Shown piece after piece: positions 1 through 64,000 of a stretch of 64,000 nucleotides of DNA. The stretch is from Siphonodentalium dalli (Eukaryota > Mollusca > Scaphopoda > Gadilida > Siphonodentaliidae), in NCBI GenBank assembly GCA_032622095.1, contig CP136068.1, positions 164,815,465-164,879,464 of the forward strand, written 5' to 3'. The notes under the pieces were generated by a model. That model was given only the letters and a program-made list of their open reading frames with translations. It did not search any database and was not told the origin of the DNA. Every line of letters begins with the position of its first letter. The stretch's first letter is position 1. The position numbers and the translations under genes are program-made.

Positions 1-173
1 AATTAACAATAAAAAAACAATTCAGAAACAAAATATATTAAATTTAAAAAACATTAAATTCATATTCAAAAATAAAAAACAAAAATAAATAAAAACAAAA
101 TAATTACAAAAATGTCATGTTTCCGAAACAAAGCCATGGGACGAATGCCGCCAGTTGCGGGCTAACCTGCTAG
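1..173 (+). mobile_element. Helitron A0, 3' end only
   Basis: AT-rich tail identical in kind to the 3' end of the complete A units, cut by the window edge. The terminal hairpin is CCGCC-AGT-TGCGG, with one stem mismatch relative to the other units (CCGCC-AGT-GGCGG). It is followed by GCTAACCTGCTAG, with CTAG at 170-173. Confidence 0.8.
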
Positions 174-1285
174 TCTATACTATATATTTTGAGACTTCGT
201 ATATATATATGTATGTATGTACTTCATAGAATCCAAAACGCGTGTAAAGATTGAGCTCAAACTTCCTATGTAAGTGTCAAATCTCACCGACACGACCGTG
301 GTCGCGGTTTAGAGAAGCTCAGAGCACCCGTTCTCCAATCTCAAATCACCGCAAAGGCACGGCGGGGGTTAATCAAGTGATCATTTAATGAGCGTTTGTT
401 TTTGACGCATCTCTATAAAGAGCGTCTGTTTCCCATTCAACGTTATTCGCATCTGCGGAGTTATACGGGAACGCAAACGTTATCGCTCGAAATTTATTCC
501 CTGCGAGCACGGATGGCGCGCTTTGTTTTTACAGTATATAGTTATATACCGAAATCATCCCAGATAATCACGAATATAGCATCAGATTTCTCCCCAGATA
601 TACCGTTATAAAGCTACTGGAATCTGCCAATCTACGGGAAATTCCAGGGAATGCCGATTGAGCTCAAACTTGCTACCCACGGGAAGTGTCATATATATGA
701 GTGTGTCCTTTATAGACTCTAACCGATTGAGCTCAAACTTGCTAAATAAGAAAATAGCCCCCAAGCCGTAAATATCAACAACAACGATATTACTAAATAC
801 ACGTTTTCGGCAATGTGAGAGTTTTCGGGGGAGCCGTGATGCCAACAACAACGACCCGAAGCCCTGAATGCCAACAACAGATTCAATGCAATGTTATCTA
901 TTATGCAGAGAGATTTCACGACATTACGACGGGTACGGCAGACTCAAAATATTATGCAGACAGATTTCCCGACGGGAAGCGTTTGTTTTAAATTCAATGC
1001 AATGTTACCGTAGAGAGATTTCACGAAATAAAGAATGCGTTGTCTGTCGTTCCTAGGAAGGGGGGATTTCTACGGGTAAATTTTTCCGCCAGAAACAAAA
1101 AAAATAATTAAAACAATTTACAATTTAATTAAAACAATTTAAAATTAAAAAAAATTAACAATAAAAAAACAATTCAGAAACAAAATATATTAAATTTAAA
1201 AAACATTAAATTCATATTCAAAAATGTCATGTTTCTGAAACAAAGCCATGGGACGAATGCCGCCAGTGGCGGGCTAACCTGCTAG
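174..1285 (+). mobile_element. Helitron A1 (long A variant)
   Basis: Starts TCTATACTATATATTTTGAG directly after the CTAG of A0 and ends with hairpin plus CTAG at 1282-1285. At 1112 bp it is about 105 bp longer than most A units. The extra segment lies near 860-965 and is shared only with A5. It is followed directly by A2 with no B unit between, the only A-A junction in the window. A TA/TG microsatellite follows the 5' end. Confidence 0.85.
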
Positions 1286-2292
1286 TCTATACTATATATT
1301 TTGAGACTTCGTATATATATATGTGTGTGTGTGTACTTCATAGAATCCAAAACGCGTGTAAAGATTGAGCTCAAACTTCCTATGTAAGTGTCAAATCTCA
1401 CCGACACGACCGTGGTCGCGGTTTAGAGAAGCTCAGAGCACCCGTTCTCCAATCTCAAATCACCGCAAAGGCACGGCGGGGGTTAATCAAGTGATTATTT
1501 AATGAGCGTTTGTTTTTGACGCATCTCTATAAAGAGCGTCTGTTTCCCATTCAACGTTATTCGCATCTGCAGAGTTATACGGGAACGCAAACGTTATCGC
1601 TCGAAATTTATTCCCTGCGAGCACGGATGGCGCGCTTTGTTTTTACAGTATATACCGAAATCATCCCAGATAATCACGAATATAGCATCAGATTTCTCCC
1701 CAGATATACCGTTATAAAGCTACTGGAATCTGCCAATCTACGGGAAATTCCAGGGAATGCCGATTGAGCTCAAACTTGCTACCTACGGGAAGTGTCATAT
1801 ATATGAGTGTGTCCTTTATAGACTCTAACCGATTGAGCTCAAACTTGCTAAATAAGAAAATAGCCCCCAAGCCGTAAATATCAACAACAACGATATTACT
1901 AAATACACGTTTTCGGCAATGTGAGAGTTTTCGGGGAGCCGTGATGCCAACAACAACGACCCGAAGACAGATTTCCCGACGGGAAGCGTTTGTTTTAAAT
2001 TCAATGCAATATTATCGTAGAGAGATTTCACGAAACAAAGAATGCGTTGTCTGTCGTTCCTAGGAAGGGGGGATTTCTACGGGTAAATTTTTCCGCCAGA
2101 AACAAAAAATTTAATTAAAACAATTTACAATTTAATTAAAACAATTTAAAATTAAAAAAAATTAACAATAAAAAAACAATTCAGAAACAAAATATATTAA
2201 ATTTAAAAAACATTAAATTCATATTCAAAAATGTCATGTTTCTGAAACAAAGCCATGGGACGAATGCCGCCAGTGGCGGGCTAACCTGCTAG
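1286..2292 (+). mobile_element. Helitron A2
   Basis: 1007 bp. Starts TCTATACTATATATTTTGAG and has a (TG)n tract near 1323. Short direct repeats of GATTGAGCTCAAACTTGCT lie in the middle. It ends with CCGCC-AGT-GGCGG, GCTAACCTGCTAG. Confidence 0.85.
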
Positions 2293-3102
2293 TCTTCTCT
2301 TCTATATATTTTGAGAACTTTGTATTCGAGAGATAGCCCACACCCTCCGGACCTCAATGATATGATCGCGAATGAGTATTGATATACCCCACTAAACTTT
2401 GACAAACACCAGTAATGGTGTGTAGATCATTTACATATCTCTCCTATATATTTTGATACAATCTATCTAATTTACATATCTCTCTTATATATTTATGTTT
2501 GTGTGTGTGTTGTACTTCATACTAATCTACGATTCTCGACCGATCGAGACGAAACTTGATACGTGTTGTGTAGTTTGACCAGGCGGTGGTCGTTGTCGTA
2601 TTGGCGAGCCCGTGCGACGCCCGTGCATCGCATGCGCAGACGAGATCTCGGAAACGGGTGGAGCTATCGACTTGAAATTTGCTATGTGAATGTATCTTGC
2701 GCCGGGTACAAATTTTATCGGGTCGCCGAGCCCGTGCGACGCCCGTGCAGCGCATGCGCAGACGAGATCTCGGAAACGGGTGGAGCTATCGACTTGAAAT
2801 TTGCTATGTGAATGTATCTTGCGCCGGGTACAAATTTTATCGGGTCGCCGAGCCCGTGCGACGCCCGTGCAGCGCATGCGCAGACGAGATCTCGGAAACG
2901 GTGGAGCTATCGACTCGAAATTTGGCATGTGAATGTATCTTGCGCCAGGTACAAATTTTCATGCGCAGACCAGATCTCGGAAACTGGTGGAGCTACCGGG
3001 TACAAATTTTTCTTATTGAAACGCGTGGAGCTAAAAATTAAAAAAATATATATAAAAATGTCATGTTTCGGACAAGCCGCCGGTGGCGGGCTAACCTGCT
3101 AG
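2293..3102 (+). mobile_element. Helitron B1
   Basis: 810 bp. Starts TCTTCTCTTCTATATATTTTG and ends with hairpin CCGCC-GGT-GGCGG and GCTAACCTGCTAG. It shares the terminal motif with A units but has different internal sequence, including a 122-bp minisatellite with three copies. It resembles B4 in the 5' part (GAACTTTG, GATCGCGAATG). Confidence 0.85.
2602..2995 (+). repeat. 122-bp minisatellite in B1, 3 copies plus partial
   Basis: The monomer begins TCGCCGAGCCCGTGCGACG and contains the palindromic CATGCGCAGACGAGATCTCG region and a GGGTACAAATTTTATCGG end. The last full copy is slightly diverged (GGCATGTGAATG) and a truncated copy follows. The period of 122 is not a multiple of three, so open frames across it are not coding evidence. 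Confidence 0.9.
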
Positions 3103-4108
3103 TCTATACTATATATTTTGAGACTTCGTATATGTGTGTGTGTGTGTGTACTTCATAGAATCCAAAACGCGTGTAAAGATTGAGCTCAAACTTCCTATGT
3201 AAGTGTCAAATCCCACCGACACGACCGTGGTCGCGGTTTAGAGAAGCTCAGAGCACCCGTTCTCCAATCTCAAATCACCGCAAAGGCACGGCGGGGGTTA
3301 ATCAAGTGATTATTTAATGAGCGTTTGTTTTTGACGCATCTCTATAAAGAGCGTCTGTTTCCCATTCAACGTTATTCGCATCTGCAGAGTTATACGGGAA
3401 CGCAAACGTTATCGCTCGAAATTTATTCCCTGCGAGCACGGATGGCGCGCTTTGTTTTTACAGTATATACCGAAATCATCCCAGATAATCACGAATATAG
3501 CATCAGATTTCTCCCCAGATATACCGTTATAAAGCTACTGGAATCTGCCAATCTACGGGAAATTCCAGGGAATGCCGATTGAGCTCAAACTTGCTACCTA
3601 CGGGAAGTGTCATATAATATGAGTGTGTCCTTTATAGACTCTAACCGATTGAGCTCAAACTTGCTAAATAAGAAAATAGCCCCCAAGCCGTAAATATCAA
3701 CAACAACGATATTACTAAATACACGTTTTCGGCAATGTGAGAGTTTTCGGGGAGCCGTGATGCCAACAACAACGACCCGAAGACAGATTTCCCGACGGGA
3801 AGCGTTTGTTTTAAATTCAATGCAATGTTATCGTAGAGAGATTTCACGAAACAAAGAATGCGTTGTCTGTCGTTCCTAGGAAGGGGGGATTTCTACGGGT
3901 AAATTTTTCCGCCAGAAACAAAAAAATTAATTAAAACAATTTACAATTTAATTAAAACAATTTAAAATTAAAAAAAATTAACAATAAAAAAACAATTCAG
4001 AAACAAAATATATTAAATTTAAAAAACATTAAATTCATATTCCAAAATGTCATGTTTCTGAAACAAAGCCATGGGACGAATGCCGCCAGTGGCGGGCTAA
4101 CCTGCTAG
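3103..4108 (+). mobile_element. Helitron A3
   Basis: 1006 bp. Starts TCTATACTATATATTTTGAG with (TG)n near 3134 and ends CTAG at 4105-4108. It shares CATATAATATGAG near 3610 and TATTCCAAAATG near 4038 with A6, marking A3-B2 and A6-B5 as sister dimers. Confidence 0.85.
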
Positions 4109-5286
4109 TCTTCTCTTCTATATATATTTGAGAACTCCTTGTATTCGAGAGATAGCCCACACCCTCCGGACCTCAATGATATGATCGTGAATGAGTATTG
4201 ATATACCCCACTAAACTTTGACAAACACCAGTAATGGTGTGTAGATCATTTACATATCTCTCCTATATATTTTGATACAATCTATCTAATTTACATATCT
4301 CTCTTATATATTTATGTTTGTGTGTGTGTTGTACTTCATACAAATCTACGATTCTCGACCGATCGAGACGAAACTTGGTACGTGTGTGTAGTTTGACCAG
4401 GCGGTGGTCGTTGTCGTATTGGCGAGCCCGTGCAGCGCCCGTGCAGCGCATGCGCAGACGAGATCTCGGAAACGGGTGGAGCTATCGACTTGAAATTTGC
4501 TATGTGAATGTATCTTGCGCCGGGTACAAATTTTATCGGGTCGCCGAGCCCGTGCGACGCCCGTGCAGCGCATGCGCAGACGAGATCTCGGAAACGGGTA
4601 GAGCTATCGACTTGAAATTTGCTATGTGAATGTATCTTGCGCCGGGTACAAATTTTATCGGGTCGCCGAGCCCGTGCGACGCCCGTGCAGCGCATGCGCA
4701 GACGAGATCTCGGAAACGGGTGGAGCTATCGACTTGAAATTTGCTATGTGAATGTATCTTGCGCCGGGTACAAATTTTATCGGGTCGCCGAGCCCGTGCG
4801 ACGCCCGTGCAGCGCATGCGCAGACGAGATCTCGGAAACGGTGGAGCTATCGACTTGAAATTTGGCATATGAATGTATCTTGCGCCGGGTACAAATTTTA
4901 TCGGGTCGCCGAGCCCGTGCGACGCCCGTGCAGCGCATGCGCAGACGAGATCTCGGAAACGGGTAGAGCTATCGACTTGAAATTTGCTATGTGAATGTAT
5001 CTTGCGCCGGGTACAAATTTTATCGGGTCGCCGAGCCCGTGCGACGCCCGTGCAGCGCATGCGCAGACGAGATCTCGGAAACGGGTGGAGCTATCGACTT
5101 GAAATTTGCTATGTGAATGTATCTTGCGCCGGGTACAAATTTTCATGCGCAGACCAGATCTCGGAAACTGGTGGAGCTACCGGGTACAAATTTTTCTTAT
5201 TGAAACGCGTGGAGCTAAAAATTAAAAAAATATATATAAAAATGTCATGTTTCGGACAAGCCGCCGGTGGCGGGCTAACCTGCTAG
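4109..5286 (+). mobile_element. Helitron B2
   Basis: 1178 bp, the longest B unit because its internal minisatellite has six copies. Starts TCTTCTCTTCTATATATATTT and ends CCGCC-GGT-GGCGG, GCTAACCTGCTAG. Confidence 0.85.
4421..5195 (+). repeat. 122-bp minisatellite in B2, 6 copies plus partial
   Basis: Six near-identical 122-bp copies. The fourth is the GGCATATGAATG variant that is normally the last copy, so two sub-blocks (4+2) appear joined, consistent with unequal exchange inside the minisatellite. Confidence 0.9.
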
Positions 5287-6291
5287 TCTATACTATATAT
5301 TTTGAGACTTCGTATATGTGTGTGTGTGTGTGTACTTCATAGAATCCAAAACGCGTGTAAAGATTGAGCTCAAACTTCCTATGTAAGTGTCAAATCTCAC
5401 CGACACGACCGTGGTCGCGGTTTAGAGAAGCTCAGAGCACCCGTTCTCCAATCTCAAATCACCGCAAAGGCACGGCGGGGGTTAATCAAGTGATTATTTA
5501 ATGAGCGTTTGTTTTTGACGCATCTCTATAAAGAGCGTCTGTTTCCCATTCAACGTTATTCGCATCTGCAGAGTTATACGGGAACGCAAACGTTATCGCT
5601 CGAAATTTATTCCCTGCGAGCACGGATGGCGCGCTTTGTTTTTACAGTATATACCGAAATCATCCCAGATAATCACGAATATAGCATCAGATTTCTCCCC
5701 AGATATACCGTTATAAAGCTACTGGAATCTGCCAATCTACGGGAAATTCCAGGGAATGCCGATTGAGCTCAAACTTGCTACCTACGGGAAGTGTCATATA
5801 TATGAGTGTGTCCTTTATAGACTCTAACCGATTGAGCTCAAACTTGCTAAATAAGAAAATAGCCCCCAAGCCGTAAATATCAACAACAACGATATTACTA
5901 AATACACGTTTTCGGCAATGTGAGAGTTTTCGGGGAGCCGTGATGCCAACAACAACGACCCGAAGACAGATTTCCCGACGGGAAGCGTTTGTTTTAAATT
6001 CAATGCAATATTATCGTAGAGAGATTTCACGAAACAAAGAATGCGTTGTCTGTCGTTCCTAGGAAGGGGGGATTTCTACAGGTAAATTTTTCCGCCAGAA
6101 ACAAAAAAATTAATTAAAACAATTTACAATTTAATTAAAACAATTTAAAATTAAAAAAAATTAACAATAAAAAAACAATTCAGAAACAAAATATATTAAA
6201 TTTAAAAAACATTAAATTCATATTCCAAAATGTCATGTTTCTGAAACAAAGCCATGGGACGAATGCCGCCAGTGGCGGGCTAACCTGCTAG
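5287..6291 (+). mobile_element. Helitron A4
   Basis: 1005 bp. Starts TCTATACTATATATTTTGAG and ends with hairpin plus CTAG at 6288-6291. It differs from A2 and A3 by a few substitutions, for example TTTCTACAGGTAAA near 6075. Confidence 0.85.
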
Positions 6292-7100
6292 TCTTCTCTT
6301 CTATATATTTTGAGAACTCCTTGTATTCGAGAGATAGCCCACACCCTCCGGACCTCAATGATATGATCGTGAATGAGTATTGATATACCCCACTAAACTT
6401 TGACAAACACCAGTAATGGTGTGTAGATCATTTACATATCTCCTATATATTTTGATACAATCTATCTAATTTACATATCTCTCTTATATATTTATGTTTG
6501 TGTGTGTGTTGTACTTCATACAAATCTACGATTCTCGACCGATCGAGACGAAACTTGGTACGTGTGTGTAGTTTGACCAGGCGGTGGTCGTTGTCGTATT
6601 GGCGAGCCCGTGCGACGCCCTTGCAGCGCATGCGCAGACGAGATCTCGGAAACGGGTGGAGTTATCGACTTGAAATTTGCTATGTGAATGTATCTTGCGC
6701 CGGGTACAAATTTTATCGGGTCGCCGAGCCCGTGCGACGCCCGTGCAGCGCATGCGCAGACGAGATCTCGGAAACGGGTGGAGCTATCGACTTGAAATTT
6801 GCTATGTGAATGTATCTTGCGCCGGGTACAAATTTTATCGGGTCGCCGAGCCCGTGCGACGCCCGTGCAGCGCATGCGCAGACGAGATCTCGGAAACGGT
6901 GGAGCTATCGACTTGAAATTTGGCATATGAATGTATCTTGCGCCGGGTACAAATTTTCATGCGCAGACCAGATCTCGGAAACTGGTAGAGCTACTGGGTA
7001 CAAATTTTTCTTATTGAAACGCGTGGAGCTAAAAATTAAAAAAATATATATAAAAATGTCATGTTTCGGACAAGCCGCCGGTGGCGGGCTAACCTGCTAG
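6292..7100 (+). mobile_element. Helitron B3
   Basis: 809 bp. Starts TCTTCTCTTCTATATATTTTG and ends CTAG at 7097-7100. Three minisatellite copies. It shares GAACTCCTTG and GATCGTGAATG with B2 and B5. Confidence 0.85.
6601..6990 (+). repeat. 122-bp minisatellite in B3, 3 copies plus partial
   Basis: Three copies, the last of the GGCATATGAATG type, followed by the truncated CATGCGCAGACCAGATCTCG copy. Confidence 0.9.
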
Positions 7101-8213
7101 TCTATCTATACTATATATTTTGAGACTTCGTATATATGTGTGTGTGTACTTCATAGAATCCAAAACGCGTGTAAAGATTGAGCTCAAACTTCCTATGTAA
7201 GTGTCAAATCCCACCGACACGACCGTGGTCGCCGTTTAGAGAAGCTCAAGAGCACCCGTTCTCCAATCTCAAATCACCGCAAAGGCACGGCGGGGGTTAA
7301 TCAAGTGATTATTTAATGAGCGTTTGTTTTTGACGCATCTCTATAAAGAGCGTCTGTTTCCCATTCAACGTTATTCGCATCTGCAGAGTTATACGAGAAC
7401 GCAAACGTTATCGCTCGAAATTTATTCCCTGCGAGCACGGATGGCGCGCTTTGTTTTTACAGTATATACGGTATATACCGAAATCATCCCAGATAATCAC
7501 GAATATAGCATCAGATTTCTCTCCAGATATACCGTTATAAAGCTACTGGAATCTGCCAATCTACGGGAAATTCCAGGGAATGCCGATTGAGCTCAAACTT
7601 GCTTCCCACGGGAAGTGTCATATATATGAGTGTGTCCTTTATAGATTCGAACCGATTGAGCTCAAACTTGCTAAATAAGAAAATAGCCCCCAAGCCGTAA
7701 ATATCAACAACAACGATATTACTAAATACACGTTTTCGGCAATGTGAGAGTTTTCGGGGGGCCGTGATGCCAACAACAACGACCCGAAGCCCTGAATGCC
7801 AACAACAGATTCAATGCAATGTTATCTATTATGCAGAGAGATTTCACGACATTACGACGGGTACGGCAGACTCAAAATATTATGCAGACAGATTTCCCGA
7901 CGGGAAGCGTTTGTTTTAAATTCAATGCAATATTATCGTAGAGAGATTTCACGAAACAAAGAATGCGTTGTCTGTCGTTCCTAGGAAGGGGGGATTTCTA
8001 CGGGTAAATTTTTCCGCCAGAAACAAAAAATTTAATTAAAACAATTTACAATTTAATTAAAACAATTTAAAATTAAAAAAAATTAACAATAAAAAAACAA
8101 TTCAGAAACAAAATATATTAAATTTAAAAAACATTAAATTCATATTCAAAAATGTCATGTTTCTGAAACAAAGCCATGGGACGAATGCCGCCAGTGGCGG
8201 GCTAACCTGCTAG
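7101..8213 (+). mobile_element. Helitron A5 (long A variant)
   Basis: 1113 bp. The 5' end reads TCTATCTATACTATATATTT, with a four-base TCTA duplication at the extreme end. It carries the same roughly 105-bp extra segment as A1 (7785-7890). It ends with hairpin plus CTAG at 8210-8213. Confidence 0.85.
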
Positions 8214-9023
8214 TCTTCTCTTCTATATATTTTGAGAACTTTGTATTCGAGTGATAGCCCACACCCTCCGGACCTCAATGATATGATCGCGAATGAGTAT
8301 TGATATACCCCACTAAACTTTGACAAACACCAGTAATGGTGTGTAGATCATTTACATATCTCTCCTATATATTTTGATACAATCTATCTAATTTACATAT
8401 CTCTCTTATATATTTATGTTTGTGTGTGTGTTGTACTTCATACAAATCTACGATTCTCGACCGATCGAGACGAAACTTGATACGTGTTTTGTAGTTTGAC
8501 CAGGCGGTGGTCGTTGTCGTATTGGCGAGCCCGTGCGACGCCCGTGCAGCGCATGCGCAGACGAGATCTCGGAAACGGGTGGAGCTATCGACTTGAAATT
8601 TGCTATGTGAATGTATCTTGCGCCGGGTACAAATTTTATCGGGTCGCCGAGCCCGTGCGACGCCCGTGCAGCGCATGCGCAGACGAGATCTCGGAAACGG
8701 GTGGAGCTATCGACTTGAAATTTGCTATGTGAATGTATCTTGCGCCGGGTACAAATTTTATCGGGTCGCCGAGCCCGTGCGACGCCCGTGCAGCGCATGC
8801 GCAGACGAGATCTCGGAAACGGTGGAGCTATCGACTTGAAATTTGGCATGTGAATGTATCTTGCGCCAGGTACAAATTTTCATGCGCAGACCAGATCTCG
8901 GAAACTGGTGGAGCTACCGGGTACAAATTTTTCTTATTGAAACGCGTGGAGCTAAAAATTAAAAAAATATATATAAAAATGTCATGTTTCGGACAAGCCG
9001 CCGGTGGCGGGCTAACCTGCTAG
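8214..9023 (+). mobile_element. Helitron B4
   Basis: 810 bp. Starts TCTTCTCTTCTATATATTTTG, ends CTAG at 9020-9023, with three minisatellite copies. Closest to B1 by shared variants in the first 100 bp. Confidence 0.85.
8524..8910 (+). repeat. 122-bp minisatellite in B4, 3 copies plus partial
   Basis: Same arrangement as in B1, including the terminal GGCATGTGAATG variant copy with CGCCAGGTAC. Confidence 0.9.
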
Positions 9024-10029
9024 TCTATACTATATATTTTGAGACTTCGTATATGTGTGTGTGTGTGTGTACTTCATAGAATCCAAAACGCGTGTAACGA
9101 TTGAGCTCAAACTTCCTATGTAAGTGTCAAATCTCACCGACACGACCGTGGTCGCGGTTTAGAGAAGCTCAGAGCACCCGTTCTCCAATCTCAAATCACC
9201 GCAAAGGCACGGCGGGGGTTAATCAAGTGATTATTTAATGAGCGTTTGTTTTTGACGCATCTCTATAAAGAGCGTCTGTTTCCCATTCAACGTTATTCGC
9301 ATCTGCAGAGTTATACGGGAACGCAAACGTTATCGCTCGAAATTTATTCCCTGCGAGCACGGATGGCGCGCTTTGTTTTTACAGTATATACCGAAATCAT
9401 CCCAGATAATCACGAATATAGCATCAGATTTCTCCCCAGATATACCGTTATAAAGCTACTGGAATCTGCCAATCTACGGGAAATTCCAGGGAATGCCGAT
9501 TGAGCTCAAACTTGCTACCTACGGGAAGTGTCATATAATATGAGTGTGTCCTTTATAGACTCTAACCGATTGAGCTCAAACTTGCTAAATAAGAAAATAG
9601 CCCCCAAGCCGTAAATATCAACAACAACGATATTACTAAATACACGTTTTCGGCAATGTGAGAGTTTTCGGGGAGCCGTGATGCCAACAACAACGACCCG
9701 AAGACAGATTTCCCGACGGGAAGCGTTTGTTTTAAATTCAATGCAATGTTATCGTAGAGAGATTTCACGAAACAAAGAATGCGTTGTCTGTCGTTCCTAG
9801 GAAGGGGGGATTTCTACGGGTAAATTTTTCCGCCAGAAACAAAAAAATTAATTAAAACAATTTACAATTTAATTAAAACAATTTAAAATTAAAAAAAATT
9901 AACAATAAAAAAACAATTCAGAAACAAAATATATTAAATTTAAAAAACATTAAATTCATATTCCAAAATGTCATGTTTCTGAAACAAAGCCATGGGACGA
10001 ATGCCGCCAGTGGCGGGCTAACCTGCTAG
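9024..10029 (+). mobile_element. Helitron A6
   Basis: 1006 bp. Starts TCTATACTATATATTTTGAG and ends CTAG at 10026-10029. Nearly identical to A3. Confidence 0.85.
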
Positions 10030-11086
10030 TCTTCTCTTCTATATATATTTGAGAACTCCTTGTATTCGAGAGATAGCCCACACCCTCCGGACCTCAATGA
10101 TATGATCGTGAATGAGTATTGATATACCCCACTAAACTTTGACAAACACCAGTAATGGTGTGTAGATCATTTACATATCTCTCCTATATATTTTGATACA
10201 ATCTATCTAATTTACATATCTCTCTTATATATTTATGTTTGTGTGTGTGTTGTACTTCATACAAATCTACGATTCTCGACCGATCGAGACGAAACTTGGT
10301 ACGTGTGTGTAGTTTGACCAGGCGGTGGTCGTTGTCGTATTGGCGAGCCCGTGCGACGCCCGTGCAGCGCATGCGCAGACGAGATCTCGGAAACGGGTGG
10401 AGCTATCGACTTGAAATTTGCTATGTGAATGTATCTTGCGCCGGGTACAAATTTTATCGGGTCGCCGAGCCCGTGCGACGCCCGTGCAGCGCATGCGCAG
10501 ACGAGATCTCGGAAACGGGTGGAGCTATCGACTTGAAATTTGCTATGTGAATGTATCTTGCGCCGGGTACAAATTTTATCGGGTCGCCGAGCCCGTGCGA
10601 CGCCCGTGCAGCGCATGCGCAGACGAGATCTCGGAAACGGGTGGAGCTATCGACTTGAAATTTGCTATGTGAATGTATCTTGCGCCGGGTACAAATTTTA
10701 TCGGGTCGCCGAGCCCGTGCGACGCCCGTGCAGCGCATGCGCAGACGAGATCTCGGAAACGGGTGGAGCTATCGACTTGAAATTTGCTATGTGAATGTAT
10801 CTTGCACCGGGTACAAATTTTATCGGGTCGCCGAGCCCGTGCGACGCCCGTGCAGCGCATGCGCAGACGAGATCTCGGAAACGGGTGGAGCTATCGACTT
10901 GAAATTTGCTATGTGAATGTATCTTGCGCCGGGTACAAATTTTCATGCGCAGACCAGATCTCGGAAACTGGTGGAGCTACCGGGTACAAATTTTTCTTAT
11001 TGAAACGCGTGGAGCTAAAAATTAAAAAAATATATATAAAAATGTCATGTTTCGGACAAGCCGCCGGTGGCGGGCTAACCTGCTAG
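10030..11086 (+). mobile_element. Helitron B5
   Basis: 1057 bp with five minisatellite copies. Starts TCTTCTCTTCTATATATATTT and ends CCGCC-GGT-GGCGG, GCTAACCTGCTAG. Sister of B2 apart from copy number. Confidence 0.85.
10341..10985 (+). repeat. 122-bp minisatellite in B5, 5 copies plus partial
   Basis: Five copies of the canonical GCTATGTGAATG type with single changes (for example TTGCACCGGG near 10805), then the truncated copy. Confidence 0.9.
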
Positions 11087-12415
11087 TCTATACTATATAT
11101 TTTGAGACTTCGTATATGTGTGTGTGTGTGTGTACTTCATAGAATCCAAAACGCGTGTAAAGATTGAGCTCAAACTTCCTATGTAAGTGTCAAATCACAC
11201 CGACACGACCGTGGTCGCGGTTTAGGGAAGCTCAGAGCACCCGTTCTCCAATCTCAAATCACCGCAAAGGCACGGCGGGGGTTAATCAAGTGATTATTTA
11301 ATGAGCGTTTGTTTTTGACGCATCTCTATAAAGAGCGTCTGTTTCCCATTCAACGTTATTAGCATGCATCTGCAGAGTTATACGGGAACATTGAGTGCTT
11401 GCCTATGCGGGCAGATTTATTGGAGCTCTTACAACATCATTGTTATAGTATGTATGACACTTAGGTCAGGGCTTAGGGGGGGGGGTAGTTATAGGCATAA
11501 CGCTTCTCAGAAATCCCGGTTACAAACCAACACTCACAATTTCGTATTTATGCAAACGTTATCGCTCGAAATTTATTCCCTGCGAGCACGGATGGCGCGC
11601 TTTGTTTTTACAGTATATACCGAAATCATCCCAGATAATCAAGAATATAGCATCAGATTTCTCCCCAGATATACCGTTATAAAGCTACTGGAATCTGCCA
11701 ATCTATACTATATATTTTGAGAACTACGTATATATATATATATATGTATATATATGTGGGTACTTCGTAGAATCGAAAACGCGTGTAGGAACGGGCATCC
11801 CCACGGCAATGTCGGCTTATAAGACATCTTTACTACACATGACAGCCGATGGACAATTGGTCTCTATATATGTACCAAAATTACGCCGCGTTGGTGACTG
11901 GCAAATTCCAGGGAATGCCGATTGAGCTCAAACTTGCTACCTACGGGAAGTGTCATATATATGAGTGTGTCCTTTATAGACTCGAACCGATTGAGCTCAA
12001 ACTTGCTAAATATTGACTGGGAAATTCCAGGGAATGCCGATTGAGCTCAAACTTGCTACCTACGGGAAGTGTCATATATATGTGTGTGTCCTTTATAGAC
12101 TCGAACCGATTGAGCTCAAACTTGCTAAATACGGGAAGCGTCATGGACGGGTTCATTGAAAAAAAAAAATCGGGTAAAATTGAAAAACAAAATTAAATAG
12201 GCACAATTAACTCCTTGAAAAACCAAAAAAAATCGGGTAAAATTTAAAAACAAAAAATTCAATTAAAAAATTAAAAAAGCACAATTAACTCATTGAAAAA
12301 CAAAATAATTAACTCATTGCTGCAAATGCAGCACAAGTGTCTCGGAACCTGTTGCAATTGCTTTTTCGAACAAAGCCATGGGACGAATGCCGCCAGTGGC
12401 GGGCTAACCTGCTAG
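11087..12415 (+). mobile_element. Helitron A7, rearranged chimera
   Basis: 1329 bp between a normal TC start and a normal hairpin plus CTAG end. Two oddities are visible. A block of about 165 bp near 11388-11552 has no counterpart in other A units and includes a G10 run; it interrupts the segment between ATACGGGAAC and GCAAACGTTATCG. A second 5'-end-like motif (TCTATACTATATATTTTGAG) occurs internally at 11702, followed by new sequence and a duplicated GATTGAGCTCAAACTTGCT block. This looks like captured DNA plus a partial second element fused into one unit. Confidence 0.75.
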
Positions 12416-13130
12416 TCTATTATATATTTTGGAAGATCTGTCTGTGTGTGTGTGTGTGTGTGAGGGTGTGTGAGGGTGTGTGTGTGTGTGTGTGTGTTCG
12501 CGATGAACTCGAAAACGGCCGACCCGATTTCGATGAAACTTCGTATGTGAGGATACTATCGGTCGGGAATTGGCATAGGCATGTTAATTTTCAGATCCGA
12601 GGTCAACTTTTCACGTGCCGAGGTCAAATCTGTTTTTACGCCGTTTTTCGCTAATATATTTCAGTTCGGTGCTCACAAATCGATTCGATATAGCGCGAAT
12701 AATAAATTGCCAGTCTTTCCAATGATGTATCACACGCCTGTGTACGTTTAAAGTTTCTACCTTAATTATCGGGAAGAACGCAGGACCATGCTTCGCTCAT
12801 CGAAAAACATTCCGTAAATATATTATGCCGTCAACAGATCGTGACGTGATCGCGTTTAACTCTTAACCGGCCGATGTCGCGTTAACTCATCACCGGCCGA
12901 GGTATCCGCAAATGACATTGGGCAATATATATATCTCGGAAACTGGTGGAGCTATCGACTTGAAATTTGGTATGTGAATGTATCTTGCCCCGGATACGAA
13001 TTTTATCGGGTCGCCGAGCCCGTGCGACGCCAGCTTCGCGCATGCGCAGACCCGATCTCGGAAACGGGTGGAGCTATCGACTTGAAATTTGGTTTTTGAA
13101 TAGCCCCGACGAAGTCGGGTCACCTTCTAG
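12416..13130 (+). mobile_element. Helitron C1, terminal unit of the array
   Basis: 715 bp. Starts TCTATTATATATTTTGGAAG. It ends with a different and stronger hairpin, CCCGAC-GAA-GTCGGG, then TCACCTTCTAG, followed by host T. It holds two diverged copies of the B minisatellite monomer near 12935-13100, which links it to the B family. It marks the right edge of the Helitron array. Confidence 0.8.
12441..12500 (+). repeat. (TG)n microsatellite with GAGGG interruptions
   Basis: Runs of TG interrupted twice by GAGGG just inside the 5' end of C1, at the same relative place as the TA/TG tracts of the A units. Confidence 0.9.
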
Positions 13131-13473
13131 TATACATATATATTTCAACTGAAAACATATGGCTACAAAAGCTTACGAGTGAGACTTACGTTATACAGAA
13201 CGGTATTTTCTTATTTGTGCCGCGCATGTCGGGACAGTGATCACAACTGACAATAGATACGGCATTACATACGCTCCATATTTGACAATAAGTTTAGGAT
13301 GGCATCCAAATTGGCCAACAAAATCGAAGCTTCTCACATTTTCCTTCACAAACGTGACTGAGTTCGTTATCTGGGGACAAGGGAATTGTTAATCATGAGT
13401 TCACTGGTAACCACAAACAGACATTAGAACCTTACTATTGTTTCAATTAATTTAAGATAATGAGTAATTGTTT
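13131..13473. other. No feature seen
   Basis: AT-rich host DNA to the right of the Helitron array. No open frame or repeat recognised. Confidence 0.6.
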
Positions 13474-14006
13474 GTCTTAAAGGTGGATTATCTGTTTGTA
13501 AACATGTATTATATAGTTACCGGGGTATAAAATATTAGATCTGAGTCGAAGACTCCTGTCCGGAAATGCTTCCATCGATTAATATTGATTTTATTTCGAA
13601 TATTTTCGGTTCTAAAAAGGTGTGGTTGTTTAGCTAACGAACAATAGTAGTTACTGTTAACAGAAACCAGAATTTTATTGCGTAATTTTGTCACAAATAA
13701 ACGTTAAATATACCCATTATCGCTCATACCTATGGAATAAAACAATACAACCAATCAATCTGGGACATTTTACGTCCGGTGCATAGCCATAGGAACAGCC
13801 TAATGCTCTCTATCGCTATATGGTATCACCCGAATGGTCTGTTCTAAAAATAGACAAATAAACGGGCCCAATAAAATATTCGAAATAAAATCAATATTAA
13901 TTGATAGAAGCCATTCCGGACAGGGGTCTTCAGTTCATATTGATTATTATATACCCACGCAACTATTTAAAATTTGTTATTTAAAGAGATAATCCATCTT
14001 TAAGGA
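13474..14006. mobile_element. Non-autonomous DNA element with long TIRs, 533 bp
   Basis: The left end reads GTCTTAAAGGTGGATTATCT and the inverted right end reads GTCCTTAAAGATGGATTATC. Similarity continues inward for about 135 bp, including the block GACTCCTGTCCGGAA near 13550 and its inverse near 13920. The centre is non-coding. The length and symmetric ends fit a MITE-like element. The superfamily is not clear because no target duplication could be identified by eye. Confidence 0.65.
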
Positions 14007-14447
14007 CTATAGATACTCATTTATTGGGGGGAATACTTGATACAAGTCGGTGTATAGAAAGATTGAAACAATCATCACTAATATGTGCCTTTTGGATCAG
14101 TTTAGATAAGTAATATCAATTTATATAATGTTTCTGAAGAAAATTTAAATTGTATGCCCAAATGACCAATCTCCAATTTGCATATCTCTGATGTGTTCAG
14201 GTGAAATATTTAATATTAAAGAAATTAGTTGTTATACAGAGGATTTTTTGTCAATAAAGAAATGACTTTTGCAGTATATAATATTGTGTTGCCAAACAGT
14301 TTTCAAGACATGCTACTACTTCCTGTTCTATAATTTGAGTAGCTATGGTCTTTAAATGTTCTCTCACTCTACTCATAATATGAGTCGTCAAAATTCACAC
14401 TATTTCGGTTATTGTAGACTTTCTCACATACATCGTTACATGGTTAG

Positions 14448-15317
14448 TCTGCGCTGAAACAAGATCATGTGTCAGATTCACATGAATCTTTGCAGCCAAA
14501 GCTCAGTTGTCACAGTCGATCGGGAGGAAGTATAATCCGTCTGGTTTGTAGGGCTCAATCAAAGAGCGACCAGTCATGGCTGTCATGACATGGTACACCA
14601 GGCTTGGGAGTTAGTATGATGTGCCACTGATATAGTTCGCACGAAGATGTTGGTGTGATTTCTTAAGGAGTATGTGGCTGCTGGAGGTATGTTGCTGAAG
14701 GTATCGCTGAAGATGTTTTCCAGTGTTCGGTTATACAACATAAGAACGTGTGCACTAATTTATCGAATAGACTACATTATAGCCCACCATAATATAGCCC
14801 ACATGCAAACTCTTGGTAGGATATATAGTGTCACCGTCAACATTAATATATTACACAAATTGATGCAAATTTAAAGTCGCATCACATTTTACTGCTTTCG
14901 ACTATTAAGTCAAACGGATTAATTGTATAGGTATTTGTGAATGTCGTAGCCTGTCAACGCGTGAGTTAGAGGCATTGTTTCACACACCTCATTGGACAAT
15001 ACTGTCCGCTATGTCGTTCACGGAAATGACACATGACCTATTTTTGGATTCAGTATGAAGAATTATCCTAGCTCCTATTCATTGATAGACATAACATTCT
15101 AGTATTTCGACATGTACGTCAGTGGAATACAAATAATAACTAGCTTCCGACCAAGGCGTGCCGCATTGGCTGCATGTAACAGTATACATGTATCCCCTTC
15201 CTCGTGGTAACATACTAGCACGATATCAGGAACCATATCAAGTGACATTCGACCCCATGGCAAACACATGTAGATTCTGCACTCGACCATTCGCGAACAA
15301 AAATAGAAGCTTGTCAA
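14448..15317 (-). pseudogene. Relic of an uncharacterised repeat-associated gene with CXC-like tail
   Basis: Read on the minus strand, four blocks occur in N-to-C order with stops and frame changes between them. The first is HEEGDTCILLHAANAARLGR (about 15150-15210), then LTHALTGYDIH (about 14935-14975), then a LPPAATYSLRNHT region (about 14640-14690), and last a cysteine-containing GCKDSCESDT..SC tail (about 14450-14510). From memory these match the conserved blocks (EEADTRxLLHA, LHALTGCDT, LPPT.., CXC-like tail) of a large uncharacterised protein family repeated in invertebrate genomes. No database check was possible. The function is unknown and this copy is clearly dead. Confidence 0.5.
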
Positions 15318-15320
15318 TGA

Positions 15321-18300
15321 GTCTTTTTTATCACCGCCTGATAAATATTTGGCATTGTCTGGAACTGTATCATAGACACAGGATGTGTGAAGCCTTGCTT
15401 AAATACCAGGATTGTATTCCCGGGTTGCAGGAATAAGGTAGCATAATGACTTATTCTGAAAAAGAATTGCAATGTATCATATTATGCAAGAACTTCAACA
15501 ATCTACTAATATCGATGATGACCTACTTAACAATGTACATCCTGCCAAGAATGTGTATGTGCTTTATGTGACAAGCCGACTTGTATTCAAGTCGACGAAT
15601 TGCGATAATGTTTCTCCTGTTGTTAAACGAGAACAATAACAAGACTGCAGACGTCTTAAGCAACACTTTTTTCTTTCAAACTATCAGGCAATTACTTGGC
15701 ACAATAACTCAACCCATTCTGGAATGCCATGTCCTTATAGCCCTATGCAATTTGGGCTCCATATATAGTCCTATGTTGTGTGGCATATATAACCATAGCC
15801 CTATCTATAGTGTACAAGATACATGTTAATGGTTATATAATAAGAACGCCAGGCATTGTGGCATGAGGCGTCCCTAAAGTATGTCCCTTTACCTATATGC
15901 CCGTTTGAGTGTCATGTATATAATGTTATCCCTGGACACAGAGCGGGAATAGTCAGCACCCAGATGCACATGCATAAAAACGAATCTATAATGAATTAAT
16001 GATGAAGCAAGATTCAGGCGTAATCATGATCGGCCAGTCAACTCTCATTGTCTTTTTCATGCCCTTCGGGTTCATAGCAAAGATCAACACCATGCTACTA
16101 TTATAATCTTCGGATTGTTAACAAACCCAAATGATTTCAGTTGACCCAGAATATATACCCACAAGCTGGGCAGAAACATAACGGCTAAACAGAGTCGAAT
16201 ATTTTTCCTAAAATCCTGAAGCACTGAACCTTTTGTCATGCAGTGTATCGAATCGGCCCGGTCCGTCTCCAGCGCTAATATATAATCAAGCCATGGGAGT
16301 ACTGCTTGTCTCCCTCAAGGTTGAAAATAGGTCTGGCTACAATGACCCCGCTACAGAAGTACCGATATAGAAAGCACAGTCACCGTGCACGAGACATATG
16401 GGTGCATGGGATTATATGGGTTTGGTTTTCCTTGACGGCCATCGCATGGTCGCTGCGCGAGGGGCCCGGAAGCCCTACATGTCAACAACGCATTGATGGC
16501 ACTTCATCCCTATTCAAATGCAGTTATAGAACTACTGAGATTTGCAATTGGCTACAATGATTCATGCGAATTGTTATTTGGCCGCCGACATGTCTGGATG
16601 TGAGGATATCTGCATGGAATAACCGAAGTAGTGCCAATTTTGACTTAACTGGCTACCCTGAGGATGAGCAGAGTTATTGGGCATTTTCGTCAATCAATTA
16701 TTCATCACAATAGATGTGTTGGTACAAGATATTAGAGTTCTTTAGTTTGTTGAGGAGCACCAGTGAATGCATTCTTAATGAACAATTACATTATCCCCAT
16801 ATGACGAACCCAGTTTAATTTGTGTCGGTAAGTTTGAAAATCATCGATGTTGGTGGCCGTTTTGGGTGCCATCTTAAAACAATTATCAAACATGAAGTGT
16901 CCGATGCTGTATATATCGTCAATTGTGTCTAGTGTCACAAAATGCGCCACAAAATAAGAAAATACCTCCCAGTAAAACGTAAGTCTCACTCACCAGCCTT
17001 TGCTAACCATATGTGACCAGTTTAAATATATATTTTATCGGCTTTGTACAAAAATTCAAATAAAAATTGTAAATATGTGAAATATTTCACAAAAAAGTGA
17101 TCATGTGAGGTTTTATGAATTTACATTTCTGGACCAGTATCCTCATGTGACCTTTCCACACCCCTATCAAAATTTAATCACAATGTTGTAAAATTTTGAG
17201 AAATTAGTAAAAAATACCATTTTCCCCCAAATTTTCATCTTAGAACATGTTCGGACAAGGATGTTTATAATTCCAATTCATCAACCTCTACATTGTTTTA
17301 ATGTAATTTTATGCCCTTAAAGCCTTCTTTGCATGCGGCATTCTAAGTGTAAACTATGCAATTCATTTTTCTGAGAAAATTATATTTTAGGGGGTGTGGT
17401 TAGGTTTATGCCCACAGCGCATTTTCACAGAAATATAATTATCAGTCCATCATCCAATTTTTGAGATATGTTACGCGTCAATAGCCCATGTGTTTCACAA
17501 GTTACAGCCAATTATATGTGACACTAGTTTTCAAAATTCAAGTATTTTTCGCAACTTCAAAATATTTATCGCAATTTTTTCGAACTAGCTTATACGTTGG
17601 TCCAGTGTTGTATCTCATGTTGTTTTATGGTGATCTGTAATTAATATAAACGATGTCTTGTTCACTTTATAACCACAGTCATATTTTTATACGCTGTCAC
17701 TTGTACTCGATGAAATTTTTATTTTAATAAGGGGTAGGAGTTGTCTTCCTTGAAAAAATCTATTTTGGGACACATTCTGAAGCGGGCAACAAGCAAATCG
17801 GATGCGTCATATAATGACCTTTAATTTGATATATAAAAACCTTTGTTGGAGGGGGGGGGGGTGCAGCCAACTTCTAAACTAGAGGCTTTCTGATAATTGG
17901 CCCACGGACTAATATGGGTGTTCACATTCAGGTAGGACCATGGAAATTGGCACACATCTATAGGGTAGACCATGGGAGTTTGTTCGAAGCGAGGATCAAA
18001 TTTACAGACACATCACATGACATTGAAGTCAATGTCATCAACATGAATTTCCAATATAGGTTGCCTGGAATGTGCACTTATATATGAGAGCTGAGCTGGC
18101 ATGAATTGTGCATATTATTCATTATTTGATACTGACTAATATGGTATTTTGTATTGGTTATATGATAATTTGAATGATTTTATTAACCTTTATCTTTAAA
18201 TTTCGTCAAATATGATATCAGTTTCTTAAAGGTACCCAATCCGATTCGATGGTCCCCATATCATTAGATTCCAACAACATTTTTTTCATTGCCGCTTCAG

Positions 18301-19452
18301 TTATCAGAATGGATTAATTGCCCAAAAAATAGTGCTAACCATGCAGTCAACTATATTATAAAATTGCCAAAAACGTATTATTTATCAATATTTTGTTCAA
18401 CTCGAAATGCAGATACGGTATTATGATGAATAAAAGATCGAGTGAGCAAAGTACGTTCGAACCCGTGTTTCATCATTCCAGACACTTAATCACCAAGTCT
18501 TATCATCGACTATATATATACCATTAGACTTAGAGGCCAATTATTCATTTTCAGAACATTAATATTGCATTGTCAATAGTTTAGACTGGCATATAGTAAT
18601 AATCAAAATGTATACCTCAGTCGTATTTTAATTCGCGCAGTACTATTTTCGCTCAGTTTCGAGCACTTTACATTCGCGCACATATCTGCGCGAATTCAAA
18701 ACTGACTAAAATATTTTCGTAAATATCTTTGATCTGATAACAGTTTCAGTTCTTAGTCGTTTCTGAAGACACATGTGTATATTAAACACAATCGCGGCGG
18801 GTGTATACATCTTGTAGACCATAACTGCATCATCATTTTGTTGCGATGATGGATGTTTACAATGTATATGATCCAATTAATTATACTGATTAAAATAGTT
18901 ATGGATTGGATATCAATGAAATAAACTCGTAAATAGAAAAAAACACAAAAGCGAATACACAAAGACTTGGCTGCAGGCTGTGGTCACGGTACCCATGGGG
19001 ATATGGGGGCGTGCTTTCATGCACACAATCTAGAATGTTATTTCTTACAAGCATCTTACGACCTTACGATATACCATGATTTGTACATCGCTTGCCGTTG
19101 AGTAATGGTTTTGAATTTATGATATTGGTTAACCGAATTTAAATACAGGTCTACATGTATACCAGTTATTATCCATTCCGTGTCCAACATTTTGTAATGT
19201 GTGTACTTCATTAACATAATGAAGTACTGGTACTAGTTTTCGCTCCGTTTTAAATTCGCGCACTGCGCGAAAAAATAGTACTGCGATTCTATTAGTAGTC
19301 AGATGGTTACTGTTACTGCACAGAGTGGATTAGAAACCCTAAATGGTATACCGTGTATGACAGGGGCATCTGTTTTTGCAGATGAAAATGTCGAACCAGT
19401 TAATTCAGTCACCACCTGCTAGGGGTGTGGGGACGAGAGGCCTTCCTCAAAT
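15321..19452. other. Non-coding stretch
   Basis: No convincing gene. Open frames under 100 codons have no recognisable motifs. There is a G12 run near 17851-17862. Two short related blocks rich in CGCGCA and AGTACTATTTTCGC lie near 18630-18700 and 19235-19290 in opposite orientation, suggesting an old repeat. Confidence 0.5.
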
Positions 19453-19743
19453 ATGAAAATCTGTTCACTAAATGTCGGTGGTATTTTGAGTCGTCTTGAC
19501 GACCCGGAATTCGTAAACGTTATGTCCAATTACGATATTATTTGTCTTCAAGAAACCAAAACCGACGATCTAGACACAATTGATATTACAGGTTTCAAAG
19601 TCCTATTATTTCAAAACAGACAAACTGTGTCAAGATATAGGTCTGGGGGTCTATGTGTGCTCGTGCGAGAAAATATGAGAAATTATGTTGAAGTATTGAA
19701 GATCCGAAATGATTTTATTATCTGGTTTAAAATTAAAACCCCT
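19453..19743 (+). pseudogene. LINE endonuclease N-terminal part
   Basis: Begins MKICSLNVGGILSRL and continues with YDIICLQETKT. The N of SLN and the E of QET are the first metal-site motifs of APE-type endonucleases. SGGLCVLV follows. The frame runs into the inserted TIR element after FIIWFKIKTP. The ATG at 19453 is a plausible domain start; no ORF1 is visible upstream. Confidence 0.8.
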
Positions 19744-20790
19744 GGGGTGCTATTCACCGACTGGGTTTATAATATAGTCCAGGTAGTTTTACGAGGCGAC
19801 GCTCAATGCGAAGCTATCGGTGGACATGTCGATGGGAAGACATCGCCGCGCCATATAGGATTATCCAATCAAGGTGATTGGCGTCAATCATAGATTGACC
19901 ACCGGTCACATAAACATGCTGCGTGTAACAGTACACGTTTGTACACATTTCAACAATGAGCAACCGAGGAAAAGGACGTGGGGCAAAATATACCACCGAA
20001 GACATGGGGGGGGGGGGGTCTACAAATAAAATCCGTATATAGGGCCGGGGTGGGTGGGTGGTCCAGAGGCCGAAACAATCGTGCTTGTAATTTTTTTTCC
20101 AAAATGGGTTTTTTCAAACAATTTACAAGTACTGACCATGTAATGTTGTTTGTAAGCATGTTAGTATCATGTTTGTTGGCATGTGGCTATATAGACAGCA
20201 ATAGTGACTATTTAGCCTCAGATTTAGCAACATTCTGGATTTAACAGGATCCCGTCCCACTTCTCAGTGGAAAACCGTAATTTAGTAAAAAATCATGTAT
20301 TACCCAGTTGTATTACCCGAATAAAAGTAATAAAAAAAAATGTATCACACATACTACATGGTGAATACTCAATGATGACTATATATCATTAACCCGATTG
20401 TTGCATAACATGAAATTGAAAAGGGTATCTCATAAATTTATAATGTCTGAAATACTCACGGTGTCTTGTTCTGGCATGCAATCAAATTCATTCCTTTTGG
20501 TTATTTCTCATCTTGAATGATTGCAAGTAATGTTAATTTGCAGCACTTATCCAAATAAAACTGAATTGGTTATGCTGAATGACCGTTACTGTTTATTGTT
20601 CAGACAATCCCAACTGAAGGTGACGCTATTCTCCTTGAATTTACGAACTTCGTCTTGAAGCTTAAATACTGCTCAACAAGACTAAACTACAATACTAATT
20701 GTATACTGTTATCGCTTACAAATAGATGCACTGAAATAATGTGATGCATTCAGATGCTTTGAGAAATGACATTCTTCAATATCTTCATCT

Positions 20791-22495
20791 GACTGAGACT
20801 ATACTGCAGACTCTAGTGCAGAAATATACATACAAATGGTTGAGTTATAATAATGTGTTTACGGGTGGAACCAAGTTGGTAGCTCTGGTATGCATCGACA
20901 GGCAAAACCTGTGATATGCAGTAATATCTGCACACATCCTTCCCGTATCATTCAGGTCTATCACCATACCAAACCACTTCAAAATTCGACAACTCTTATA
21001 TGGCAAAAACTTTGTACGGATTGAATTTCATAAACAGGGCCCATGGATAACTCTGGTAGGCATTGGTACTCACAATCCGTGATATTATGCATATTCGTTC
21101 CCCATTTCTGGTTCATCACATGTCATAGAGCATCAAAATATGACAACCGACTATTGAGGTATGATGCAAAATGTGTGTACGGACGGACGCACGGACGGGT
21201 CGAGACGTCAACTTATACCCGCCGACTAATATCGGGGGTATAATAACCATATATCTATGTGTATACCTAACCAAAACAATTTCCCTCCTCACCCACCCCG
21301 GTGGATAAGACTAAAGAGTTCTTTGATCATGCACAAATAATTGTAGAACCCCTGACCTGTTTACCACTATTTACACTGGCCAGTGTTCTCTGTCAGACTA
21401 AACACGCTCGATATATTAAGGCTATAATGCGGTCTAGGGCAATTTGTGACATACAGTGTACCTACACAATGCTTTATTATTGTTGTTAGATACTGGAAAC
21501 ACCAGGACACACCTGGAAATACAGTTTATTTTTCGTTTTTCTGACCTGTGCTTTACCGATTAAGGATGTTATTGCTTGAGTCTTAATTTTACACACATTG
21601 CACCAAAAAGGGATAGTGGAATGGATTGAAAGGCAGTTAACACAGTTATTGAAGAACGGCTAAAAAACAAATTTGGACATTCTTCAATGTCTTCAAAGTT
21701 CAAACTAAAATCAAGAATAAAATCTGACTGAGACTATACTGCAGACTCTAGTGCACAAATATACATACACATGGTTGAGTTATAATAATGCAAAATGTGT
21801 TTACGGATGGAACCAGGTGGTAGCTCTGGTATGCATCGGCAGGCGAAACCTGTAATATGCAGTAATATCTGCATACATCCTTCCCCTATAATTCAGGTCT
21901 GTCACCATACCAAACCACTTCAAAAATCGACAACCGACACTTCAACTTATACATGTATTGCAAAAACTTTGTACCGACTCTTGAGTTATAATGCAAAATG
22001 TTTGTACGGACGGACGGACGGCTCGAGACGTCAACTATATGTCCGCCGACTAATATCGGGGGGGGGGTATAATAACCATATATCTATGTGTATACCTAAC
22101 CAAAACATTTCCCCTCCTCACCTCACCCGGTGGATAAGAATAAATAGTTCTTTGGTCATGCACAAGTAATTGTAGAACCCCTGACCTGTTTACCACTATT
22201 TACACTAGCCAGTGTTCTCTGTCAGACAAAACACGCTCGATATATTAAGGCTATAATACAGTCTAGGGCAATTTGTGACATACATGCAGTGTACATACAC
22301 AATGTTTTATTATTGTTGTTAGATACTGGAAACACCAGGAATCACCTGGAAATACAGTTTATTTTTCTGACCTGTGCATTACCGATCAAGCATGTTATTG
22401 CTTGAGTCTTAATTTTACACAGTTTGCACCAGAAAAGGATAGTGGAATGGGATTGAAAGGCAGTTAACACAGTTATTGAAGAACGGCTAAAAAAA
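20791..22495 (+). repeat. Direct duplication of about 0.9 kb
   Basis: Sequence from GACTGAGACTATACTGCAGA at about 20791 recurs at about 21729 and stays similar through AACACAGTTATTGAAGAACGG (about 21657 and 22488). Both copies contain ACGGACGGACG and ATATCGGGGG segments. The copies differ by small indels, so the duplication is not recent. Confidence 0.75.
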
Positions 22496-22679
22496 ACTCT
22501 GAAATTTTGATAAAAACATGAGAAAGGAGGTGGGTCCCCAACATTTGGAGGAACAAATTTGCACAAATGGGGTAGTGGGTTCCTCTGGGTCGGAAAAAAC
22601 CTTTTGGGCCCTATATGTGCAATTTTTTCCAGACCCCCCCCCCCCCCACCACACCACTGCCGACGAGCGTAAAACTTTT

Positions 22680-22832
22680 TTGGGATTTGTGGAGAGAAGA
22701 ATCAAAATATTAAAGAACAAAGAAACCGGCACCATTCATCAGCGCCGGACAAATGATGCATGGAAAGAAATGACTTTGGAAATGGCAGGGAAATATCCAA
22801 ACAGAACCAAAACACAAACAAAATTCTTCTGA
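22680..22832 (+). pseudogene. Possible Myb/SANT-like domain fragment
   Basis: The plus frame reads ..RRTNDAWKEMTLEMAGKYP followed by NRTKTQTKFF and a stop. Spaced tryptophan and basic residues, with a KYPNRT..Q end, resemble Myb/SANT-like DNA-binding proteins encoded by Harbinger elements. Only about 45 residues are visible and the second half is missing. Treat as a weak hint to the identity of the surrounding TIR element. Confidence 0.3.
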
Positions 22833-23172
22833 GACGTTATCTTCTTGGCTCTTCATTTCCACACTGTGCTTATTAAAAAACCTCATTAATATCATTGACA
22901 CTCATTCTGTTGATATATAAACGCAAGCATAAGTCTCCACACAATTATACGCAAAAAATGATACCGTTATACATGCCGATTGTGGCCGGTGAGTGTTCAC
23001 GAATTAGTCGTGAGATGGCGTCAATTGACAGGTGACAAATCTGATAGATTGGATCAATCACATCATCGACAGCGTGTGTTGTTGGCGCTAAAGCAAAGAT
23101 ACCTTTGCGTTCAGCCACTACCGAATAAACTACCTGGTTTATAAAATAGTCTCGCTTGGTGAATAGCACCCC

Positions 23173-24145
23173 ATGTGGCCCAACCTTTGTCGGAAATGTA
23201 TACATACCACCAGAGGGATCAAAATACGCGTCAAAAAACTGCTTCGATGAAATTATGGGCTCTATTGCAATAATAAAGGGACATGGTTGTAACATCTTAC
23301 TTCTCTGGGATTTCAACGCACGTACTGCCAAGCTTCGTGACTTCTCTCCGGGAGACATAAATGATGACTCTGTTTTGGATGTTTCAGATATACCACCGCG
23401 TGCATCTCTAGATAGACGAACGAACAATTTTGGCTATAAATTAATTGATCTATGTAGACAAGCCGAGATTTTGATTGCTAATGGCAGATTAGGCTTCGAC
23501 AAAGGGATTGGTCGTCTGACATGCAAGAATGCTAGCATAGTTGATTATCTGCTATTTAATTACACGATGATGACACATATTGTAAATTTTCAAGTGAGAG
23601 ACCAAAATACGCTAACCAGTGATGTCCACTGTGCTCTGTATTTTGAACTCTTAATGGGAGATGGGCCAAAAAACTATCATCATATAAATCTAGAGAACAT
23701 TATAAATGTTCCCAACGTATCTCATAGCATGTCTACAAATCGTGTATTTCCCATCAATAGCTGGAGCAGTGACAAGGAAATACACTTTGTACAAAACATA
23801 GATGAATCGCGCGTAACTCAGTTTGCCGAACACCTTGAGACACTGAAAGTCAAGGCTACTATAACTGAGAACGATATAACAGATGCCAATTGCAACCTGA
23901 AACAAATTTATCGAAATGCCGCAATTTCCGCGTTGGGTACCCGGCCAAGGAAACAAATCAAACCGAAAAACAAATCGAATACGAAACCGTGGTTCTCGAA
24001 AGATTGTAATAATATCAGAAAACAATATCGCACCACACTGAAACGTTATCAGCGTAGCCGCACAGAAGCGAACAGAATAGATCTGACCAACATACGAAAT
24101 GCATATAAAAATAAAATAAAAGGTGCAGAGCAAACTATAATATGA
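23173..24145 (+). pseudogene. LINE endonuclease C-terminal part and linker
   Basis: Contains VGNVYIPPEGSKYASKNCFD, then LLLWDFNART (usual GDFN with G changed to W), SIVDYLLF, and SDVHCALYFEL, which carries the last active-site SD.H motif of the APE fold. A basic linker with RRPRKQIKPKNK-like composition follows, with a W-F-...C region (KPWFSKDCNN) typical of the segment between endonuclease and RT. The frame ends at 24145, where the RT frame takes over. Confidence 0.8.
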
Positions 24146-25346
24146 CATTGCAGGACAATATTTTAAATTTGAAACGCACGAACGCTCGCGACTACTGGAA
24201 ATTAGTTGGAAAGAAGCGCGCAAATACTCAACCTGTGGAATCGCCCACAATTAACCAATTTTATGATCATTTTGCAGAAACAAATTCAACAAAAGTAGAT
24301 CACAGTTATGATGAATATCTCCCGTGCACATGGTATATGTCTCATCTGGACCGTGACATTGAACTCCAAGAGATCGATAACGCGCTACGCAGCTTGAAAT
24401 TCGGCAAGGCCAGTGGAATAGATGAAATTAAAAATGAATACATTAAAATGGCTTCTGGAAAACTAAGGACTCATCTTCAGACATATTTTAACCTGATTCT
24501 AAAAAGCGGTATTGTACCAGACGACTGGGGAATTGGTATTATTCAGCCGATATTTAAATCAAATGATCCGAAAAAGCCAAATAACTATCGACCAATCACT
24601 CTAGTAAGTTGTATATCAAAGGTGTTCACATCTATTTTGAGCGAACGTATCCAAAGCTTCCTAGAAACCAACAAACTATTAGAAGAAAATCAAGCTGGGT
24701 TTAGAAAAAATTATTCGACACTGGATCATATATTCTCATTAAATAGTCTTATTGACCTTGTTAAAGCCCGCAAGCGTAGCTTATATTGTGCTTTCATCGA
24801 TTTATCGAAGGCTTTCGATCGGGTCTGGCGGGTAGGACTGTGGAGAAAACTCTTTCATATTGGAATAGAAGGTAGGATTCTAAACGTGATAATAAATATG
24901 TATAAGAACACAAAGTCTTGTGTTGCACATAATGGTGTTATATCAGCATTATTTCCATGCGAAACGGGCGTCCGAATCTTTCCCCTCTCCTTTTTTCCAT
25001 ATACACAAACGACTTAGAAATGTATTTACGCAAAAACGAAAATTGCGGTATAGTTCTAACAGACGTGCCTTGTGGTTCGAGCCTTCATTACTTGAAATTG
25101 TTCTGCCTCCTGTATGCTGACGATACCGTTCTTTTATCGTATTCTGCGGAAGGGCTACAATGCATGTTAAATGATTATGCCGAATATTGCCGTATCTGGA
25201 AATTGGAAATCAATAATGCAAAAAGTAATGTAGTTATATTTGGAAACAAAAGGAAAAAAGATGGGCATTTTATGCTGAATAGTGAGCAGATTGAAGTAAC
25301 GAAAACGTATAAGTACCTTGGATCAATTATATTTACTCTTTATTAA
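24142..25346 (+). pseudogene. LINE reverse transcriptase, frameshifted
   Basis: The first frame (24142-25017) shows LKFGKASGIDEIKNEYIK, YRPITLVSCISKVF, ENQAGFRK and motif A, YCAFIDLSKAFDRVW. Near 24965 the frame shifts to 24957-25346, which gives NLSPLLFSIYTNDLE, then LLYADDTVLLS (motif C with both catalytic aspartates) and KTYKYLGSI. The frame breaks in the usual GVRQG..LSPLLF motif, so no functional enzyme is made. Confidence 0.9.
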
Positions 25347-25760
25347 ATGAACTTGGGCTCAGTGGCACATGGGCTACACACGCTCCCAATCCCCTGAAAC
25401 TATTCCGCGAGGCTACAAAACAGCAACTTCAAGATCTTTATATTCAAAGTTGGTGGCAAACATTGTATTCTTCTGACAAGTATATTACGTATCGATATAT
25501 CAAAACAATCTACCGAGAAGAGGTATATTTTTCGAAATTGCATACAAACGATTCTATTTTAATTTTTAAATTCCGTACTCGAAATCATCGCTTACCAATA
25601 GAAACAGGAGACTGGATGAACTTACCCGATGATGAAAAAAAACTGCAAATTGTGCGACAAAGACGCGCCAGGTAATGAACTACATACACTTCTTGAATAC
25701 GATGCCTTGAACGTAATATTGTATCGCGTGATACTTGTACTTATATGTCTATGGTATTAC
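25347..25760 (+). pseudogene. LINE C-terminal region, partly deleted
   Basis: After YKYLGSI the sequence jumps to LLNELGLSGTWATH.., then LHTNDSILIFKFRTRNHRLP and a CKLCDKDAPGNELHTLLE zinc-knuckle-like end in another frame. The region that normally joins RT to this tail is missing, a second internal deletion. A C10 run near 25846 lies just downstream. Confidence 0.7.
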
Positions 25761-26450
25761 TATAGTATACCGTATACGTATATCAATTGCTATTCCTTTC
25801 TATATAATCCTGGTGTCATCTATAGACATAGAGATAATTTCAGACCCCCCCCCCCCCAATTTTATATCATTGCTGCTTTAGTACAGTCGCGATATATTAC
25901 ATGGCAACATCGCTCCACTAATTTATGTCAGTTCATCGGTACAAACCCCTTTTTCTCCGAGTCCATATAACCAACCCAACATCTTATAGAAGTCCATAAA
26001 TGAATATTATGGCACTATATAGAGATGACTAAAATTCTGACACCCCCTATTTTACAGCCTTGTTGCAATGTTCAGTAGAGTTGAGATGCATAATATGTCA
26101 ACATTGGTCATTATCGCTCTATAAATTTATATCGGTTCAACCCTTAGTTCCCTGTATCGCCCACCCCTCCCTGAATTTATTTTTTCATTTGTATTATAGT
26201 CTCGTTACGTACACATTTTATCTCTTGTAACTTTTGCTTCAATGCGTCGAGTTCCGCTGCAGGGAATACAAAACTGACAACATTTTGAAATGTTAGCAGG
26301 CTTCAAACTCATCTTATCCAAGAAAAACTCTGGTTACATAAGAAATTTGTGTATATGGTGTACGCGCATTTGTTGAGTTAAAAACCAAAGGTCCCACGTC
26401 AAGGTCCAAATCCCCAACACACTGTTGTGAGGTTTAACTCCATCTACAAA
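25761..26450. other. No gene seen
   Basis: AT-rich DNA with one poly-C run near 25846. No motif or repeat recognised. Confidence 0.5.
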
Positions 26451-26929
26451 CAGTAATGTCCAAAGTAATTGATCACTTAACCACAGCAAAATTATGGGTA
26501 TTTTTTCATGATTTTAAATCCTGAAAAATTACCCATAATTATGCTGTGGTTAAGTGGTCAATTACTTTGGGCATTACTGTAACCAATATAAGGATTTGAG
26601 GTTTAATGATAACTCAATCCTCATACAGTAATGTTCAAAGTAATTGACCACTTAAGCACAGCAGAATAATGGGTAATTTATCAGGATTTTAAATGATGAA
26701 AAAATACCCATAATTCTGCTGTGGTTAAGTGGTCAATTACTTTGGGCATTACTGTAACCAATATAAGGATTTGAGGTTTAATGATAACTCAATCCTCATA
26801 CAGTAATGTTCAAAGTAATTGACCACTTAAGCACAGCAGAATAATGGGTAATTTATCAGGATTTTAAATGATGAAAAAATACCAATAAGTCTGATCTGGT
26901 TAAGTGGTCAATTACTTTGGGCATTACTG
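26451..26929. mobile_element. Three tandem copies of a 129-bp palindromic MITE
   Basis: Copies are at 26451-26579, 26626-26754 and 26801-26929, a 175-bp period. Each is a near-complete palindrome: CAGTAATGTCCAAAGTAATT in, and AATTACTTTGGGCATTACTG out. Copies 2 and 3 are flanked by TA on both sides, the target duplication of Tc1/mariner elements. The 46-bp spacers (ACCAATATAAGGATTTGAGG..) are also repeated, so the MITE was copied together with flanking DNA. Confidence 0.8.
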
Positions 26930-28229
26930 TAACCAATATAAGGATGTGAGGTTTAATGAGAACTCCATCCACATAACTAATAAATATGTGTGAAAATTAA
27001 AACAAAACAAAATAAATTTCATGATGGCGTCCAATATGGACTGCCTAATTCTGCTCCAAAACATGTATATTGAATATATGGATGTTTATTGGGGGAAACC
27101 GATTATTTCAATGATATTTTCATTAACTGGGATCCAAAACCTGACTTACGGGAGCGTGCTTCGCGCGCGACTGTATCTTAAGCATATGTGCATATTTAAT
27201 AAGCCAACAATTGGAATCCCAACAGAAGATTGGCGTGGGTCCCTTGTGCGATCTGTCCATCGAAAATTATTTAGACATCTCAAGACACGTAAGACCCAAT
27301 AACTTAATATACAGAATAGATACATCTATTGCCTGAGTGACTAATATTTATATTTGTTACAATGAGGTCAAATAGTTGCGAAGCCAGCACCACAATTCTT
27401 TCCCTCCATAGTAAATCTTAAAACAACTTCTAAAGAATTATTAATTTACCTTATATTTGGTATGGAGCGTCCTTGGTTTATTGGAGTTCAGATTTGTTAA
27501 CACCACGTCACCAAGTTAATTACTTGCGAAGCCACAGCCATAAGTATTTCCCTCCATAGTAATTCTCAAAACAACTTCTTAAGAACAATTGACCTGGTCA
27601 GTCGCGCAATTATTGGAAGAGCCACGGTCAATCATTTTTTTTAAACCAAATGCTACATTTAAATTATTGCTTTATTTAAGCAAAACAAAAAATGAGAAAA
27701 TTAACTTTTACTACTTGCTAAATTTTATCTTTTAATTATTTCATTTAAATTTTAGTATTTAAAGCATACTAAGTCCAAGTCTTTATAATCTGTTGAGTGA
27801 CCCCACGGTCGTTTACTTGCTTTGTTAGTAATAATTTGAAGGATTACTTGTTTAAACGCAATTGTTATCAAAATATTTTATGTATTTTTTATAATTTCTA
27901 TTTATATGTAATACTATAATCTTGGTGGCGTTACCATTTCTGACTATGGTTTTCTTGTACCCGTGTGCTCGTGGGCGCATTACCGATGGGTGATTGGGTT
28001 TGATCAGAATGGCATTCACACTGCGGCAATCAAGCGGTTGTCTGGTGGAAAACAACCTAAAGTCTGTATTGGAGTATTGCCCAATTATGACATTCGTGCA
28101 GGGACGTTGTTAGAGGGTCTCCTTTGTGGGAACACAACTTGGAGTTTAAACCTGCACCTGAGACCCTCTAGCTACGTCTCTTGTACATATTATCAATAGA
28201 ATACTCCAGCAATTCTGAATGACAACCCA
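26930..28229. other. No gene seen
   Basis: AT-rich. A GATGGCGTCCAATATGGAC motif at 27023 resembles one at 40359, probably a scattered repeat. Between 28110 and 28165 TAGAGGGTCTCC is followed by an inverted GAGACCCTCTA, a small hairpin. The short open frames are not convincing. Confidence 0.4.
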
Positions 28230-28254
28230 ACTAGAAATTGAAATACATCGTACA

Positions 28255-28530
28255 ACTAGAATTGTTGGAACAGACGATAACCATTGACGAAATATAACAC
28301 AATGCACGAACGGTTGCGGTGTACTCACTGAGCGAGTATTTAAAGGATACCGATTACCACTAATCAAATTGAACACGGTTCACCCATGCACTAGCGATAA
28401 CATATCAATGAGTGTCTCCGATGAATCATTTTTTTTCATTAGTGAATCAAGTCACATGTGGAAAACCTATTATTGTATTGGTCATCATGCATGTGAACGC
28501 GGCATTACAAGAAGTCGCCTTTTCACTGTT
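28255..28530 (+). repeat. Diverged copy of the large inverted-repeat sequence
   Basis: Blocks GGAACAGACGATA, GGATACCGATTACCACTAATC, GCGATAACATATCA, AAGTCACATG and CATGTGAACGC occur in the same order and spacing as in the left arm of the large inverted repeat at 35240-35490. It is much more diverged than the two arms are from each other, so it is an older member of a dispersed family. Confidence 0.55.
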
Positions 28531-28590
28531 GGAATAAGAGTGGAGGTCTATGGTAATCGACACCTTTTGTGTGCCCCACAGACGCTTGTG

Positions 28591-28656
28591 ATTACAATAA
28601 TTGTGTTCTATAGTATAGGGCCCAGGGGCCTATACTATAGAATACATTTTTTGTAA
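28591..28656. repeat. Palindrome, about 66 bp
   Basis: Inverted halves ATTACAA...TTCTATAGTATAGG and CCTATACTATAGAAT...TTGTAAT meet at GGGCCCAGGGGCC. A related half-site (ATTCTATAGTATAGGCCCCA) recurs at 30446-30465, and CGARTACTATAG-type motifs lie near 28690, 28757, 30152 and 30371. It is probably a fold-back MITE family. Confidence 0.6.
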
Positions 28657-31600
28657 TAGCAAGCTTATTTGAGCCGTACAGAAGGTGTCGAGTACTATGG
28701 ACCACTGTAATCTAGCAGCTAACGCGATTTCTTGTAAATCACAAAAAGACGGCAAATCGAGTACTATCGACCACCGTTCGTCAAACGCACATCTAAACAT
28801 TTGTGATTTTATCAAGGGAAATTACTCTAATGATATATGCGAATGATATGGCAATGCCTATTTGTGTCAGTCGGTGAGTGATTTAGTTGATGAATAAAGG
28901 TACATAATGTGTGACTAGTTTCCGATACTTGGGTTATTTTGACCACAATTGCGCACGATGAAAAGTAATTCCTTCGGTATCGTATGGAATATTTACCATT
29001 TTCAGAAGGTTTATGTTACATAAACATGTAACATGAAACATTTGAAATTAACGGTTTTTCGAAAAGGGTCGGCAAGCACACATAGCGGTTGCCCTTCAAA
29101 TGGCCACATCAACTTTATATAGCAATATTACCAAGGATGGAACCTGATTTGTCTAGCTAGCTTAGGGCTGGGACAGCGCTGAAATATTAGAAGTGGGAAC
29201 ATCTAGACCTTAATAGTTGAAAAGGTTGAGGTACAATGCATCTGGGAAAATTCAAACCCATGATGGGGTGCGATGGCTGTTCTCTGACTTGGTTTTTTCG
29301 ACCTGTGTCAAGGATGGGTGTTCATTTGGAAATTCCAATGTGGACGAACACTCCCTCGTCCAGGGTCTCCGGGGACATCCAACCTCGATTTAAAAACATA
29401 TATATAGCACCATCTACTTAAACTATACCTAATTAATGGTACATTCCATTTATACCCAACTAAGCGGCTGAATTTAGGTCAACATATGACATTTGGTTTA
29501 TAACCAACACGCACTACTACATTGGTAAGTTAAGGATCATGAGACCCCGATTTTTTCTAAGAATTCACTCATGGAACATTATGTGCGGCACTATTGGCCA
29601 AATTAAATTGTTTAGACCACAAGGTGAATGCAAACTTCTTGAGCACACAAATGCCATGCGGTTCAAATATGTTTCATAATGTCATGGTCAATATTTGGGG
29701 TCCACTGATTCTTAACGCAACTTAGCCTGAAATTATCAGTAACTGTTTCAACACGAAATGCCACCACCCCCGATTCACCGCGTATCCGTGTACCTTCGCA
29801 CAAAGATCGTTTATACGTTTTGAGCCCAAGCCCCACAACTTTAACTCTTTAATTCCGTTCATAATTAAAATCTCCTTTCAACTCCATTGAGCGTAAACCA
29901 CCTTAATGGGTTAACAATTGAGATTCCGTGACTGCATTACAAAGAACATGTACCCAGCTAATCGCACTCACAATTATCTGCACGGATCATCGTCGTGGTC
30001 ACGGCGTGAAAAATCAATTATGTAGCCTATGCCGTTGTAATCTAATACGGAATTTTTACAAAAATAGTATTATCGCTGTACTATAGAACCCGCTTAGCCC
30101 GTACTTTATCATTCCGTATTGCGAATTTTTACATATTACAAAGCCGTAGCGTTCGAGTACTATGAAAACATGAACAGATGAAACTTTCAGGCCCCCTTTT
30201 TCTCCACCAAATGCAAAGATTTTCCGGTCAAGTGAATCCCGGTATATAGATGGTTCGCCAAAAAAGATCATATAAGTCATTGCATGTCAATGTATTTTGC
30301 ATATAAAGAGTTTTGGGCATATGTTGAGTTTCAATCTACAATGAAAGAAATACACTGATAGAAATACAGTCGAATACTATAGAACACAAAATATGTATTA
30401 CAAAATTTGTAAATCACAAATTAACGCTGATATTACAAAAATTGTATTCTATAGTATAGGCCCCAGGAGTGGCAAGAACACGTACTATCAGTGAGTGATT
30501 TAAGGAAATATACGTAACCCATTTGAAGAAAGAATGGTAACCTTTCTGTGACACAGAAATGACTATTTATACTGGTTTCATTAAAGGAGGTGATACCATT
30601 TTTCATATTATACTGGAGATAATTTTGTGATTTTATTGTCAAAATTGTTTTAAATGTTAAAATCAACAAGATATTAATTTAATTGAAGAAAATCATACAC
30701 AGCCCAAGACTGAATCTAATAAGATTTGAGAAAGATTACGAAGATACTCTCAAATATACTCCTAACGCGGAATTGTCTACTCTTCATTGTGTGAGATGTT
30801 GTGATCATATATGATGACAAGAAGAGAAACGCCATATCGATTCCCATTCATTTATTTGTATTGATGTTAGATGTTTGGATACTAACGTCAAGAAGCGGTT
30901 GTTTTAGCTGCATGGACGTCACTATATATACGAATGTATAAGCAGGAATTAAGTGATTACTCCGCCGAAACATGGACGCAAGGGGTGTAATTGTACATAT
31001 GAAACATGTTAGAAAATTCAGTCTGCTGAACGATTCCAATTGCCCAACTTTTTCACGAAAGTCGTCTTTCATATGTATTATTCTGCATGCCTTCAGCGTA
31101 AATCATTTGAACTGAAGCATGAACTATTTGAACTGAAGCGCGAATAATTTACACTGACGCACAATCAGTTGCAATAAAGTGCCACCATGTCACGTTAGTA
31201 ATGCGAAGTTTTGAATATGTACGAAAAGTCATTAGAATTTGAAATTTTAACGCAAAATGAAAGTAAAATAGTGTTCTCGCTTCGGATAGTATTTTTCTTG
31301 GAAACAAAAATGTGTTCACTGCCAAATTGTTCTGAGATTATATTATAGCAAGTCGGTATACCAACTTAATTGTTGGTTGCAGAGAATACAAAGATACATA
31401 CCTTTCACATGTAAACTTTTCCTCATTTATTGGTTTCAATTGTAAACGTTTATTTTTGCTAACATTGTTTGAGGAGAAGCCAGAGTCAAAGGGTCATTGT
31501 TGTCGTACTTGATACACGGTTCATGCCAACTGTCATTGGCAGTAAAATTTTGGACATTTCTCGAATAGATATTAAATAAATGTTAATAATAACAACTTAG

Positions 31601-31881
31601 CCTTGGGTTGAAAATAATTATTCGAATTTAGAGAGCTTTTAGTAATTAATCATTTGTCCCCATCTGTTGCTATTGTGCAGGTATCATAAATCTGGATCAT
31701 ATATTTACAATTTCACGGAATATATATTGATTATCTCTTATTCGAGAAATAGAGTTAACTGAATTGGCCATGGTTTGTTCACAATATATGGTAAGGTGAC
31801 ATCAGTCACTTATTTATTTTTGGAAATTCGAAAAAAAAAATCTTAAGATTTTCACGTCATTGTAGGTAGGTGGCCGTTAAC
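28657..31881. other. Non-coding stretch
   Basis: No gene recognised. It holds the scattered TATAGTATAGG-type half palindromes mentioned for 28591-28656. All open frames are short and lack motifs. Confidence 0.5.
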
Positions 31882-32023
31882 AATAATTAAGATTCCACCC
31901 AAAAAATAAATATCACTCAACCCACTGGGTTGCCATACCCTACGATCCAAAACTCATTTCTGGTAGATTTTCACGGAATAAACCCAACTGTTGGGTAACT
32001 TTTTTGGTGTAATCTTAATTATT
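31882..32023. mobile_element. Small TIR element (MITE), about 142 bp
   Basis: The left AATAATTAAGATTCCACCCA and the inverted right AATAATTAAGATTACACCAA match over about 24 bp with two or three differences. Two more inverted segments (CAACCCACTGGGTTG and CCCAACTGTTGGG) lie inside. Related words (TTCCGTGAAAATC, ACCAGAAATG) follow near 32050, suggesting a neighbouring fragment. Confidence 0.55.
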
Positions 32024-33610
32024 CTTCAACATCAACCCTACACTGAATATTCCGTGAAAATCGGACCAGAAATGCGCGATTTTTGGGTGGGTGCAATCTG
32101 TTTACCCTCACAATATGAGAGAGATATGTTCGAATTATGAAAAAAAAGTGGTTTTAAAAAAAATAAAAACAACAATAGACAATTTGACATGAAATTTTTT
32201 AAGAAAAATAACACGGCATTATCAAGACTATGAACCAAACTAGGGTATGCGCTCAGTCTACCATCTGAGATCATGGCTGTCTGCAAGAAAATAAATAAAA
32301 CCGCTTTTGTTGCATATTTTAGTTTTTTGGCAGCCATTTGCGGGACTCGTTTTTTTTTATCGGGAAAAGGACCAAAACAATATAAATAATATTCAACCAC
32401 GTTTTCAATAATCTGGCAATTTATTAGTTATAAACCACTTTTTTATAATTCGAACATATATCTCAATTTGTGAGGATTAACTGAAATCGGTTTCCAGAGA
32501 AAACGCATTTGAACCATCACCCCAAGACGAATTCTTCCCAAAAATATCCCAGAAAATGTAACATGTCAGCCGGTTATTGTCACAACCAGTATATATATAT
32601 CGGGTGTTGTGTCCTCTTCCAAAGTTTCAGTATTGAATATTGTCATAATGGAGTTTCTCAGTATTCCATATGTCCTCTTTCTACACAGGTACTCACTTCA
32701 AAATCACTGTCCCGTTAGTCAGGTCAACCTCCAAATTTAGTCGCAATTGACCAGACCCGGCGAACAGTAATTAATTTTTTTCACTCCAGAATTCAAGTGG
32801 ATTATTTGTTTGGATGCATTTCGCCAATAGTTCTACTGGTGTTTCTAATGCAAGCCATATACGGTTAGTGTGGTTATACAGATAACATTTTATACAATTG
32901 TTCCCACAACATTCCTTCAGATAGTTTAAAGATACATAGTTTAAAGAGTCGATGGTCCCCATATCATTCAGTTACAACACAGTATCATCCAGTTACAGCA
33001 ACGGAATTTCACCAAAAAGCCGATTTAGTTATCCAAATTAAATTATTACCAATGAATAACTGCAGTTTGGATGTGAGCGAGTATGGTTTACAACTTTCAT
33101 ATATGGTGATTCCTAATTCAAATTGGAATTCCCCAACAAGTGTTGTCGCGAATGTAAACACAGTATTTCCACGTGTAACCAACCATATGGTGCCATATGA
33201 CATGTCTACTTTCATGGATAAAATATGATTACCTATATTCATAAATAACTATATTCAGTATATTGCATTATCCGCACGTCAACTATAGCATGCACAACAT
33301 ACGTATTCTTGTTGACGGCGATAGTTTTCATCGACTTATAATCCGAAATTAGTTGGCCACTGATCGCACATGGAGCCGCGACCTTGAGTGACCTCTTGTA
33401 ACTGAGTGCGCGCATGTCTACTATTTCTGTAAGAAGTCAGCAGATTTTTGCCAGGCCGCCAAATATTCCCGGTGGTGAAAAATAACCGATTTAAAAAAAT
33501 CGATATCTAATAACTCTGAGCTTTGGTGGGTGGGTTCCTTGACTGCAATCAAATATTATTTGCACCCCCCCCCCGAAGCCAAAAGCAATATAGTAGTCAG
33601 GATCAGACAA
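32024..33610. other. No gene seen
   Basis: AT-rich, with short low-complexity A runs near 32140-32165. Nothing recognisable. Confidence 0.5.
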
Positions 33611-34040
33611 ACGTACGTGTAACTTGTAACGTGTGTTGCAATTGCCAACGAAAGTCAACTGACTCGCGTGACAATGACGCCTACACGTTCAAACCGTTCA
33701 GAAGTTTTGTGTCCAACCCCAACGTCACTTGTAGGAATATTTTAAATTGATTTAAGCCAAATAAGTGTATCGCTGGTCTCATTGGGGCTGCTTGTATGCG
33801 CCCGTTGTGGTTTAACAGAAAGGGAAATCAACATGTATGTACCATTCACCGGGATACCAGTAATGTGTTGATCAGCACAAACTGACCAATAAACACAATA
33901 GAGTTATCTCGCCTTCTATGGTTCCCGACTATATTACAAGTTTCTCCGGAAAATAATACACGTGAAGTGTTGGCGCCATGTGCATTTCTGTAGCAATACC
34001 TTAGTGTTATAGTAACACACACGTTACAAGTTACACGTAC
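33611..34040. repeat. Inverted repeat pair across the left edge of the arm
   Basis: GTACGTGTAACTTGTAACGT at 33613-33632 is inverted as ACGTTACAAGTTACACGTAC at 34021-34040. The spacing of about 430 bp fits a small TIR element at the margin of the large inverted repeat. The second copy lies inside the arm and recurs near 46548-46570 in the other arm. Confidence 0.45.
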
Positions 34041-35713
34041 ATGTGGTTGATCATGGTTAGTAATTTTTTGGGGGCATTTTTTAAATCGTATTATGCATTG
34101 TCCAAAGGATTTTTATGGAAATATTTTCCACACTCGCATGCTACAATAATTTATCACATAATTAACCCACAAAACCAGCTTCATAATTATTGGTAAGACA
34201 CACGTGTAATATTAGCGCGTGCGATGACGTCACACCATTATTTAAATGACTTGCGATCGCTGAAGTTTATGATTCTTGTTTTCGATGAAAACTTCGCGTT
34301 TATTTGATCATGTGATAAAAGGTATCTCAAACTCGTTCTATTTTATACTTAATTTATCAACCTCGTCCACTAAATTCTATTTGAGCCTCGGCTCAAATCG
34401 AATTTAGTGAACTCGGTTGATAAATTTAGTATCAAATAGAAACTCGATCATGTGAGATCCTCTATATCATCCACGATCAATGTGTTTCGGATGTGGTGTC
34501 TTACACCGACCTTGGATTTGTTTCAACAGTTGAAAATTTCCAAACGGATTAGACATTAGATTGAAGTTGCAGACTGATGTTATGTTGATTTCGATAGTTT
34601 TGTATTGCAAAAAGTTGTGTTAAATTTGATATACGTTTAGACAATAATTCGAATAAATTCGTACTTTCATTCAAACGTTTGGAAAGAAATGGCATCAGTT
34701 GGAAATATCCAACCATGGGGATGTTGGGGTGGAAATTCCAACCCAGGGGCTGACAGGAAAACAGCCGATCCTGGTTATTCCACTCCCGCGCAATAAATGC
34801 GGACCTTTAATTGTTTGGTGTGCATTATTATATTGCAATATATCTATATTGTGTACAAAAAAACACATACATGTCTAAATCTACGATGGAATAACTCTGA
34901 CTTATATCGGAATTTATAGCGGTCTGCTTAAAGGGGGGCCAGAGGATGTCGGTTATAAATTCCAAACTGCGCATCCCCCACAGTGACCTTCCAGTTTCGT
35001 CTCTGTGATCAAAATTTCACGTTAAAAACAAGGCATGTGAGGTACCAGGTGTGAAATTAAAAGCCGAGGGGAGGGGTGCATATTTAATTATGTGATCTTG
35101 GTATTTGGGCCTGGTTCAAGGTGGGATTGCAGTTGGAAATCCAACATGAACATCCTCTATAGATATATGTCCCTACCCACATCCATATAATAGTTCAGCG
35201 ATTCTGTCAACTCATCTAAAAATGGAATTACCAAGTCTGTTGTTGAAACAGACGATACTATGTGATTGATCATAACTCGAGTGATTGAACGGTTACCATC
35301 GTATCCCTTTGAGATTATTTAACGGATACCGATAACCACCAATCATGGTGAACTCATATCGCCCACAGGCGACAACATATCAGTGCACTGCCTCCATCGG
35401 ATATTTTCCTGTATTATTTTTTTGCATTGGTCAAGTAAGTCACATGGGGCATACCTGATATTTCTTGCCCGTCATGTGAACGCACCATTATTCTCACTGA
35501 AAATGTAATTGGAAAGTATAAAACCGAAACTAGAATAGCAAATGCGATCACTCTATTCATAAATATATCGGCATATGGCAATTCAAAATCGCGCACCACA
35601 TTGTGTCAAATCAAAAATGTTGTATACCTTCCCATTATTTTTATTTCTTTGCTTTGGCACCGTTGCATACTAGCAAAATCAAATATTCTAAATAGTGTTA
35701 TTTTAAGCCCCGT
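33834..35713 (+). repeat. Large inverted repeat, left arm (intact)
   Basis: This 1880-bp arm is matched in reverse complement by 39884-40232, 43978-44282 and 45587-46734. Identity is very high along most of it, for example the block from GGGGATGTTGGGGTGGAA at 34720 to GTCTCTGTGATC at 35010. It carries a 160-bp palindrome but no convincing gene. The arm ends at CCCCGT (35713), where similarity to the other arm stops. Confidence 0.85.
34300..34460. repeat. Compound palindrome inside the left arm
   Basis: Centred near 34388. CACTAAATTCTATTTGAGCC and GGCTCAAATCGAATTTAGTG meet with a 2-bp loop. Outside them lie ATTTATCAACC and GGTTGATAAAT, and further out GATCATGTGA motifs. The symmetry covers about 150 bp and suggests a fold-back element carried within the arm. 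The same structure is at 46140-46295. Confidence 0.75.
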
Positions 35714-38127
35714 ATAGCGTTCAATCGAATCACGACTAATCGTACATATTTGTGACGACTAACCTTTACATGTTCCGCGACTAACCCGACAGTAATTTCG
35801 AAGTGGGTGCCTGTATAGAAAGAATAAATTTGTAAAACTAAGACACTTCATGACAATATTTAGTATTGGAATTTGTGGGAGGACTCATGCATCTTTCGAT
35901 ATGTAAATTGGCTGTGGCGTATTCGGGCTGAGAAGTTTGTGAAAAGTTACGTTTTTTATGATAATTTGGGGAAGAAATCAACTTCAACTGATCGTCGGGG
36001 ACAAAATATTACTGATGAAATATTCATTCACCTTCAACTTCTTAGATATTGTGTCCAAATGTGTGTGTTTGCAGAAAATGGTCCGTAGGAATAATCAACA
36101 AACTTAAAAAAAACACTGTTCATCGCCTTGCACTGCATGCCTCTATATTACTTCCGATATTCCACAACTATATTATCCCACTTCCGAGAAAATGGGGATA
36201 CCAGGAAATTTAGTTTATAAACAACAATTGTGTCATCATGCTCGATAAAACCATAAAAAAAAACGTATTTTGTGATGGCGAGGAATTTGTAAATCCAAAT
36301 AGAAGAATGATGACATATATATATAACGAAAACCGAAAGGTGCGCAGACTTATGATATTTTTGGGTTGTTTTTATTACAAAACTTCATCGAAAACAAATA
36401 TTAAATTGAGTTATCAGATGACTTACACTGAGTACCTTCAATGCATATCTTTATAAGTTGACCGGACACATATATATCCGAAAACTGGCATTGACAAAGA
36501 CTGAGATCCGTGAAAGAATTGTTAATTGTTCATTGTCAAATGCAACAACAATTCAAGTCAATTGTTTATTTCTCATCACTCAAAAATACAACATGAACAT
36601 TGTAACGCTTCCAGTAACCAGAATGTGTACATGTTCCCGGAAGTGGTATCTATACGGTGTGTTCGTATCTGTCCGATGATCCACTGTGCCTCTGGTGACC
36701 ATCCTATAAAATGTTTATCCCCTTGTTAGAATGGTCTTCCGACAGCGAACGTCCTTACCCCATGCCATGCTGGTCTGGTCATGCATATGAATACTACAAT
36801 CGGTATCCGACAACATTATTTACATAGTAAATTAAATCACGTAGCATGTACCATCCGGTGTTTGTGAACGGTCCACGACTTTCCGAAATCAGTCTGCCTC
36901 TTTAGTTTTCTTACTTCATTCTGATAGTCTCTTTATCGGGGCATCACGCGAGCAGATCCCCTACCTGAGGTGTTCCATTGCCTTTAACTGGGACAGGGTC
37001 TATTATTCTCAGCCAGTTTTGCATGATGCCGATATTTACTGTATTTGGGAACAGGCACAAAATTATGGAGATTGTGATAAAAATGACAAATAAATTAGCA
37101 GAAGATACCTTGAATGGTCAGAGCGTATACATACAGGCATTGGGTGGCACAAACTGGACTCGTGGTAGTTAATTCTGCGAAAAGGATTTTGGACTGTATG
37201 AAAAATGTACTACAAAATAAGCTATTCGTAATTCTTATAAGTAGTTCATTGTGCGAACGGTGTCAACTATCCCGTTTTTGGAACAAACATCTGTATCTGC
37301 ATCTATATGTATTTGTGATATCCATTATCGGCGGCCATGCTGGACGCCATCTCGAATTCTGGATTTTCAGCAAAGTGGATTTTGGATATGTTATAAAAGA
37401 GATTCTCCCGCGTCGAATGACACCAAAATAGCTTCTTTACCGCCCCCTAGAAACGATTACACCTGTTTGGATCCAGCCAAATCGATTACATATGACCGTC
37501 CGATACGCGACAGAATTAATTATTCTAGGACGCAGTCGCACTTTCCATGACAGAAGACGTGAGAGTTACCATGGTATACGCCTATATATGCACCCTTACC
37601 TGACACATTGCATATACAAGATAAACATATGTCAATTATTACAAGATTAGAGTAAAATATCTCCAGAAATAATTCACCATATAGTACAGAAAATACGCCT
37701 CGTACAAACATTCCTTCAAACATCATTAGTTTGCATATATGGTTGACTGTATACCATAATAAGTTATCATCGACGACAAATTGTTCAATGAATTGAACAA
37801 CAAACGACCGAATCAACTCTCGTGCTGCACGTATTATATGTTTTAGGTGCGCGGAGAAATAGGGTAGGGTACAACTTACATCTGACCGTCTCGACACGAT
37901 GGTCCAGTCTACACCCGTTTCAGTTACAGTTTACAAAGTGAATGTATATAGATACAAAACTGTATCAATATTGCGTATATGGCCTCTCTAGCGAGATTAT
38001 AAAGGTTCCGTATATATACTTGAGGCACGTCAAAGCACTTTCAGAGGATTTTCATCAGCATTAAAATTTCAACACATATCAAAAGGTCCACCACAAAACC
38101 GTTATTCACAAACCCACACATAATTAT

Positions 38128-38161
<34 letters not shown>

Positions 38162-38625
38162 CTTTTATTCCTCCATTCTGGAGAGTCTCAATATGGTACA
38201 CAAACTGTACATGCATGTGTGTCATTATATATACAAAATCCAAATAAGTCAATATATACACTAAGAGACATGAAATGATTGTCGAAGCGACAAGGTAATT
38301 TGTCGGTAACTTACAACAACTGTTCGCATTGAAAGTAGAGAGAAACAAAAATACAGCTTATAGTGAAATTGAATATCTAACAGTCAATGAATTTGACAGG
38401 TATTATTTATCTTGATGTAGCCCAAAAACAAGTATATGTTTGCAAATTATATGTAAGTTGTAGGTATAAGTAGTGAGAACGAGTATATATATGCTGACGG
38501 GGACAGAGCGTGGCCGTCGCAGAACATTATCACAGATTAGAGCTGTACATTTGGTGATCGGCCACAAGAGTGTGATTTAATTGTTGCCGGATGAAACGTG
38601 AGTTTACACGTGTATTCGTAACTTG
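35714..38625. other. Spacer of the inverted repeat, no gene seen
   Basis: AT-rich and without recognisable proteins. A (TA)n run lies at 38129-38160. Open frames up to 125 codons lack motifs and are not supported. Confidence 0.5.
38129..38160. repeat. (TA)n microsatellite
   Basis: Sixteen TA dinucleotides in an uninterrupted run. Confidence 0.95.
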
Positions 38626-39650
38626 TCACAAGCGAGAACCCCGAATGAGATTACATATGTGGAAAAGAAATTTTGCAAAGTCAATCAGAATGGAGTCCCT
38701 GATCAAGACGATGCTCGGCTCCATGCAGTAAGTTGAAACCCCAAAGAGGAACGAGAGACCGTGACAGTCTTCTATTGCCAGCATATCCAAGAAGTTATAC
38801 ACGTGAATTCCGTATTTGTCGATTATTCTTTCCCAAAAGACATTACGGAAATGCACCAGAATGTTTGCTTTGCATAGAAACATCGCGTGTGTCAACTCAT
38901 CACTGTAGACTAATCCACATAGAAAACAACAAAGTATATATATTATCATATGTGGATTTGTTAAGGATGAGTGCTATGTGTCTGAGTGACTTCGAATGGC
39001 GACGGTTGTTGGATACTATTGTCCATATCGGCCAAGGGCACAGTGGTTCTTTGTGACATGTCCTGTAGTGTACTGTCTCTGGAAACTGCATCATTCCATT
39101 CGGATGTGTAGGCATCGCGCACCTTCGATTTTACAATGTTTTTCCAGTTATCATTTTTGGGAAAGTATCCTGTGTCCAGATAGTCCAACAAGAAGGACAT
39201 CAAACCGTATGTCTCTAAGAGTAGAATCAACTCTTTCACATAACCAGTACATTGTCTATGAAATAGAATGATCTGATAGGCCTTCACGAGAAGCAATTCT
39301 AACGCAGTCTGATGTCCGATCGGAAGGTGAATTAGGTTCGACAGGAACATGAGTTTTTTTGTATGAATTTCTTTTTCCAAGGGCATGAGGCCCAGTAGAC
39401 TGAGTGCGATATGAGTTCGCGTCCGTGAAGGAATCGACTGCAACTGCTTGATGCATGACCGGTAACTTTTCTCTATGGTAAGCATAGCTGTACCGTTGTC
39501 TAATGGGAATAGTTCGCATCCATATAGAGCTTTCGAGAGTACAATTGATTTCACAAGTTTAGACATGGTGATAGGCGTACACTCCCGCACTGCATTTCGG
39601 CCTGCTATAGAAAAATATGTCCGTCTGAGTTTCTGAGCAGTCATCATATT
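38626..39650 (-). pseudogene. LINE 3' fragment (post-RT region)
   Basis: The minus frame 38961-39647 has KSIVLSKALYGCELFPL, then LQSIPSRTRTHIALSLLGLM, the usual segment after the RT domain of many LINEs. A second frame (38626-38949) continues with DELTHAMFLCKANILVHFRN and a W-E-R-I-I-D-K-Y segment, matching the usual C-terminal end. A frameshift separates the two. No RT catalytic motifs are present, so this is a 5'-truncated copy, which is typical for LINEs. It differs from the LINE at 19453-25760, so two LINE families are represented. Confidence 0.75.
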
Positions 39651-39883
39651 TTTTCCAGATGATTCCAGTTTGTGTTACTTTATCGGAATAATTAATATAA
39701 GAAATATATGCTTTTCGTTCATAAATAATCTATAACAGTACAACAGTACGACACATAATTATCAAACGTATCATGTTTTGTAAATGTATTTGCATTATAT
39801 GAATTTCTAGTCTGAAATAATAATAATAGATGACATGAGATAAGTGTTTCTCTCATATTATATTTATGAAACGAGTATAAGAA

Positions 39884-40232
39884 ACGGGGCTTAAAATAAC
39901 ACTATTTAGAATATTTGATTTTGCTAGTATGCAACGGTGCCAAAGCAAAGAAATAAAAATAATGGGAAGGTATACAATAGTTTTGATTTGACACAATGTG
40001 GTGCGCGATTTTGAATTGCCATATGCCGATATAGTTATGAATAGAGTGATCGCATTTGCTATTCTAGTTTCGGTTTTATACTTTCCAATTACATTTTCAG
40101 TGAGAAGAATGGTGCGTTCACATGACGGGCAAGAAAATTAAGGTATGCCCCATGTGACTTACTTGACCAATGCAAAAAATAATACAGGAAAATATCTGAT
40201 GGAGGCAGTGCACTGATATGTTGTCGCCTGTT
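39884..40232 (-). repeat. Large inverted repeat, right arm segment 1
   Basis: Reverse complement of about 35365-35713, starting ACGGGGCTTAAAATAACAC. Similarity ends at TTGTCGCCTGT, where the 3.7-kb inserted segment begins. Compared with the left arm about 55-75 bp is missing at this junction. Confidence 0.85.
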
Positions 40233-43200
40233 AGTCTGGCTGTTGAAGGGTTGAACCCGGAAAAAATGCTTAACAAGCTGAATTTGGTGTCATTCGAAGC
40301 AGAATAACCCCCTGGTGAAAATATCCAAAATCCGCTTTGGGGAATTTTTTGTATTCAAGATGGCGTCCAACATGGCCGCTTGAAAGTTGAAAATTTCGAG
40401 AAGTCTATTGTTTGACTCACACAATAAAACTATCAACCCGTTTTATAACCAAAATTCCTTTTGTAGTGTATACAATATATTTCCATAGCAAACTATGTTG
40501 TTTCCGGGTAAAAGATCTAAAGATGGCTGCCAAAATGTCAACCAAAACCGGAAAATATGTGTTTTATCTTTATTTTCCCACTAATTTTCCATATTATGAA
40601 TCTATTGACTTTGAATCTCCCACCCGAACGAAAGATACATCTATTGAGTGTTGAGATTGCTTTCTGGCTATACAGCCACATTCAATCCAGTTTCTGATCA
40701 ACAACCGTTTGCTCAAAATTCGTGCAAATCTCCTCACGACAATCCTCACAGGCAGTGACGCACTTAAGTCCATTTTTGCAACAGGAACATTGATTTGTGC
40801 AACAAGGCTTTCTTGGCGACATTTTATAATTTCATTGAATGAATTTAAGAATATTTCTGGTGCTGGTTCTAGGTCAGTCATTATTGGGATAAGTATTTAC
40901 CCCCGCAGTTTCCATCCCCAATGTCTTGGTTCTAGATATATGTTCCCGAGATATGCCCAGATTAAAACCTGTAAGTGAACCATAAGACTATGGAAATAGG
41001 CTGCCCTCTCTGTATGTGCCAATTTCTGAGGTTCGATAGCAGACCGGCCGGAGGAAATCATGGTCATGAACTTCGCGTATCCTGTTGTTCACTGGTCTTG
41101 TGTTTTGTGTTTGTTAAGTCTGTCATTGTCCCGTGTATTTTGGGCACACCTGTGCATGCAATAAACCCATTGATGGCGTACATATTCAGTTATTCCCCTT
41201 CCTCGCGTAAGTCCACCCCGACTTTTGATGGAACGCATCAAGACTTGCTCAATAACTAGGTCACTTGATAGTCCTGCCCAAAACCTACTGCTCATTCGAA
41301 TAGTATGAACACCATCCTCTATAAAACATTTGTTTAACCACGGATATGTCTTGGGTATGTAAAGCATCATTTGCAAATACAAGCGACATCTCTTCGCATA
41401 GTGCACGTGCCCAGTGGCGGCAAACAAATTCAACATTTTTCCTACTAAATGGAGATTCCAATCTCCTGTTCTCTCAGCTCGAATAAAATCTTTCAACATT
41501 TCTATGTACTCCATATACTGTATCCAAAGTTTGCATGTTCTGGATTTCTCGCCAGGTACGTCTTGTAATATAACATAAGTTCGTTCAATTTGAGCAGTTC
41601 TATTGAATCGGAAACAGCCGAAACTGGGATGGTCCCATCAAACACTTTTTCATACAGATCATTTATCGCTTTCACTTCAGCCTGACTAACCTTCTCCCCT
41701 TCGAAACTGCCAGTACCAGTTGAAGTGATTCTTTCGATTGCCGATTCTTCGACATTTGATGTCGAAGGTATTTCGATATTTAACGTTGGCGGTACTTCAA
41801 CATTTGATTTTGCAGATAATTCGGTATCTGTTTGACCCCGCATCATCGGCTGTCGACTTGGAAATTTCATTTGAATCCTCAGAGATCAATTCACCCAACA
41901 GCTTGTTAGTAAGGGCTACGCCCACAAGGAAATGACCTCTGAGTGTTCGCGAGAATGCCTTCCCGGAAAGCATTGTGGCAACTACGTTTGAGCCATAAGC
42001 GTTTTCAAGAGCCTCATCTAACCCCGACCCATTCATCATGGTACCAATGCTACCCATGAAACTCATCAGATGGAAGCCGCCGAGTCTACAAACTATTCCT
42101 AGTGACTTGGCTTCAATTATCTCAACCGCTTTGAACCAAAGTGGCTGGTCAAACGTCAAGCATGGAGTCACAATTCCCAACGCATGATTCTGAATATACA
42201 TCAAAGTGGAAAACAAACAAGACTCATCTCATGGGTTGAGGTCTATTATCGGTAGAAAAAGAACTTCTGACTTGGCTGAAGGTTCTGAGCGATTTGAAGA
42301 AAAGATGTGTTCCATGAATCGAGACCAGTTCGGTGTATGCTTCATTGCTCGATTCGAAAGCCAAACGCAATGCCATAACAAATCAGTGTTCAAACCTGGA
42401 GGCAGTGTGTATGGGTTTTGTAACTCAAGCATGGGTCGGTACTTTATTGTGGATAATTCCAACTTTTTAGGTTTCAAATAGTGTATGATAGGCACACCTT
42501 TGTCTTCGATTAGTTCTTCAACCATAACACGTTTTTGACGAGTGATCACTTTTGATGTAGGTGTAAGCAGGGTCTCGTCCTTCGAAGTTGATACTGCGAT
42601 TATCCCCATATCATGAAATGAACCTTTACCATCAATAGTAGCGACGTTGTGGTCGACGTTATCTGCTACCCACTGAGTAAACGTACCTGGAAAATACTCC
42701 ACTAGTGTACTCTCAAGACGTTCCACCTACATCACTGATTGCTTGTACCTGCTTACTTCGTCGTAAGTAGTTGAAACCCCCAATTTAGACAGTTCATCAA
42801 CAAGCCACCTTGACCCGAACACGTGATCCATTTCAACCCCAATACCAAAAAGGGTAGTGTGATAACAGACCGGGACCTCGCATATTGCTCGATACTGTGA
42901 CCAATGCTATTCTGTTTGATTTCAGATGGAACAAGTACCTCCAGAAACATTTGTAAATGGCGAGGAATCCATTTATTTCTGTCGTCAATATTCCCTATCT
43001 CTTCGTTGGTGGGGTAGGTTTTCTTATCATATGTCATTTCCCACAACTTTGCCCTAATCATCTTCGCGACGGTCACAACAACTCTGTCTGCCTCCTCCTC
43101 CATGTCATCTTTCTTATCCGCATACCACTTGTCATTTATCAGGTACTTGGCCATATCTTTGAAGCAAATGACGTTGCTACGCCCTTCGACTTCAGCAAAA

Positions 43201-43977
43201 CATATATACTCCCCATACCGTTCTTCCGATTTCTGTTTAAGGCGTTTTATTGAATATGATTCTGACCCAATTGCTAGCTCTACCATTCGAGTATGTAACT
43301 CGGACAGAGTATACAGTTCTTACCTCCCCCAGACTCCAGCCATACACGCAACGAATCAAATGAGCGTTGCATTTCGACACTTGATGTTCTGCCCTGTGGT
43401 TTTCTCTCAGATGGTTCCTCATTTATTTCTAACAAGATGCATGATATACGGCTTCTGCAGCAAGATCAATGCAACTTAGAATGCGTTTCTGAACCTTCAA
43501 TGCCCACGAATCCTCTCTTATTCGGCAATGTTCTAAAACTTTATCTCTAATAGGGAGAGTTGCCACTGATCGCACTTGCCTTCTACCGGGATGACGGGGA
43601 TCTGGTGTATGGCACCCTTTCCACATAATCTTCTTTGAAATTAAATGGGTCTTGTTTAGACCTCATTTTCTTAGATAGCGGAACCGTATCCATACACACA
43701 GGATTGACACTGAAGGTTCTTTTCCTATCAGTGAAATCACACCTACAGTCTTTATGGACCAACTAGACCTTACCAATGGGTGTGGTTATTTGTTGCCCCT
43801 TTAAATATTCAGATAAATGGTTATATCCTCGCTTATCAGAGAAGTCAATCAAAGTCTCCAATCCTTTTGCCATAAGTTTTACCAATGGATTTTCCTTAGT
43901 TAAGTGTCCACATTACATTGACATATGCTATATGAAAGGATAAGACGCACAAGTCCTCTTGAAAGTTGCTGGTCCCT
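40233..43977. mobile_element. 3.7-kb segment inserted in the right arm
   Basis: Absent from the left arm, so it arrived after the inverted repeat formed, or replaced a short piece of it. It is almost filled by one broken minus-strand gene. No clear TIR or target duplication was found at its edges (TTAGTCTGGCTG at one end, GCTGGTCCCTAG at the other). Confidence 0.6.
40682..43626 (-). pseudogene. Broken uncharacterised repeat-associated gene with CXC-like tail
   Basis: Minus-strand blocks in order. First RSVATLPIRDKVLEHCR and AAEAVYHASC (about 43430-43600). Then VICFKDMAKYLINDKWY and IGHSIEQYARSRSV (42850-43200), LVEYFPGTFTQWVADNVDHN with GSFHDMGII (42560-42720), LTFDQPLWFKAVEI and CRLGGFHLMSFMGSIG (42030-42160). 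Next MLKDFIRAERTGDWNLHLVG and LSSDLVIEQVLMRSIKSRGG (41200-41510), and last a 46-codon frame (40682-40822) with CCTNQCSCCKNGLKC and EDCREEICTN, a CXC-like cysteine tail. I recall this architecture from uncharacterised proteins repeated in cnidarian and mollusc genomes; the function is unknown. Lesions include a frameshift near 42845, a TAG near 42728, a TGA at 42229, a frameshift pair around 41870 and 41520, and more stops beyond 41089. Alternatively some breaks could be introns, but the in-frame stops argue for decay. Confidence 0.65.
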
Positions 43978-44282
43978 AGAAGGGATACGATGTTAACCGT
44001 TCACGCACTCGAGTTATGATCAATCATATAGTATCGTCGGTTTCAACAACAGACTTGGTAATTCCATTTTTAGATGAGTTGACAGAATCGCTGAACTGTT
44101 ATATGGATGTGTGTAGGGACATATATCTATAGAGGATGTTCATGTTGGATTTCCAACTGCAATCCCACCTTGAACCAGGCCCAAACACCAAGATCACATA
44201 ATTAAATTTGCACCCCTCCCCATGGCTTTGAATTTCACACCTGGTACCTCACATGCCTCGTTTTTAACGTGAAAGTTTGACT
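43978..44282 (-). repeat. Large inverted repeat, right arm segment 2
   Basis: Reverse complement of about 35012-35305, from AGGGATACGATGTTAACCGT to TTTTTAACGTGAAAGTTTGA. Slightly more diverged than segment 3. Confidence 0.8.
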
Positions 44283-45586
44283 GAACACCGGGGAGGGAGG
44301 GACCTCCAGGATATTTCAAACCACTATTTTGACCAAAAGTAATAGGAATGTAAATGTTGGTCTAAAACAACAAATTCCACAATGCATTAGTGGTTGGAAA
44401 ATCAGACTACCAGAACAATCTCAACTCATTGTTGGTGTGAAATTTCCAACTAATATTTTGTCAGGTTTTAAATTTCCAACTAGTGAAAACTTTGACCATA
44501 GTGAGAGGGAGTCCCAGGTCCACACATACACCCCTGTATATTTGGTAATGTAATATACACCACAACCCCACGAACCAAGCCAAATCGACAACTCTAGAAA
44601 ACTTCATATGGGGTCTCGGTGGGGATGGGGTCATCCGATTGCCACCAAACCATAATAATTTTTGTCATCCCACATATGCATGTACTTTGGAATTATAACA
44701 GGCGTGAACCTATTTCCAAATGACATGACCATTTTATCATATGTCAAAGGTTTTTATGCACGAGAACAGCAACGTGGCTTCAGGTCGGTGGGTGCCTCAT
44801 CCCACCCGACTACGGTAATATATGTTGAGTTGGAAATTTCATAATGTAATGAATTGCCAATATGGACTATAGGTTGTTTACCGGACGCAAGTCACTTGAA
44901 CCACCACGACTACTACTGTTATGATTGAGTTCAATCAACGATATCCAAACCGCCGCGTTTGCACGAGCGTAATCTTTGCAGCAAGAAAATAACAGGGTAC
45001 AATTGTACCTGATATTTTCTTGCAGATATTTTCTTGCAGCTTCATGTGAACGCACAAGAAATGAGTTAAATGCCTAAACATACCTATATGTGATAGTGAT
45101 TAAGGGGGCATGTTTTATTCCAAAAGTTCATGGTTTATTATTTCGATGGGTCATTATAATGAAAGTAATGGCATATGCAGCAGAGAACCACAACATTACA
45201 CCCATTCGCCTATAATATGACGTACAATTTAACGACCATGGTTGAGGATAAGCCCTTTGACTGAAAGTCGGATATTTATGTCTATTGATATAACATATAT
45301 AATTAATTAATGTGGACTAATTTCAAATTTTCAAATGATATTTGTCAACAGTTGAAACGGGCACAAATGTTCTATGGGGTAATATTAATCAGAGGAAACG
45401 TTTGAGTTTGATAGTAATGATGCCACGACCTGGATGCAACCACATCACTGGTCCATATCATGACAAGCCATTTTTTGGTTTGGCTTTCCGGGTATTCAAG
45501 CAGAGTTTCGAACCTAAAGAGTGCGTTGGCACGTATTCAATATCCCAAATATCTCATTCATTTTTCAGAATATGTGTATGTGAGAA
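44283..45586. other. 1.3-kb segment inserted in the right arm
   Basis: The left arm is continuous across this point (CTCTGTGATCAAAATTTCACG at about 35004), so this is an insertion in the right arm. No coding sequence, TIR or target duplication recognised. A small repeat of ATATTTTCTTGCAG occurs near 45013-45042, and the words ATGTGAACGCAC there resemble the arm sequence near 35477. Confidence 0.6.
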
Positions 45587-46734
45587 TCGATCACAGAGAC
45601 GAAACTGGAAGGTCACTGTGGGGGATGCGCAGTTTGGAATTTATAACCGACATCCTCTGGCCCCCCTTTAAGCAGACCGATATAAATTCCTATATAAGTC
45701 AGAGTTATTCCATCGTAGATTTAGACATGTATGTGTTTTTTTACACAATATAGATATATTGCAATATAATAATGCACACAAAACAATTAAAGGTCCGCAT
45801 TTATTGCGCGGGAGTGGAATAACCAGGATCGGCTGTTTTCCTGTCAGCCCCTGGGTTGGAATTTCCACCCCAACATCCCCATGGTTGGATATTTCCAACT
45901 GATGCCATTTCATTCCAAAAGTTTGAATGAAAGTACGAATTTATTCGAATTATGGTCTAAACGTATATCAAATTTAACACAACTTTTTGCAATACAAAAC
46001 TATCGAAATCAACATAACATCAGTCTGCAACTTCAATCTAATGTCTAATCAGTTTTGAAATTTTCAACTGTTGAAACAAATCCAAGGTCGGTGTAAGACA
46101 CCACATCCGAAACACATTGATCGTGGATGATATAGAGGATCTCACATGAGTTTCTATTTGATACGCAATTTACCAACCGAGTTCACTAAATTCGATTTGA
46201 GCCGAGGCTCAAATAGAATTTAGTGGACGAGGTTGATAAATTAAGTATAAAATAGAACGAGTTTGAGATACCTTTTATCACATGATCAAATAAACGCGAA
46301 GTTTTCATCGAAAACAAGAATCATAAACTTCAACGATCGCAAGTCATTTAAATAATGGTGTGACGTCATCGCACGCACTAATAGTACACGTGTGTCTTAC
46401 CAATACTTATTAAGCTGGTTTTGTGGGTTAATTATGTGATAAATTATTGTAGCATGCGAGTGTGGAAAATATTTCCATAAAAATCCTTTGGACAATGCAT
46501 AATACGATTTTAAAAATGTCCCCAAATTACTAACCATGATCAACCACACGTACGTGTAACTTGTAACGTGTGTGTTACTATAACACTATTGTATTGCTAC
46601 AGAAATGCACACGGCGCCAACACTTCACGTTGTAATATAGTCGGGAACATAGAAGGCGAGATAACTCTATTGTGTTTATTGGTCAATTTGTGCTGATCAA
46701 CACATTTCTGGTATCCTGGTGAATGGTACATACA
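45587..46734 (-). repeat. Large inverted repeat, right arm segment 3
   Basis: Reverse complement of 33834 to about 35010, including the compound palindrome (46140-46295) and the GTACGTGTAACTTGTAACGT motif. It ends at GAATGGTACATACA, where the tandem array starts. In the left arm the same sequence continues as TGTTGATTTCCC, giving the uninterrupted state of the insertion site. Confidence 0.85.
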
Positions 46735-47186
46735 GGTTACACTGGTGTAAATATTTCCCATAGGCTTCAATGTTAACGTTTGTTGATCTGCATCAGAGGT
46801 CAAATGGAAACTGTTCAAACTGCCTTCGGATTATGTGAGCTTGACATCTGTGGAAACTTTCCCAATAAAAAAATCAACACCGTCTAGCAGGGAATCCACT
46901 TCAAATTTTCGTTTTTTCATGACTAGGGTCAGTTCCGCACTAAAAAAATATTGTCATTTTTTCAATCACACTTAAAATTTCTAAACAGCCACAACAGACT
47001 TCACCTTTAATGAATGGGCCTCTTGGCAAATGAAGTTTGTGGGAGAATGATTCCTTGAATTTTTGTCAACAGTTTACATTTAATTCATGCAACCAATCAC
47101 AGCCCAGAGTGTTTTAACTGTGAAACTCTATACTCCTCCCGCAACCGCAGGGGGGAGCTGCCTATAGTATTTACACCAGTGTAACC
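46735..47186. repeat. 452-bp block with inverted ends, U1
   Basis: Begins GGTTACACTGGTGTAAATA and ends with the exact inverse TATTTACACCAGTGTAACC. In U2-U5 the inverted symmetry extends outward by CCTTTA and TAAAGG, but on the left of U1 the preceding bases are ACATACA. So the true element end is GGTTACAC. The block lies in direct orientation in every unit and could be either the terminal repeat of a larger element or a separate MITE. No gene inside. Confidence 0.8.
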
Positions 47187-48124
47187 TAAAGGGCCATGTG
47201 GCCTTTCTTCATATTTTTTGTGCATAACCCATTGTGAACCTTGATATATACCTATAATTATTAAACTGATGTTGTTTTAAAAAAATGTGTTTTTAATGCC
47301 ATGTGACCCTTTAATTGGAACCCACCCAATAATACACCAATTCAGAATAAAAAGCCAAAATGCAGGTTGGATTTGAGTTTAATTTAATAATATGAGGCAT
47401 CTAATAAAGCATGAGAAGTTATACCACATTCATTTGATCAGGTTTTCACTTGGCTTTCATCTGTTGTGTCCCATGAATTTAATTTCTCCACAGGAACAGA
47501 TATGCACAGGTTTCATTTAACCCTATGCAAATCAGCTGCAGATTCACACAAAAAATGCCTTTACTTTGAAAAATAAATAGTGTGGAGGGTTCATTAGTCA
47601 GTAAACTTGGCATAATTTTGAAGAACAATTACTACTTGTCCCAAAATCAGAAAAATTAAGTGGAAAATTATTTAAACAATGAGCTCAGACAAGGGTGTTT
47701 TAACCCTGGGTCAGGTGAATTTTCCTGATTGAAAATGGTGCTAAAATTTGTAATGTCTGCTGCAATCCCAATTAGAAGGAATCCTTAATCTATTGTCTCA
47801 CAGTATCAAATGTCGTTAACTAACATTGGACAGGGGGTGCCAATGATGAGGTTATAATGACAACATGTTCCTTCAGCTGATAAAGTAGTAATATATCAAC
47901 AGATAAGATGGCAGACATTTTCAAGCATCATTAATTTCAAAACTCCTTAAAAGCAAGGTGCTGATCTCAGAACGGTTAGTTGTCATCATTTCTCGAGACA
48001 AATATCATTTCTCATTGTAAAAATTCTGGAAGTTGTATATTCGCGAGAAGAATTTTCCAAATTAATGCTGTTAATGTGACAGAGTTGTTGAGTGGATTTT
48101 GGAATTTGTGAGGACTGTGAGACA
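47187..48124. other. 5' non-coding region of U1
   Basis: No coding sequence recognised. It probably holds the promoter and 5' UTR of the transposase-like gene. Several short A/T runs, no clear TATA context that can be singled out. Confidence 0.4.
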
Positions 48125-50276
48125 ATGAAGTTTACATTTGATAATCCCCTCAGATTCAAACCAGGACACAAACAGTTGTATAAAGCCAAGCGAGAACCAT
48201 ATGTGGATAACAGAGTAGTGAAACATTTACGCAAAAGAACGATCATTACATCACTGGACATTCTCGAAAAGCCAAACTCTGTGAGAGCACATCAAACTCG
48301 GTCTGCTGCAAACAGTCTTAATCCAAGAGGGAAGGGTCAATCTGACAACAAAGAGCCTGAAAGAAAAAATGAAAGGTAAACATCTCTCACAATATTCCAT
48401 GCAACAAACAATGTTATATGCATGTTCTTTTCATCATATAGATAAGAAATAGGGGGGGGGGGTATGAAATTCAGCATTATAATATCAATAAACTAAACAT
48501 ATATTTGATCTTCTCAAATCAAGTGTATGACTTTAAAATCTTTTTTCAAAATCTTGGCTGTGTCCTCCTGCATGACAAAAAAAATTAATTTGACATGCCC
48601 CCAAACCTCTGTGTGCAGGAAATGATTTGAAAACTGTACCCTGAGTCAAAACACAGGTTTTCAGCCTAATAATTTGCAGATAGAGTTACTCCCCTTATTC
48701 TGTTCATATGAATTGGGTCACTAATTGCAAACAGCACAGGTATAACATTGCTTTGCATGCAGATATATATAAATTAAATTGCAGCACTGTGAGTGCTTTA
48801 GTTTACTATTCATTCAAAGGACTGTTTGGAGCAGGCAGTGTTTTTAAAGAAAAAAAATATCTCACAGTTAGACCGATATGTATGTACCTTTAATATATAT
48901 GGTTCAAAGAGTAAAATTTAGGATTTTAATTTTTAATTTTCAGAAATGATAGCCCAGACAAGAGATGTGTCAGTGGTTGGCAATGCGAATGCGGATCAAA
49001 CAGGGTGGTCAATATACGCCGAAATGCGATGATGTGGAACTCTTCCTTCGAAAAACATAGGGCATATAAACCCACGTGTACAGGATTCCTATACTGGGAC
49101 ATGAACGCTGAGGAAATTCGTGGAATTGGATGTAGAGAGAAAATGATCCCTAACCCTAACACTAACCCTAACCATAAACACCTGAATAAATGTGATAATC
49201 ACACATGTGGGAAAGACTGTTTCGCAACGATTCCATTTGAGAAGAGCATCGGCGATGAGAGAACATGGGCGAAAGAAGCATTTGGTGAAATGAAAACCAA
49301 TAGCAATATCGAGATTGGTCACCTTGTTACTGATCCCGATGCAGCGGGCTTCAAAGGCTGTGAGGATCTCTATGACGAAGGAGCAACAGCGACCAGACCA
49401 ACTCATCAACTGGACTCAGCTCATGTGTCGAGAAACCATCGGAAATTCATCAAAAACCATAAGACGCTGCCAACTCTCATCGCTGGACCTGACCTAAAAA
49501 GCAAATCAAAACTGATAAATAAACTCGCAATGAACATTTCTGATCGATGTCAGGGTGAATTGACATCTGCGGGAAAGCATTTCAAAGCCAACGCTGAAGG
49601 AATGAAGAAACATTTACTGAATGTGAAAGAAGCAATAGTGAAGTGTTTCCAAAACTCCCATGTTATGTGTAAAAAATACTCATATCTGTGCAAGGGAACG
49701 AAAAAATCCAACTGGATCGTTAAAAATGAAACTGTGCTAGGACCCAAATTTACGATCAATAAAACTTCGGACTGTTCGGATATTCTCACGGAGTGTGTTG
49801 ACTACAGACTGTGTCCACAAATGATTGACAAGACTTTTCTTGGCATGAACACGCAAAAAGCCGAGGCATTCAACAGAGCAATTCGGGTATCTCTGCCCAA
49901 AAATGTGACATTTACCCGAAATGTTAGTGGGCGTGCACATTCAGCTTGCCATTCCACAAATGTAGGCTGTGGGAATTCCATATCTGTGTTGTGTAAAGAA
50001 CTTGATTGTGAGATTCACCCAAGATCAAAAGTGTCCAAAAGACTTGCAGCAGTGCAGAAGGCTGGAAATGACTTGAGATCATATAAAATGACCAAAAAGT
50101 CCAAACGGGCAAGAGTGGACAGGAGGGCAAAGTTATATGCTCTCTACGACAAACATAGTGAGGAAATTGCCTATCAGAAGGATATCATGATTCCACCTGA
50201 AGCATGTCCCAAACAGTTAAAGGAACACACATACACTAAGTCATCCAAGTGGAAAAGGGTTAAACCAAGGAGGTGA
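48125..50276 (+). CDS. Mutator-like transposase-related protein, two exons, U1
   Basis: Exons 48125-48375 and 48944-50276 join across a 568-bp GT-AG intron (AG/GTAAAC and TTTTCAG/A) with matching phase, giving 527 aa. The start ATG has A at -3; an in-frame TGA lies at 48089. Exon 1 is basic. Exon 2 opens with a Cys cluster (C92, C98, C100; more at 128, 146, 167, 172, 176). Then come LVTDPDAAGF (D214, D216), HQLDSAHVSRNH (D241, H244) and FLGMNTQKAEAFNRAI (E391), which line up in order with the later catalytic part of Mutator-like transposases (second D, C/H region, final E). RNVSGRAHSACHSTNVGCG follows, and the tail is Lys/Arg-rich. A usual first Asp motif (DGSW-like) was not found, so activity is uncertain. 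Residues 152-160 are NPNTNPNHK here, encoded by CCCTAA repeats. Its 3' end faces the endonuclease gene 20 bp away. Confidence 0.7.
48450..48462 (+). repeat. Poly-G run in the intron
   Basis: A run of G within the intron differs in length between units by one or two bases and explains much of the 4040-4042 bp period difference. Confidence 0.8.
49148..49173 (+). repeat. Telomere-type (CCCTAA)n inside the coding exon, U1
   Basis: CCCTAACCCTAACACTAACC plus one more CCCTAACC, with one C-to-A change relative to U2 and U3. It is in frame and encodes an Asn-Pro run. The same hexamer is the telomere repeat of most animals (as TTAGGG). Confidence 0.85.
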
Positions 50277-50296
50277 AATGTACCTTTCTCTTTAAC

Positions 50297-50695
50297 TCAA
50301 ATCAGACAAAAGGGTCTATGTGCCCTAGTGCAATATTTCTGTCCCTCGCAATGGCGTCGTTCAACATTTTTTTCATGGCTTTCCATAACAATGTGGTCGG
50401 GATTTACACATGTCTTCCTATGGCATATGTGACTAAGTTCGAGGCTGCCAGGGTAATAGGCGGGTGGAGACATCGCGAGTCTGTGTTTTATGACGAATGC
50501 TATTCGGTGGACACCCCAATCCTTTCTCGGCTGACCGGGCTCAGAATTATAACTCGACGGGAACTTGACATATAAATATCCATAACCGTCCTTTCTTGTC
50601 CGACCTGTCCAAACGCGACAGTCGAACAACCCCTCAAATCTCGATTTTTCGGATAATTTCGCATTGTAAAAATCATAAAATTGACTCTCCTCCAT
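50297..50695 (-). CDS. His-Cys-box (I-PpoI-type) endonuclease, U1
   Basis: Intronless 132-aa protein with an ATG at 50693-50695. The C-terminal half carries LELSHICHRKTCVNPDH, then ESHEKN and a C-x5-C-x3-H-x3-C end. Spacing from H89 matches I-PpoI almost exactly: H89 as general base, N110 as metal ligand, C26/C91/C96/H101 as first zinc site, C116/C122/H126/C130 as second. This is the zf-His_Me_endon fold, known mainly from homing endonucleases in rDNA introns, where it makes a sequence-specific double-strand break. Size is close to I-PpoI (about 160 aa). It is not inside an intron here but on the opposite strand and tail-to-tail with the transposase-like gene. All predicted key residues are intact. 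The target site is unknown. Confidence 0.85.
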   Translation of the reverse strand: MEESQFYDFYNAKLSEKSRFEGLFDCRVWTGRTRKDGYGYLYVKFPSSYNSEPGQPRKDWGVHRIAFVIKHRLAMSPPAYYPGSLELSHICHRKTCVNPDHIVMESHEKNVERRHCEGQKYCTRAHRPFCLI

Positions 50696-50776
50696 GTTTA
50701 TTCACTTGTATGACTTAAATGTGTGTTTAAAAATTGGATTTGGGACATGCTATCAGGAACTGGATAAATACCTTTA

Positions 50777-51228
50777 GGTTACACTGGTGTAAATATTTCC
50801 CATAGGCTTCAATGTTAACGTTTGTTGATCTGCATCAGAGGTCAAATGGAAACTGTTCAAACTGCCTTCGGATTATGTGAGCTTGACATCTGTGGAAACT
50901 TTCCCAATAAAAAAATCAACACCGTCTAGCAGGGAATCCACTTCAAATTTTCGTTTTTTCATGACTAGGGTCAGTTCCGCACTAAAAAAATATTGTCATT
51001 TTTTCAATCACACTTAAAATTTCTAAACAGCCACAACAGACTTCACCTTTAATGAATGGGCCTCTTGGCAAATGAAGTTTGTGGGAGAATGATTCCTTGA
51101 ATTTTTGTCAACAGTTTACATTTAATTCATGCAACCAATCACAGCCCAGAGTGTTTTAACTGTGAAACTCTATACTCCTCCCGCAACCGCAGGGGGGAGC
51201 TGCCTATAGTATTTACACCAGTGTAACC
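50777..51228. repeat. 452-bp block with inverted ends, U2
   Basis: Same as U1 block but preceded by CCTTTA, so the inverted symmetry is 25 bp per side. Lies between the endonuclease gene of U1 and the 5' region of U2. Confidence 0.85.
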
Positions 51229-52166
51229 TAAAGGGCCATGTGGCCTTTCTTCATATTTTTTGTGCATAACCCATTGTGAACCTTGATATATACCTATAAT
51301 TATTAAACTGATGTTGTTTTAAAAAAATGTGTTTTTAATGCCATGTGACCCTTTAATTGGAACCCACCCAATAATACACCAATTCAGAATAAAAAGCCAA
51401 AATGCAGGTTGGATTTGAGTTTAATTTAATAATATGAGGCATCTAATAAAGCATGAGAAGTTATACCACATTCATTTGATCAGGTTTTCACTTGGCTTTC
51501 ATCTGTTGTGTCCCATGAATTTAATTTCTCCACAGGAACAGATATGCACAGGTTTCATTTAACCCTATGCAAATCAGCTGCAGATTCACACAAAAAATGC
51601 CTTTACTTTGAAAAATAAATAGTGTGGAGGGTTCATTAGTCAGTAAACTTGGCATAATTTTGAAGAACAATTACTACTTGTCCCAAAATCAGAAAAATTA
51701 AGTGGAAAATTATTTAAACAATGAGCTCAGACAAGGGTGTTTTAACCCTGGGTCAGGTGAATTTTCCTGATTGAAAATGGTGCTAAAATTTGTAATGTCT
51801 GCTGCAATCCCAATTAGAAGGAATCCTTAATCTATTGTCTCACAGTATCAAATGTCGTTAACTAACATTGGACAGGGGGTGCCAATGATGAGGTTATAAT
51901 GACAACATGTTCCTTCAGCTGATAAAGTAGTAATATATCAACAGATAAGATGGCAGACATTTTCAAGCATCATTAATTTCAAAACTCCTTAAAAGCAAGG
52001 TGCTGATCTCAGAACGGTTAGTTGTCATCATTTCTCGAGACAAATATCATTTCTCATTGTAAAAATTCTGGAAGTTGTATATTCGCGAGAAGAATTTTCC
52101 AAATTAATGCTGTTAATGTGACAGAGTTGTTGAGTGGATTTTGGAATTTGTGAGGACTGTGAGACA

Positions 52167-54317
52167 ATGAAGTTTACATTTGATAATCCCCTCAGATTCA
52201 AACCAGGACACAAACAGTTGTATAAAGCCAAGCGAGAACCATATGTGGATAACAGAGTAGTGAAACATTTACGCAAAAGAACGATCATTACATCACTGGA
52301 CATTCTCGAAAAGCCAAACTCTGTGAGAGCACATCAAACTCGGTCTGCTGCAAACAGTCTTAATCCAAGAGGGAAGGGTCAATCTGACAACAAAGAGCCT
52401 GAAAGAAAAAATGAAAGGTAAACATCTCTCACAATATTCCATGCAACAAACAATGTTATATGCATGTTCTTTTCATCATATAGATAAGAAATAGGGGGGG
52501 GGGTATGAAATTCAGCATTATAATATCAATAAACTAAACATATATTTGATCTTCTCAAATCAAGTGTATGACTTTAAAATCTTTTTTCAAAATCTTGGCT
52601 GTGTCCTCCTGCATGACAAAAAAAATTAATTTGACATGCCCCCAAACCTCTGTGTGCAGGAAATGATTTGAAAACTGTACCCTGAGTCAAAACACAGGTT
52701 TTCAGCCTAATAATTTGCAGATAGAGTTACTCCCCTTATTCTGTTCATATGAATTGGGTCACTAATTGCAAACAGCACAGGTATAACATTGCTTTGCATG
52801 CAGATATATATAAATTAAATTGCAGCACTGTGAGTGCTTTAGTTTACTATTCATTCAAAGGACTGTTTGGAGCAGGCAGTGTTTTTAAAGAAAAAAAATA
52901 TCTCACAGTTAGACCGATATGTATGTACCTTTAATATATATGGTTCAAAGAGTAAAATTTAGGATTTTAATTTTTAATTTTCAGAAATGATAGCCCAGAC
53001 AAGAGATGTGTCAGTGGTTGGCAATGCGAATGCGGATCAAACAGGGTGGTCAATATACGCCGAAATGCGATGATGTGGAACTCTTCCTTCGAAAAACATA
53101 GGGCATATAAACCCACGTGTACAGGATTCCTATACTGGGACATGAACGCTGAGGAAATTCGTGGAATTGGATGTAGAGAGAAAATGATCCCTAACCCTAA
53201 CCCTAACCCTAACCATAAACACCTGAATAAATGTGATAATCACACATGTGGGAAAGACTGTTTCGCAACGATTCCATTTGAGAAGAGCATCGGCGATGAG
53301 AGAACATGGGCGAAAGAAGCATTTGGTGAAATGAAAACCAATAGCAATATCGAGATTGGTCACCTTGTTACTGATCCCGATGCAGCGGGCTTCAAAGGCT
53401 GTGAGGATCTCTATGACGAAGGAGCAACAGCGACCAGACCAACTCATCAACTGGACTCAGCTCATGTGTCGAGAAACCATCGGAAATTCATCAAAAACCA
53501 TAAGACGCTGCCAACTCTCATCGCTGGACCTGACCTAAAAAGCAAATCAAAACTGATAAATAAACTCGCAATGAACATTTCTGATCGATGTCAGGGTGAA
53601 TTGACATCTGCGGGAAAGCATTTCAAAGCCAACGCTGAAGGAATGAAGAAACATTTACTGAATGTGAAAGAAGCAATAGTGAAGTGTTTCCAAAACTCCC
53701 ATGTTATGTGTAAAAAATACTCATATCTGTGCAAGGGAACGAAAAAATCCAACTGGATCGTTAAAAATGAAACTGTGCTAGGACCCAAATTTACGATCAA
53801 TAAAACTTCGGACTGTTCGGATATTCTCACGGAGTGTGTTGACTACAGACTGTGTCCACAAATGATTGACAAGACTTTTCTTGGCATGAACACGCAAAAA
53901 GCCGAGGCATTCAACAGAGCAATTCGGGTATCTCTGCCCAAATATGTGACATTTACCCGAAATGTTAGTGGGCGTGCACATTCAGCTTGCCATTCCACAA
54001 ATGTAGGCTGTGGGAATTCCATATCTGTGTTGTGTAAAGAACTTGATTGTGAGATTCACCCAAGATCAAAAGTGTCCAAAAGACTTGCAGCAGTGCAGAA
54101 GGCTGGAAATGACTTGAGATCATATAAAATGACCAAAAAGTCCAAACGGGCAAGAGTGGACAGGAGGGCAAAGTTATATGCTCTCTACGACAAACATAGT
54201 GAGGAAATTGCCTATCAGAAGGATATCATGATTCCACCTGAAGCATGTCCCAAACAGTTAAAGGAACACACATACACTAAGTCATCCAAGTGGAAAAGGG
54301 TTAAACCAAGGAGGTGA
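52167..54317 (+). CDS. Mutator-like transposase-related protein, U2
   Basis: Exons 52167-52417 and 52985-54317, same splice sites and 527-aa product as in U1. Differences seen: the Asn-Pro run is uninterrupted (NPNPNPN, no Thr), and one Asn is changed to Tyr in SLPKYVTFTR. All D, H, E and Cys positions listed for U1 are kept. The open frame is intact, so this copy is as likely to be functional as the others. Confidence 0.7.
53189..53214 (+). repeat. Telomere-type (CCCTAA)4 in coding exon, U2
   Basis: Four perfect CCCTAA units followed by CC, in frame within the transposase-like gene. Confidence 0.9.
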
Positions 54318-54337
54318 AATGTACCTTTCTCTTTAAC

Positions 54338-54736
54338 TCAAATCAGACAAAAGGGTCTATGTGCCCTAGTGCAATATTTCTGTCCCTCGCAATGGCGTCG
54401 TTCAACATTTTTTTCATGGCTTTCCATAACAATGTGGTCGGGATTTACACATGTCTTCCTATGGCATATGTGACTAAGTTCGAGGCTGCCAGGGTAATAG
54501 GCGGGTGGAGACATCGCGAGTCTGTGTTTTATGACGAATGCTATTCGGTGGACACCCCAATCCTTTCTCGGCTGACCGGGCTCAGAATTATAACTCGACG
54601 GGAACTTGACATATAAATATCCATAACCGTCCTTTCTTGTCCGACCTGTCCAAACGCGACAGTCGAACAACCCCTCAAATCTCGATTTTTCGGATAATTT
54701 CGCATTGTAAAAATCATAAAATTGACTCTCCTCCAT
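54338..54736 (-). CDS. His-Cys-box endonuclease, U2
   Basis: 132 aa, identical in amino acid sequence to the U1 copy. 20 bp from the stop of the convergent transposase-like gene. Active-site His, Asn and all eight zinc ligands are present. Confidence 0.85.
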   Translation of the reverse strand: MEESQFYDFYNAKLSEKSRFEGLFDCRVWTGRTRKDGYGYLYVKFPSSYNSEPGQPRKDWGVHRIAFVIKHRLAMSPPAYYPGSLELSHICHRKTCVNPDHIVMESHEKNVERRHCEGQKYCTRAHRPFCLI

Positions 54737-54817
54737 GTTTATTCACTTGTATGACTTAAATGTGTGTTTAAAAATTGGATTTGGGACATGCTATCAGGAA
54801 CTGGATAAATACCTTTA

Positions 54818-55269
54818 GGTTACACTGGTGTAAATATTTCCCATAGGCTTCAATGTTAACGTTTGTTGATCTGCATCAGAGGTCAAATGGAAACTGTTCA
54901 AACTGCCTTCGGATTATGTGAGCTTGACATCTGTGGAAACTTTCCCAATAAAAAAATCAACACCGTCTAGCAGGGAATCCACTTCAAATTTTCGTTTTTT
55001 CATGACTAGGGTCAGTTCCGCACTAAAAAAATATTGTCATTTTTTCAATCACACTTAAAATTTCTAAACAGCCACAACAGACTTCACCTTTAATGAATGG
55101 GCCTCTTGGCAAATGAAGTTTGTGGGAGAATGATTCCTTGAATTTTTGTCAACAGTTTACATTTAATTCATGCAACCAATCACAGCCCAGAGTGTTTTAA
55201 CTGTGAAACTCTATACTCCTCCCGCAACCGCAGGGGGGAGCTGCCTATAGTATTTACACCAGTGTAACC
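54818..55269. repeat. 452-bp block with inverted ends, U3
   Basis: Identical arrangement to U2, ends GGTTACACTGG and CCAGTGTAACC, flanked by CCTTTA and TAAAGG. Confidence 0.85.
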
Positions 55270-56207
55270 TAAAGGGCCATGTGGCCTTTCTTCATATTTT
55301 TTGTGCATAACCCATTGTGAACCTTGATATATACCTATAATTATTAAACTGATGTTGTTTTAAAAAAATGTGTTTTTAATGCCATGTGACCCTTTAATTG
55401 GAACCCACCCAATAATACACCAATTCAGAATAAAAAGCCAAAATGCAGGTTGGATTTGAGTTTAATTTAATAATATGAGGCATCTAATAAAGCATGAGAA
55501 GTTATACCACATTCATTTGATCAGGTTTTCACTTGGCTTTCATCTGTTGTGTCCCATGAATTTAATTTCTCCACAGGAACAGATATGCACAGGTTTCATT
55601 TAACCCTATGCAAATCAGCTGCAGATTCACACAAAAAATGCCTTTACTTTGAAAAATAAATAGTGTGGAGGGTTCATTAGTCAGTAAACTTGGCATAATT
55701 TTGAAGAACAATTACTACTTGTCCCAAAATCAGAAAAATTAAGTGGAAAATTATTTAAACAATGAGCTCAGACAAGGGTGTTTTAACCCTGGGTCAGGTG
55801 AATTTTCCTGATTGAAAATGGTGCTAAAATTTGTAATGTCTGCTGCAATCCCAATTAGAAGGAATCCTTAATCTATTGTCTCACAGTATCAAATGTCGTT
55901 AACTAACATTGGACAGGGGGTGCCAATGATGAGGTTATAATGACAACATGTTCCTTCAGCTGATAAAGTAGTAATATATCAACAGATAAGATGGCAGACA
56001 TTTTCAAGCATCATTAATTTCAAAACTCCTTAAAAGCAAGGTGCTGATCTCAGAACGGTTAGTTGTCATCATTTCTCGAGACAAATATCATTTCTCATTG
56101 TAAAAATTCTGGAAGTTGTATATTCGCGAGAAGAATTTTCCAAATTAATGCTGTTAATGTGACAGAGTTGTTGAGTGGATTTTGGAATTTGTGAGGACTG
56201 TGAGACA

Positions 56208-58357
56208 ATGAAGTTTACATTTGATAATCCCCTCAGATTCAAACCAGGACACAAACAGTTGTATAAAGCCAAGCGAGAACCATATGTGGATAACAGAGTA
56301 GTGAAACATTTACGCAAAAGAACGATCATTACATCACTGGACATTCTCGAAAAGCCAAACTCTGTGAGAGCACATCAAACTCGGTCTGCTGCAAACAGTC
56401 TTAATCCAAGAGGGAAGGGTCAATCTGACAACAAAGAGCCTGAAAGAAAAAATGAAAGGTAAACATCTCTCACAATATTCCATGCAACAAACAATGTTAT
56501 ATGCATGTTCTTTTCATCATATAGATAAGAAATAGGGGGGGGGTATGAAATTCAGCATTATAATATCAATAAACTAAACATATATTTGATCTTCTCAAAT
56601 CAAGTGTATGACTTTAAAATCTTTTTTCAAAATCTTGGCTGTGTCCTCCTGCATGACAAAAAAAATTAATTTGACATGCCCCCAAACCTCTGTGTGCAGG
56701 AAATGATTTGAAAACTGTACCCTGAGTCAAAACACAGGTTTTCAGCCTAATAATTTGCAGATAGAGTTACTCCCCTTATTCTGTTCATATGAATTGGGTC
56801 ACTAATTGCAAACAGCACAGGTATAACATTGCTTTGCATGCAGATATATATAAATTAAATTGCAGCACTGTGAGTGCTTTAGTTTACTATTCATTCAAAG
56901 GACTGTTTGGAGCAGGCAGTGTTTTTAAAGAAAAAAAATATCTCACAGTTAGACCGATATGTATGTACCTTTAATATATATGGTTCAAAGAGTAAAATTT
57001 AGGATTTTAATTTTTAATTTTCAGAAATGATAGCCCAGACAAGAGATGTGTCAGTGGTTGGCAATGCGAATGCGGATCAAACAGGGTGGTCAATATACGC
57101 CGAAATGCGATGATGTGGAACTCTTCCTTCGAAAAACATAGGGCATATAAACCCACGTGTACAGGATTCCTATACTGGGACATGAACGCTGAGGAAATTC
57201 GTGGAATTGGATGTAGAGAGAAAATGATCCCTAACCCTAACCCTAACCCTAACCATAAACACCTGAATAAATGTGATAATCACACATGTGGGAAAGACTG
57301 TTTCGCAACGATTCCATTTGAGAAGAGCATCGGCGATGAGAGAACATGGGCGAAAGAAGCATTTGGTGAAATGAAAACCAATAGCAATATCGAGATTGGT
57401 CACCTTGTTACTGATCCCGATGCAGCGGGCTTCAAAGGCTGTGAGGATCTCTATGACGAAGGAGCAACAGCGACCAGACCAACTCATCAACTGGACTCAG
57501 CTCATGTGTCGAGAAACCATCGGAAATTCATCAAAAACCATAAGACGCTGCCAACTCTCATCGCTGGACCTGACCTAAAAAGCAAATCAAAACTGATAAA
57601 TAAACTCGCAATGAACATTTCTGATCGATGTCAGGGTGAATTGACATCTGCGGGAAAGCATTTCAAAGCCAACGCTGAAGGAATGAAGAAACATTTACTG
57701 AATGTGAAAGAAGCAATAGTGAAGTGTTTCCAAAACTCCCATGTTATGTGTAAAAAATACTCATATCTGTGCAAGGGAACGAAAAAATCCAACTGGATCG
57801 TTAAAAATGAAACTGTGCTAGGACCCAAATTTACGATCAATAAAACTTCGGACTGTTCGGATATTCTCACGGAGTGTGTTGACTACAGACTGTGTCCACA
57901 AATGATTGACAAGACTTTTCTTGGCATGAACACGCAAAAAGCCGAGGCATTCAACAGAGCAATTCGGGTATCTCTGCCCAAAAATGTGACATTTACCCGA
58001 AATGTTAGTGGGCGTGCACATTCAGCTTGCCATTCCACAAATGTAGGCTGTGGGAATTCCATATCTGTGTTGTGTAAAGAACTTGATTGTGAGATTCACC
58101 CAAGATCAAAAGTGTCCAAAAGACTTGCAGCAGTGCAGAAGGCTGGAAATGACTTGAGATCATATAAAATGACCAAAAAGTCCAAACGGGCAAGAGTGGA
58201 CAGGAGGGCAAAGTTATATGCTCTCTACGACAAACATAGTGAGGAAATTGCCTATCAGAAGGATATCATGATTCCACCTGAAGCATGTCCCAAACAGTTA
58301 AAGGAACACACATACACTAAGTCATCCAAGTGGAAAAGGGTTAAACCAAGGAGGTGA
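56208..58357 (+). CDS. Mutator-like transposase-related protein, U3
   Basis: Exons 56208-56458 and 57025-58357, 527 aa. It has the uninterrupted Asn-Pro run as in U2 and the Asn form (SLPKNVTFTR) as in U1 and U4. The intron is slightly shorter because of a shorter poly-G run near 56536. Confidence 0.7.
57229..57254 (+). repeat. Telomere-type (CCCTAA)4 in coding exon, U3
   Basis: Four perfect CCCTAA units followed by CC, as in U2. Confidence 0.9.
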
Positions 58358-58377
58358 AATGTACCTTTCTCTTTAAC

Positions 58378-58776
58378 TCAAATCAGACAAAAGGGTCTAT
58401 GTGCCCTAGTGCAATATTTCTGTCCCTCGCAATGGCGTCGTTCAACATTTTTTTCATGGCTTTCCATAACAATGTGGTCGGGATTTACACATGTCTTCCT
58501 ATGGCATATGTGACTAAGTTCGAGGCTGCCAGGGTAATAGGCGGGTGGAGACATCGCGAGTCTGTGTTTTATGACGAATGCTATTCGGTGGACACCCCAA
58601 TCCTTTCTCGGCTGACCGGGCTCAGAATTATAACTCGACGGGAACTTGACATATAAATATCCATAACCGTCCTTTCTTGTCCGACCTGTCCAAACGCGAC
58701 AGTCGAACAACCCCTCAAATCTCGATTTTTCGGATAATTTCGCATTGTAAAAATCATAAAATTGACTCTCCTCCAT
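58378..58776 (-). CDS. His-Cys-box endonuclease, U3
   Basis: 132 aa, same protein as U1 and U2, with all zinc and active-site residues kept. Confidence 0.85.
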   Translation of the reverse strand: MEESQFYDFYNAKLSEKSRFEGLFDCRVWTGRTRKDGYGYLYVKFPSSYNSEPGQPRKDWGVHRIAFVIKHRLAMSPPAYYPGSLELSHICHRKTCVNPDHIVMESHEKNVERRHCEGQKYCTRAHRPFCLI

Positions 58777-58857
58777 GTTTATTCACTTGTATGACTTAAA
58801 TGTGTGTTTAAAAATTGGATTTGGGACATGCTATCAGGAACTGGATAAATACCTTTA

Positions 58858-59309
58858 GGTTACACTGGTGTAAATATTTCCCATAGGCTTCAATGTTAAC
58901 GTTTGTTGATCTGCATCAGAGGTCAAATGGAAACTGTTCAAACTGCCTTCGGATTATGTGAGCTTGACATCTGTGGAAACTTTCCCAATAAAAAAATCAA
59001 CACCGTCTAGCAGGGAATCCACTTCAAATTTTCGTTTTTTCATGACTAGGGTCAGTTCCGCACTAAAAAAATATTGTCATTTTTTCAATCACACTTAAAA
59101 TTTCTAAACAGCCACAACAGACTTCACCTTTAATGAATGGGCCTCTTGGCAAATGAAGTTTGTGGGAGAATGATTCCTTGAATTTTTGTCAACAGTTTAC
59201 ATTTAATTCATGCAACCAATCACAGCCCAGAGTGTTTTAACTGTGAAACTCTATACTCCTCCCGCAACCGCAGGGGGGAGCTGCCTATAGTATTTACACC
59301 AGTGTAACC
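58858..59309. repeat. 452-bp block with inverted ends, U4
   Basis: As in U2 and U3; no sequence difference noticed by eye. Confidence 0.85.
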
Positions 59310-60247
59310 TAAAGGGCCATGTGGCCTTTCTTCATATTTTTTGTGCATAACCCATTGTGAACCTTGATATATACCTATAATTATTAAACTGATGTTGTTT
59401 TAAAAAAATGTGTTTTTAATGCCATGTGACCCTTTAATTGGAACCCACCCAATAATACACCAATTCAGAATAAAAAGCCAAAATGCAGGTTGGATTTGAG
59501 TTTAATTTAATAATATGAGGCATCTAATAAAGCATGAGAAGTTATACCACATTCATTTGATCAGGTTTTCACTTGGCTTTCATCTGTTGTGTCCCATGAA
59601 TTTAATTTCTCCACAGGAACAGATATGCACAGGTTTCATTTAACCCTATGCAAATCAGCTGCAGATTCACACAAAAAATGCCTTTACTTTGAAAAATAAA
59701 TAGTGTGGAGGGTTCATTAGTCAGTAAACTTGGCATAATTTTGAAGAACAATTACTACTTGTCCCAAAATCAGAAAAATTAAGTGGAAAATTATTTAAAC
59801 AATGAGCTCAGACAAGGGTGTTTTAACCCTGGGTCAGGTGAATTTTCCTGATTGAAAATGGTGCTAAAATTTGTAATGTCTGCTGCAATCCCAATTAGAA
59901 GGAATCCTTAATCTATTGTCTCACAGTATCAAATGTCGTTAACTAACATTGGACAGGGGGTGCCAATGATGAGGTTATAATGACAACATGTTCCTTCAGC
60001 TGATAAAGTAGTAATATATCAACAGATAAGATGGCAGACATTTTCAAGCATCATTAATTTCAAAACTCCTTAAAAGCAAGGTGCTGATCTCAGAACGGTT
60101 AGTTGTCATCATTTCTCGAGACAAATATCATTTCTCATTGTAAAAATTCTGGAAGTTGTATATTCGCGAGAAGAATTTTCCAAATTAATGCTGTTAATGT
60201 GACAGAGTTGTTGAGTGGATTTTGGAATTTGTGAGGACTGTGAGACA

Positions 60248-62398
60248 ATGAAGTTTACATTTGATAATCCCCTCAGATTCAAACCAGGACACAAACAGTT
60301 GTATAAAGCCAAGCGAGAACCATATGTGGATAACAGAGTAGTGAAACATTTACGCAAAAGAACGATCATTACATCACTGGACATTCTCGAAAAGCCAAAC
60401 TCTGTGAGAGCACATCAAACTCGGTCTGCTGCAAACAGTCTTAATCCAAGAGGGAAGGGTCAATCTGACAACAAAGAGCCTGAAAGAAAAAATGAAAGGT
60501 AAACATCTCTCACAATATTCCATGCAACAAACAATGTTATATGCATGTTCTTTTCATCATATAGATAAGAAATAGGGGGGGGGGTATGAAATTCAGCATT
60601 ATAATATCAATAAACTAAACATATATTTGATCTTCTCAAATCAAGTGTATGACTTTAAAATCTTTTTTCAAAATCTTGGCTGTGTCCTCCTGCATGACAA
60701 AAAAAATTAATTTGACATACCCCCAAACCTCTGTGTGCAGGAAATGATTTGAAAACTGTACCCTGAGTCAAAACACAGGTTTTCAGCCTAATAATTTGCA
60801 GATAGAGTTACTCCCCTTATTCTGTTCATATGAATTGGGTCACTAATTGCAAACAGCACAGGTATAACATTGCTTTGCATGCAGATATATATAAATTAAA
60901 TTGCAGCACTGTGAGTGCTTTAGTTTACTATTCATTCAAAGGACTGTTTGGAGCAGGCAGTGTTTTTAAAGAAAAAAAATATCTCACAGTTAGACCGATA
61001 TGTATGTACCTTTAATATATATGGTTCAAAGAGTAAAATTTAGGATTTTAATTTTTAATTTTCAGAAATGATAGCCCAGACAAGAGATGTGTCAGTGGTT
61101 GGCAATGCGAATGCGGATCAAACAGGGTGGTCAATATACGCCGAAATGCGATGATGTGGAACTCTTCCTTCGAAAAACATAGGGCATATAAACCCACGTG
61201 TACAGGATTCCTATACTGGGACATGAACGCTGAGGAAATTCGTGGAATTGGATGTAGAGAGAAAATGATCCCTAACCCTAACACTAACCCTAACCATAAA
61301 CACCTGAATAAATGTGATAATCACACATGTGGGAAAGACTGTTTCGCAACGATTCCATTTGAGAAGAGCATCGGCGATGAGAGAACATGGGCGAAAGAAG
61401 CATTTGGTGAAATGAAAACCAATAGCAATATCGAGATTGGTCACCTTGTTACTGATCCCGATGCAGCGGGCTTCAAAGGCTGTGAGGATCTCTATGACGA
61501 AGGAGCAACAGCGACCAGACCAACTCATCAACTGGACTCAGCTCATGTGTCGAGAAACCATCGGAAATTCATCAAAAACCATAAGACGCTGCCAACTCTC
61601 ATCGCTGGACCTGACCTAAAAAGCAAATCAAAACTGATAAATAAACTCGCAATGAACATTTCTGATCGATGTCAGGGTGAATTGACATCTGCGGGAAAGC
61701 ATTTCAAAGCCAACGCTGAAGGAATGAAGAAACATTTACTGAATGTGAAAGAAGCAATAGTGAAGTGTTTCCAAAACTCCCATGTTATGTGTAAAAAATA
61801 CTCATATCTGTGCAAGGGAACGAAAAAATCCAACTGGATCGTTAAAAATGAAACTGTGCTAGGACCCAAATTTACGATCAATAAAACTTCGGACTGTTCG
61901 GATATTCTCACGGAGTGTGTTGACTACAGACTGTGTCCACAAATGATTGACAAGACTTTTCTTGGCATGAACACGCAAAAAGCCGAGGCATTCAACAGAG
62001 CAATTCGGGTATCTCTGCCCAAAAATGTGACATTTACCCGAAATGTTAGTGGGCGTGCACATTCAGCTTGCCATTCCACAAATGTAGGCTGTGGGAATTC
62101 CATATCTGTGTTGTGTAAAGAACTTGATTGTGAGATTCACCCAAGATCAAAAGTGTCCAAAAGACTTGCAGCAGTGCAGAAGGCTGGAAATGACTTGAGA
62201 TCATATAAAATGACCAAAAAGTCCAAACGGGCAAGAGTGGACAGGAGGGCAAAGTTATATGCTCTCTACGACAAACATAGTGAGGAAATTGCCTATCAGA
62301 AGGATATCATGATTCCACCTGAAGCATGTCCCAAACAGTTAAAGGAACACACATACACTAAGTCATCCAAGTGGAAAAGGGTTAAACCAAGGAGGTGA
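60248..62398 (+). CDS. Mutator-like transposase-related protein, U4
   Basis: Exons 60248-60498 and 61066-62398, 527 aa. It shares the Thr-containing Asn-Pro run with U1 rather than with its neighbours U2 and U3. One intron change was seen (GACATACCCCC near 60715 against GACATGCCCCC elsewhere). Confidence 0.7.
61270..61295 (+). repeat. Telomere-type repeat in coding exon, U4
   Basis: Carries the same C-to-A change (CACTAA) as the U1 copy. Confidence 0.85.
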
Positions 62399-62418
62399 AA
62401 TGTACCTTTCTCTTTAAC

Positions 62419-62817
62419 TCAAATCAGACAAAAGGGTCTATGTGCCCTAGTGCAATATTTCTGTCCCTCGCAATGGCGTCGTTCAACATTTTTTTCATGG
62501 CTTTCCATAACAATGTGGTCGGGATTTACACATGTCTTCCTATGGCATATGTGACTAAGTTCGAGGCTGCCAGGGTAATAGGCGGGTGGAGACATCGCGA
62601 GTCTGTGTTTTATGACGATTGCTATTCGGTGGACACCCCAATCCTTTCTCGGCTGACCGGGCTCAGAATTATAACTCGACGGGAACTTGACATATAAATA
62701 TCCATAACCGTCCTTTCTTGTCCGACCTGTCCAAACGCGACAGTCGAACAACCCCTCAAATCTCGATTTTTCGGATAATTTCGCATTGTAAAAATCATAA
62801 AATTGACTCTCCTCCAT
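62419..62817 (-). CDS. His-Cys-box endonuclease, U4
   Basis: 132 aa with one visible substitution: Phe67 becomes Ile (VHRIAIVIKH), in the hydrophobic strand before the active site. All catalytic and zinc-binding residues are kept, so function is probably retained. Confidence 0.85.
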   Translation of the reverse strand: MEESQFYDFYNAKLSEKSRFEGLFDCRVWTGRTRKDGYGYLYVKFPSSYNSEPGQPRKDWGVHRIAIVIKHRLAMSPPAYYPGSLELSHICHRKTCVNPDHIVMESHEKNVERRHCEGQKYCTRAHRPFCLI

Positions 62818-62898
62818 GTTTATTCACTTGTATGACTTAAATGTGTGTTTAAAAATTGGATTTGGGACATGCTATCAGGAACTGGATAAATACCTTTA

Positions 62899-64000
62899 GG
62901 TTACACTGGTGTAAATATTTCCCATAGGCTTCAATGTTAACGTTTGTTGATCTGCATCAGAGGTCAAATGGAAACTGTTCAAACTGCCTTCGGATTATGT
63001 GAGCTTGACATCTGTGGAAACTTTCCCAATAAAAAAATCAACACCGTCTAGCAGGGAATCCACTTCAAATTTTCGTTTTTTCATGACTAGGGTCAGTTCC
63101 GCACTAAAAAAATATTGTCATTTTTTCAATCACACTTAAAATTTCTAAACAGCCACAACAGACTTCACCTTTAATGAATGGGCCTCTTGGCAAATGAAGT
63201 TTGTGGGAGAATGATTCCTTGAATTTTTGTCAACAGTTTACATTTAATTCATGCAACCAATCACAGCCCAGAGTGTTTTAACTGTGAAACTCTATACTCC
63301 TCCCGCAACCGCAGGGGGGAGCTGCCTATAGTATTTACACCAGTGTAACCTAAAGGGCCATGTGGCCTTTCTTCATATTTTTTGTGCATAACCCATTGTG
63401 AACCTTGATATATACCTATAATTATTAAACTGATGTTGTTTTAAAAAAATGTGTTTTTAATGCCATGTGACCCTTTAATTGGAACCCACCCAATAATACA
63501 CCAATTCAGAATAAAAAGCCAAAATGCAGGTTGGATTTGAGTTTAATTTAATAATATGAGGCATCTAATAAAGCATGAGAAGTTATACCACATTCATTTG
63601 ATCAGGTTTTCACTTGGCTTTCATCTGTTGTGTCCCATGAATTTAATTTCTCCACAGGAACAGATATGCACAGGTTTCATTTAACCCTATGCAAATCAGC
63701 TGCAGATTCACACAAAAAATGCCTTTACTTTGAAAAATAAATAGTGTGGAGGGTTCATTAGTCAGTAAACTTGGCATAATTTTGAAGAACAATTACTACT
63801 TGTCCCAAAATCAGAAAAATTAAGTGGAAAATTATTTAAACAATGAGCTCAGACAAGGGTGTTTTAACCCTGGGTCAGGTGAATTTTCCTGATTGAAAAT
63901 GGTGCTAAAATTTGTAATGTCTGCTGCAATCCCAATTAGAAGGAATCCTTAATCTATTGTCTCACAGTATCAAATGTCGTTAACTAACATTGGACAGGGG
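62899..64000 (+). repeat. Partial fifth unit (U5)
   Basis: Contains the 452-bp block (62899-63350) and about 650 bp of the 5' non-coding region, then the window ends. It shows that the array continues to the right. Confidence 0.95.

Follow-up and report, generated by a model that had tools for sequence, protein, structure and literature searches.

A tandem array of KolobokP units with an open endonuclease gene and an internally deleted transposase gene in Siphonodentalium dalli

Introduction

KolobokP elements are DNA transposons of the Kolobok superfamily in which a transposase is paired with an endonuclease, and the main text of their description (Kojima & Bao 2022, Mobile DNA 13:24, PMC9587614) reports this pair from seven animal phyla. 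According to the same text, their long terminal direct repeats (LTDRs) are ~450 or 660 bp long and have short inverted repeats of their own (up to 18 bp) with RR...YY ends, target duplications measure 3–5 bp and occur at varied sites, and further features include multimers sharing LTDRs, solo LTDRs, non-autonomous families and INT-INT junctions that are short by 3–4 bp. In bacteria, composite transposons and IS families of the copy-out/paste-in type, which PMC9587614 also discusses, likewise have a mobile end sequence on both sides, and an intermediate may retain a few donor bases; KolobokP differs from them in that its genes lie between the repeats and not inside them.

Since PMC9587614 has already published both the pairing and a model to explain it, neither is new here. 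The usefulness of the genome described below lies in its many young, nearly identical KolobokP copies, whose footprints at donor and target make a proposed intermediate testable, and in an array that constitutes a natural case, with the endonuclease open and the transposase lacking a catalytic region.

Results and discussion

The array and its genes

We analysed a stretch of 64,000 nucleotides (hereafter the window) from contig CP136068.1 of the scaphopod S. dalli. From position 46735 onwards it consists of tandem units spaced 4042, 4041, 4040 and 4041 bp apart, namely four full units, which differ at six variable columns, and 1,102 bp of a fifth. Such near-identical repetition over several kilobases is far beyond chance. 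Each unit begins with a 452-bp LTDR on the plus strand, the first of which (46735–47186) has the ends GGTTACAC...GTGTAACC with perfect inverted repeats of 19 bp; the others lie at 50777–51228, 54818–55269, 58858–59309 and 62899–63350, where the last unit runs beyond the window end. The INT of unit 1 (47187–50776, plus strand) starts with TAAAGG and ends with CCTTTA. On the left the array is flanked by TACA (46731–46734), presumably a target duplication, although it can be seen on one side only because the right array end falls in a gap: past the window the array continues, with 13 endonuclease matches in the cluster on this contig (C8), after which come part of a unit and a stretch of N.

All four full units carry a two-exon, plus-strand Kolobok or "Mutator-like" transposase gene of 527 aa, with predicted splice sites read from the sequence (exon 1 at 48125–48375, 52167–52417, 56208–56458 and 60248–60498; exon 2 at 48944–50276, 52985–54317, 57025–58357 and 61066–62398). 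In its exon 2 only positions 202–357 of PF20700 are matched (E 1.9e-11), whereas a full-length transposase of 677 aa found elsewhere in the genome (L010) matches positions 2–357 (E 6.4e-48) and contains the motifs DGLYNN, TDPDAAG, DSAH and AEAFN, with residues assigned by motif order. The stretch absent from the window transposase includes QADGLYNNP, the presumed site of the first catalytic Asp (D1), and CCCTAA-type telomere-like DNA sits there instead, at the deletion junction of unit 1 (49148–49178) and in the further copies at 53189–53219, 57229–57259 and 61270–61300. The window transposase is thus open but not intact, because the presumed D1 region has been replaced by this filler, and the array probably represents a non-autonomous derivative. 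The D1-less variant also occurs as single insertions, at 143.54 Mb on C3 and 47.12 Mb on C7.

Converging on each transposase gene is a minus-strand endonuclease ORF of 132 aa (50297–50695, 54338–54736, 58378–58776 and 62419–62817), which is open despite the damaged transposase. It matches Pfam zf-His_Me_endon (E 2.8e-13), and its best PDB sequence match is I-PpoI (E 5e-4). With I-PpoI and the His-Cys box homing endonucleases it has the SH, CH, C.NP.H, ES and N positions in common, shared or invariant; it differs from them in its setting, a DNA transposon instead of a group I intron. The AlphaFold model of the enzyme, built from eight sequences, was poor (mean pLDDT 44.2). Purifying selection acts on the endonuclease: among intact copies, the only ones counted, pN/pS is 0.30, or 0.16 for changes seen in at least two distinct genes. 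A sequence-only reading of this DNA had described at least four near-identical 4.04-kb units, each with an intact spliced transposase-like gene and an intact, converging I-PpoI-type endonuclease. The units and the endonuclease held up, as did a two-exon transposase gene as predicted from the sequence, but for the transposase of this array the word intact was wrong, as its match to PF20700 covers positions 202–357 only and the presumed D1 region is lost. An Rfam scan of the window at the gathering threshold gave no match, and among viral contigs 193 stretches matched the search pattern, none of which encodes a relative.

Pairing across the genome and relationship to KolobokP

In a genome-wide search, 97 of 99 scored transposase matches had a converging endonuclease beside them, and the pairing is therefore not confined to the window array. 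Endonuclease matches lay on all nine contigs, the 150 scored ones forming 93 clusters. A second, diverged family (L043) has the same layout, with a transposase 64% and an endonuclease 44% identical to those of the first, and sequence blocks of the LTDR are common to both families. That the two genes met by chance and were frozen together in one array has a virtually negligible probability: it is refuted by the clusters spread over the genome, by the second family and by the seven phyla given in the main text of PMC9587614. The sequence-only reading was correct in proposing a composite element of a DDE transposase and a His-Cys-box endonuclease, and the single insertions of the pair with the 452-bp block that it had suggested looking for exist in this very genome, as LTDR-INT-LTDR copies with 4-bp target duplications; confinement of the pairing to one array, the outcome that would have spoken against it, did not occur. 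Besides these single copies, the genome contains other arrays and arrays of gene-less 1354-bp units, one of which, on C6, has at least 25 LTDRs (in the LTDR search the best 40 of 1147 candidates were scored). Array periods are even within a site and different between sites (4495, 4490, 4491–4495, 4032–4048 and 6196–6198 bp), as local amplification would give.

By the features described in the main text of PMC9587614, the 4.04-kb units are a new member of KolobokP. They agree with it in the LTDR-INT-LTDR layout, in LTDR length (452 bp in family 1, 451 bp in family 2), in GG...CC ends that fit RR...YY, with perfect inverted repeats of 19 and 18 bp, respectively, in the converging His-Me finger endonuclease of the I-PpoI group, and in 4-bp duplications, multimers sharing LTDRs, non-autonomous families and shortened INT-INT junctions. 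The DDD/E transposase with C/DxxH is seen in the full-length L010, while the window copies, with telomere-like filler and no D1 region, depart from KolobokP in this respect. In our judgement the units of the window very probably form a KolobokP multimer, (LTDR-INT)n-LTDR, derived from a DNA transposon with an internal deletion in its transposase gene, and this judgement covers the explanation as a whole, including the following steps. Full-length copies would supply transposase in trans, which would move LTDR-bounded units as monomers, whole multimers or gene-less units; arrays would lengthen when LTDRs exchange unequally, whether or not the endonuclease makes a break; and some new copies would come from the interior of multimers by way of an intermediate retaining 4 nt of donor flank, TTTA on the left or TAAA on the right. 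At the new site this flank would take the place of one copy of the target duplication.

Footprints at targets and donors

We examined 54 insertions, of which 41 had both outer ends found. Exact 4-bp duplications were present at 34 of these 41. The TTAA specificity of canonical Kolobok elements was not observed, TTAA accounting for two of the 34 exact duplications (L024 and L083), and the main text of PMC9587614 likewise reports varied sites. The suggestion that the endonuclease chooses the insertion sites found no support, as the 4-bp duplications vary here just as in other families of that paper.

At the remaining seven insertions, one copy of the duplication is replaced by the INT-terminal 4-mer, either TTTA on the left or TAAA on the right, and the presence of this 4-mer in all seven suggests that donor flank was carried out of multimers. 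Empty sites were compared for five of them; that of L075 favours carry-over of donor flank, and L018 is an exception in which the replacement is 5-for-4 and not 4-for-4. At the donor side, the two INT-INT junctions read in the gene-less C6 array were short by 3 or 4 bp. We lean towards multimers as donors, from which the transposase would free an inner unit together with 4 nt of INT flank on one side, either as a circle bearing a spacer or as a staggered linear molecule, leaving the shortened INT-INT scar in the donor array. Neither the main text of PMC9587614 nor the literature searched contains the INT-end 4-mers at insertions or the resemblance of LTDR pairs described below.

How the arrays might grow

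One route is ordinary unequal crossing-over, or slippage during replication, between direct repeats. We give it slightly less than an even chance; the near-identical 452-bp LTDRs would be substrate enough, and it fits both the gene-less arrays and the periods that are uniform within arrays and different between them. The endonuclease would then serve another role, for instance in excision or in cleaving circle junctions; however, its purifying selection and its pairing with the transposase across two families are left unexplained by this account. Alternatively, the endonuclease could drive growth by cutting an LTDR on one chromatid, so that repair from a displaced sister LTDR adds a unit. This idea, also raised by the sequence-only reading, corresponds to the induced unequal crossover model of PMC9587614, itself a proposal there, and we regard it as possible but tentative. 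In its favour are the selection on the endonuclease, its ORF remaining open in all four window units next to a damaged transposase gene, the abundance of multimers and the LTDR blocks common to two families. Against it, the pN/pS values come from intact copies, and the C6 array has neither gene, which means that they are dispensable in cis, though action in trans is possible. Moreover, TTACACTGGTGTAA, a near-palindrome that the LTDRs have at their ends, is no better as a candidate cut site than other LTDR positions: it scored 6/8, a value equalled by four other family-1 LTDR positions, and in family 2 the terminal repeat fell outside its best eight positions.

In line with the KolobokP explanation that we favour, the two LTDRs of one insertion are more alike than under chance pairing (mean 2.1 differences versus 4.58, with 0 of 20,000 permutations as low). 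Counting against it, in 11 of 28 elements the LTDR of another element was nearer than the partner, and in 12 it was equally near. Private variants are common to both partners in 8 of 28 elements, which would suit arrays formed by LTDR-INT circles integrating into existing LTDRs, as would the INT-INT scars and INT-end 4-mers, which fit an intermediate with donor flank. We nevertheless consider this origin unlikely, as the circles are hypothetical and plain exchange explains the LTDR resemblance equally well.

Organization and classification of the elements

From position 46735, the window contains four full units of a 4.04-kb repeat, with six variable columns among them, and the first 1,102 bp of the next one; the array extends past the window, with 13 endonuclease matches altogether, and is followed by a gap. 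Each unit comprises a 452-bp block and, after it, an internal region (INT) whose plus strand carries a two-exon transposase-like gene and whose minus strand encodes a 132-aa endonuclease. In single insertions the 452-bp block lies on either side of INT, as a long terminal direct repeat (LTDR) whose ends form perfect 19-bp inverted repeats; adjacent array units have one LTDR in common. Across the genome (2.23 Gb in nine contigs), full-length copies showed all tested features of KolobokP, a group of animal DNA transposons with this layout (PMC9587614), namely LTDR layout and ends, transposase motifs, a converging endonuclease, target duplications and multimers; by this feature match the elements are a new KolobokP member. 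The sequence-only reading had proposed a composite element in which endonuclease breaks might drive insertion or array growth, a mechanism close to a hypothesis already published in PMC9587614. Relative to the main text of that paper, three results may be new: INT-end 4-mers at insertions, the test on LTDR pairs, and a telomere-scarred array with an open endonuclease and a transposase devoid of D1 (the presumed first catalytic Asp region).

Pairing and conservation of the two genes

A converging endonuclease was found within 4 kb of 97 of 99 scored transposase matches (the best 99 of 779 candidates), the other two being C1:61234541 and C3:14079178. Among the scored endonuclease matches (the best 150 of 444 candidates), 46 of 150 had no scored transposase within 4 kb, a count that includes fragments and a second, diverged family (family 2), whose transposase fell outside the scored list. 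Family 2, represented by locus L043, has the layout of family 1, a 451-bp LTDR and a TATA/TATA target duplication, with identities to family 1 of 64% for the transposase and 44% for the endonuclease. L044 is a tandem relative in partial decay, in whose second unit the ORF listing contained no endonuclease ORF of at least 100 aa. LTDR length is nearly constant between the families (452 and 451 bp), and several LTDR blocks are common to both, including the CCAAT-like AACCAATCA; much of the other LTDR sequence has diverged. The endonuclease ATG lies 81 bp from the right LTDR (50695 to 50777), which may serve as its promoter.

The best PDB match of the endonuclease is I-PpoI, and the SH, CH, C.NP.H, ES and N positions were invariant across eight aligned sequences, out of 20 distinct proteins. 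For 22 distinct open genes, drawn from 50 sequences of which at least nine represent a locus fetched twice, pN/pS was 0.30, counting open 132-codon copies only; it was 0.16 for changes present in at least two distinct genes versus 0.42 for singletons. These ratios support selection for endonuclease function, without indicating which function.

Target duplications and INT-end 4-mers

We examined 54 insertions (sets of 41 and 10, plus L027, L028 and L043) and located both outer ends in 41 (31 of the first 41, seven of the 10, and L027, L028 and L043), L023 being scored by its outermost right end. Those dropped comprised eight with the usable LTDR missing on one side (L063, L065, L067, L071, L073, L077, L081 and L085), two whose right end was not recognisable (L089 and L095) and three from the set of 10 (L111, L115 and L117). 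Identical 4-bp flanks were present at 34 of the 41; these duplications are AT-rich and differ among insertions.

Six of the seven exceptions carried TTTA on the left (L012, L018, L020, L028, L075 and L091), and the seventh, L125, an array of eight units, carried TAAA on the right. TTTA and TAAA are the last and first four nucleotides of INT at inner junctions (CCTTTA-LTDR-TAAAGG). TTTA flanked both sides in two of the 34 exact insertions (L014 and L105), and the enrichment at exceptions gave a Fisher p of 1.6e-6, a post hoc value since the idea arose from the same data; the mirror case L125 was found only once this idea existed.

Empty sites were sought for all seven exceptions. L091 has TTTA on the left and TATC on the right, with a single TATC in the one paralogue read, and L075 has CCTCATTTA on the left and TATAC on the right, with CCTCATATAC in seven of seven paralogues. 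For L028, a 4-for-4 change also fits a diverged copy adjoining L025, with two substitutions. At L012, the site minus TTTA equals the adjoining tandem repeats in length, but TTTT to TTTA is a change of just one base; at L018, CCAGCTATATGTG occurs in seven of seven paralogues and the left flank is CCAGCTTTTA, one base over a 4-for-4 swap. Genome searches found no empty-site paralogue for L020, which lies in unique sequence, and none spanning the junction for L125. Thus, replacement was a clean 4-for-4 in three of the seven and looser in two, with no empty site for the other two. The L018 insertion lies within a repeat family (best 40 of 69 candidates scored) that looks reverse-transcriptase-like, with a YADD motif by eye.

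Probable donor arrays

A gene-less array at C6:18185605-18229000 (L025 and L026), with a 902-bp INT, a 1354-bp period and at least 25 LTDRs of family 1, still continued at the end of the fetched sequence. Some of its LTDRs are absent, leaving two INTs abutting; in one of the two such junctions read the left INT tip was 3 bp short, and in the second the right tip was 4 bp short. Spacings of 2253 and 2252 bp, as such 3-4 bp losses would give, were each seen three times among 24 spacings of 25 listed LTDRs, positions being taken from the best 40 of 1147 candidates, so that a long spacing may also conceal an unscored LTDR. PMC9587614 likewise reports 3-4 bp losses at INT-INT junctions and discusses a circular intermediate with a few donor bases. 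We propose that new insertion sites gain the bases that donor arrays lose. Another array, at C9:23152960-23165354, has a longer period of 6196-6198 bp, and its units are therefore about 1.7 kb larger than the 4495-bp units.

Resemblance of paired LTDRs

Both LTDRs were complete in 28 of 41 elements; in these, partners differed by a mean of 2.1 changes versus 4.58 between 5' and 3' LTDRs of different elements, and none of 20,000 permutations was as low as the observed mean. Private variants were common to both LTDRs in 8 of 28 elements; minor non-singleton alleles were shared by the pair in 47 cases and confined to one LTDR in six, and no allele showed a bias of four or more towards either side. 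Against this, the nearest LTDR was another element's in 11 of 28, a tie with the partner in 12 and the partner in five; most elements are too young for the test to tell, and the signal thus comes from the older minority. The resemblance fits both exchange between LTDRs and a single-LTDR stage, and does not separate them.

The window array lacks the presumed first catalytic region of the transposase

The full-length transposase of L010 has 677 aa and matches PF20700 end to end (E 6.4e-48), while that in each of the four window units has 527 aa. The absent stretch includes QADGLYNNP (QSDGLYNNP in family 2), whose Asp we take, by motif order and without a structure, to be the first catalytic residue. 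The deletion junction contains CCCTAA-type repeats, suggestive of a repaired double-strand break that captured telomeric DNA. Of the 13 units of this array on C8, 12 align with the whole of the shortened protein and the remaining one only from residue 146. The same variant occurs as single insertions at C3:143.54 Mb (junction read; flanks TTTA/TTTA) and C7:47.12 Mb (by protein match; flanks TGTG/TGTG), and has therefore been mobilised, presumably in trans.

Elsewhere in the window, positions 1-11400 hold a further tandem array whose units measure about 1.8-2.2 kb and contain 122-bp subrepeats of higher G+C content, in 2.9 to 5.9 copies; L012 contains related sequence. ORFs at 23156-25017 resemble a non-LTR retrotransposon, the second matching the reverse transcriptase RVT_1 (E 3.6e-19). 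Paired long inverted repeats (296-418 bp, 95-98% complementarity) occupy 34067-46526, two of them lying back to back immediately left of the array.
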